In this document: in pieces, positions 1-43,299 of the stretch
Layout of the letters: every line of letters starts with the position of its first letter
How positions within the stretch are numbered: position 1 is the stretch's first letter
DNA from: Roseisalinus antarcticus
GTDB taxonomy: Bacteria; Pseudomonadota; Alphaproteobacteria; Rhodobacterales; Rhodobacteraceae
DNA length: 43,299 nt
Direction of reading: 5' to 3'
NCBI RefSeq assembly: GCF_900172355.1
Contig: NZ_FWFZ01000028.1
Span: 1 to 43,299 of the forward strand
The notes under the pieces: generated by a model
Seen by the model: only the letters and a program-made list of their open reading frames with translations
Database searches by the model: none
What the model was told of the DNA's origin: nothing
Made by a program: the position numbers and the translations under genes

Positions 1-27
1 CTTGTCGGCCGCGTCCTTCGATGTTCC

Positions 28-78
28 GGATTTCTGGTTCATCTTCGCTCCTTGATGGCTGCGATGATCCAGAAATCC
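28..78. repeat. Inverted repeat / stem-loop near left edge
   Basis: Bases 28-43 and 63-78 are reverse complements at 15 of 16 positions, separated by a 19-base loop. There is no T-run, so it is not a typical intrinsic terminator. It lies just upstream of the rhamnosidase fragment and could be a gene-end hairpin or an old element end. Confidence 0.6.
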
Positions 79-115
79 TCCGTTACGAAAACCTCAAATC
101 TGTCCCACAGGTGCT

Positions 116-297
116 GACGTCAGACACATCTGGTCGCGGCGCGGCAATTTCATCGAGGTTCCGACCGATTGTCCGCAGCGCGCCGAGCGTCTTGGCTGGA
201 CCGGCGATGCGCAGGTCTTCGCCGGCACCGCATGCTGGCTGGCCGACAGCGAAACGTCTTTGCGCAGTACCTGCGAGATGTGATGCATGACCAACGG
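116..297 (+). pseudogene. GH78 alpha-L-rhamnosidase fragment
   Basis: Translation of the second frame from about 128 gives a stretch with the GH78 signature RGNFIEVPTDCPQRAERLGW followed by TGDAQVF. After about 248 the continuation (NVFAQYLRDVMHDQRPD) is in the first frame, so at least one frameshift is present. Intact members of the family are several hundred to over 1000 residues; only about 55 remain. Intact enzymes release terminal L-rhamnose from glycosides, with a catalytic acid in the DxxxRxGWxGD-like region that is still recognisable here. The fragment runs directly into a sugar-binding protein sequence, so the join looks like a deletion endpoint. Its association with a sugar ABC transporter suggests a former rhamnoside-utilisation locus. 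Confidence 0.75.
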
Positions 298-1208
298 CCC
301 GACCGCACGATGCTGCCGATCACCGACATCGAGAACATCGACCTTTTGAACGAGGCGTATCTTTCCACCGTCACCGGCCGGAACGTTGAGATCTACGGCG
401 TTCCGATTGAGACCGCACAGGGGGGCGGCATCTATTGCCACAAACCCACGTACGAGGCGCTGGGGCTGGAAATTCCGCTTACGTGGGATGACTTCATGGC
501 CAACAACGCGCACATCGCCGCGGAAACGGATGTCGCGCCGATTGGGCAGACCTAGGCCGAGCCTTGGACGAGCCGGCTTTTCGTGCTCGCGGACTTCTAC
601 AACCTGCTTCATGAAGAGCCTCATTTCCCCGACGCGCACACCGCCAACGAGGCAAAATATGCCTCTACCCCGGCCGCTCTCAGGGAGGGGGGCGAACGCC
701 TGCAGGAAGCCTATGAGACGGGGCACTCTAGCGAAGACTTCGCAGCGGCGGATTACGCAGAAGGTCTTGCGATGGTCGCGAATGGCGATGTCGCACATTG
801 TCCGATGCTGACTTTCGCGGTGGGCTCTTTCAAGCCAAACCACCCTGACCAGATGGAAGATGTCGGCGTCTTCGATCAGCCCGGTGATGACCCGGATGCG
901 AACGGTCTGACCGTCTGGGTGCCGGGGGCGTTCTATGTGTCAGCGGACACCGAATACCCCGAGATCGTGCGCGATTTTCTGAACTTCGTGGCATCGCCGG
1001 CGGCGTGCGAGATCATGACCGAGACGCTGGGTGTCATGGGCCCCTATCTTGTCGAAGGCTGCGACTTGCCCGACGTCGTGCCGGACATGGTCGCCGACAT
1101 GTTGCCCTATTTCGAAGAAGCAGGCCGCACAGCGCCTGCGGTGGAGTTCCTCTCGCCGATCAAAGGTCCGGCATTGGAACAGCTGACCGTCGAAGTGGGG
1201 TCGCCCAA
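298..1208 (+). pseudogene. Sugar ABC transporter solute-binding protein, degraded
   Basis: The first-frame translation resembles family 1 extracellular solute-binding proteins of CUT1 sugar transporters: YGVPIETAQGGGIYCHKPTY, then LGLEIPLTWDDFMANN, and a C-terminal part with DFLNFVASPAACEIMTETLG. The N-terminus and signal peptide are missing; homology starts right after the rhamnosidase remnant. A TAG at 553-555 interrupts the frame between GQT and AEPWTSRLF, where the family continues without a break. At about 1203-1209 the sequence switches to the tail of a permease in another frame, so the end of this gene and most of the next were lost in one deletion. It cannot encode a working binding protein. 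Confidence 0.8.
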
Positions 1209-1340
1209 GGCTTCCTGCGCCCGGTCGTCTTCTTCCCGGTGCTGGTGTCCACAATCGGCGTCGGTATCCTGTTCTTGCCGGTCGCGCTTATCATCGCACC
1301 CTTGGCGCTGTGGTTTGACCGCAAGGCGCTTGACGTATGA
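1209..1340 (+). pseudogene. Sugar ABC permease (MalF-type), C-terminal remnant
   Basis: In the third frame the sequence GFLRPVVFFPVLVSTIGVGI and the following hydrophobic stretch, ending FDRKALDV and a stop, resembles the last transmembrane segment of a MalF-type inner-membrane permease. Intact permeases are about 290 residues; about 43 remain. Its stop codon overlaps the ATG of the next permease (ATGA), showing the original operon spacing is preserved on this side. The upstream part was removed together with the end of the binding-protein gene. Confidence 0.65.
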
Positions 1341-2161
1341 CCCGCCGCCAGCGTGTCACCGGGATCGTGTCGCTCGCCGTCGCGTCGGTGGTCTTCATCC
1401 TGCCGTTCCTCTTCATTTTCATCAACGCCGCCAAGACGCCCGCAGAGGCGAGCCAGCCCAGCTGTGCCATGCCCAATGAATGGCAACTTCGGCAGAACCT
1501 CGTCGACGTGGTGCAGGTCCGCGACGACGCGCTGCTGCTGGCTTACTTCAATTCCATCGTCATCACCGCGGGGGCCATGACGCTTCTGGTGATCCTTGCG
1601 GCGATGGTGGGTTACGTGCTGCAGCGCAGGCCCACGCCCTTCAGCAAGTTCGTGGAGTTCGTTGCGTTGGCAGGCTTGATGATCCTGCCCGCGGTGGTGC
1701 CGACGATCTGGGTTCTGCAGCAAGTGAACCTGTTCAAGACGATCCACGGCATGATTCTGATCCAGGTGGCCTACGGTCTATCATTCCGCATCCTGTTGTT
1801 CCGCGCCTTCATCTCGTTGATCCCGCGCGACCTGGACGAGGCGGCCATCGTCGACGGCGCAACGCCTGTGCAGGCCTTTTTCCGGGTGATCCTGCCGCTG
1901 CTCACGCCGTTGTCGCTGACAGTGATCGTCGTGCAGTCGATCACCATCTTCAACGACTGCACGCACCCGCTCCACTACCTGCCGGGGCCCGACAACATCA
2001 CCGTCCAGCTGACGCTGCACACCTTCCAGAGCCAGTTCACCTCTCAGCTGAACTTGCTCTTCATGAACATCCTGCTCATCACGATTCCGCCCTTGCTGGT
2101 GTTCGTCGTCTTCGATCGTCAGATCGTCGCGGGCATGACCTCCGGCGCCGTGAAAGGATAA
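1337..2161 (+). CDS. Carbohydrate ABC transporter permease (MalG-type)
   Basis: Inner-membrane permease of the CUT1 sugar transporter family, 274 residues, full length for the family. About six hydrophobic segments are visible, the first at residues 9-30. The cytoplasmic EAA loop that docks on the ATPase is present as DEAAIVDGATPVQAFFRVIL. The start ATG overlaps the stop of the preceding permease remnant. This is the only undamaged frame of its operon: the binding protein, partner permease and ATPase are all broken. It is therefore probably not functional unless it works with components encoded elsewhere. Family assignment is firm; the substrate is unknown, although the neighbouring GH78 fragment hints at rhamnose-containing sugars. 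Confidence 0.85.
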   Translation: MTRRQRVTGIVSLAVASVVFILPFLFIFINAAKTPAEASQPSCAMPNEWQLRQNLVDVVQVRDDALLLAYFNSIVITAGAMTLLVILAAMVGYVLQRRPTPFSKFVEFVALAGLMILPAVVPTIWVLQQVNLFKTIHGMILIQVAYGLSFRILLFRAFISLIPRDLDEAAIVDGATPVQAFFRVILPLLTPLSLTVIVVQSITIFNDCTHPLHYLPGPDNITVQLTLHTFQSQFTSQLNLLFMNILLITIPPLLVFVVFDRQIVAGMTSGAVKG

Positions 2162-2164
2162 TCC

Positions 2165-3135
2165 GTGGCACACGTGGCATTGAACGCGCTGCGCAAGAGC
2201 TTCGGCGCGATCGAAGTCATCAAGGGCGTCGATCTGAACATCGCGAACGGCGAATTCTGCGTCTTCGTCGGGCCCTCTGGCTGCGGGAAGTCCACGCTGC
2301 TGCGCATGATCTCGGGGCCGGAGGAGGTCACTTCCGGGTACGGTCGAGATCGGCGGTGCCGACGTCACCCACGCCGACCCCTCCAAGCGGGGCATCGCGA
2401 TGGTGTTCCAAAGCTTCGCGCTCTATCCCCACCTGACGGTGCGCAAAAACATGGGCTTCGGGCTCAGCCTCGCCCGAATGCCCAAGGCTCAGATCGCGGC
2501 CGAGGTCGACAAGGTAGCGGCGGTTCTGCAACTCGAACCGCTCCTGGATCGTAGACCCAAGGCGCTCTCGGGCGGGCAACGCCTGCGCGTTGCCATCGGG
2601 CGGGCCATCGAGCGCGATCCGGGCGTGTTCCTCTTCGATGAACCATTGTCAAACCTCGACGCCGCTTTGCGCAGCCAGATGCGGCTGCAGATCACGGACC
2701 TGCACGCGCGGCTGGGGGCCAATGTGATTTACGCGACCCACGACCAGGTCGAGGCGATGACCATGGCCGACAAGATCGTCGTGCTGAACGCCGGCCGGAT
2801 CGAACAGGTTGGCACGCCTATGGAGGTCTATGAGCGTCCGGCGACCCCCTTCGTGGCAGACTTCATTGGCTCGCCCAAGATGAACCTCTTTGAAGGCGAG
2901 GTGGTGCGAACGGTGGGCCGCGAGGTTTATGGCATTCGGCCAGAGCATCTGAATGTCTCCGACGATAGCGGCACCCGGGACGGCATCGTGCGTCACGTCG
3001 AACGGCTTGGCGCGGACACGATCCTGCTCGTAGACGTGGCCAGTCTTGGCGCGGTTCTCGCCCGGATAGATGGGCACCGCACCTACGCCCCGGGTGCGAC
3101 GGTTCATCGGACGCCGGACGCCGGACGCCGGACGC
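2165..3135 (+). pseudogene. Sugar ABC transporter ATP-binding protein (UgpC/MsmK-type), frameshifted
   Basis: The ATPase starts at GTG 2165 and shows Walker [11 protein letters not shown] one-base insertion near T2339 breaks the frame: GGG ACG GTC GAG is expected where GGG TAC GGT CGA is read. The continuation in the third frame carries the Q-loop ([11 protein letters not shown]), the signature LSGGQRLRV, Walker B ([12 protein letters not shown]) and the H-loop ([11 protein letters not shown]). The regulatory TOBE part appears shortened by about 20 residues before GIRPEHL, and the 3' end fades into a short tandem repeat and IS-like sequence. Intact family members are about 350-370 residues. 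It would have powered the CUT1 importer encoded just upstream. Confidence 0.85.
3108..3135. repeat. Four tandem copies of a 7-bp unit (CGGACGC)
   Basis: CGGACGC is repeated four times without mismatch at 3108-3114, 3115-3121, 3122-3128 and 3129-3135. A run of seven G follows at 3163-3169. The array sits at the decayed 3' end of the ATPase gene and is the kind of slippage-prone sequence expected in DNA no longer under selection. Confidence 0.9.
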
Positions 3136-3283
3136 GAGTTTCGTTATCGGGGCTAAACGACAGCGGGGGGGAAGTCGGCACATCAAGATGCAGTTCAACT
3201 GTTCATCAGCCATACTCGAGGTGGCGACCTGAGCCCCTGCTCTCCTCCGGCCATTCGGAGAAAACGCGGGTCGATATCCGGGG

Positions 3284-3409
3284 CTACGCCGCAGGCATTT
3301 CCAGCCGCTTCTGTGCCATGAACTCAACCGGCGGGATGTTCCCGAGGCCGGCGTGGGGGCGGTGGTGATTGTAGTTGTGCTGCCAGGCGCGGATCTGCTG
3401 GCGGGCCTC
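3284..3409 (-). mobile_element. IS3-family transposase (OrfB) C-terminal remnant
   Basis: The minus-strand translation ends with [20 protein letters not shown], then [10 protein letters not shown] and a stop. This matches the conserved end of the rve integrase core of IS3-family OrfB (typically W..DYN..RPHSALG..PPxEF). Only the last 41 residues remain; the DDE catalytic residues lie upstream in the family and are absent except possibly the final glutamate region. The frame is continuous with a serine recombinase remnant upstream, so this is a chimeric relic and not an active element. The IS end probably lies between about 3165 and 3283, but I cannot place the terminal inverted repeat with confidence. 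Confidence 0.75.
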
Positions 3410-3865
3410 GCCGAGCGGCACCTGCCGTGCAAACCAAAGCCCCTCACGGCTGAAGGCAACGATCTTGTGCCGGATCCGCTCCGCCGTCGCTTCACATTCG
3501 AATTGTGCCAGTGGGCGGCGCATGATCGGCGCCGGTTGCCCCAACTTGGTCGCAGTATTGAAAGACCCCGTAGCGCACACGAACGACGCCCCGGCCGCAT
3601 CCAGCACCACGACGATCTCCTCGAAGTGCGACCGCGACCGTGTCAGACGGTCGATCCTGCAGGCCACGATCCGGCCGCCCCTGGCATTGTCCACGAGCTG
3701 GCGGACGGCCCGCGATCGACCTGCCGGTCCGGCAGCATCACCCAGCCTTCGTGCTTCGGGAAGGCGGCGTAAGCCTCCCGCTGGTCGCCGAGTGAATTGT
3801 CCGCCTGCTCGAGTCCGTCCCCGAAGCTCTTGCCCGGGGTAGAGTGCACAGCCGGTCCTGGTTCT
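3410..3865 (-). pseudogene. Serine recombinase (resolvase/invertase) remnant
   Basis: Three minus-strand reading frames together cover the N-terminal catalytic region of a large serine recombinase. CALYPGQELRGRT near 3860 corresponds to the start motif normally reading CAIYTRKSS. SLGDQREAYAAFPKHEGW in a second frame corresponds to SLDAQREACAAYIxSQxHEGW. CRIDRLTRSRSHFEEIV followed by SFNTATKLGQ and AQFECEATAERIRHKI in a third frame are the typical dimer and helix-E motifs. The catalytic serine motif is destroyed and at least two frameshifts are present. It is joined in frame to an IS3 transposase tail after VPLG. It points to past integration of a phage or integrative element nearby. Confidence 0.75.
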
Positions 3866-4076
3866 CCCCCCCTGCCCCGTCGATGAGCCCGAAGAACCGC
3901 GGGCCCGACCGGTTCGTGCCGGTGATGTATGTGGATCGAGATGCAATATGACCCTCCATCCTAGGGTGATGGGCGTCACAAACAGACATACCTGTCAGCT
4001 CTGCTCGGCTTTGCTGCGCCAACCTGGTCTACGGATGCCTTTCGTGGCCGGAACAATTCCCTGGCAGGTCAGGTGG
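3866..4076. other. No gene seen
   Basis: Short stretch between the recombinase remnant and the oxidoreductase gene. No reading frame with recognisable motifs and no obvious promoter or repeat. Confidence 0.5.
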
Positions 4077-4730
4077 TCAGCCAGGGCCGGTGATGGCCGG
4101 GGCCTCCCGGATCAGCGTCGGGTCGATCAGCGCCGCAACCATGAACAGCGCGTCCGTGCGCCGCATAAGGTTGCGCACCAGCACCGGGTCGTGGGCATGG
4201 CGGGCGCGGACCGGCAGGCCCTCGCTCGGGCCTTCCTCGAGGTCCGAGCCGCGCACCAGGGTCCAGTCCCGCCCGGAGGCGAAGATCAGGTCCCCCGCGC
4301 GCACCTGATCATCCAGATCGACCAACCGCAGCGCCCTCAGGATCGGGGAGCCGAGGCGGACGATTGCGCGGATTTTCCAGCCAAAGCGGTCCTTGCCATC
4401 GCGGCTGACATGCCAGCCGCAGGAGAAGACGAGACGGGCTTTCGGTGGCGCGAGGTCGAGCGCCGCACGCGCGGTGCCCGAGGCATAGTCATGGACGCCC
4501 CAAGGCGCCAATACCACCAGCACGCCGTCGCAGCCCCGCATGGCCTTCTCGACCACCGCGCGGTCGTCGGTGCGACCGGGGAAAACGGCGATCCGGTCAC
4601 CGAACCGCTCCAGTTTGCGGACACTTTCGGGGCGGCAGACGCCGGTGACCTCGTAGCCTCGGGCGAGGGCGTGTTCGGTCATGTGTTGTCCGAGCTTGCC
4701 CGAGATGCCGACGATGCAGATAGGTTTCAT
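4077..4730 (-). CDS. NAD(P)H-binding oxidoreductase (NmrA/SDR-a5-like)
   Basis: A 217-residue cytoplasmic protein with a Rossmann nucleotide-binding motif at its N-terminus (CIVGISGKLGQHM, the GxxGxxG pattern). It resembles atypical short-chain dehydrogenases of the NAD(P)H-binding/NmrA group, which include sugar-nucleotide epimerase-like and redox-sensing proteins; the substrate cannot be read from the sequence. The ATG at 4728-4730 is preferred over upstream in-frame codons because AAGGAG lies at the right distance before it and the Rossmann fold starts immediately. It follows the DUF4386 gene by 23 bases on the same strand, so the two probably form an operon facing away from the LysR gene. 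A broken relative of this family lies at 6755-7516. Confidence 0.8.
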   Translation of the reverse strand: MKPICIVGISGKLGQHMTEHALARGYEVTGVCRPESVRKLERFGDRIAVFPGRTDDRAVVEKAMRGCDGVLVVLAPWGVHDYASGTARAALDLAPPKARLVFSCGWHVSRDGKDRFGWKIRAIVRLGSPILRALRLVDLDDQVRAGDLIFASGRDWTLVRGSDLEEGPSEGLPVRARHAHDPVLVRNLMRRTDALFMVAALIDPTLIREAPAITGPG

Positions 4731-4753
4731 GATGGGTCTCCTTGATCGAAAGG

Positions 4754-5476
4754 TCAGGCGGCGACGGCACGGGGCGAGGTCTCGCGCGGTCCGCGGAGCA
4801 GGAGCCAGAGGGCAAAGCCGACTTCGGAGGCCGTGACGACCAGCAGCAGCGCGATCTTCACCGCTTCCAGCAACGCGACATCGGGCAGGGCGAACATCTG
4901 TACGCTGTCCACCATGTAGCCGGCGCCGCCGACGATCAGCCCGAGGCCCAGCAGCCGTGGATAAAGGTCCGAGCGCAGCACGAGCGTGCCCAAGAGGACG
5001 AGGTGAAGGCAGAAGAAGACCTGCCAGATCCACACGCCCGCGTCGTGGACGTGCCGCATCAGGCCCGCAAGCTCGATCCGTTGCGCGGCGCTGAAGCTGT
5101 CCAGCGGCACCGTGCCATCCGCCAGCGCCATCGACGCGGCGTGGAAGAACAGCATCGCCGCCATGACCGCGACCATCATCAGACGGGCATAGGAGGCTGC
5201 CAGCGACAGCGTCGCGTTCACCGGGCGGAACATGAAGTAGAGCATGACCGAGACGAGCACTTCGGCGGTCATCATCGCGACGTCGCCGATGATCCCGGCA
5301 TGGAACAGCCCCCGCCGCCCGGCGATGTTGGCGAAGGTCGCGGCGGGGTCGCCCGGAACGTCGAGAAGGCCCGGGACGTAGAGGATCGCGAAACCGCCTG
5401 CGAAAGCGATGACGAGGTAAAGCGCACCGGTCATTCGGGCATAGGCGCGGCTGGTCGGGTCCTGGAAAGCGTGCAT
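4754..5476 (-). CDS. DUF4386 family membrane protein
   Basis: A 240-residue integral membrane protein with about six hydrophobic segments, opening MHAFQDPTSRAYARMTGALY, typical of the DUF4386 family (R-x-A-x-x-x-G-x-x-Y-L at the first helix). The family has no established biochemical function. A strong ribosome binding site (GGAGG) precedes the ATG at 5474-5476. It is the first gene of a probable two-gene operon with the downstream oxidoreductase. It is divergent from a LysR-type regulator whose candidate operator lies 76-95 bases upstream, so LysR control is likely. Confidence 0.8.
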   Translation of the reverse strand: MHAFQDPTSRAYARMTGALYLVIAFAGGFAILYVPGLLDVPGDPAATFANIAGRRGLFHAGIIGDVAMMTAEVLVSVMLYFMFRPVNATLSLAASYARLMMVAVMAAMLFFHAASMALADGTVPLDSFSAAQRIELAGLMRHVHDAGVWIWQVFFCLHLVLLGTLVLRSDLYPRLLGLGLIVGGAGYMVDSVQMFALPDVALLEAVKIALLLVVTASEVGFALWLLLRGPRETSPRAVAA

Positions 5477-5520
5477 GGGGGCCTCCTTTCGGGGTGAGGT
5501 TGCGTGTCGGCTTTCAATAG

Positions 5521-5540
5521 CCCTCTGCGTGAGCGCAGGG
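5521..5540. promoter_or_regulatory. Imperfect hairpin in divergent promoter region
   Basis: CCCTCTGCG and CGCAGGG form an inverted repeat with a small bulge around a four-base loop, between the DUF4386 and LysR genes. It may be a second operator or a 5' leader hairpin; nothing decides between these. Confidence 0.35.
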
Positions 5541-5552
5541 AATTGACCGACT

Positions 5553-5571
5553 TTGCGTAACTGATATGCAA
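5553..5571. promoter_or_regulatory. Candidate LysR-type operator (TTGC-N11-GCAA)
   Basis: A perfect dyad TTGC-N11-GCAA matches the T-N11-A form of LysR-type regulator binding boxes. It sits in the divergent region and overlaps the first possible ATG (5566) of the lysR gene itself, as expected for an autoregulatory site. Assignment is by pattern and position only. Confidence 0.6.
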
Positions 5572-6465
5572 ATGCGTATGGATTGGCGCAGCGTCACCTT
5601 CGACTGGAACCGGGCCCGGGCTTTCCTCGTGACTGCCGAGGAGGGCTCGCTGTCGGCTGCCGCGCGTGCGCTGAAACTCGCGCAGCCGACGCTCGGCCGA
5701 CAGGTCGAGGCGCTGGAAACCGAACTGGGCGTGGCCCTTTTCGAACGGTCCGGCCGGGGCCTCCGCCTGACGCCCGCGGGCCATGACCTGCTCGAACATG
5801 CCCGGATCATGGGTGAGGGCGCCCGCGCCCTTTCGCTGGCCGCCTGGGGCCAGACCGAGGCGCTGGAGGGCGAGGTGGCGATCTCGGCCTCGGACGCCTA
5901 CGCGAGCTACCTTCTGCCACCGATCCTCGGCCGGCTGCACCGGGCCGAGCCGCGCATCCGTATCGAGGTTGTCGTGGCCAATGACCTGTCCGACCTGTCG
6001 CGCCGCGAGGCCGACATCGCGCTGCGCAACGTGCGGCCCTCGGAGGCCGACCTGATCGGCCGCCGGATGCGGGATGCGCAGGCGCGGCTCTACGCGGCGC
6101 CGGATTATCTCGACCGGCTCGGCCGGCCCCGGACGGCGGCAGATTTCGGCGCGGCGGAGTTCATCGAGATCGACGCCACCGGCAGCCTCATGGGCCTTCT
6201 GAACGGTCAGGGCTTCGACCTCGGGGAGGACAACTTCCCCTACCGCTGCCGGAGCTTCACCGTGATGTGGGAGATGGTGCGCACTGGACTGGGCATCGGC
6301 ATCCTCGACGACCGCATCGGTGACGCGGACCCGTGCGTCGAACGGGCGGTGCCGGATTTTGATCCCATCGCGTTTCCGGTCTGGATCGTCGCCCACCGCG
6401 ACATCGCCCGCTCGAGACGCATGCGGGTCGTGTTCGACGCCCTGGTCGAGGGCTTCGGTGGCTGA
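5566..6465 (+). CDS. LysR family transcriptional regulator
   Basis: A DNA-binding regulator of 299 residues, the usual LysR size. The winged helix-turn-helix is at about residues 15-75 (EEGSLSAAARALKLAQPTLG, then VEALETELGVALFERSGRG); the rest is a periplasmic-binding-protein-like effector domain. Three in-frame ATGs occur at 5566, 5572 and 5578 and none has a good ribosome binding site; 5578 is attractive because the operator-like dyad ends at 5571. It is divergent from the DUF4386-oxidoreductase pair and probably controls it. The effector is unknown. Confidence 0.9.
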   Translation: MQMRMDWRSVTFDWNRARAFLVTAEEGSLSAAARALKLAQPTLGRQVEALETELGVALFERSGRGLRLTPAGHDLLEHARIMGEGARALSLAAWGQTEALEGEVAISASDAYASYLLPPILGRLHRAEPRIRIEVVVANDLSDLSRREADIALRNVRPSEADLIGRRMRDAQARLYAAPDYLDRLGRPRTAADFGAAEFIEIDATGSLMGLLNGQGFDLGEDNFPYRCRSFTVMWEMVRTGLGIGILDDRIGDADPCVERAVPDFDPIAFPVWIVAHRDIARSRRMRVVFDALVEGFGG

Positions 6466-6754
6466 GGTCCATCGGTCCGGCGACCCGTGCCGCCGGGTCG
6501 CGAAGCCGTCTTCCGAGGTGGCCGGGATCTGCCGGAACCGCGCCTCGGTCACCGCAAACCGATGATCTCCACGCGCTTTGCGGGCCTGAAACCGCGCGGG
6601 GCACTCTGCCTCAGCAACGTCGAGCACGTGCAAGGCATGAGTGGATCCGTCCGCATAGCATGTGCAGGGGTCGGGTGCGAGGACGCCACGGATGTCTCCC
6701 GGTCAGCGGCGCCTTGGGATCAGGAAACCGGCGGCGAGGCCGAGAAACAGCGTC
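6466..6754. other. No intact gene; tail of eroded region
   Basis: No reading frame here has a recognisable product. The right part follows the point where the broken NmrA-like gene loses similarity. In another minus-strand frame a short hydrophobic stretch (FTTLFLGLAAGFL) is seen around 6705-6745, possibly a remnant of a membrane segment. Confidence 0.4.
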
Positions 6755-7516
6755 GTGAAGACCGAGCGCCCGCTGGACGACGTCGGAAGGATGCGCATTG
6801 CGCCCGTCGAGCGTCGCGTGCGCGATGGCGGTGAACACGTCGGCCACGAACGCCCCGCCCGCCTGCGCGGCGTTGACTTGGAAGTCTTCAAAGCCGATCG
6901 GGATGTGCCGGATCTCGTGCCCGGTGGCCTGGCTCGGCGCCACCGCCATCTCGGCGAATGTCATGAGCCTCGGGCCCGTCACCTCGTAGAGCCGTCCCAC
7001 GTGCCGCACGTCCGGCAGCGCCGCGACGGCCACATCTGCGATGTCGTCGATGTCGATGATCGGCTCGGGGGTATCTCCGCCGGGCATGGGTAGCACCCCG
7101 GTGGGCACAGGGGCACGCAGCTATCCTTCGGAGACGTCCTGCGCGACCCAGGCGGCCCGCGCGATGGTGAAATCGACGCCCGCATTGCGCACCACCTCTT
7201 CGCCCAGCCGCGCGTGATGTTCCCCGCGGCCGGGTAGCAGGACAAGATGTTCGACCCCCAGGTTCTTCGCCGTCTCGCAGAGCGATTCGAGCTTGTCGAC
7301 GGCCCCGGGGGAGGCGAGGTCCGGGAAATAGGTGACATGGGCCGCTTGTGCGCCAAACAGGGCCGGCGCCCAGGTCTGGGGTGCTTCCCAGTCGAACGGG
7401 ACAGTGGAATGGCGCGATCCGCGACGGACCGGAACGCCGCTGGCCTCCGGCCGGGCGGCGACGCGGCGGCCGGTCTTGCTGGTGCCGCCCGTGGCCGGAA
7501 TGGGTCTGATGGACAT
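6755..7516 (-). pseudogene. NmrA-like NAD(P)-binding oxidoreductase, broken by an in-frame stop
   Basis: From the ATG at 7514-7516, preceded by AGGAG, the protein reads MSIRPIPATGGTSKTGRRVA, a slightly eroded GxTGxxG nucleotide-binding motif, and continues through GVEHLVLLPGRGEHHARLG. A TAG at 7121-7123 stops it after 131 codons. The same frame continues directly into LPMPGGDTPEPIIDIDDIAD and YEVTGPRLMTFAEMA, typical of the C-terminal half of this family (about 280 residues). A CAG-to-TAG change is the simplest explanation. Similarity ends near 6760, where the expected final residues are replaced by unrelated sequence. It lies beside a broken AraC regulator, and both seem to be decaying together. 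Confidence 0.8.
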
Positions 7517-7621
7517 GGGGTTTCTCCTGTGCTTCGGGTTGATGGCCAGGAAATACGCGCAGTCTCCGCGTCCGATATTGATCGGCGCCGCCAGTCCTTT
7601 GACCGTGGCGGCCAAAGCCCC

Positions 7622-8626
7622 TCAGCGGGGCGGCCGCTCCTTGCGGCAGCTCACCGGTGTCACGCCCATCCACCGCTTGAATGCCCGGGTGAAGGCACTT
7701 TGCTCGGAAAACCCTGTCAGGAAGGCGATCTCGGCAAGAATTGTGCGTCGTCACGCAGCAGACCCTCGGCCAGGTTGCGTCGGGTCTCGTCGGTCAGGGT
7801 TTGGAAGGACACGCCGTGTTCGGCAAGGCGGCGGTGAAACGACCCGACGCCGAGGCCCGGCTGCCCGGCGGTATGCGCCTTCTTCGGCGCACCCTTGCTG
7901 AGGGTCTGCGCGATGGCGCCCCTGGCCGCCGCGACCCGCGAGGCCCCCTCGCGGAAGTCACCAAGCTCTTCGTCGAGTTGCGACAGCGGATGACGGGAAA
8001 TGCCCTCGTCCACGAGGATATTCGGCTGCGACAGGACCACGCAATGGAACAGGATCGCGTCAAGCTCCGCCACCCCGGCGGACAGCACACCCGAACCAGC
8101 CTTCATGCGATGTGGAGGCGTTCGGCGCGGCCTGCCGAACCCTCGCGTTCAGAGGTCTCACGGGCGCGGGATTGACCTGCCGGGCGCACGCGACCGTGGC
8201 GACCAGTGTCGTCTCGTTCGGCAGCCGCCTGCCGAGGCGCCGTTCGCCAGGCCTGTGAAGGACGTTGAGCATGCCACGCGGATCGGGCCGGAGTTGGTAG
8301 CGCACGACGCTGGTCCAGAGCCGGGCCTGGTGTTCGGCCCGGGCCATCGATCCGCGCAAGTCTGGCACCGCCTTCAAGGCCGGGCCCAACGCGCCCCATT
8401 CGTCACAGCGCTTCGACGCACCGACACGCACCGGGAGGTCGGTTGCGTCAACTTCGCCGGCCAACCGCTCCAGCATTGCGTAGTGTGCCCCGCTCCGGAA
8501 CATGACCTTTGAATCCCGGGGCGCGTCCGCTTCAATCCCGACCGTTGCCAGCAGCCCGGTCGCCTCGGCGCCTTCTATGGCAGCGGCGACCATCTTCCGC
8601 GAAAAAGGGGAGGTTACGTAGCCCAT
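7622..8626 (-). pseudogene. AraC family transcriptional regulator, frameshifted
   Basis: The N-terminal arabinose-binding-like half reads from MGYVTSPFSRKMVAAAIEGA (ATG at 8626) through LPVRVGASKRCDEWGALGPA. Near 8070 the frame changes, continuing as ELDAILFHCVVLSQPNILVD and RRLAEHGVSFQTLTDETRRN. Near 7740 it changes again, giving LAEIAFLTGFSEQSAFTRAF and KRWMGVTPVSCR, the second helix-turn-helix of AraC proteins, ending at a TGA (7622-7624). With two frameshifts it is not expressed as one protein. It is 105 bases upstream of the broken oxidoreductase on the same strand and probably once regulated it. Confidence 0.8.
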
Positions 8627-8956
8627 CGGCGTCAGTTTACGTTTGGCCCGCTCGTCAGCCAAGTCGGGCAAGATTGCGGCGAGTTCGAGCGGGCGGGCTC
8701 ACTTCCGTGGAAGTCGGCGGTATCCTTGGGTGCTGCACAATCTTCGTTTCGGTCGGAATGCAATCAACACCGAACTCTGACGCCCCCATTATTATGTCTC
8801 TATTCCATATGCTTGGCGTTCTGCCCCATACCCCAACCCGCAACCGGGGCCATGACCTGCGCTCTCCGGGCACGGGATTTCCGAGGCCGGAGGCAACGCC
8901 ACAGGTCGAGACCCTGTCGGCATCGACGCAGCTCCTTGCAGGTGACAAGTGCGCCT
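8627..8956. other. No gene seen
   Basis: Between the AraC remnant and the second LysR gene. The segment around 8770-8830 is locally AT-richer than its surroundings, which might mark a promoter or a transferred scrap, but no motif supports a specific call. Confidence 0.4.
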
Positions 8957-9826
8957 CTAGCCGCCCGTCCCTTGCGCCCGCACATGCTCCAGGAACGCAA
9001 GGACCTTCGTCGTGCGGTGCAGGTCCACATGGGTCACGACCCAGAGGGCGACGGACCATGCCTCGCCCGGCGCAATCACCTCAACGAGGTCGGGCCGGGT
9101 GCGGGCGTTGTGTTCGGGGAGAAACCCGAGCCCCAGACCCTCGCAGACCGCGCTGTGCTGGACCTGCTGGTCGGTGGTCTGCAGGGCCAACGCCTCGGGC
9201 GGGACATTGGCGGTCATCCAGTCGGAATAGGGCAGCGGCCGGGCTGCCCCCACGGAGCCGACAAAGCGGTGTCGGTCGAGCTTGTCCGGCTCGGGGAAGC
9301 CGGCCCGTTCGATGTAGTCGAGACTGGCATAGAGCCCGAACCGCACGCTTCGGAACAGGGTCACGACATAGTCCGGCACGTCCGGTTTCTTGCCGGCGCG
9401 AAACGCAACGTGGGCCTCGCCGTACTCCAGCCGTGCCAGTTGTGCGCCCGCGACGAACTCCATCGCGATCCGTGGATGGGCAAGCTGAAAATCACGGATC
9501 GCGGGCATGAGGATAGGCGCGACACCGGCCAGCGCGGTCACGATCAGCGAGCCTGACAGCTGCCCGGCCTTGCCGCGGCTACGGCCCTCCAGATCGGCGA
9601 ACATCTCGTCCGCGCGGCCGGCGACCTCGAGCATGTCACGGCCCGCGTCGGTCAGCGCATAGCCCCGCGCATGTCGGTGAAAAAGCGGCGCCCCGAACGT
9701 GCCCTCGAGCGTTTCCACGTGGCGATTGACCGTTGCACGGTGAACGCCGAGCGCCTCGGCCGCCGCGCTGACCGTTCCGAGGCGCGCGACCATCAGCGCG
9801 GTGCGGAGTTCCATCCAGTGTTGCAT
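8957..9826 (-). CDS. LysR family transcriptional regulator
   Basis: A 289-residue LysR-type regulator. The helix-turn-helix is at the N-terminus (VARLGTVSAAAEALGVHRAT, then HVETLEGTFGAPLFHRHARG), followed by an effector-binding domain of normal length. The ATG at 9824-9826 is chosen because the family usually begins a few residues before the first helix; a GTG at 9839-9841 would add five residues. It is divergent from the cytochrome b561, flavin reductase and membrane-protein genes. Control of those by this protein is inferred from position only; the effector is unknown. Confidence 0.88.
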   Translation of the reverse strand: MQHWMELRTALMVARLGTVSAAAEALGVHRATVNRHVETLEGTFGAPLFHRHARGYALTDAGRDMLEVAGRADEMFADLEGRSRGKAGQLSGSLIVTALAGVAPILMPAIRDFQLAHPRIAMEFVAGAQLARLEYGEAHVAFRAGKKPDVPDYVVTLFRSVRFGLYASLDYIERAGFPEPDKLDRHRFVGSVGAARPLPYSDWMTANVPPEALALQTTDQQVQHSAVCEGLGLGFLPEHNARTRPDLVEVIAPGEAWSVALWVVTHVDLHRTTKVLAFLEHVRAQGTGG

Positions 9827-10051
9827 GCGCTGGCCTAGCACGCGGGACCTGCCGTATCAACGCGCGGTTTTGGCCGATCGTGACCCTAAATGCGCACCAA
9901 TAGACAGACGCGGGCCGCTGCGCCTCGGCCTGTGAAAGCTGCGCCCTGTGGCCATTCGGTGTTTTGCTCGAACGGCCACAGGCGACCATACCCGGATCTA
10001 GGAGCGCCACGCGGCCAGCCCCATACCGCTAAGACGAGTTGACAAGTGAAC

Positions 10052-10070
10052 GCGCATATATTGCGCATAT
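10052..10070. promoter_or_regulatory. Paired GCGCATAT repeats in divergent promoter region
   Basis: GCGCATAT occurs at 10052-10059 and again at 10063-10070, an 11-base period (one helical turn). A TTGACA resembling a -35 element lies just upstream at 10039-10044, but no -10 is at normal spacing. The whole gap 9827-10141 holds no gene. The pair is a candidate binding site for the divergent LysR regulator. Confidence 0.35.
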
Positions 10071-10141
10071 GGATCACTGGTGCGCGGGTTCTGGCGCCCG
10101 CAGGATGATCCGTGAAAACGAACAGGACCAGGGTTCCGGCC

Positions 10142-10699
10142 ATGCAAAGATACCACCCCGCTCTCGTCGCCCTGCATTGGGTGATGGCGCTGATGATCGT
10201 CGTTGCGCTCGCCGCCGGAGGATTGTTGCTGGCCAACATGCCGCCGGACAGCCCGGACAAGGTCTCGGCCCTGGGCGGGCACATGGTCTTCGGCATGGCG
10301 ATCGGCGTGCTTTTGATCCTGCGCTTCGTCACCCGCATCCGCAGCACGCATCCGCCGCACGCAGGGACCGGCAACGACCTGCTCGACCGGATCGGGCGCT
10401 GGACGCACCTGGGCTTCTACGTGCTGATCGCGGCGATGGTCCTGTCCGGGCTGGCCATGGCCTTTGGCGCGGGGCTTTTCCCCATCGTCTTCGGTGGTGC
10501 GGCCCCGATCCTGCCGCCGGAGTTGCAGGACCTGCCGCAACGCGCCGCACACGGTGTCATCGCGACGGTATTGGTGGCGCTAATCGCGCTGCATGTCGCG
10601 GCGGCGCTCTACCATCACATCGTCCTCCGGGACGGCCTGCTGCGCCGGATGTGGTTCGGCAAGCAGACCGCAGGGACGGGCGAAGGAAAGACACCATGA
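10142..10699 (+). CDS. Cytochrome b561 family membrane protein
   Basis: A four-helix inner-membrane di-heme cytochrome b of the bacterial b561 (CybB-like) family, 185 residues. It opens MQRYHPALVALHWVMALMIV, the typical first helix with a heme-ligating histidine. Further conserved histidines are in LGGHMVFGMAIG and LHVAAALYHH. Such proteins shuttle electrons between quinol and periplasmic partners. The ATG at 10142 matches the family start; a GTG at 10112 with an AGGA upstream is an alternative adding ten residues. The stop overlaps the ATG of the flavin reductase (ATGA), so the two are translationally coupled. Confidence 0.88.
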   Translation: MQRYHPALVALHWVMALMIVVALAAGGLLLANMPPDSPDKVSALGGHMVFGMAIGVLLILRFVTRIRSTHPPHAGTGNDLLDRIGRWTHLGFYVLIAAMVLSGLAMAFGAGLFPIVFGGAAPILPPELQDLPQRAAHGVIATVLVALIALHVAAALYHHIVLRDGLLRRMWFGKQTAGTGEGKTP

Positions 10700-11262
10700 G
10701 GATTCTCGCCTTCGCCGCCAGCAACAGCCGCAGGTCGATCAATCGCGTTCTGGTCGAGAATGCCGTCAGCCGGTTGCACGACACCATCGCGCCGGAGGCG
10801 AAGACCGAAAGGCTCGACCTCAACGACTACGACATGCCGATCTACTCCATCGACCGCGAGCGGGAGGCGGGCATTCCCGCCCCGGCGCTGGATTTCTTCG
10901 GGCAGATCGGGGCGGCGGACGCCGTGCTCGTCTCCTACGCCGAGCACAACGGCTCCGTCACCGCGGCCTGGAAGAACCTCTTCGACTGGATGAGCCGGAT
11001 CGAGATGAAGCTCTGGCAGGGCAAGCCGCTGGTGATGCTGGCCGCGAGCCCCGGGTCCCGCGCGGGCGCCGGTGTGCTGGCCGACCAGTCGAGGCTCGCC
11101 CCGCATTTCGGCGCCGAACTCCGCGGCACGCTGGGCATAGGCAAATGGGCCGAGGCCTGGGACGCCGAGGCGCTGGCGCTTGCCCGGCCAGAGGATCGCG
11201 CGGCGCTCGATGCGCTGCTCTTCCGTCTCGTGCAGCCGTCGCGCGAAACCTTCCCGGCATGA
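10696..11262 (+). CDS. NADPH-dependent FMN reductase family protein
   Basis: A 188-residue flavodoxin-fold protein. The N-terminus MRILAFAASNSRRSINRVLV has the FMN phosphate-binding loop of NADPH-dependent FMN reductases/quinone reductases (GSxRxxSxN pattern, here AASNSRRSIN). YAEHNGSVTAAWKNLFDWMS is the second family motif, where most members read PEYNGSxPGxLKNAID. It should reduce FMN or quinones with NAD(P)H in the cytoplasm. It overlaps the cytochrome b561 gene by four bases, suggesting a joint redox role. The specific acceptor is not known. Confidence 0.88.
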   Translation: MRILAFAASNSRRSINRVLVENAVSRLHDTIAPEAKTERLDLNDYDMPIYSIDREREAGIPAPALDFFGQIGAADAVLVSYAEHNGSVTAAWKNLFDWMSRIEMKLWQGKPLVMLAASPGSRAGAGVLADQSRLAPHFGAELRGTLGIGKWAEAWDAEALALARPEDRAALDALLFRLVQPSRETFPA

Positions 11263-11302
11263 CCGGAAGCCAAGCCCCCCTCCAGACGGACAGGACAGCC
11301 AG

Positions 11303-11755
11303 ATGACCGGAACACGCATGATTGCCTTGAAGGCAGCCGCCATCCTCTGGGGGATCTGGGGCCTCGTCCATGCTTTCGCCGGGGTGATGACCATCGCCCA
11401 GCCTGCCCCGCAGGGCTTCGCCGCCATCGCCGATGCGGTGGACCCCGCCTTGCTGGCCGCGGAGTATCACGCGGCCGTCGCCGGGGTGCTGAACCAGCAT
11501 GGCTTCAACCTTCTGTGGATCGGGCTCGCCACCCTTGGCGGCGCCCTGTTCATCTGGCGCGGCAACATGACCGCGATCTGGGTGACGGCCATGGTCGGCG
11601 GGCTCGCGGATGTGGGGTATTTCCTGTTCCTCGACCTGCCGGGCTTCGTGACCTTCGTGCCGGGCACCGTGATGACCATGATTTCGGCCTCGGCCATTGT
11701 GCTCAGCGTCCCGGTCCGGCTGCGCAATCGCAACGGCTCCGCCGCCCGCCCCTGA
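11303..11755 (+). CDS. Small four-helix membrane protein of unknown function
   Basis: A 150-residue protein with about four predicted membrane segments (near residues 5-25, 64-84, 88-107 and 113-133). No named family is recognised. The ATG at 11303 follows a weak AGGA site, 40 bases after the flavin reductase, so it is probably the third gene of that operon. It ends two bases before the convergent alpha/beta hydrolase gene. A role in membrane redox chemistry is possible by association only. Confidence 0.75.
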   Translation: MTGTRMIALKAAAILWGIWGLVHAFAGVMTIAQPAPQGFAAIADAVDPALLAAEYHAAVAGVLNQHGFNLLWIGLATLGGALFIWRGNMTAIWVTAMVGGLADVGYFLFLDLPGFVTFVPGTVMTMISASAIVLSVPVRLRNRNGSAARP

Positions 11756-11757
11756 AG

Positions 11758-12483
11758 TCAGGCCGGTTGCGGGTCTTTTCCGTATTCGACCGATGCGAAC
11801 CAGTCGATCAGCAAGTCGCGCATTTCTTCCGTCCGTTCCAGCGGTGGACAATGGCCGCAGTCGGGAAACGTCACCAGCCGCGAGCCGGGCAGCAGCGCGT
11901 GCATCTCGTGGCTGTCGCCGGTCGGCACGACGCGGTCCTCGTCCCCGGTGACGATCAGAACGGGGTGGGTGCATCGCGCGAGATCGGGCCGCGAGTCCAG
12001 CCGCGCCATCACCGCGGCGATCTGCGTCTCGAACGCGGCGAGGCCCAGGGTCTCGGACGCCGCCGCCATGGCGTTGCGCTGGCAGGGGTCGAGCCTGTCG
12101 GGCCGGGACACGCAGATCTCCATGTTGGCGTCCTGGTAGCGCCGCATCCCGTCGCGCCGGGCCACGGCCAGGTTCTCTTTCCGGCGCTGCCGGGCCGCCT
12201 CGGATTCCGGTGCGGCGCTGGTCGACACCAGCGTCAGGCCGAGGATCCGCTCGGGTGCGCGGCGCAGGATCTCGAAGGCGATGTAGCCGCCCATCGACCA
12301 GCCCACGAGGTGAAAGACCGGCGGCGCCTGGTCCAGCACCGACTGCGCCATCTGCGCCATGCTGGGCAGGAACTGGTGCCCTTGCGGGATCGTCAGGGGG
12401 CAATGTCCGACCAGGCGGGCATGCAGCGGACCCCAGGCGGAGCCATCGGCCTGCAGGCCGGGAACGAGAAGGACGGGATGCAT
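11758..12483 (-). CDS. Alpha/beta hydrolase
   Basis: A 241-residue cytoplasmic hydrolase. The nucleophile elbow is GWSMGG with Ser63; the acid is likely in VLIVTGDEDRVVP and the histidine in CGHCPPLE, giving a complete Ser-Asp-His triad. The oxyanion region is LLVPGL near the N-terminus. It resembles small esterase/lactonase-like hydrolases of the MhpC/BioH type, but the substrate is unknown. It is the last gene of the peptide-type ABC operon, three bases after the DppF-like ATPase gene, so it may process the imported compound. Confidence 0.85.
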   Translation of the reverse strand: MHPVLLVPGLQADGSAWGPLHARLVGHCPLTIPQGHQFLPSMAQMAQSVLDQAPPVFHLVGWSMGGYIAFEILRRAPERILGLTLVSTSAAPESEAARQRRKENLAVARRDGMRRYQDANMEICVSRPDRLDPCQRNAMAAASETLGLAAFETQIAAVMARLDSRPDLARCTHPVLIVTGDEDRVVPTGDSHEMHALLPGSRLVTFPDCGHCPPLERTEEMRDLLIDWFASVEYGKDPQPA

Positions 12484-12486
12484 GGG

Positions 12487-13472
<986 letters not shown>

Positions 13473-13476
<4 letters not shown>

Positions 13477-14501
13477 TGCCAGGCCCTCACGATGTCCGAT
13501 TGCGAGAGGTCGGCGTAAACGGCGTCCGGTCGGATGCAGCGGCACCGGTGCCCCGGGCCCGGATGCACCACCGGGGGCACGCCCGCGCGGCAATCCGCCG
13601 TGACATAGGCGCAGCGGTCGGCAAAGGCGCAGGCCGGCGCAGGGTCCGACAGCCGCGGGACGGCGCCGGGGATCTCGGCAAGGCGGCTTTGGCGGCGCTT
13701 GCCCTCGGCCGGCAGAGAGCCCAGCAGACCGGCGGTATAGCCATGGGACGGGCGGCTGAAGACGGTGCCGACCGTCCCCTCCTCGACGATGCGGCCGGCA
13801 TACATCACCGACAGCCGGTCGGCGGTCTCGGCCACCACGCCCAGGTCATGGGTGATGAGCAGAACGCTCATGCCGAGATCCCGGCGCAGGTCCGCGATCA
13901 GCGCCATGATCTGCGCCTGCACCGTCACGTCGAGCGCCGTGGTCGGTTCGTCCGCGATCAGCAAGTCCGGGTCGCACGCCAGCGCCATGGCGATCATGAC
14001 CCGCTGGCGCATGCCGCCCGACAGCTCGTGCGGATAGGCGTCGCGGCGGCCGCGGGCATCGGGGATCCGCACCAGGTCCAGCATCTCGAGCGCCCGGCTG
14101 CGGGCGGTGCGGCGGTCCACGCCGCGGTGCTGGCGCACGATCTCGGCGATCTGGCCGCCAACCGTGTGCACCGGGTTGAGCGAGGTCATCGGATCCTGGA
14201 AGATCATGCCGATGCGGTTACCCCGGATGCGCCGCAACGAACGGTCCGAGGCGCCATGAAGGTCGGTGCCGCCCAGGGTGATCCGGCGGGCGTCGATCCG
14301 CGCGGTCCGCTTTGGCAGCAGGCCGAGGATCGCCATGGCGGTGACGCTCTTGCCGCAGCCGGATTCGCCGACGAGGGCGAGGATCTCGCCCCGCCGAACC
14401 TGGATGTCGACATCGTCCAGCGCCTGCACCCTCTCCGTGCGGGCGCCGAACCGCACGCTGAGGCCGGCCACGTCTAGGATGGGATCGCTGTCGTTGGTCA
14501 T
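13473..14501 (-). CDS. Peptide-type ABC transporter ATP-binding protein (DppD/OppD-like)
   Basis: A 342-residue ATPase, partner of the DppF-like subunit. It shows Walker [11 protein letters not shown]-loop [11 protein letters not shown], signature LSGGMRQRV, Walker [13 protein letters not shown] and a C-terminal oligo_HPY region with paired cysteines ([14 protein letters not shown]). Start and stop both overlap the neighbours by four bases, so the operon is translationally coupled. All catalytic residues are present, so it should be active. Confidence 0.92.
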
Positions 14502-15394
14502 GGCATCTTCTGCGTCACCTTGCGGGGGTCGAGCGCGTCGCTCAGCCGGTCGCCGAGGATGTTGGTGACCAGCAACAGCACCGACAGCAGCAGGCCGGGA
14601 TAGAACATCAATTCAGGGTTGAAGCGGAAAAAGCCGCGCGCATCGGCCATCATGCCGCCCCAGCTCGGCACTTCGGGCGAAGTGCCGACGCCGAGAAAGC
14701 TGAGGATGGCCGAGGCGATGATGGCCGAGGCCGCCGCATAGGTCGCCTGGACGATCACCGGCGCCAGCGTGTTGGGCAGGATGTGCCGGAACACCAGCCG
14801 GGACCGCGAGCTGCCCGCGGCAATCGCCGCAGTGACGTAGGGCTGCGCGGTCACCGACAGCGCCACGGACCGCACGAGCCGGACCATGCGGGGGATCTCG
14901 GGGATCGAGATGGCGATGATCAGCGTCGGCAGGCCCGGCTTCAGCAGGGCGGCCAAAGCGATGGCCAGCAGCACCGCCGGGATCGCCATCAGCGCATCCA
15001 CCAGCCGCATGACGATGGCCCCGCCCACCCGGTTCATCGAGGCATAGATGCCGATGGCCACCCCGGGGATCGCCGCCAGCACCGCCACCGCGCCCCCCAC
15101 AATCAGCGACACCCGCGTGCCATAGACCGCCCGGGCATAGACGTCGCGCCCCAGCTGGTCGGTGCCGAGCCAGGCGTCGGGCGCCGGGGGCCCGAGCCTG
15201 CGGATCGGGTTGAGCGCGGTGGGGTCGCCCGCGATCAGCGGCGCGAAGATTGCGATCAGGATGAACAGCACCAGGATGGCCGCGCTCACGACCGTTGTCG
15301 GGTCACGGCGCAGGTGGGCCAGGGATTCCAGGAACGGCCGCCTGCGGGTTCGCGCGGCCGCAACGGTCTGCGGGGGGCTGTTCGGCGCGGCCAT
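14498..15394 (-). CDS. Peptide-type ABC transporter permease (DppC-like)
   Basis: A 298-residue inner-membrane permease. It carries the DppC N-terminal OppC_N segment, the motif HPLGTDQLGRDV-like LGTDQLGRDVYARAVYGTRV, and a cytoplasmic EAA-type loop in the AAIAAGSSRSRLVFRHILPN stretch. Length and the six-helix pattern are normal. It starts one base after the DppB-like stop and overlaps the next gene. Confidence 0.92.
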   Translation of the reverse strand: MAAPNSPPQTVAAARTRRRPFLESLAHLRRDPTTVVSAAILVLFILIAIFAPLIAGDPTALNPIRRLGPPAPDAWLGTDQLGRDVYARAVYGTRVSLIVGGAVAVLAAIPGVAIGIYASMNRVGGAIVMRLVDALMAIPAVLLAIALAALLKPGLPTLIIAISIPEIPRMVRLVRSVALSVTAQPYVTAAIAAGSSRSRLVFRHILPNTLAPVIVQATYAAASAIIASAILSFLGVGTSPEVPSWGGMMADARGFFRFNPELMFYPGLLLSVLLLVTNILGDRLSDALDPRKVTQKMP

Positions 15395-15395
15395 C

Positions 15396-16337
15396 TCAGC
15401 CCCTCACCCGCGGGTCGATCGCCGCATAGCTGAGGTCGACAACCAGGTTGATCAGGATCAGCATCGCCGAGAAGAACAGGATCGAGCCCTGGATGACCGG
15501 GTAATCCCGCCGGGTGATCGCATCCACCGTCAGCCGGCCGATGCCGGGGATGTTGAAGACCGATTCCGTCACCACCACCCCGCCGATCAGCGTGGCGAAA
15601 CCGATGCCGATGACCGTGACCACCGGCACGCCGACGGATTTCAGGGCGTGCCAGAACAGGATGCGCGGGGCGCCCAGGCCCTTGGCATGGGCGGTCCGGA
15701 TGTAATTCTCGTTCAGCGCGTCCAGCACCGAGGCTCGCGTCACCCGGGCGATCAGCGCCGCGAAGACCAGCGCCAGCGACACCGACGGCAGCGTGACGCT
15801 GTGCAGCGTGGCGAGCATCCCCTCGTCCAGCGGCTTGTAGCCCTGCACCGGGAACACGCCCCAGCGGACGGCGAACAGATAGACCAGCACATAGGCGATC
15901 GCGAAGACCGGGACCGAAAAGCCGATGACCGCAAAGCCCATGGCCAGCCGGTCCACGATCGTGTTCGCCCGCCAGGCCGACACCGCGCCAAGGGGCACGG
16001 CGATCAGCACGGTGAGGATCAGGGTGACGGTGCTCAGCACCAGCGTCGGCTCCACCCGCTGGCCGATCAGCTCGGTCACTGGTTTGCCGGAATAGATCGA
16101 ATTGCCAAGGTCCAGCCGGATCGCATCCCCGAACCACAGCGCGAACTGGCGCCACAGCGGCTGGTCCAGGTTCAGCCGGGCGCGGATCTCGTCGACCTGC
16201 GCGGGCGAGGCGTTGTCCCCGGCCAGCAACAGCGCCGGATCCCCGGGCGTCAGGTGGACCAGCGAGAAGATGAACAACGACACCAGCAGCAGGATCGGGA
16301 TCCCGGCAAGGATACGCTGAGCGGCATAGCGGAGCAT
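15396..16337 (-). CDS. Peptide-type ABC transporter permease (DppB-like)
   Basis: A 313-residue inner-membrane permease beginning MLRYAAQRILAGIPILLLVS, typical of DppB. It has the periplasmic loop with HLTPGDPALLLAG and the conserved cytoplasmic loop YIRTAHAKGLGAPRILFWHA. Full length, with six hydrophobic segments. It forms the pore with the DppC-like protein. It follows the binding-protein gene after a 79-base gap that contains a perfect hairpin. Confidence 0.92.
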   Translation of the reverse strand: MLRYAAQRILAGIPILLLVSLFIFSLVHLTPGDPALLLAGDNASPAQVDEIRARLNLDQPLWRQFALWFGDAIRLDLGNSIYSGKPVTELIGQRVEPTLVLSTVTLILTVLIAVPLGAVSAWRANTIVDRLAMGFAVIGFSVPVFAIAYVLVYLFAVRWGVFPVQGYKPLDEGMLATLHSVTLPSVSLALVFAALIARVTRASVLDALNENYIRTAHAKGLGAPRILFWHALKSVGVPVVTVIGIGFATLIGGVVVTESVFNIPGIGRLTVDAITRRDYPVIQGSILFFSAMLILINLVVDLSYAAIDPRVRG

Positions 16338-16382
16338 TCGGCCTCTGCCCTTTCAGGAGCACATTCAAGAGCGCATGGGGCC

Positions 16383-16408
16383 GGGCCGCCGGGCGGTGCC
16401 GGCGGCCC
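16383..16408. other. Intercistronic stem-loop between binding protein and permease genes
   Basis: GGGCCGCCGG and CCGGCGGCCC form a perfect 10-bp GC-only stem with a 6-base loop, 9 bases beyond the binding-protein stop on the transcribed (minus) strand. There is no T-run. In ABC operons such hairpins often protect the binding-protein mRNA from 3' decay and lower expression of the permease genes; that role is inferred here. Confidence 0.75.
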
Positions 16409-16416
16409 GGACGGGA

Positions 16417-17991
16417 TCACTCGACGCGTTGCAGGTTCCAGAAGAACGGCACCGGGCTTTCGATGTAGCCCTCGAGGTCGGTGGCGATACCCACCGACGG
16501 GAACGCCTGGCCGAGCGGCACATAGCTGACCAGATCGTGGGTCAGGCGCTGCATCTCCTCGGCAAGCGCCATGCGCTCTTCCTCGGTTTCCGCGACGGCG
16601 AAGTCCTCGCGCAGCTGCTGCAGCTCGTCCGAGCAGGCCCAGCCGAACCAGGCGTCGTCGCAGGCGCCCGAGACGTAGACGTTCGTCATCGGGTTGGACT
16701 GGTCGACGAAGCCCCAGCCGGTGAAGAAGACGTTCCAGCCGCCATCCGCGACCGGCTCCTTGCTGGCGCGGCGGGTGGCGACGGTGGCCCAGTCCGACGG
16801 CTGCACCTCGACCGTGAAACCGGCCTCTTCCAGCATCGGCTTCAGCACCGCGTAATAGGCGTCATGGGTCGGGATATCCGAGACATGCATCAGCATGACC
16901 GGCGTGCCGTCATACCCGGCCTCGTCCAGCAACGCCTGGGCCGCTTCGGGATCGCGCTCCAGCACGCGGTCGGTGTTGACGTCCGTGGCGTAGGGCCCGT
17001 TGCAGAAGAACACCGCGGCGCATTTCAGATAGCGATCCTCGCCGTCGCCGTAGGCCGCCAGCAGGAAATCGTCCTGGGACACGGCCAGTTGCAGCGCCTG
17101 GCGCACCAGCGGGTCGTCGAATGGCGGGTTGAGGTGGTTGACCACCAGCTGCATGGAATTGCCCGATTGCCGGGCGGCCACGGCTTCGGCGGTGTCCACG
17201 CCGTCGAAATAGCGCAGCATGTCGGCCGGGACCTCTTCGATCCAGTCGATCTCGCCGGCGATCAGCGCGTTGATCGCGGTGGCGGTGTCGGGGATGTAGA
17301 TCGCCTCCACCCGGTCGAAATGCGCGATCTTGCCGCCGGCGGCCATGCTGGGCGGCTCGTCGCGGGGCACGTAATCCTCGAATTTTTCGAACACGACCAC
17401 GCTGCCGGGCACCCATTCCTCGGGCACAAGGCGGTAGGGGCCCGAACCGATGGGCTCCTGCACGGCCTCACTCGCGGGCGTCGCGGCCTGTTCGGCGGGC
17501 ATGATGACCGGGACATTCGACGAGATCTTGCCAAGCGCGTCCAGCACCAGGCCCCAGGGCTCGGCCAACTGGATCACAAGCGTCCTGTCGTCGGTGGCCT
17601 CGATGCTCTCCATCTTCGAGAACAGCGTCTGGCCGAGGCCGTCGACGCTGCCCCACCGTTCCAGCGAGGCGACGGCGTCGGCCGCGGTCACCGGGCTTCC
17701 GTCATGGAACATCAGCCCGTCGCGCAGGGTGATCGTGTAGGTCAGCCCGTCCTCCGAGATCTCGGTGCCCTCGGCCATCTGCGGCTGGGGCTGATAGGTC
17801 TCGTCCATCGCATAGAGCGTGTCGAACATCAGGTAGGCCGCGTTACGGACGGTGAAGTTCGTGGTCGAGATCGGATCGAGCGTGTTGACGTCTCCGTTCA
17901 TCCGCAAGCGCAGGGTCTCCTGCGCCAGGGCCGGCATCGCCGGCGCCAGCAGTGCGGCCGCAAGGGCCACGCGTCGTATCAGGTGTCGCAT
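16417..17991 (-). CDS. Peptide-type ABC transporter substrate-binding protein (SBP family 5)
   Basis: A 524-residue periplasmic protein with a Sec signal peptide (MRHLIRRVALAAALLAPAMP, cleaved after ALA). The mature part begins QETLRLRMNGDVNTLDPIST, typical of family 5 extracellular solute-binding proteins, with YTITLRDGLMFHDGSPVTAA in the conserved domain. The ATG at 17989-17991 is preceded by GGAGGAAA, which fixes the start. It is the first gene of the operon and sets substrate choice; peptides, nickel and oligosaccharides are all known ligands of the family. Its promoter region is shared with the divergent LacI-type gene. Confidence 0.92.
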   Translation of the reverse strand: MRHLIRRVALAAALLAPAMPALAQETLRLRMNGDVNTLDPISTTNFTVRNAAYLMFDTLYAMDETYQPQPQMAEGTEISEDGLTYTITLRDGLMFHDGSPVTAADAVASLERWGSVDGLGQTLFSKMESIEATDDRTLVIQLAEPWGLVLDALGKISSNVPVIMPAEQAATPASEAVQEPIGSGPYRLVPEEWVPGSVVVFEKFEDYVPRDEPPSMAAGGKIAHFDRVEAIYIPDTATAINALIAGEIDWIEEVPADMLRYFDGVDTAEAVAARQSGNSMQLVVNHLNPPFDDPLVRQALQLAVSQDDFLLAAYGDGEDRYLKCAAVFFCNGPYATDVNTDRVLERDPEAAQALLDEAGYDGTPVMLMHVSDIPTHDAYYAVLKPMLEEAGFTVEVQPSDWATVATRRASKEPVADGGWNVFFTGWGFVDQSNPMTNVYVSGACDDAWFGWACSDELQQLREDFAVAETEEERMALAEEMQRLTHDLVSYVPLGQAFPSVGIATDLEGYIESPVPFFWNLQRVE

Positions 17992-18209
17992 TGTTCTTTC
18001 CTCCCAGTTCGGCAATCGGCGCATCGTTTCGCGCCGCCGGCCCGTCCTCCTGCGTGGCGCGGGCGGTCGGAGAGCTCTGTCCCGCGACCCGCCGGATCCA
18101 CACGAACCGTTACGCACGTTTGCACGGGTTCGGGATTCGGGCAAGACCTATGCTTTTCCGCGCGGCTTTCAGCCAAGGCAACTTGCCAAACGCGCCCGCG
18201 TGCGTATCG

Positions 18210-18217
18210 TTGCGCAA
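18210..18217. promoter_or_regulatory. Candidate LacI-family operator core (TTGCGCAA)
   Basis: A perfect 8-bp palindrome with a central CG, the usual core of LacI-family operators, lies 44 bases before the lacI-type ATG and in the gap (17992-18260) shared with the ABC operon. A TTGACA-like element is at 18223-18228 without a clear -10. On the minus strand TTGTCA at 18228-18223 could be a -35 whose spacer contains the palindrome. The rest of the gap shows no other clear signal. Confidence 0.4.
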
Positions 18218-18260
18218 TAGTGTTGACAAAGTGTCGGTATCGAGGGGCGGCGAGCGGGTC

Positions 18261-19274
18261 ATGGCAACGATAAGGGATGTGGCGCGACTGGCGAAGGTAT
18301 CGCCGACGACGGTGTCGGCCACCCTGAACGGCTCCGCCCCCGTCAGCGAAGAGCTGAAGACGCGGGTCATGGATGCGGTGCGGCGGGCGAATTACCAGCC
18401 CGACCGCAACGCCCAGACCCTGCGCCGCGGCGTCTCGACCACCATCGGGCTGATCGTGCCGGACATCGCCACGCCCTGGGCCTCGCACCTGGCGAAGGCG
18501 GCGCAGAGGTCGCTGGCGGACAACGGCTTCAACCTGCTGCTGGCCAGCAACGACGACGATCCGGAGCAGGAATTCCGCGACATCGCCCTGATGATCAGCC
18601 ACCGGGTCGCGGGGCTTCTGATCGGGCCGACCAGCCTGGGCCCCGGCTATGACGTGCGCTTTGCCGAGGCGGTCACCTGCCCGGCGGTGCTGGTGGACCG
18701 GGTCGTGGCGCCCGACCGTTTCGACATCGTCGCCGACGACAATGTCCATGGCGGGCGGCTGGTGGCGGAGTACCTGCTGCGGCGCGGCCATCGCCGGATC
18801 GGCATGCTCGTCGGGCGGCCCACGATCTCGGCCTCCTTCGAGCGGTTCGAGGCGGTCACGACCTCGCTGGCCGAAGGCGGCGCCCCGCTGGCCGAGAACC
18901 TCACGGCCTTCGGCGTCCACACGGTGGAGCAGGCCTATGCCGCCGCGCAGGACCTGATGTCGCAGCCGGTGCGCCCGACGGCGATCATCTGCATCTCGCA
19001 CACCCAGGTGCAGGGGGTGATGGCGGGGCTCAAGAACATGGGCGTCTCGGTGCCCGGAAACGTGTCGGTCATCAGCTTCGACGGCTTCAATCCGGCCGAG
19101 GGCTGGTATCCGACGATCACCGCGCTCGTGCAGCGCACCGGGCAGGTCAGCGACCTCGCCGTGGGCCGGTTGCTGGAGCGGATCCGCGCCGAGCGGCAGG
19201 GTGCGCCCGAGATCCAGCGCGTGCGCCCGACCCTGCGGGTGGGCGAATCCTGCGCTGCGCTCTCGGGCGGGTAG
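18261..19274 (+). CDS. LacI family transcriptional regulator
   Basis: A 337-residue repressor-type regulator. The N-terminal helix-turn-helix and hinge are canonical: MATIRDVARLAKVSPTTVSA then LNGSAPVSEELKTRVMDAVR. A periplasmic-binding-protein-like effector domain follows (IGLIVPDIATPWASHLAKAA; VSVISFDGFNPAEGWYPTIT). It is divergent from the peptide-type ABC operon and most likely controls it and itself. LacI-family effectors are nearly always sugars or nucleosides, a hint that the family 5 transporter here imports a glycoside or oligosaccharide. Confidence 0.92.
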   Translation: MATIRDVARLAKVSPTTVSATLNGSAPVSEELKTRVMDAVRRANYQPDRNAQTLRRGVSTTIGLIVPDIATPWASHLAKAAQRSLADNGFNLLLASNDDDPEQEFRDIALMISHRVAGLLIGPTSLGPGYDVRFAEAVTCPAVLVDRVVAPDRFDIVADDNVHGGRLVAEYLLRRGHRRIGMLVGRPTISASFERFEAVTTSLAEGGAPLAENLTAFGVHTVEQAYAAAQDLMSQPVRPTAIICISHTQVQGVMAGLKNMGVSVPGNVSVISFDGFNPAEGWYPTITALVQRTGQVSDLAVGRLLERIRAERQGAPEIQRVRPTLRVGESCAALSGG

Positions 19275-19280
19275 ACCGCC

Positions 19281-19391
19281 GGACCGTCGCGGGGCCACCG
19301 CGCAAGCGCGACCGGCCGGACCGTCGCGGGGCCGCCGCGCAAGCGCGACCGGCCGGACCATCGCGGGGCCGCCGCGCAAGCGCGACCGGCC
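19281..19391. repeat. Three tandem copies of a 37-bp GC-rich repeat
   Basis: Units at 19281-19317, 19318-19354 and 19355-19391 have equal length and differ at one position each from the consensus (A at 19297 in the first, A at 19360 in the third). Each unit holds GTCGCG and CGCGAC arms that can form a stem. The array fills the gap between two convergent genes (lacI-type and aldo/keto reductase), where bidirectional terminators are expected, but it lacks T-runs. Unit length is not a multiple of three, so it is not a protein repeat. Confidence 0.9.
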
Positions 19392-19397
19392 TTGCGG

Positions 19398-20435
19398 TCA
19401 GGCCGCGCCGGGCGGGCCGACCGGCACGCCTTCGGCGATCAGCCCGGCCGAGACGAAGTCGGACCACAGTCCGTCGGGGATCGGCGCGGCGGCATGGGCG
19501 ATGTTCGCCCGGACCTCTTCCGGCGTCACCGCGCCGAAGACGACCGAGGAGACTTCCGGCGCCATCAGAGGAAATTGCAGCGCCGCCGCCGGCAGATCGA
19601 CCCCGTGATCGCGGGTGATCGCGTTCAGCCGGGCGACCTTGTCGACGATCTCCTGCGGGGCGGTGCCGTATTCGTACTTGCCGCCCTCGGCCTCGCCCGT
19701 GGCCAGGATGCCAGAGCTGAAGGCCCCCCCCACGACGACCGACGCGCCGGTCTTGGCGGCCGGCAGGATCTCCTCGAAATAGATCGCCTGTTCGAGCAAC
19801 GTGAACCGCGACGCGACGAAAAAAACGTCGAGCTGCGCCGCCTCGAGGAAACGGGTCATCATGCCGCGCTCGTTGATGCCGGCGCCGATGGCCGCCACCT
19901 CGCCCGCGGCCCGGAGCTCTTCCAGCGCACGGTATCCGCTGCTGTCGAGCTCGCGAAACTTCGCCGTCAGCGCCGCCTCGTCGGGGAAATACCCCCGGTC
20001 GAGGTCGTGGATATAGAGCATGTCGACCTTGTTGATCCCCAGCCGCTGGAGGCTGTCCTCGTAGCTGCGCATGATCGCGTCGTAGGTGAAGACATGCTCC
20101 ACCTCGAATTGCAGGGGCGCCTCCCATGCGGGCGGTGCGAAGGCCGCGCGATCCCGGGGCCGGTGCAGCAGCCGCCCGACCTTGGTGGTCAGCACGTAGC
20201 TGTCCCGCGGCCGGTCGAAGAGTGCGCGGCCCGTTCGATGTTCGGCCTGGCCCAGCCCGTACCAGGGGGCGGTGTCGAAGAAACGAACGCCCCCGTCCCA
20301 GGCGGCCTGGAAGGTCGCGCGGGCCTCCGCCTCGTCGATCTTTGCGTAGATCCCGCCAAGCGGCGCGGTGCCCAATCCCAGGACCGGCACCTCCAGCTCG
20401 GTCTGACCGATCCTTCTGCGCTGGTCGAGTGTCAT
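19398..20435 (-). CDS. Aldo/keto reductase (aldose dehydrogenase-like)
   Basis: A 345-residue NAD(P)-dependent (alpha/beta)8-barrel enzyme. The catalytic tetrad can be placed: Asp54 and Tyr59 in RFFDTAPWYG, Lys85 in LTTKVGR, His143 in MLYIHDLDRG. Overall pattern and length are closest to the D-threo-aldose/L-fucose/L-galactose 1-dehydrogenase group, which oxidises aldoses at C1 to lactones. The ATG at 20433-20435 overlaps the stop of the Gfo/Idh/MocA gene. It is the last gene of the operon with the lactonase-like protein and ribose-type transporter, so it likely acts on the same sugar or a downstream carbonyl. Confidence 0.88.
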   Translation of the reverse strand: MTLDQRRRIGQTELEVPVLGLGTAPLGGIYAKIDEAEARATFQAAWDGGVRFFDTAPWYGLGQAEHRTGRALFDRPRDSYVLTTKVGRLLHRPRDRAAFAPPAWEAPLQFEVEHVFTYDAIMRSYEDSLQRLGINKVDMLYIHDLDRGYFPDEAALTAKFRELDSSGYRALEELRAAGEVAAIGAGINERGMMTRFLEAAQLDVFFVASRFTLLEQAIYFEEILPAAKTGASVVVGGAFSSGILATGEAEGGKYEYGTAPQEIVDKVARLNAITRDHGVDLPAAALQFPLMAPEVSSVVFGAVTPEEVRANIAHAAAPIPDGLWSDFVSAGLIAEGVPVGPPGAA

Positions 20436-21478
20436 GGGCGGACCTCCTTCATCAGATCTGCGATGTGGATCAGCCGCCCGGACGCGGCGGAGCGGTAGGC
20501 GGCTTCGGCCAGGGCATAGGTCTGCAGGCTGCTTTGGGCCGAGGTCTCGAATTCGGCGCCCGAGCGCAGCGCATCGACGAAATGCTGCTCCGTGCGCGGC
20601 ACGGAATCCTGGATCTGCGTCCAGGGGGCCGATGTCCAGCCGCGCGTGTCGGCGGCAATGGCCTCGTCCCGCGTGGCCCCGCCGGAATGGATGCGCAGGA
20701 TCTCGCCCTCGAGGATCTGCACCGTGCCGTCGCGGCCCTCGATCTCGCCCAGGGTCTGGGGAAACGGGTTGGGATGTCGGTGCGCGGCGTAGCTGACATC
20801 GACGATGGTGGTGGCGGCGCTGTCGTGCCGCAGCAGGATGGTGGCCGCGTCCTCTCCGGCCAGGCCCGGCCGCACGGACTGGTTGAGGCAGGTCACGTCC
20901 GCCGCGTCGCCCATCAGGAACCGCGCCAGGTCGAGCATGTGAATACCCACGTCCATGATCATGAAACGCTCGGTCTTCAGCAGGTAGGGCTGGTTGGAAT
21001 AGACGTCGATATCGTTGCGCCAGGACAGGCGGGCAAAGGTTGTCTCGCCGATCTCTCCGCTGTCGAGGATCTCTTTCAGCCGGCGAAAGATCTTCTGGAA
21101 CCGGAAATTCTCGTGCACCATCACCGGCACGCCGGCGGCGCGGGCATGCGCCTCGATCCGCAGGCAGGTCTCTATGTCCGGCGCGAAGGGCTTTTGTACG
21201 ATGACCGGAACGCCCGCGTCCACGGCCTGCGCGATCAGCGCCTCGTGGGTGTCCATGGTGGTGCAGATGTCGACGAAATCGAACGCGCCGGACCCCAGAA
21301 CGGCCGCGTCCTGGTGCCAGGCGGGGATGCCGAAGGTCTCGGCCGCGCCGCGGGCCCGGTCGGCGTCGCGGTCGCAGACGGCGGCGATCCGCGCCCCCTC
21401 GACATCGGCCCATCCGTGCAGATGGTTGCCCGAGAAAAAGCCGCACCCGATCAGCAGGCCATTCATCTCGGTGGTCAT
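20432..21478 (-). CDS. Gfo/Idh/MocA oxidoreductase, candidate D-apiose dehydrogenase
   Basis: A 348-residue NAD(P)-dependent sugar dehydrogenase. The Rossmann motif is LLIGCGFFSGNH near the N-terminus. The family EKP motif reads VIVQKPFAPD (Lys about residue 97), and MVHENFRFQKIFRR and FMIMDVGIHMLDLARFLMGD line the active site. The combination NHLHGW, QKPFAP and VHENFRFQ resembles what I recall of D-apiose dehydrogenases (ApsD), which make D-apionolactone. Its position directly after a D-apionate-lactonase-like gene supports this. Both borders are four-base overlaps. Family assignment is firm; the D-apiose substrate is inferred. Confidence 0.85.
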   Translation of the reverse strand: MTTEMNGLLIGCGFFSGNHLHGWADVEGARIAAVCDRDADRARGAAETFGIPAWHQDAAVLGSGAFDFVDICTTMDTHEALIAQAVDAGVPVIVQKPFAPDIETCLRIEAHARAAGVPVMVHENFRFQKIFRRLKEILDSGEIGETTFARLSWRNDIDVYSNQPYLLKTERFMIMDVGIHMLDLARFLMGDAADVTCLNQSVRPGLAGEDAATILLRHDSAATTIVDVSYAAHRHPNPFPQTLGEIEGRDGTVQILEGEILRIHSGGATRDEAIAADTRGWTSAPWTQIQDSVPRTEQHFVDALRSGAEFETSAQSSLQTYALAEAAYRSAASGRLIHIADLMKEVRP

Positions 21479-23406
21479 GCCGCAGGCCCCTTCAGGTAGA
21501 GCACGCCGAACGCGCCGATCCGGTCCAGCGAGAGGTGCCGTGGCTCCGGCGCCGGCTCGGATGAGAGCGAGATCGCGGTCGTCTCGTCAAGGCAGACGCC
21601 CTTGGGTGCGCGAAGCCCGATGTCGGGCAGATCGGCGGGCTCGGATGAAAGGTTGGCGACAAGAGCGCTGCGAACGCCCGACGCGTCCCAGCTGACGATG
21701 GCCAGCGGGCCCGTGATCTCGGCGCGGAGCAGCCGCCCGCCCCCTGCCCCCGCGATCCACCGCGCGACATGGTAGAGCGGATAGCAGGCCCCATCGGGCA
21801 GGTCGTCCCAGACCGCCCTGGCATGATCCTGGGCCGTCGACAGCAGGCCGAAGGGCCCCGTCGGGGCGCCGAAGGCGAACCGCTCCGGCGCGAAGGCCGC
21901 GATCCGGGCGAGGTAGCCCACCGTCCAGGCCGCGGCGAAGAGCCCGCGTTGCCGCGGGTCCCGGCCCGCCATTCCGGCGCGGTCGTCGGGGTCGTTGACG
22001 GTCGGCGCCGCGCCATAGGGGTTCAGTCGCATCCCGATGCCGGTCGGCCCGACCGAGACCGGCAGATCCCCCACCAACTCCCGCGCTGTGGTCAGAATAT
22101 GCGGCAGCGCCTGCAACGTCTCCATGACCGAGGAATCATCGGCCGCATGGACGACCGGCGAGGTGCCGAATGTCAGCCCTGACCAGAGCGCGGTGTCGGG
22201 ACGCTTGCGGTTGAACTCGGTGAAGAACGCGGGCGTGCCGCCGATCAGCCGGGCGTCGGGGAAGGCACGGCCGAGGGCGCTCGCGATCTCGGGGTCCGAC
22301 GGATGCGGTGGACGCTCCTGGCCGGGCTGAAAGCTCTGCTCGTCGATCTTGGGGAACGCCGCCACGGCCGCGGGGGCGATCCCCGCCGCCGTCAGGGACT
22401 GTGCCAGGTCGTCGATTTCCTGCGCGAGGCCCCGCGCGTCTTCAGCCGAGACGATGGTCTGGATCTCAAGCGCGGCGCCGGTCACCTCCATCAGCCTTGC
22501 CAGAGGCGCGAGGTCGCCGGTGCCGCCATCCACCGACGGATCCCATCGCAGAAGCAGGCGCTGCGGCGCCAGCGCCGTCATCGCCTCCACATGGCGCAAT
22601 GCGTCCGCTGCCCCCGCCGGGGTGTCGAGCGGCAGGGCATAGACCGGAAGCGGCTGGCCGTCGGCCTCCGGCTCCACGAGGGCCGGCGCGACCTGTGCCA
22701 CGGGCTCCGCCGGGCTGTCGATGGTGATGGTGACGGTCTGGACAACCGGTTCCTCCACCGAGAGCAGGTAGGGATGCGGCAGGCCGATGGGGCGGTTGTA
22801 GGTCTTGAGCGAGGCGTCCGACCAGTTGCGGTGATCCTCCATCTCGAAGACATCGCCCTCGAACCGGGTGCAGACACTCAGACCCTCGACCGGACGATGG
22901 GTCATCGCGCGCAGGTCCATGGCCGGCTGGCCGGGGGACAATTGCTTGGGGATCGTCACATCCCGAACGGTGCCGTCGGCATGCTCCAGCGTGGCCTCGC
23001 GGGCAATGACGCCGTCGAGCGGGTGCAGCACGATCAGACCCGCGCGGTTGGTCTCGAACGGGACCTCCGCACGGATTGTGGCCCTGGCCTCCACATGGCC
23101 ATCGGCCTCGCCCGCATAGCGCAGGGCGACGGCCACGCCCTCGCCCGGGGTCCCGAAATGGGCGTTGACCGCCACCGAAAACCCGGCCGCGGTCTCGGTG
23201 ATCTCCACGTCCGACAGGGTCGGGACGGGGGTGCCCCAGCCCGGCGTCCGCACCAGGAACAGGATACCGCGGATAATCTCCACACCGTCCCACCTGATCC
23301 AGCGCAGGGCACCGTCGTCCCATGTCGCCTCGAGCCGCCCGGCGCGCAGCACGCGCTTGGCAGCCTCGGCCTTGGAGGTTCCGAAAAGGAGCGTGTCTCG
23401 GGTCAT
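21475..23406 (-). CDS. apnL: D-apionate lactonase-like protein
   Basis: A 643-residue cytoplasmic protein without signal peptide. An N-terminal beta-rich part (residues 1 to about 250) contains LRWIRWDGVEIIRGILFLVR and FEMEDHRNWSDASLKTY (residues 187-203). A barrel-like middle part (about 250-560) contains FPKIDEQSFQPGQERPPHPS, VVHAADDSSVMETLQALPHI and GMRLNPYGAAP. A short C-terminal beta domain follows. This three-domain layout and these motifs fit the D-apionate lactonase family, which opens D-apionolactone to D-apionate. The assignment is from remembered family features, not a search. It overlaps the permease upstream and the dehydrogenase downstream by four bases each. Confidence 0.7.
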   Translation of the reverse strand: MTRDTLLFGTSKAEAAKRVLRAGRLEATWDDGALRWIRWDGVEIIRGILFLVRTPGWGTPVPTLSDVEITETAAGFSVAVNAHFGTPGEGVAVALRYAGEADGHVEARATIRAEVPFETNRAGLIVLHPLDGVIAREATLEHADGTVRDVTIPKQLSPGQPAMDLRAMTHRPVEGLSVCTRFEGDVFEMEDHRNWSDASLKTYNRPIGLPHPYLLSVEEPVVQTVTITIDSPAEPVAQVAPALVEPEADGQPLPVYALPLDTPAGAADALRHVEAMTALAPQRLLLRWDPSVDGGTGDLAPLARLMEVTGAALEIQTIVSAEDARGLAQEIDDLAQSLTAAGIAPAAVAAFPKIDEQSFQPGQERPPHPSDPEIASALGRAFPDARLIGGTPAFFTEFNRKRPDTALWSGLTFGTSPVVHAADDSSVMETLQALPHILTTARELVGDLPVSVGPTGIGMRLNPYGAAPTVNDPDDRAGMAGRDPRQRGLFAAAWTVGYLARIAAFAPERFAFGAPTGPFGLLSTAQDHARAVWDDLPDGACYPLYHVARWIAGAGGGRLLRAEITGPLAIVSWDASGVRSALVANLSSEPADLPDIGLRAPKGVCLDETTAISLSSEPAPEPRHLSLDRIGAFGVLYLKGPAA

Positions 23407-24416
23407 CGACTTTGCCTCTTGATGAAGACGTCAAAGGCCACGGCGGCGATGATGATCAGACCGATCATGACCTGCTGGGTGTAGGGTGAGACGTTCAGGA
23501 TCACGAGCCCGTTCATCAGGACGCCGGTCAGAACCGCGCCGATCACGGTGCCCACGACGCCGCCCGTCCCGCCGTAAAGGCTGGTGCCGCCGATCACGAC
23601 GGCGGCGATCACGGTCAACTCGTAGCCGGTCCCGGCGACCGCCTCGGCCGAGTTCAGCCGCGCGGCCAGAACGAACCCCGCGAGCCCGGAACAGAAGCCG
23701 ATGATCCCGAAGGAGGTGATGGTGATCCCGTTGACGTTGATGCCGGACAGGCGCGCCGCCTCGGGGTTCGAGCCCACCGCATAGACGGAGCGGCCGAACC
23801 GCGTCTGCGTCAGTACGAGGTAGGCGATGAGGGCGACGAGCGCGAAGATGATGACCGGCACCGGCACCGGTCCGATCAATCCCCGGCCCCACCATCCGAA
23901 TTCGGGCGAGAAGCCCGAGACCGGACCGCCGTTGCCGATCGCCAGCGCGAGCCCCCGGAAGATCGTGAGCCCCCCCAGCGTCACCACGAAGGCGGGGACC
24001 GCCAGCCAAGCGACGACCATCCCCTGAAACAGCCCCGCGAGCGTTCCCACGGCCAGCGCCGCGAGGACGGCGATGGTCCAGTGATAGCCGTCGCCGGCAT
24101 CGGAAAATCCGCCGCTCGTGCCGCCCTTGGCGACCACGGCCGCGCACAGCCCGGTCAGCGCGACCAGCGAGCCCACCGACAGGTCGATCCCGCGGATCAG
24201 GATCACGAAGGTCATGCCCACCGCGATGATCCCGAAGATCGAGACCTGCCGCAGGACGTTGAAGATGTTGATCGGCAACAGGAACCGGGGCTGCAGGCTG
24301 GTGAAGATCACCACCAGCGCCAACAGGAAGATCAGCGGCGCGAGCTTGCCCAGCAGGGCGAACCGCCGCGCCCGTCGAAGCGCCGCACTGGTTTCGGCAT
24401 GTTCTTCAGCGGTCAT
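23403..24416 (-). CDS. Ribose-type sugar ABC transporter permease (RbsC-like)
   Basis: A 337-residue inner-membrane permease of the CUT2 class. The conserved cytoplasmic motif GMTFVILIRGIDLSVGSLVA and the loop GRSVYAVGSNPEAARLSGI are present, together with GGTSLYGGTGGVVGTVIGA. About ten hydrophobic segments are seen, as usual. It works as a homodimer with the RbsA-like ATPase encoded six bases upstream. In the context of dehydrogenase and lactonase genes it should import their sugar substrate. Confidence 0.92.
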   Translation of the reverse strand: MTAEEHAETSAALRRARRFALLGKLAPLIFLLALVVIFTSLQPRFLLPINIFNVLRQVSIFGIIAVGMTFVILIRGIDLSVGSLVALTGLCAAVVAKGGTSGGFSDAGDGYHWTIAVLAALAVGTLAGLFQGMVVAWLAVPAFVVTLGGLTIFRGLALAIGNGGPVSGFSPEFGWWGRGLIGPVPVPVIIFALVALIAYLVLTQTRFGRSVYAVGSNPEAARLSGINVNGITITSFGIIGFCSGLAGFVLAARLNSAEAVAGTGYELTVIAAVVIGGTSLYGGTGGVVGTVIGAVLTGVLMNGLVILNVSPYTQQVMIGLIIIAAVAFDVFIKRQSR

Positions 24417-24422
24417 CTGTCA

Positions 24423-26024
24423 TCAGCCCTTTTCTGCGGCCATGGTCTGGCCCTCATGCCGCGTCATCCGTGTCATCAGATCCTCCGGTGTTGTCTGCGA
24501 TGCCGGGCCGTCGCCCGTCACTTCGCCCTCGCGCAGGGTCACCACCCTGTCCGCGAGCGCCATGACCTCGGGCAGATCGGACGAGATCAGCAGGACCGCG
24601 ACGCCCTCCCCCGCGATCTGACGAACGAGGTCGTGCACATCCTCCTTGGCGCCGACGTCGATGCCGCGGGTCGGCTCGTCGATGATCAGCAGCCGCGGCT
24701 GGCGCGCGATCCAGCGGGCAAGCACGACCTTCTGCTGGTTGCCGCCCGAGAGATTGGTGATCGGCGCCCGCGTGTTCTGCACCCGAATGCCGAGGCGCTC
24801 GATATAGGAAGCCAGCAGCCGCGTCTCTGCGCCGCGGTTGATCCGCCCCAGTGCGCCGGGGGCCACGGGGCTGGTGACGGTGAAATTCTCATGCACCGAG
24901 CGGTGCGGCAGGATCGAGAGGTCCTTGCGGTCTTCGGAGACATAGCCAAGCCCGGCCTCCATCGCGCCGGCCGGCCCGCGCGGCGTGAACCGCTGGCCGT
25001 CGAGCAGGATTTCCCCGTCGCCCACCGGATCGAGGCCGAAGATCATCCGCGCGGTCTCTGTGCGGCCGGCGCCGATGATCCCGGCAAGGCCCAGGATCTC
25101 TCCGGCCCGGACGGTGAAGGACACGTCGCGGACCATCTGCTCGCCACGCCCACGGCGGCGCGAGGCGAGGTTGCGCACCTCGAGCACGACCGGCCCGGGC
25201 TCTCGCGCCGCGCCACCGCGGCCGCGGCCGATCTCGACACTGCGGCCAGCCATGTCGCGGATGAGGTCGGGGATTTCGGTCTCGGCCGCGCGCCCGTCCG
25301 AGATGACCCGCCCGTCGCGCAGCACCGTGTAGGTCTCGCAAAAGGCCTTCACCTCGTCGAGCCGGTGACTGACATAGAGGACGGCGACCCCCTCGGCCGA
25401 AAGCTGGGCGACGATCCCGCCCAGGTTCTCGACTTCCTTGGGCGAGAGCGAGGCCGTCGGCTCGTCCATGATCACCACCTTGGACTCGCGGGTCAGCGCC
25501 CGGGCGATCTCCACCATCTGCTGTTCGGCGACGGACAGGCTGGCGACCGGCAGGCGCGGATCGACATCGAGCCCGAGCCGGCCCAGCGCCCGCCGCGTCT
25601 CGCGACGGACATGGGCCCAGTCGATCAGGCCGAACCGGCGCGACGGCAGGTGCCCGGCGAAAATCGCCTCGGCCACGGAAAGATCGGGAAACAGCGACAG
25701 CTCCTGCCGGATCACGCTGATGCCGGCGTGATCGGCGTCGAGCGGGCGCAGATACTGGACCGGCTCGCCCTGCATCCTGATCTGTCCGCCATCGGGCTGA
25801 TGAACGCCCGACAGCAGGTTGATGATCGTCGACTTCCCGGCCCCGTTCTCGCCCAGAAGCGCACGCACCTCTCCCGGCACCAGCGACAGCGACACCTCGT
25901 TCAGGACGGTGACGCCGAAGAACCGCTTGGTCAGGGCCGCGGCCTCGAGCACGGGAGGACCGGCGCGCGATGTGCGCCCCGGTCCCCCCGCCCGAGCCGG
26001 AACTTCGTCCAGCCGAACCGTCAT
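24423..26024 (-). CDS. Ribose-type sugar ABC transporter ATPase, duplicated domains (RbsA/MglA-like)
   Basis: A 533-residue protein with two ABC domains, typical of CUT2 importers. Domain 1 has Walker A GENGAGKST and Walker B KVVIMDEPTASLS with a degenerate signature (LSVAEQQMVEIA). Domain 2 has the usual altered Walker A GIIGAGRTE, signature LSGGNQQKV and Walker B LLIIDEPTRGIDVG. Its ATG overlaps the last base of the binding-protein stop, so translation is coupled. A proline- and arginine-rich extension of about 25 residues precedes domain 1; a later start cannot be excluded. Confidence 0.92.
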   Translation of the reverse strand: MTVRLDEVPARAGGPGRTSRAGPPVLEAAALTKRFFGVTVLNEVSLSLVPGEVRALLGENGAGKSTIINLLSGVHQPDGGQIRMQGEPVQYLRPLDADHAGISVIRQELSLFPDLSVAEAIFAGHLPSRRFGLIDWAHVRRETRRALGRLGLDVDPRLPVASLSVAEQQMVEIARALTRESKVVIMDEPTASLSPKEVENLGGIVAQLSAEGVAVLYVSHRLDEVKAFCETYTVLRDGRVISDGRAAETEIPDLIRDMAGRSVEIGRGRGGAAREPGPVVLEVRNLASRRRGRGEQMVRDVSFTVRAGEILGLAGIIGAGRTETARMIFGLDPVGDGEILLDGQRFTPRGPAGAMEAGLGYVSEDRKDLSILPHRSVHENFTVTSPVAPGALGRINRGAETRLLASYIERLGIRVQNTRAPITNLSGGNQQKVVLARWIARQPRLLIIDEPTRGIDVGAKEDVHDLVRQIAGEGVAVLLISSDLPEVMALADRVVTLREGEVTGDGPASQTTPEDLMTRMTRHEGQTMAAEKG

Positions 26025-26989
26025 CAGTCGATCAAACCCACCCGTTCGGCCTGGTCGAGGTTGTCCTGGGTGATCGCGACCGGGTCGAGAAGGATATTGT
26101 CGCTCTCGGGCTCGATGCCGTTGCGGATGTAGTCCACGAGGGTGCGGACCGCGATCCGGCCCTGCTCGCCCGGGAACTGGTCGACCGTCGCGGCCAGGCT
26201 TCCGTCGCGCACGGCGCGCAAGGCACCGACCGATCCGTCATAGCCGTAGATCGCGATCTCGCCGGCAAGGCCACGCGCCTCGACCGCCTGTGCCGCACCC
26301 AGCGCCATGTCGTCGTTGGCGGCGATGATGACCTGCGGCGTCTCTTCCAGGCCGGTCAGGATATTCTCGGTCACCGACAGACCTTCGTCGCGCGAGAAAT
26401 TCGCCGGCTGCTCGGACACGAACTGATAGCTGTCGCCGGCCGCATCGAGCACCGCGTGGGCGCCGTCATTGCGGTCGTTGGCGGTCTTGTCGCCGGGGAT
26501 GCCCTGCAGGTTCACGATCGTGGCCCCGTCGGGAAACGCCGCGACCACCGCTTCGCCCTGCGCCTCGGCGCCGGAGTAGTTGTCGGCGGCGACATTGGCC
26601 AGAACCTCGGGCACGCCGTTGACGGGACGGTCGACCGTCACGACGGGAATGCCGTTCTGAATCGCCATGCGCACGGTTTCGGCCAGGCCGCTGGCGTCCA
26701 CCGGTGCCACGATGATGCCGTCGACACCCTGCACAACTGCCGCCTCAAGGTCCGAGACCTGTTTGGGCGAGGACAGCTGACCGTCCGCGACGACGATCTC
26801 GACGCCGCCGATCTGCTCGGCCTCGTCCTGCATCTGCTCAACCATGAAGACGAAGTGAGGAAAGGCGAATGTCAGAGGCGACACGAGAATCGTGACCTCC
26901 TCCTGCTCCGATTGCGCAATGGCGGCCGGCGCGGCGACCAGCCCGGCGATCGCTGCGGATGCCGCGAGCATGAACGAGCGCTTCAACAT
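26024..26989 (-). CDS. Ribose-type sugar ABC transporter substrate-binding protein
   Basis: A 321-residue periplasmic protein with a Sec signal peptide (MLKRSFMLAASAAIAGLVAA, cleaved after AIA). The mature protein is a two-lobe sugar-binding fold with DLEAAVVQGVDGIIVAPVDA, VPVVTVDRPVNG-like IPVVTVDRPVNGV and IIAANDDMALGAAQAV, all typical of RbsB-like proteins. GGGAGGAT before the ATG fixes the start. It is the first gene of the six-gene operon that ends with the aldo/keto reductase. A GntR operator candidate lies 36-45 bases upstream. Confidence 0.92.
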   Translation of the reverse strand: MLKRSFMLAASAAIAGLVAAPAAIAQSEQEEVTILVSPLTFAFPHFVFMVEQMQDEAEQIGGVEIVVADGQLSSPKQVSDLEAAVVQGVDGIIVAPVDASGLAETVRMAIQNGIPVVTVDRPVNGVPEVLANVAADNYSGAEAQGEAVVAAFPDGATIVNLQGIPGDKTANDRNDGAHAVLDAAGDSYQFVSEQPANFSRDEGLSVTENILTGLEETPQVIIAANDDMALGAAQAVEARGLAGEIAIYGYDGSVGALRAVRDGSLAATVDQFPGEQGRIAVRTLVDYIRNGIEPESDNILLDPVAITQDNLDQAERVGLID

Positions 26990-27024
26990 GTTTCTGTATC
27001 CTCCCAGATTTCAGATGGGCCATT

Positions 27025-27034
27025 CTGCATACAT
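27025..27034. promoter_or_regulatory. Candidate GntR operator (CTGCATACAT)
   Basis: Nine of ten bases match the palindrome CTGCATACAG/CTGTATGCAG found at three other places near this locus. It is 36 bases upstream of the sugar-binding-protein gene, overlapping a possible -10 (TAAATG on the minus strand), a position that would allow repression of the transporter operon. Confidence 0.55.
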
Positions 27035-27154
27035 TTACGCCGACCCAGCGCGTAGAGTGTCACGTTATCCTGACAAATAATCAACGGCTTTCTGCAATCT
27101 TCGTCATGATCCAGGGTCAGGAATGTCTTTTCTTGTCCGGGATCAGCATCTAAT

Positions 27155-27164
27155 CTGTACGCAG
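27155..27164. promoter_or_regulatory. Candidate GntR operator (CTGTACGCAG)
   Basis: Nine of ten bases match CTGTATGCAG. It lies 65 bases upstream of the SDR gene, on the other side of the divergent region from the 27025 site, so each transcript has its own copy. Confidence 0.5.
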
Positions 27165-27228
27165 TTTTTGGCCAGCAGGGTAGCCGCCCCGCTTTTGCGC
27201 AATGCATGATGTATCGAAAGGGACTCCG

Positions 27229-28044
27229 ATGTCTGACTACCTTGCCCGCCTGTTCTCGCTCCAGGGGCAGACCGCGCTGGTCGCCGGCGGTGCCGGCGCC
27301 ATCGGCCGCGACATTTCGATGGCGCTCGCCAAGGCCGGCGCCCGCGTGATCGTCCACGACCTCTCGCCCGACCGGCTTGACGACGTCAAGGCCATGTTCG
27401 ACGCGGAAGGGCTCGAGTTTACCGGGATCGAGGCGGATCTGGGCACGGCCGCCGCCTGTGCCGAGCTTGCGGCAAAAGCCGGCGAGGTCACGGGCCGCAT
27501 CGACATCCTCGTGAACCTTCAGGGCGCCAACCGCCGCAAGCCGATCGCAGATGTCACCGCCGAGGATTTCGACCTCATCACCTCGGTCAACCTGCGGTCG
27601 GTCTATTTCCTCTCGCAGGCGGTCCAGCCGATCATGAAGCGCCAGGGCGGCGGGCGGATCGTCCACTTCAGCTCTCTCTCGGCGAACGTGTCCTTCGACA
27701 CGATCTCGGTCTACGCGGCCACCAAGGCCGCCGTCACGTCGCTCACCCGCAGCCAGGCCCACGAATGGGCCGACGACAACATCCTGGTGAATTCGATCGA
27801 GCCGGGCTTCGTCCAGACCGAGTTCACGCGCCCGCTCTGGGACGACGATTACCGCGCCGAGTGGTTCGCGAACTTCATCCCCCAGGGGCGCCTGGCCCGG
27901 CCCGAGGACCTGGTGACCACGGTGCTCTATCTCGCCGCGCCAGCGACCCGCTATCTCACCGGGCAGAACATCACGCCGGACGGCGGCGTCATGACCGGCG
28001 CAAGCTGGGTCGAGACCCCGCGCCGCGCCGCCATCGAGCGCTGA
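27229..28044 (+). CDS. Short-chain dehydrogenase (SDR), gluconate 5-dehydrogenase-like
   Basis: A 271-residue classical SDR. The cofactor motif is VAGGAGAIGRDIS (TGxxxGIG pattern), the structural motif NLQGAN sits where NNAG is usual, and catalysis uses Tyr162 and Lys166 in SVYAATKAAVTS. It oxidises or reduces a hydroxyl or carbonyl with NAD(P). The ATG at 27229 is preferred over one at 27202 because AAAGGGA lies just before it. It is divergent from the sugar transporter operon and 12 bases upstream of a sulfurtransferase gene. Similar proteins act in sugar acid metabolism, so it is a candidate for a later step on the lactone-derived acid. Confidence 0.88.
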   Translation: MSDYLARLFSLQGQTALVAGGAGAIGRDISMALAKAGARVIVHDLSPDRLDDVKAMFDAEGLEFTGIEADLGTAAACAELAAKAGEVTGRIDILVNLQGANRRKPIADVTAEDFDLITSVNLRSVYFLSQAVQPIMKRQGGGRIVHFSSLSANVSFDTISVYAATKAAVTSLTRSQAHEWADDNILVNSIEPGFVQTEFTRPLWDDDYRAEWFANFIPQGRLARPEDLVTTVLYLAAPATRYLTGQNITPDGGVMTGASWVETPRRAAIER

Positions 28045-28056
28045 AAGGACCCCGCA

Positions 28057-28917
28057 ATGACCGATTGGCTCATCGAGACGGACGACCTCGCCACCCTGCT
28101 GGAGACCGAGCCCGACGCGGACCGCGTCGTGCTGGACTGCTCCTGGTATCTGCCCGAGACCGGCAAGCACGCCATCGAGGACTTCCGGGCCGGGCACATT
28201 CCCGGCGCCCGGTTCATCGACCTCGCGGACATCTCCGACCCGGAGTCCGACTACGTGAACATGATGCCCTCGCCCGAACGGTTCGCCGACGCCGTGGGCG
28301 CGGCGGGCATCGGCAACGGGACCGAGGTGATCGTCTACGACGCGGGCTATGTCTCGGCGCGGCTGTGGTGGATGTTCCGCACCTTCGGCCACAACCGGGT
28401 GCGTATCCTCAACGGCGGCTACCGCAAGTGGGTCGCCGAGGGCCGCCCGCTGGAGGATGGTCCCGCCCGAGACGTGCCGCGGCAGGACTTCGTGGCCGGG
28501 CCCGTCGAGGGGCGGGTCGCCTCCATCGAGACCCTGCGCGACGTGACGGCGAACGGCGGCGCCGCGATCATCGACGCGCGGACCGCCGCCAAGTTCGACG
28601 GCCTTGAAGGATCGGGCTATCCCGGCGTCGCCTCGGGCTACATGCCCGGCGCCATCAACACGCCCTGGCAGCTGTTCTTCCGACCCGCCCCGGATCATCG
28701 CTTTGTCTCCGCCGACGAGGCGCGGCGGATCTTCGAGGACCGCGGCGTCGACATGTCGGGCCCGGTCATCACCACCTGCGGATCGGGCGTGACGGCGTCG
28801 ATCCTGGGCTTCATGCTCGAACAGGTCGGGCACGCCGACTGGACGCTCTACGACGGGTCCTGGCACGAATGGGGCCAGCAGCCCGACACGCCCAAGCTGG
28901 TCAAAGGCGACACCTGA
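28057..28917 (+). CDS. Two-domain rhodanese-type sulfurtransferase (3-mercaptopyruvate sulfurtransferase-like)
   Basis: A 286-residue protein with two rhodanese domains. The inactive N-terminal domain (residues 1 to about 130) has LDCSWYLPETG and RFIDLADISDPESDYVNMMP. The C-terminal domain carries the catalytic Cys241 in TTCGSGVTAS, the CGSGVTA loop typical of 3-mercaptopyruvate rather than thiosulfate sulfurtransferases. It would move sulfur from mercaptopyruvate or a similar thiol to an acceptor. It directly follows the SDR gene and lies in a sugar locus, where its role is unclear. The fold assignment is firm. Confidence 0.9.
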   Translation: MTDWLIETDDLATLLETEPDADRVVLDCSWYLPETGKHAIEDFRAGHIPGARFIDLADISDPESDYVNMMPSPERFADAVGAAGIGNGTEVIVYDAGYVSARLWWMFRTFGHNRVRILNGGYRKWVAEGRPLEDGPARDVPRQDFVAGPVEGRVASIETLRDVTANGGAAIIDARTAAKFDGLEGSGYPGVASGYMPGAINTPWQLFFRPAPDHRFVSADEARRIFEDRGVDMSGPVITTCGSGVTASILGFMLEQVGHADWTLYDGSWHEWGQQPDTPKLVKGDT

Positions 28918-28933
28918 CAGCATTCTGGCCGTC

Positions 28934-29380
28934 TCAGCTCTCGGGCAGCTGGATCATCTCGATGATCAGCCCCTCTTCGGGGCTGCGCATGTAGATGATC
29001 CGGCCGCCCTTGTTCGGCCCGTCGTCGATCTGGACCTCGGTGCCCACGATCTCCAGCGGCCAGGCCAGCGCCCGCTCCAGTGCCGTGTCCATGTCATCGA
29101 CGTTCATCGCCACGTGAAGCGAGCCCAGGTCGCAGGGGCGCGGCACGTAGCGGGCGACGTCACCCGGGGCGGAATAGCACAGAAGCTCCAGCCTCGCGGG
29201 GCCGTTGCGCATGTAGATGACCTCGACCTCGGCCCCCCGAACACCCGTCACGGCAGAGATGATGGCAGGGTCGCGCGGCGCGCGTGAAAAGGTCTCGAAC
29301 CCGAAGAGATCGCGAAACATCGCCTCGCTGCGGTCGAGATCCTTCACCGTGATCCCGGTGTGATTGAACGTGACATTCAT
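28934..29380 (-). CDS. VOC family (glyoxalase/dioxygenase fold) protein
   Basis: A 148-residue vicinal-oxygen-chelate protein. It opens with FNHTGITVKDLDRSEAMFRD, where the first metal-binding histidine is expected, and has LGSLHVAMNVDDMDTALERA and a final acidic position in GLIIEMIQLPES. These could give the usual His/His/Glu metal site. Family members include glyoxalases, epimerases and dioxygenases; the reaction cannot be set. GAGGAAC precedes the ATG. It lies downstream of the SDR at 29423-30169 on the same strand with a 42-base gap, probably one transcript under the GntR regulator. Confidence 0.85.
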   Translation of the reverse strand: MNVTFNHTGITVKDLDRSEAMFRDLFGFETFSRAPRDPAIISAVTGVRGAEVEVIYMRNGPARLELLCYSAPGDVARYVPRPCDLGSLHVAMNVDDMDTALERALAWPLEIVGTEVQIDDGPNKGGRIIYMRSPEEGLIIEMIQLPES

Positions 29381-29422
29381 CTTTCGTTCCTCGTTGGTCT
29401 TGGGTTTCTCCGCCGGCGGCCC

Positions 29423-30169
29423 CTACCGGCCCCCGCTTACGGGCAGTATCGCGCCGGTCACGTAGCTCGCGGCCTCCGACAGCAGCCAGACGATGGCGGC
29501 CGCGGTCTCCTCGGCCGATCCCGCCCGGCCCAGGGGCACGGTCTGGCCCAGCCGCTCGACACGGCCGGCATCGCCGGCGGATTTGTGGATCTCGGTGTCG
29601 ATCAGGCCGGGGCGCACGGCGTTGACCCGGATGCCTTCGGGGCCCAGCTCCTTCGACAAGCCGATGGTCATGGACTCGATCGCGCCCTTCGAGGCGCCAT
29701 AGTCGATGAACTCGTTCGGGGCGCCAAGAACCGCCGACATGGACGACAGGTTGACGATGCTGCCCCCCTGCCCGCCGTTTCCCGTGGCCATCAGGCGCAA
29801 GGCCTCGCGACAGCACAGGAAGGTGCCGGCGGTGTTGATCATGAAGGTGCGGGTCCAACGTTCCAGCGAGATGCCCTCGAACCGGCCCGAGGGGGGGAGC
29901 ATGCCCGCGTTGTTGACCAGCCCGCGCAGGTGGCCATGGCGCTCCGCGCAGGTGGCGAAGAGGTGGCGGACCTGCGCCTCGTCCGAGACGTCGACCTGCA
30001 GCGCCTCCGCCCGGCCTCCCGCGTCGCGGATCTCGCCCACGACCCTCCCGGCCGCCTCCGCGTCCGAATTGAACGTCAGCAGGACGTCCCAGCCCTCCCG
30101 CGCGGCCAGACGCGCCGTCGCGGCGCCGATGCCCCGCGACCCGCCGGTTATCAGCAGAACCGCCGTCAC
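29423..30169 (-). CDS. Short-chain dehydrogenase/reductase (SDR)
   Basis: A 248-residue classical SDR of normal length. The cofactor motif is ITGGSRGIGAATA, NNAG is present as GLVNNAGM, and the catalytic residues are Ser143, Tyr157 and Lys161 (DYGASKGA). The start is a GTG at 30167-30169 without a clear ribosome binding site. It sits between the GntR regulator and the VOC protein and probably belongs to the same sugar-acid pathway. The pattern resembles glucose 1-dehydrogenase/3-oxoacyl reductase-like SDRs, so the substrate is open. Confidence 0.88.
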   Translation of the reverse strand: MTAVLLITGGSRGIGAATARLAAREGWDVLLTFNSDAEAAGRVVGEIRDAGGRAEALQVDVSDEAQVRHLFATCAERHGHLRGLVNNAGMLPPSGRFEGISLERWTRTFMINTAGTFLCCREALRLMATGNGGQGGSIVNLSSMSAVLGAPNEFIDYGASKGAIESMTIGLSKELGPEGIRVNAVRPGLIDTEIHKSAGDAGRVERLGQTVPLGRAGSAEETAAAIVWLLSEAASYVTGAILPVSGGR

Positions 30170-30367
30170 GTGCGCGCCCCCGCACGGCGGGTCGGATGCG
30201 CGGCGCGGACGCCGGCGCCCGTGCGCCTTGAAAGTGATCGCATCACGTCCCGACGCCCCGGGTATCGGCCCGTTCCGGCCGGACGAATTCCCGCGCCTTC
30301 CGCTCTCATAGCCTCGTCCTCTTCCTTGCCCTGTCGCTGCGGCTGCCGGTCCAACCGGGTTGCGTGT

Positions 30368-31162
30368 TCAGAACCCTTCTCCCGACCGGGCGGCCATCTT
30401 CTCGGTCTCGGATTTCCGCGTCGGGCCCTCCTTGCCATCGAGAGCAACCCGCGCGGCGGCCCGGACGAGCCGCGGCTCGAACTGCGGCTCGATCTGGGCG
30501 ATGATCGTCAGGGCGATGCGGGCGTAATGCTCTGCCAGAAGGTAGGACACGAGCCCGCCGTCCCGCGCATCGCAGGCCGCCAGGATCGCGCGATGCTCGG
30601 CAGAGGATTGTTCATAGGAATTGGATTGCCCCAGATAGATCCGGCGATACCGCTCTGCATGCTCGTTGAGCTTCGCCGAATACTCCACATGCCGTGGACC
30701 GGCCCCCCGGATCGCAATCATGTGGAAAGTCCGGTGCGCAGCGTCGAATTCGGCGAAATTCTCGGGCGAGGCGAATTGCTCCATCCGCGCGAGACAGTCG
30801 CGCATCTCGTCCATGTCCGCGCCGTCCAGATCCGCAACCGAGGTCCGCACGGTCGAGGTGTCAAGCTTGATCCGCAGCGCATAAAGCTCGTCAAGATCGG
30901 CCATGGAGGTGGTCGAGATCACCACCTGCCGCCCCCGGCGGGAGCTTACCAGCCCCTCTTTCTCGATCAGGCGGAGGGCTTCGCGGACCGGGGTCCGGCT
31001 CAGCCCGAGGCTTTCGGCGATCTTGACCTGGGACAGCCGGGCGCCCGGCGCGAAGGCCCCCCGCAGGATCGCGAGCTTGATGCGGTCATATGCGTCGAGC
31101 ATCCGGCTGCCGCTGATGTCGGCCCCAATCGCCTCACCGGCCTGTTCGTCGTTCGAAACCAC
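30368..31162 (-). CDS. GntR family transcriptional regulator, FCD subfamily
   Basis: A 264-residue regulator. The winged helix-turn-helix is at residues 24-90 (YDRIKLAILRGAFAPGARLS, then SLGLSRTPVREALRLIEKEG). An all-helical FCD effector domain follows, with metal-ligand-type histidines in FAEFDAAHRTFHMIA and EHRAILAA. The start is a GTG at 31160-31162; a later ATG at 31100-31102 would remove 20 residues. FCD regulators usually respond to sugar acids or other small organic acids, fitting a pathway via a lactone. Palindromes related to CTGTATGCAG upstream of this gene and in the 27-kb divergent region are its likely sites. Confidence 0.9.
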   Translation of the reverse strand: MVSNDEQAGEAIGADISGSRMLDAYDRIKLAILRGAFAPGARLSQVKIAESLGLSRTPVREALRLIEKEGLVSSRRGRQVVISTTSMADLDELYALRIKLDTSTVRTSVADLDGADMDEMRDCLARMEQFASPENFAEFDAAHRTFHMIAIRGAGPRHVEYSAKLNEHAERYRRIYLGQSNSYEQSSAEHRAILAACDARDGGLVSYLLAEHYARIALTIIAQIEPQFEPRLVRAAARVALDGKEGPTRKSETEKMAARSGEGF

Positions 31163-31200
31163 TGCGCTTCAGCCTCACAAGCTGTCCAATGCCTATTTTC

Positions 31201-31227
31201 TGTATATCTGACGTAGGCCGCAGTCAA
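31201..31227 (-). promoter_or_regulatory. Probable promoter of the GntR gene
   Basis: On the minus strand TTGACT (31227-31222) and TATACA (31206-31201) resemble -35 and -10 elements with a 15-base spacer, somewhat shorter than ideal. They lie 39 bases before the GTG start and just downstream of an operator candidate. Confidence 0.45.
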
Positions 31228-31231
31228 TAAT

Positions 31232-31241
31232 CTGCATACTG
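31232..31241. promoter_or_regulatory. Candidate GntR operator (CTGCATACTG)
   Basis: Eight or more bases match the palindrome shared with the 27-kb region. It is four bases upstream of the -35 of the GntR gene, consistent with autoregulation. Confidence 0.55.
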
Positions 31242-31339
31242 ATTGCGCCGCCCCCGCGGCCCGTCTCTCCGTCTTCGGAGCCAAAAATGAGGTGATACCG
31301 GGAAGAATGCCTTCACCTATGCCAACAAGAAAACCAAAG

Positions 31340-31349
31340 CTGTATGCAG
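31340..31349. promoter_or_regulatory. Candidate GntR operator (CTGTATGCAG)
   Basis: A fully matching copy of the motif, reverse complement CTGCATACAG. It lies about 100 bases from the other copy, in the 444-base gap (31163-31606) between the divergent GntR and histidine kinase genes. Apart from these sites and the promoter I see no other feature in that gap. Confidence 0.5.
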
Positions 31350-31606
31350 TATGGCAACGCCGGTGCGTCATGCCCGCCCCGGCAACAGGGACCTCCACTC
31401 CCGCCGCGCGGACTACAGGCGTCCGCAGAAACCGGCCCCTTTGCAAAGCGCGACGAAGCCCCGTCCCGCCCCGGATTTCAGCTTGCGTGTGTCGCCAATT
31501 CGATGTTGCGGAACCGACAGGCCCTATGCAACCTTGAAGTGTTTCAACTCCCGTTCCGCCCTTCGCAGGGAGGCCAGTCGTCGGACGGGCCCTGATTGGA
31601 GGCACA

Positions 31607-33913
31607 ATGCGGTCGAAGACTGGTCAATGGGCCTTTGTGTTGTTGTCCAGCGTCGCGGTCGCCGTTCTCGTGGCGCTGGTGGGTTTCCAGCAAAAGCGCA
31701 GCCTGGCAAAAAGCGAGGTGGAGGCGGCCTACGGCGAGCTGGAACTGGCGCTCGCCACCCTGTCCGTGCGCATGGCGACCATGGCAGAGGCGGTGGAGCA
31801 GACCCCTGATCTGACACCGCTGCACTTCTCGGACCTCTATGCCGATCTGCTCCACTCATCGACGCGGACACATGAACGCGCGATTGCCTTCATTCCCGAG
31901 GTGCGGAGCGCCGGGGACCTGGACCGGCTCCTCGATCGATTCCGGGCGGAATACGAGGCCACCGGCTATCCCGAATTCGCCCTTTTCCCAGAGATGACCG
32001 CGGACGCGATATTCCCGGCGATCATGGTCGAACCCGCGGCGCGCCGGGCCGACCTGTTCGGGTTCAACGTGGGGGCGAGCCCCGAGCGCCTGACCGCGGC
32101 CTACGACGCGCTGGAGCACGGCGCGATGACCAGCAGCGCACCGGTCGCGCTGTCACGGGAGGAAGGTGCGCCTGCCACGGGCTTTCTGCTGCTCTATCCC
32201 GTCCGGCTGGCCGCCTCGCACCCCGGGGTCGGCTACGACCAGGCGATCCTGGCGGCCGGGATGACGCCGGTCGCGCTCTTCTCGGACCGAGTCGCCCTGT
32301 CGGATCGGAACATCGTGCGGCTGGAGATCGGGATCGGCGGCGCGCTCCTGCCGGTGACGCTGTCGGCGGGCACCGACGAGCCCCTGCTGAACATCTCCAT
32401 AGAGCGGGACGTGACCCTGCCTCCGATCCGGACCAGGGGGTTCGAGGTCCCGGTGCAGGCCAGCGTCGTCTACCTGCCGCAGCTGCTGGACGCGGCCCCG
32501 CCCCTGATCGCCGCCTCTGTCACCTTCCTGATCGGCTACCTGCTGATGAACCTCGCGACCACCCGGACGGCCTCCAAGCGCGAGCTCGAGGCCGCGCTGC
32601 GCAGCAAGGAGGTCGAGCTGCGCGAGGCCTACCGGATCCAGGCACGGTCCCAGCGGGTCGAGGCCCTCGGCCGGCTCGTGGGCGGTGTCGCCCATGATTT
32701 CAACAACATCCTGAGCGTGATCCTCGGCAATCTGGAGTTGATGAAGGAGGAAAAGATCGTGCGGACCGATGAGCCGCTGATCGAGGAGGCCATCGGCGCG
32801 ACCCAGCGCGGCGCACATCTGACGCGGCAACTGTTGCTGGTGGGCCGGAAATCGCATCTGCAACCGCGAACCCTGGATGTGGCGCGGGTGCTGCTGGACA
32901 GCACCTCCATGCTCAGGCGCGTCCTTCCGGAGTCGATAGAGCTGACGGCCGCCCCGGCCGCCGGGCTCTGGCGTATCCGGGCCGATCTCGACGGTCTGAA
33001 CAACGCGCTCCTCAACCTCGCCATCAATTCCCGCGACGCGATGGAAGGCCGGGGCAAGCTCATCATCGAGGCCGCGAACAGCCACGCCACGCCCGACTAC
33101 ATCAAGGACCGGCCGGAGGAGGAGCTCGCCCCGGGGCGCTACGTCATCATCTCTGTCACCGACACCGGCGGCGGCATGACGGCGGCGACCGCCGAACGCG
33201 CTTTCGATCCGTTCTTCACCACCAAGCATGCCACCGATGGCTCCGGCCTTGGGCTGCCCTCGGTCCTCGGCTTCTGCCGGCAATCGGGCGGCACCTGCCG
33301 CATCTACAGCGAGCCAGGCGTCGGCACGACCGTGCGCATGTTCCTGCCCGTCAGCGGGGAGGCCGCGAACAGGGCGACGGCGATGGAGCCACCGGACCCC
33401 CCGGCGAATGCCGGCGGGCGCATCCTACTGGCCGAGGACGAGGACAGCGTGGCGCGGATCATGCAGAAGCAGCTCGAGAGCTTCGGATACGCCGTGCAGC
33501 GCGTTTCGACCGGCGACGCGGCGTGGGAGCTGCTTCAGGGTCGCCAGAATTTCGACCCGCTGATCACCGATCTCGTCATGCCCGGCGAGATCCAGGGCGC
33601 GGAACTTGCCCGCCGGGTCGAGGGCTTGCTGCCGTCGATGAAGCTGCTGCTCGTCTCGGGCTATCTATCCCCAGGAAGCGGCGATCGAGGGCAATGGCGT
33701 CGCGACGCGGCACACGGTGCTGACGAAACCCGTCCCCCGCCACGAACTCCTGCTGGCAATCGACGCGGCGATGAACGACTGAGCAGCGCTTGCGGGTTGG
33801 CCGGGCGCACACAACGGGCCGTCGAGGCGCCGCCGGCTAGCCCTTGGGGGAGGTCCCCAACCCCGGGATGCGCCAGCCGACATAGCCCAGCCCGACCAGG
33901 GCCGCCGCCGTAA
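31607..33913 (+). CDS. CHASE-domain hybrid sensor histidine kinase, receiver domain frameshifted
   Basis: A membrane sensor kinase. TM1 is at residues 8-27; a periplasmic CHASE domain follows (FALFPEMTADAIFPAIMVEP); TM2 is near residues 300-318. The dimerisation box has His363 in GGVAHDFNNIL. The ATPase domain has N and G boxes (INSRDAMEG, DTGGGM, GSGLGLPSV). A receiver domain with ILLAEDED and phospho-acceptor Asp655 (ITDLVMPG) ends the protein. At 33661-33668 CTAT is doubled; removing one copy restores GYPQEAA, LTKPV with the conserved lysine and a TGA at 33780-33782 (723 residues). As it stands the last 40 or so receiver residues are replaced by unrelated sequence running antisense into the MFS gene. 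Confidence 0.88.
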   Translation: MRSKTGQWAFVLLSSVAVAVLVALVGFQQKRSLAKSEVEAAYGELELALATLSVRMATMAEAVEQTPDLTPLHFSDLYADLLHSSTRTHERAIAFIPEVRSAGDLDRLLDRFRAEYEATGYPEFALFPEMTADAIFPAIMVEPAARRADLFGFNVGASPERLTAAYDALEHGAMTSSAPVALSREEGAPATGFLLLYPVRLAASHPGVGYDQAILAAGMTPVALFSDRVALSDRNIVRLEIGIGGALLPVTLSAGTDEPLLNISIERDVTLPPIRTRGFEVPVQASVVYLPQLLDAAPPLIAASVTFLIGYLLMNLATTRTASKRELEAALRSKEVELREAYRIQARSQRVEALGRLVGGVAHDFNNILSVILGNLELMKEEKIVRTDEPLIEEAIGATQRGAHLTRQLLLVGRKSHLQPRTLDVARVLLDSTSMLRRVLPESIELTAAPAAGLWRIRADLDGLNNALLNLAINSRDAMEGRGKLIIEAANSHATPDYIKDRPEEELAPGRYVIISVTDTGGGMTAATAERAFDPFFTTKHATDGSGLGLPSVLGFCRQSGGTCRIYSEPGVGTTVRMFLPVSGEAANRATAMEPPDPPANAGGRILLAEDEDSVARIMQKQLESFGYAVQRVSTGDAAWELLQGRQNFDPLITDLVMPGEIQGAELARRVEGLLPSMKLLLVSGYLSPGSGDRGQWRRDAAHGADETRPPPRTPAGNRRGDERLSSACGLAGRTQRAVEAPPASPWGRSPTPGCASRHSPARPGPPP
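33661..33668 (+). repeat. Tandem CTAT duplication causing a frameshift
   Basis: CTATCTAT in the receiver-domain coding sequence; one copy fits the reading frame of the family, two shift it. It may be a recent slippage event, a phase switch or a sequencing error. Confidence 0.8.
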
Positions 33914-35171
33914 GGCCGGCCCCGGCCAGAAAGGTCGCCCGCGGCCCGGAGACATCCCAGAGCGCACCGGCCAGGACACTGGCCGTCAGCACGGCCAGCC
34001 CGCCGGCGAAATGGAATATCCCGAAGGCCGTTCCGCGCAGGTCCGGCGGGGCGCTGTCCGCGATCAGCGTGGCCAGCAAGCCCTGGGTCAACCCCAGGTG
34101 CAGCCCCCAAAGCGCCACGCCGAAGGCAACGCCGGTCAGGCCATCGGCAAGGCCCAAGACCAGGTCGGCGGCGATCAGCAGGCCGAAGCCGATCAGCAGC
34201 AGCGTCACCCGGTCATAGCGGTCCGACAGCACCCCTGCCGGATAGGCCGAGAGCGCGTAGACCAGATTCATCAGCATCAGCACCATTGGGATCAGCACCA
34301 CTGGCAGGCCGGTGCCTTGCGCCCGCAGGATCAGGAAGGCCTCGCTGAACCGCGCAAGCGAGAACACCGTCGCGACGGCCACCACCAGCCAGAAAGGCGC
34401 GCCGAGGCGCTTCAGCTCAGCCTTGCTGAACGGCAGGCGTCTTTTCGGCCGGTCCGATGCTGGGGGCGGTTCGTGGACGGCAAACACCAGCAGCCCCAGC
34501 GCGAGGAAGGCCGGCAGCACGGCGACCCAGAACACCGCCTGAAAGTTGTTGGCCGTCAGCCACATCAGCGCGATGGCCAGGAACGGGCCGAGGAACGCGC
34601 CCACCGTATCGAGGGATTGGCGCAGGCCGAAGCTCGCGCCGCGCAGGTGGGCGGGCGCGATGTCGGCCACCAGCGCGTCCCGCGGCGCCCCCCGGATGCC
34701 CTTGCCGATCCGGTCGACGAACCGCGCCGCCGTCAGCCAGCCAACGGTGGCGGCAAGCGGGAACACCGGCTTGGTGACGGCGGCGAGCCCATATCCGATC
34801 ACGGCCAGCAGCTTGCGCCTGCCCAGCCAGTCCGACAGCGCCCCCGAGAAGATCTTGACGATCGACGCCGTGGCTTCCGCGACCCCCTCGATGATGCCGA
34901 CGGTCACCATCGACACCCCCAGCACCGAGACGAGATAGACCGGCAGCAGGGCGTGGATCAGTTCCGAAGACACATCCATGAGCAGCGACACGCAGCCCAG
35001 CGCCCAGATCCCGGTCGGGATCTGGCGCAGCCCCGACAGGGTGGACGACAGAAAGGTCACGCGGAGGCCCACGCTGCGGGCCGCCTCACGGCCGGGGTCC
35101 GATGGCCGGGGCTGGCCGAAGGGGCCTCGGGACGCCCGGCCGCGCGGGGCCGCCGGGCCGGGGCGCGTCAC
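33837..35171 (-). CDS. MFS transporter
   Basis: A 444-residue major facilitator with about twelve hydrophobic segments. The loop 2-3 signature is [10 protein letters not shown], and a second-half counterpart is [10 protein letters not shown]. The pattern resembles drug/multisubstrate exporters rather than sugar symporters; the substrate is unknown. The GTG start at 35169-35171 overlaps the gcvP stop (GTGA), so it is probably co-transcribed with the glycine cleavage genes. A downstream GTG at residue 38 is possible because the first 40 residues are Pro/Arg-rich and poorly conserved-looking. Confidence 0.85.
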
Positions 35172-38017
35172 TCGGCGGCGTCAACCAGCGTCTCCATCGG
35201 CGGGCAGGTGCAGATCAGGTGGCGGTCGCCGTGCACATTGTCGACCCGGTTCACCGGCGGCCAATACTTGTCCACCCGGAACGCGCCGGGCGGAAAGCAC
35301 GCCTGTTCTCGGCTGTAGGGGCGATCCCAGTCGCGCACGAGGTCCTCCATGGTGTGCGGCGCGTTCTTCAGCGGGTTGTTCTGCCGGTCGATGCGCCCCT
35401 CCTCGATGTCGGCGATCTCGGCGCGGATCGCCAGCATGGCGTCGCAGAACCGGTCGAGCTCGGCCTTGGTCTCGCTCTCTGTCGGCTCGACCATCAGCGT
35501 TCCGGCAACCGGCCAGCTCATCGTCGGGGCGTGAAAGCCGCAATCCATCAACCGCTTGGCGATGTCCTCGACGGTGATCCCCGCGCTTTTCTCGAAGGGC
35601 CGCGTGTCGAGGATGCATTCATGCGCGATCCGCCCGGTCGGCCCGGTATAAAGCACGTCGAATGCCCCGTTGAGGCGCCGCGCGATGTAATTGGCGTTCA
35701 GGATCGCGACCCGGGTGGCCTGGGTCATCCCCTCGCCGCCCATCATCAGGCAATAGGCCCAGGAGATCGGCAGCAGCGAGGGCGAGCCGAACGGCGCGGC
35801 GGACACCGGCCCCTCGGCCCCGCCGGTCTGCGGGTGGCCGGGCAGGAACGGCGCAAGATGCGCCTTGACGCCGATCGGCCCCATGCCCGGGCCGCCGCCG
35901 CCATGGGGGATGCAGAAGGTCTTGTGCAGGTTCAGGTGGCTGACGTCGCCACCAAGATCCCCCGGCCGGCTGAGCCCGACCATCGCATTCATGTTCGCCC
36001 CGTCGATATAGACCTGCCCGCCGTGGCGGTGCGTGATCTCGCAGATCTCGCGCACGGTCTCCTCGAAGACGCCGTGGGTCGAGGGATAGGTGATCATGCA
36101 CCCCGCCAGCCGGTCGCCCGCCGCCTCGGCCCGAGCGCGGAAATCGTCGAGGTCGATGTCGCCGTTGGCAGCCGACCGCACCGCGACCACGTCCCAGCCC
36201 ACCATATGCGCCGAGGCGGGGTTGGTGCCGTGGGCCGACACCGGGATCAGGCAGATCCTGCGGTCGTCATCCCCGCGGGACCGGTGCCAGGCGGCGATGG
36301 TCAGCAGCCCCGCGTATTCGCCCTGGGCGCCGGAATTGGGCTGCATCGAGATCGCGTCGTAGCCGGTCACGTCACAAAGCTTGTCCGAAAGATCCGCGAT
36401 CACCTCGGCATAGCCCTGCGCCTGGTCGGCAGGCACGAACGGGTGCATCTGCGAGAACTCCGCCCAACTGACCGGCATCATCTCCGCCGCCGCGTTCAGC
36501 TTCATGGTGCAGGAGCCCAGCGGGATCATCGCCCGGTCGAGCGCCAGGTCGCGGTCGGCAAGCCGGCGCATGTAGCGCGTCATCTCCTGCTCGGCGCGGT
36601 TCATGTGAAAGACCTCGTGGTCAAGATACGACGTCTCGCGCAGCGACCCCTCTGGCAGGCGGTATTCGGGCGTCATGTCGTCGTCCGCGGCGTCAAGGCC
36701 GAAGGCGGCCCAGACCGCCTCCAGCGTGTCGGGGCGGCTGAGCTCGTCCAGGGTGATGCCCACCCGCGTCGTGCCGATCCGGCGCAGGTTCACGCCCTCG
36801 CGCACGGCCGCCTGCAGCAGGCTGCGCTGCATCAGCCCGACCTCGACGGTGATCGTGTCGAAGAACTGCCGGGGCTGAACCTCGAACCCCGCCTGCTCCA
36901 GCTTGCGGGCAAGCCGCACGGTCTTGCGGTGGATGCGCTGGGCGATGGCCTTGAGCCCTTCGGGGCCGTGAAACACCGCGTAGAACGAGGCCATCACCGC
37001 CAGCAGCGCCTGCGCAGTGCAGATGTTCGAGGTCGCCTTCTCGCGCCGGATATGCTGCTCGCGGGTTTGCAGCGACAGCCGGTAGGCCCGGTTGCCGTGG
37101 CTGTCGACCGACACGCCGACCAGACGCCCGGGCAGCGCCCGCTTGTAGCTCTCCCGGGTCGCCATATAGGCTGCGTGCGGCCCGCCATAGCCCATCGGCA
37201 CGCCAAAGCGCTGGGTGGAGCCGACGGCAATATCGGCCCCCATCGCGCCCGGTTCCTTCAGCAGCGTCAGCGCCAGCGGATCCGCCGAGACCGCGGCGAT
37301 GGCGCCGACCTCATGCAGGGCCGCGATCTCGGGGGTGACATCGCGGATCTCGCCATGGGTGCCCGGATACTGGAACAACGCGCCAAAGACGCGCACGGGC
37401 TCCAGCGCCGCGGGCGGGCCGACGATCACCTCGATGTCGAGCGGTGCCGCGCGGGTCCGGATCACCGCGATGTTCTGCGGATGGCAATTCTCGTCGACGA
37501 AGAACGCCTGCGCCTTCGACTTCGCGACCCGCTTGGCCATCGTCATCGCCTCGGCACAGGCGGTGGCCTCGTCCAGCAGCGAGGCGTTCGCAATCTCGAG
37601 CCCGGTCAGGTCGGAGATCATCGTCTGGTAGTTCAACAGCGCCTCGAGGCGGCCCTGGCTGATCTCGGGCTGGTAGGGGGTATAGGCGGTGTACCAGGCC
37701 GGGTTCTCGAAGATGTTGCGCTGGATCGCCGGCGGCGTGACGGTGCCGTGATAGCCCTGGCCGATCAGCGAGGTCAGCACCTGGTTGCGGTCGGCGGTCT
37801 CGCGCATCCGGCGCAGAAGCTCGCGTTCCGACAGAGGCTTGCCCCAGTCGAGCGGCGCGTCCTGGCGGATGCTGCGCGGCACGACATCGTCGATCAGCGC
37901 CTCCAGGCTCTCGGCCCCAAGAAGCGCCAGCATCCGGTCCATCTCGGCCGGAGAGGGGCCGATGTGGCGGCGGTTGGCGAAATCGTAGGGCAGGTATTCG
38001 GTGGGTTGGAAGGCCAA
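35168..38017 (-). CDS. gcvP: Glycine dehydrogenase (decarboxylating), P-protein
   Basis: The PLP-dependent P-protein of the glycine cleavage system, 949 residues, the normal length of the fused form. It decarboxylates glycine and passes the aminomethyl group to lipoyl-GcvH. The PLP lysine is Lys699 in [20 protein letters not shown]. The N-terminus ([20 protein letters not shown]) fits the family, but the start codon is TTG at 38015-38017, preceded by AGGAG. It is the third gene after gcvT and gcvH, and a transporter gene overlaps its stop. Confidence 0.97.
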
Positions 38018-38058
38018 TTCGGTCTCCTGAAGCTCTGTCGTTGAGGCGCGGGCCGGGG

Positions 38059-38418
38059 TCAGTCGACGAGGGCCTTGTATGCGGCCTCGTCCATGTAATC
38101 GTCGATCTGGGACGGATCGCTTGCGCGGATCTTGAAGAACCAGCCCTCGCCCAGCGGGTCGCGGTTCACCAACTCGGGGTCGTCCGCGACCACGTCGTTG
38201 ACCTCGACGATCTCGCCGTCGATCGGGGCGAGGATATCGGACGCGGCCTTGACGCTTTCGATCACCACGACCTCGTCGTCCTTGGCCACGGTCGAGCCCA
38301 CGGTCGGAAGCTCGACAAAGACGATGTCGCCCAGCTGTGTCGTCGCATGTTCGGTGATCCCGACCACGATCAAATCGTCATCCGGGCGGAGCCATTCGTG
38401 CTCTTCGGTGAATTTCAT
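38059..38418 (-). CDS. gcvH: Glycine cleavage system H-protein
   Basis: A 119-residue lipoyl carrier shuttling the aminomethyl and electron groups between GcvP, GcvT and dihydrolipoamide dehydrogenase. The lipoylated Lys57 is in [12 protein letters not shown]. It is very acidic, as usual. It lies 15 bases after gcvT and 41 bases before gcvP, in one operon. Confidence 0.97.
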
Positions 38419-38433
38419 CCTGTCCTCCTGTGT

Positions 38434-39564
38434 CTAGCGTTTGAAATTGGCTGGGATGAACGGCAGGGCGGCGACCTGGACCGGCCGCCGGGTGCCGCGC
38501 AGCTCTCCCATCAATGTGGTGCCGGTCCGGGCCATGCCGGCCGGGACATAGCCCATGGCAACAGGCGCCCCCAGGCTGGGACCGAAGCCGCCAGAGGTGA
38601 CGCTGCCGATCGCGTCGCCGCCCTCCGCGCCCTCAAAAAGGTCCACGCCGGCGCGCATCGGGGCGCGGCCCTCGGGGGCGAGGCCCACGCGCCGCCGGTC
38701 CGCGCCGTCCGCAAGCTCTCGCAGGATCCGGTCCGCGCCGGGAAAGCCGCCGGCCCGCGCCCCGCCGGCGCGGCGGGCCCTCTGGATCGCCCAGGTGAGC
38801 CCGGCCTCGACCGGGCTGGTCCCGGCGTCGATGTCCTGACCGTAAAGGCACAGGCCCGCCTCCAGCCGCAGGCTGTCGCGGGCGCCAAGGCCGATCGGCG
38901 CGACGGCGTCGTCAGTCAGCAGGGCCCGCGCCAGCGCCTCGGCGGCGGCCCCGGGCACCGAAATCTCGAACCCGTCCTCGCCGGTATAGCCCGAGCGCGA
39001 CACCCAGCATTCCACCCCCGCGAGCGTCACCGTGGTGACATCCATGAACAGCATCCGCGCCACCTCCGGCGCGAGCGCGGCGAGCACGGCTTCGGCGGAC
39101 GGCCCCTGCAGGGCGAGCAAGGCGCGATCCTCCAGCACCTCGACCGCGACGCCCGCCGGCAGGCCCGACCGCAGCCGCGCGACATCCTCGGCCTTGCGGG
39201 CGGCGTTCACGACCAGGAACAGGTGATCGCCCCGGTTGGCCACCATCAGGTCGTCCTCGATGCCGCCCGCCGCATTGGTGAAGAACCCATAGCGCTGGCG
39301 CCCCACGGCCAGCGACACCAGGTCCATCGGCATCAGCGCCTCGAGCGCGGTCGCGGTGGCGGCCGGATCCGTTCCGCGCAGGATGATCTGGCCCATGTGG
39401 CTCACGTCGAAGAGACCTGCGGCCGTCCGGGTGTGCAGATGCTCCTGCATCACGCCGGCGGCATATTGCAGCGGCATCTCGTAGCCGGCGAAGGCGACCA
39501 TCCGCGCCCCCAACTCCCGGTGCAGGTCGTTCAGCGGTGTCTGGTTCAGCCCATCGCCTGTCAT
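38434..39564 (-). CDS. gcvT: Aminomethyltransferase, glycine cleavage T-protein
   Basis: A 376-residue tetrahydrofolate-dependent enzyme releasing ammonia from the aminomethyl-H-protein and forming 5,10-methylene-THF. LFDVSHMGQIILRGTD and YTGEDGFEISVPG are family hallmarks. The ATG at 39562-39564 follows a GGAGGAG ribosome binding site that is partly buried in a hairpin at 39573-39591. It is the first gene of the operon and is preceded by a tandem glycine riboswitch. Confidence 0.97.
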   Translation of the reverse strand: MTGDGLNQTPLNDLHRELGARMVAFAGYEMPLQYAAGVMQEHLHTRTAAGLFDVSHMGQIILRGTDPAATATALEALMPMDLVSLAVGRQRYGFFTNAAGGIEDDLMVANRGDHLFLVVNAARKAEDVARLRSGLPAGVAVEVLEDRALLALQGPSAEAVLAALAPEVARMLFMDVTTVTLAGVECWVSRSGYTGEDGFEISVPGAAAEALARALLTDDAVAPIGLGARDSLRLEAGLCLYGQDIDAGTSPVEAGLTWAIQRARRAGGARAGGFPGADRILRELADGADRRRVGLAPEGRAPMRAGVDLFEGAEGGDAIGSVTSGGFGPSLGAPVAMGYVPAGMARTGTTLMGELRGTRRPVQVAALPFIPANFKR

Positions 39565-39572
39565 CGCGTCTC

Positions 39573-39591
39573 CTCCGTTGTCCGAACGGAG
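39573..39591 (-). promoter_or_regulatory. Hairpin covering the gcvT ribosome binding site
   Basis: CTCCGTT and AACGGAG form a perfect 7-bp stem with a 5-base loop. On the transcribed strand AACGGAG includes the 5' half of the GGAGGAG site of gcvT. It is a likely expression platform of the riboswitch, acting on translation. Confidence 0.6.
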
Positions 39592-39639
39592 CCCCAGGCG
39601 TCATCCGGGCGCCCCGTCGCGCGGCCCTTCGGCCAGCTT

Positions 39640-39792
39640 CGGCGCCCCCTCTGTCCGTTCGCCTGAGATCGCTATCCCTTCGGCGGGCGCGTCAGCGCCT
39701 CTCTCCAGAGTTCCTCGGCCGGTCGGTCCGGGTGCCTGAGAGTTTCCGGGGCGGTTGCTCCTTCGGCGACGTCCTGTGACGTCTCTCCCGAC
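39640..39792 (-). promoter_or_regulatory. Tandem glycine riboswitch
   Basis: Read on the minus strand, aptamer 1 (39791 to about 39727) has CGGGAGAG, GCCGAAGGAGCAA and AACTCTCAGGCACCC. Aptamer 2 (about 39708 to 39645) has TGGAGAGAGGCGC, GCCGAAGGGATAGC and ATCTCAGGCGAACGGACAGA. These are the conserved elements of the glycine riboswitch, in the usual two-aptamer order. It precedes gcvT by about 80 bases and should raise gcv expression when glycine is abundant. Exact ends are approximate. Confidence 0.93.
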
Positions 39793-39884
39793 CAGTTCTG
39801 AGGGGATCGTATCGAAATTCCCTGCGGAGGCAATGGCGCATCCGCGTCGTGCCCGATCTGCGATCTTCGCACGGCAGGGACCCC

Positions 39885-39915
39885 TTGACCCTCCAGCGGC
39901 TGGAAGGACTACATG
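39885..39915 (+). promoter_or_regulatory. MerR/CueR-type promoter with 19-bp spacer
   Basis: TTGACC (39885-39890) and TACATG (39910-39915) are separated by 19 bases, longer than normal, and the spacer contains the dyad CTCCAG-CGG-CTGGAAGG. This is the layout of MerR-family metal-responsive promoters, where the regulator twists the DNA to align the boxes. No MerR/CueR gene is in the window, so the regulator must lie elsewhere. It drives the P-type ATPase 40 bases downstream. Confidence 0.75.
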
Positions 39916-39954
39916 AGGTGAACCGCTTCCCGCCCGACCTCGAAAGGACAGGCC

Positions 39955-42411
<2,457 letters not shown>

Positions 42412-42420
42412 CCAGAGCGG

Positions 42421-42447
42421 CGCCGGATGCGGTGGGCGCCTCCGGCG
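42421..42447 (+). terminator. Weak hairpin after the ATPase gene
   Basis: CGCCGGA and TCCGGCG can pair around a 13-base loop 9 bases beyond the stop. There is no T-run, so it would be at best a Rho-assisted or processed 3' end. Confidence 0.3.
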
Positions 42448-43172
42448 TGGCGCATCGGCTATCTCGCTGTCGGCGAACCTGTCTCACGCGATCGGCGCCC
42501 AGCCCGGCGGCGCACTGACGGTGAGCGGACCTGCCGGCGGACAATCGTCTCGACCGGACCGGACACGCGGGTCGCCGCCCCATGTTCGTAGGTCGTTCCT
42601 GCCGGGCGGCGATCAACCTTGCGGGGAGGTGCTGATCTTGATGTGCATGGGCGACGCGAAACCGGATAGCCGGCGCCCTTGCAACGCGGTCACAATTGGT
42701 GGTCATCATTCCCCACCAAGCGCCAAGGACGGCATCTCGCCGGGGTGCCCATACCGTATCAAAGGCCGTTGAGGTTCGCGCACGCTGCCCTCCACCGGCA
42801 CGGTCCTTCCCGGTCACTCTGCCAGAGCCCCCGACAATTGTCGCTGCGCTTGGCGGAGCGGACCAGAGGGCACGGCGTCCGGTCACCGCCTGGGAGAACG
42901 CCAAGTCGTTTGGATCAATGTTCTGTCAGAAAACCCCAAACACGAGCACAATGTTGCGAACTTTTCGGTCGCGGAATACCCACCCCGTGGGCTGGCAAGT
43001 CAGAGCTGGAGGCCCAAGATCCGACGTCGGCGCTCAATGTCATGGAAACCGCCGTCCCTCGGCAACGGCCTCTGATGACGAAGGTCAGTTCCACCTGCGC
43101 TTGCGCGGGCATTGCCCCATGCCACCCTCCCAGACCGGCCGATATTTCCAAACCGCAATGACAAATTCCAAT
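42448..43172. other. Gene-poor stretch, no recognisable product
   Basis: About 0.7 kb with several overlapping short frames on both strands, none with recognisable motifs or ribosome binding sites. Base composition is more mixed than in the genes to the left. It may be intergenic debris beside the truncated RTX gene. Confidence 0.5.
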
Positions 43173-43298
43173 GCCGCTTATCCGGTCGTTCCCGGCCCCG
43201 CCGTCCAGCACATCGCGCCCGGCCTCGCCGCGCAGGCTGTCATTCCCGTCGCCGCCGCGCAGGATGTCGCCGCCGGTCCAGCCGCGCAGGTTGTCGTT
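43173..43298 (-). pseudogene. RTX (haemolysin-type calcium-binding) repeat region, truncated and cut by window edge
   Basis: The minus-strand translation from the window edge gives a run of glycine/aspartate-rich nonapeptides (GGDILRGGDGNDSLRG; GRDVLDGGAGNDRISG), the GGxGxDxLx calcium-binding repeat of secreted RTX proteins. After ISG the pattern stops abruptly and becomes IGICHCGLEISAG, then unrelated residues to a stop at 42915. RTX proteins normally continue with more repeats or a C-terminal secretion signal, so the gene seems broken near 43172. The start lies outside the window; the left end may be a recombination point. Family assignment is good; whether it is a pseudogene is an inference. 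Confidence 0.75.
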
Positions 43299-43299
43299 G

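Follow-up and report, generated by a model that had tools for sequence, protein, structure and literature searches.

Bacterial breakdown of D-apiose by the isomerase route is not known to use a lactonase. The genes of this route in Enterobacteria, ApsI together with its kinase and aldolase genes, are described in one report (PMC13001218), and another describes a D-apiose/D-apionate cluster with growth data in Rhodobacteraceae strain LCG007 (PMC11747546). On p42f of Rhizobium etli CFN 42, a D-apiose/D-apionate locus (L082) combines a CUT2 importer, a Gfo/Idh/MocA dehydrogenase (Gfo) and an ApnL-family lactonase in one operon. The same combination is found in the window analysed here, a stretch of 43,299 nucleotides from Roseisalinus antarcticus (contig NZ_FWFZ01000028.1). 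In contrast, the ApnO, OiaK, OiaX, TPI, RpiB, DhaK and DhaL genes of the R. etli locus are absent at the window locus, which instead carries an aldo/keto reductase, an SDR gene (SDR1) and a sulfurtransferase.

All named genes are open at their coordinates in the ORF list and translation of the window, and family searches were concordant. Six minus-strand genes overlap or nearly abut: the L-galactose-dehydrogenase-like aldo/keto reductase (19398-20435; Pfam PF00248, E 9e-40), the ApsD-like Gfo (20432-21478; PF01408), the 643-residue lactonase (21475-23406) and a complete CUT2 set by Pfam, consisting of a permease (23403-24416; PF02653), an ATPase (24423-26024; PF00005, two stretches) and a periplasmic sugar-binding protein (SBP; 26024-26989; PF13407). 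The reductase most likely starts at 20435 rather than at the start of the long ORF, because a conserved Met lies there and an ATGA overlap is formed with the Gfo stop. Divergent from this operon, on the plus strand, lie SDR1 (27202-28044; PF13561/PF00106) and a two-domain sulfurtransferase resembling 3-mercaptopyruvate sulfurtransferase (MST), with catalytic Cys241 (28057-28917; PF00581, two stretches). The minus strand then carries a VOC/glyoxalase gene (28934-29380; PF13669/PF00903), a second SDR gene (SDR2; 29423-30169; PF13561) and a GntR/FCD gene that is likely the local regulator (30368-31162; PF00392 and PF07729). A LacI-type gene read from translation (18252-19274, plus strand, start uncertain) may encode a second regulator; among other ApnL-family loci it has a match in L062 only (33%). 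Thus, both the operon and the additional SDR, VOC and sulfurtransferase genes listed in the initial annotation are present.

The lactonase matched the NCBIfam ApnL model NF049900 almost over its full length (residues 5-590) with 493.4 bits and E 9e-148, against an equivalog cut-off of 750. Among the scored members, the lactonases of L002 and L010 reached 485 and 568.5 bits and that of R. etli 1049.7 bits. The suggested likeness to D-apionate lactonases therefore holds for the family and fails at the level of the equivalog. The protein had no Pfam match at E <= 0.001 and is 33-38% identical to the ApnL proteins of R. etli and G013. In a tree that includes three divergent non-proteobacterial rows, left out of both residue comparisons, the window lactonase and 13 other cassette members form one group with a support of 100/99. 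Forty-four of the 55 positions that are invariant in 31 other proteobacterial ApnL-family rows, E188, D191, R193, H420 and D423 among them, do not differ in any of the 14 cassette rows; the remaining 11 vary, and nine positions are fixed differently in the cassette group. An AF2 model of the lactonase has a pLDDT of 94.6. It has no solved relative by sequence at E <= 1, and the 50 fold matches listed are exclusively glycoside-hydrolase-like proteins (GH30 xylanases, a beta-arabinopyranosidase, a galactosaminidase and others), which yield no catalytic lead.

The best solved chain for Gfo is 5uhw, which we take to be ApsD (E 5e-99; 46% identity in the Foldseek alignment), with inositol dehydrogenases next nearest. 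Gfo is also 47% identical to the Gfo of the R. etli apiose locus, and no ApsD model is among the NCBIfam matches listed for it. The nearest solved chains of the aldo/keto reductase are L-galactose dehydrogenases, and its presumably catalytic Asp, Tyr, Lys and His occupy positions that are unvarying in 14 rows; both enzymes are predicted aldose 1-dehydrogenases. SDR1, the predicted catalyst of a second oxidation, has glucose 1-dehydrogenase, KduD and gluconate 5-dehydrogenase models among the 25 NCBIfam matches listed, all below cut-off. For the importer, no substrate-specific NCBIfam model reached its cut-off among the matches listed; the best models for the ATPase are sugar-importer ATPases, all below cut-off among the 25 listed. 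The SBP, whose motifs are conserved within the cassette, is nearest to the solved chains 4irx and 4rxm, presumably inositol binders, and then to sugar- and ribose-binding proteins; its identity to the SBP of the R. etli apiose locus is about 30%. At the positions that we assume to line the RbsB pocket, most residues look kept and two look changed, a comparison too weak for naming a ligand. These results support the proposed module of ApsD/ApnL type, leading from an aldose through a lactone to an acid with non-standard partners.

The initial annotation saw none of the known downstream genes of D-apionate breakdown at the locus, and the same holds genome-wide: R. etli ApnO, OiaK and OiaX queries found no relatives at E <= 0.001 in the 5.0 Mb genome, rated 100% complete, although the OiaK query is itself under the cut-off (473 versus 700) and very divergent homologues could escape such a search. 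The ApnO query gene is a presumed ApnO, named by its place in the locus. A canonical D-apiose lactone pathway with its later genes elsewhere in the genome, one of two options originally considered, would account for the matches, at family level, of the lactonase to ApnL and of Gfo to its apiose-locus counterpart, but the empty genome search argues against it and makes it highly improbable.

The other option, that D-apiose or D-apionate is degraded by a new downstream route replacing ApnO, draws on the 46-47% identity of Gfo to 5uhw and the R. etli Gfo and on the relationship of the lactonase to the R. etli and G013 enzymes. ApnO has a strong match in 7/14 cassette genomes, and the same seven have strong matches to OiaK and OiaX, which are weak (25-31%) in the others. 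In two marine genomes (L004 and L013), ApnO, OiaK and OiaX are encoded no more than ~10 kb from the cassette core and a further ApnL was not found, so that a link to D-apionate is favoured there; an ApsD-like Gfo is also near the cassette in L004 only, the L013 stretch ending first. However, five cassette genomes with ApnO, OiaK and OiaX keep a second ApnL that is nearer to the R. etli enzyme; in the three genomes that showed both, an ApsD-like Gfo adjoins this second ApnL. Given also the lactonase score under the ApnL cut-off, the distant SBP and a sulfurtransferase that it leaves unexplained, we consider such a route unlikely, and D-apiose is disfavoured as the substrate that the initial annotation had put forward.

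The gene arrangement recurs, whole or in part, in 15 other loci, which is beyond chance. Neighbouring genes in these loci were accepted with the backing of BLAST labels or family searches, except for calls made by eye, and 3 of 236 plasmid records were taken into the analysis. SDR1 is present in 15/15 related loci and, at >=50% identity, in 0/68 other ApnL-family loci. A sulfurtransferase of any type is found in 15/15 versus 1/68, the controls being a non-exhaustive set from the best 80 of 128 related stretches, with 23/68 shorter than 15 kb; this linkage argues against chance adjacency of the sulfurtransferase. Gfo occurs in 14/15 loci, and the aldo/keto reductase and the permease (69-85% identity) in 13/15 each. 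SDR2 occurs in three of the 15 (65-67% in L002 and L004, in pieces in L013) and the VOC gene in four (L002, L004, L005, L013), while the GntR/FCD regulator adjoins the cassette in L003, L005, L006 and L009 (64-68%) and is in pieces in L013. The non-standard partners, originally treated alike, thus separate: all are present in the window, but SDR2 and VOC are occasional, and it is the sulfurtransferase, constant together with SDR1, that makes the locus truly unusual. In L010, SDR1 is placed behind the reductase and the linkage is kept despite this rearrangement. The sulfurtransferase at the locus in L011 and L012 is of a distant type (31-32% identity), and the L012 lactonase is the sister of the L010 lactonase in the tree, L010 having the MST-like type. 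Several loci are non-independent (L008 and L083 come from a single species and share their sulfurtransferase; L003/L009 and L004/L013 are near copies) and all cassette lactonases have a single origin in the tree, so the linkage may be largely inherited. We read the locus as a conserved and probably horizontally spread catabolic cassette.

MST takes sulfur from 3-mercaptopyruvate as a persulfide. Like MST (model NF008557; solved chains 4jgt and 1urh), the window sulfurtransferase has two rhodanese stretches and an intact CGSGVTA catalytic loop; unlike MST, it scores 204.5 bits (L004, 204.6) against an equivalog cut-off of 250. We aligned 14 cassette rows, 13 of them distinct. Cys-Gly-Ser-Gly-Val-Thr is present in 14/14, as are C248 and S250 in human numbering. 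Among the residues that we take to form the 3-mercaptopyruvate site (D63, H74, R188 and R197, human numbering), H74N and R197Y occur in 14/14 cassette rows versus 0/11 housekeeping paralogues, which keep the His and both Arg in 11/11; these represent one paralogue per genome from 11/14 cassette genomes, G010, G011 and G012 being left out. D63 is also replaced in 14/14. R188 is kept in 13/14 and replaced in the window alone (R188K), and the substrate site is therefore only partly changed. The R. antarcticus genome encodes a separate housekeeping MST, and since such a copy with the usual residues exists, we rejected a housekeeping MST role for the cassette enzyme.

Relatives with N74/Y197 also occur outside the cassette. 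Of 11 Rhizobiaceae contexts, 7/11 have cystathionine-lyase-like genes (four at 57-65% identity to that of L115, the other three at only 32%), six have FAD-oxidase-like genes and four have S-oxide-reductase-like genes, while 4/11 show none of these. Three operons from the family of the window organism look alike by eye, one of them backed by a family search. These organosulfur operons (L113-L115, L141, L143 and L144), with a BisC-type reductase, FAD oxidase, cystathionine lyase and sulfurtransferase, share the N74/Y197 subfamily with the cassette, whereas the CUT2 importer, cassette Gfo and lactonase were not seen within the stretches examined. The N74/Y197 marks by themselves point to no sugar, since these operons, apparently related to amino acids, have them too. 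An in-frame TGA was reported in 2/13 sulfurtransferase relatives. A selenocysteine or broken-enzyme reading was rejected for both: in L137 the TGA falls near position 50 and not where the catalytic Cys is, with no cassette gene around, and the gene is read as a probable remnant; in L138 there is no stop within the aligned stretch.

From gene content and residue patterns, we tentatively propose that the cassette serves an aldose outside the known D-apiose lactone route, most likely one carrying sulfur, and put the probability of this at roughly 0.38. The sugar would enter via the CUT2 importer and be oxidized at C1 to a lactone by Gfo and the aldo/keto reductase, which may be alternative or anomer-specific enzymes, as one locus is without Gfo and two are without the reductase. 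The ApnL-type lactonase would open the lactone to a sugar acid, and SDR1 would convert the hydroxyl next to the C-S carbon into a ketone. Cys241 could then abstract sulfur from the alpha-mercaptoketone so formed, holding it as a persulfide, presumably as MST does with 3-mercaptopyruvate, and the sulfur-free keto acid left would pass to central metabolism. That the whole forms a thiosugar catabolic pathway, its sulfurtransferase having changed substrate from 3-mercaptopyruvate to an alpha-mercaptoketone derived from the sugar, is a more doubtful proposition.

In favour of a sulfur-bearing aldose we counted the 15/15 versus 1/68 linkage with its survival of rearrangement and the second sulfurtransferase type, the intact loop combined with H74N/R197Y, the separate housekeeping MST, the lack of ApnO, OiaK and OiaX, the organosulfur-like neighbours of the non-cassette N74/Y197 relatives, and the KduD and gluconate 5-dehydrogenase models (below cut-off) of SDR1. 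Against it we counted the position of L004 and L013 beside D-apionate genes, the kept R188, the non-independent loci, the marks shared with amino-acid-like operons and the lack of a precedent for bacterial thiosugar catabolism among the literature matches listed. It is also quite possible, if short of probable, that the aldose is sulfur-free (a pentose, branched or cyclitol-like sugar) and degraded without phosphorylation by C1 oxidation, lactone opening and SDR1 oxidation, the sulfurtransferase having an auxiliary role in persulfide or cyanide handling; for the latter we considered Rhizobium daejeonense, presumably an isolate from a cyanide bioreactor. The ribose-binding and presumed inositol-binding relatives of the SBP and the order of Gfo relatives, 5uhw followed by inositol dehydrogenases, fit such a sugar, as does a full-text literature search that found no bacterial thiosugar catabolic pathway or growth substrate in the available text of the matches listed. 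An auxiliary role, however, poorly explains the tight linkage, the alternative sulfurtransferase type found in the cassette and a dedicated paralogue beside the housekeeping MST.

If the sulfur-bearing aldose is the true substrate, the cassette would represent a dedicated bacterial route for a sulfur-bearing sugar, for which the available text of the literature matches listed describes no catabolic pathway. Such a route would connect the cycling of carbohydrates with that of organic sulfur and make thiosugars a real bacterial nutrient on land and in the sea. It would also assign a role to a subfamily of sulfurtransferases for which the closest curated model is that of 3-mercaptopyruvate sulfurtransferase. 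Even without the sulfur reading, true D-apionate lactonase is distinguished from an ApnL-like group that is easily mistaken for it, and a well-defined group of proteins is available for assay.

In the window, six minus-strand genes whose ends overlap or nearly touch encode, in this order, a substrate-binding protein (SBP, 26024-26989), an ATPase (24423-26024), a permease (23403-24416), a lactonase-like protein (21475-23406), a Gfo/Idh/MocA protein (Gfo, 20432-21478) and an aldo/keto reductase (19398-20435). An SDR (SDR1, 27202-28044) and a two-domain sulfurtransferase (28057-28917), both on the plus strand, run in the opposite direction from the same intergenic region, confirming the gene set described in the initial annotation. 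Outside the conserved cassette, dipeptide/oligopeptide-type ABC importer genes (13473-18144, minus strand; identified from their translations) adjoin a LacI regulator, and glycine cleavage P and T proteins (35168-39564, minus strand), followed by a metal P-type ATPase with YHS domains (39955-42411, plus strand), form an ordinary flank.

The cassette was found in 15 further loci (L002-L013, L057, L083 and L084), all of which carry SDR1 and a sulfurtransferase, with Gfo in 14 and the reductase, SBP and permease in 13 each. Identity to the window across these loci is 45-61% for the lactonase, 57-79% for SDR1, 61-77% for Gfo and 69-85% for the permease. The loci are partly non-independent, as L008 and L083 come from the same species and L003/L009 and L004/L013 are near copies. 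Carriers comprise Rhodobacteraceae/Paracoccaceae, Rhizobiaceae, Kaistia, two further Hyphomicrobiales/Rhizobiales and one Burkholderiaceae member, and one copy lies on a plasmid typed as conjugative (three of the 236 plasmid records with a lactonase match were used). As controls we took 68 other ApnL-family loci (45 of them at least 15 kb), namely the R. etli D-apiose/D-apionate locus and 67 from the lactonase scan, for which the best 80 of 128 related stretches were used; one of the 68, L071, has a sulfurtransferase, nearer to the distant type found in L011. Among 385 genomes sampled across the class, a relative at E ≤ 1e-90 turned up in one, that of the window, and none was found at 1e-85 in another genome of the same genus, so the distribution is patchy. 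No description of the cassette appeared among the papers listed by full-text searches of the open literature. We put the probability that this is a conserved cassette, and not the known route, at about 0.85. An LrgA/LrgB-like membrane pair, annotated so in L083 and LrgB-like, below cut-off, by family search, accompanies five loci, directly behind the reductase in L007, L008, L083 and L084 and at 1.8-2.9 kb in L005.

The initial annotation had proposed a D-apiose (or related aldose) lactone pathway with non-standard downstream enzymes. No D-apionate route is known to bypass ApnO. The annotation called for a search for the later genes: in the window's genome (5.0 Mb, completeness rating 100%) nothing matched R. 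etli ApnO, OiaX or OiaK at E ≤ 0.001, in keeping with the annotation's view of the downstream steps. The OiaX query is named in the R. etli record, the OiaK query itself scores 473 bits on the OiaK model, below the cut-off of 700, and the third query, which no model matched, is taken to be ApnO from its place in the locus. Strong matches to all three occur in seven of the 14 cassette genomes and not in the other seven; the weak hits (25-33%) that some of them give could represent other enzymes. Eight of the 14 encode a second full-length ApnL-family protein: five route-bearing genomes (44-63% identity to R. etli) and the route-less G009, G010 and G011 (38-43%). In L118, L119 and L121 this second copy, assigned to the family by sequence identity, lies next to an ApsD-like Gfo. 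G006 carries an OiaX relative with one in-frame TGA (C1:219374-220639), as well as ApnO, OiaK and a second ApnL. The strongest argument for a D-apionate link, and against a sulfur-sugar reading, comes from the marine Rhodobacteraceae loci L004 and L013, where, from ~6.7 kb to the end, the cassette core adjoins OiaX, OiaK and ApnO, and whose genomes (G003 and G012) have the cassette ApnL as the sole one. An ApsD-like Gfo also lies beside the core in L004, and these are the only cassette loci, among those compared, with both gene sets adjoining. One study reports the canonical cluster and growth on D-apiose for a Rhodobacteraceae strain (PMC11747546), and another describes a D-apiose isomerase route (PMC13001218).

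For the window, these searches indicate that the known apiose lactone route is absent; D-apiose as substrate is not supported, though it keeps a low probability. The lactonase matches the D-apionate lactonase family but fails the cut-off of the curated ApnL profile NF049900 (493 bits against 750). On this profile the R. etli protein reaches 1050 bits, and two further cassette lactonases reach 485 and 568. In a tree of 48 proteins, the 14 cassette lactonases all fall on one side of a single branch (support 100/99). The 31 other proteobacterial members share 55 invariant positions, of which 44 are kept throughout the 14 cassette lactonases and 11 are not, and nine further positions are fixed differently in cassette members; we expect the cassette lactonase to be active, with a specificity other than that of ApnL. 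Its AlphaFold model (pLDDT 94.6), with beta strands, a helix-and-strand middle and a C-terminal beta region, matches glycoside hydrolases by fold; a sequence search found no solved relative.

The sulfurtransferase is the unusual member of the set. The window protein scores 204.5 bits on the 3-mercaptopyruvate sulfurtransferase (MST) model, against a cut-off of 250. Using the solved MST 4jgt as reference, with numbering by offset from Cys248, we aligned the sulfurtransferases of 14 cassettes, 13 of them distinct, with housekeeping paralogues from 11 of the cassette-bearing genomes, one per genome. All 14 keep the catalytic Cys and Ser, carry Asn for His74 and Tyr for Arg197, and have Asp63 replaced; Arg188 is replaced in the window protein only. 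All 11 paralogues retain the His, both Arg and an Asp or Glu at position 63; that of the window's genome lies on contig C78. L011 and L012 have a distant sulfurtransferase (31-32%) in the same neighbourhood, and the lactonases of L012 and L010 are sisters, L010 having the N74/Y197 sulfurtransferase; a change of type with linkage retained argues for a needed function. The cassette probably serves an aldose, and its sulfurtransferase is dedicated and altered.

Gfo shares 46% identity with 5uhw, and L-galactose dehydrogenases are the closest relatives of the reductase; Gfo is missing from L011 and the reductase from L004/L013, which suggests that both enzymes oxidise C1. The lactonase would then open the ring. 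SDR1 falls below the cut-off of every model listed for it, KduD and gluconate 5-dehydrogenase among them, so its target may be a carbinol of the acid. In MST chemistry, sulfur is taken from a carbon adjacent to a ketone; here SDR1 would generate a ketone beside a sulfur-bearing carbon, from which the sulfurtransferase would take the sulfur. This full reading, with a sulfur-bearing aldose as substrate, is tentative and somewhat doubtful.

Outside the cassette, N74, Y197, C248 and S250 are present in 15/15 further subfamily members, and position 63 is Asp or Glu in eight of these versus none of the 14 cassette members. One cassette-bearing genome has, in L108 (7477-8346), a second N74/Y197 sulfurtransferase (67%) that adjoins an ORF resembling, by eye, a hydantoinase subunit, in a stretch without cassette sugar genes. 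L137 has a sulfurtransferase gene similar to the cassette type, but an in-frame stop interrupts it near position 50 and no cassette surrounds it; it is probably a remnant. A set of BisC-type S/N-oxide reductase, VOC, FAD amino-acid-oxidase-like, N74/Y197 sulfurtransferase and cystathionine-lyase-like genes recurs in L113, L114 and L115 (with a LysR regulator, by eye) and in L141, L143 and L144, and looks like an organosulfur amino-acid route. Across 11 Rhizobiaceae contexts, a cystathionine-lyase-like gene occurs in seven (three only 32% identical to that of L115), an FAD-oxidase-like gene in six and a BisC-like gene in four, with none of the three in four contexts. Three operons of the window's family resemble these contexts by eye, one of them having, by family search, a BisC-family match (below cut-off) and a cystathionine beta-lyase (above cut-off). 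These neighbours point to sulfur chemistry as the common thread of the subfamily.
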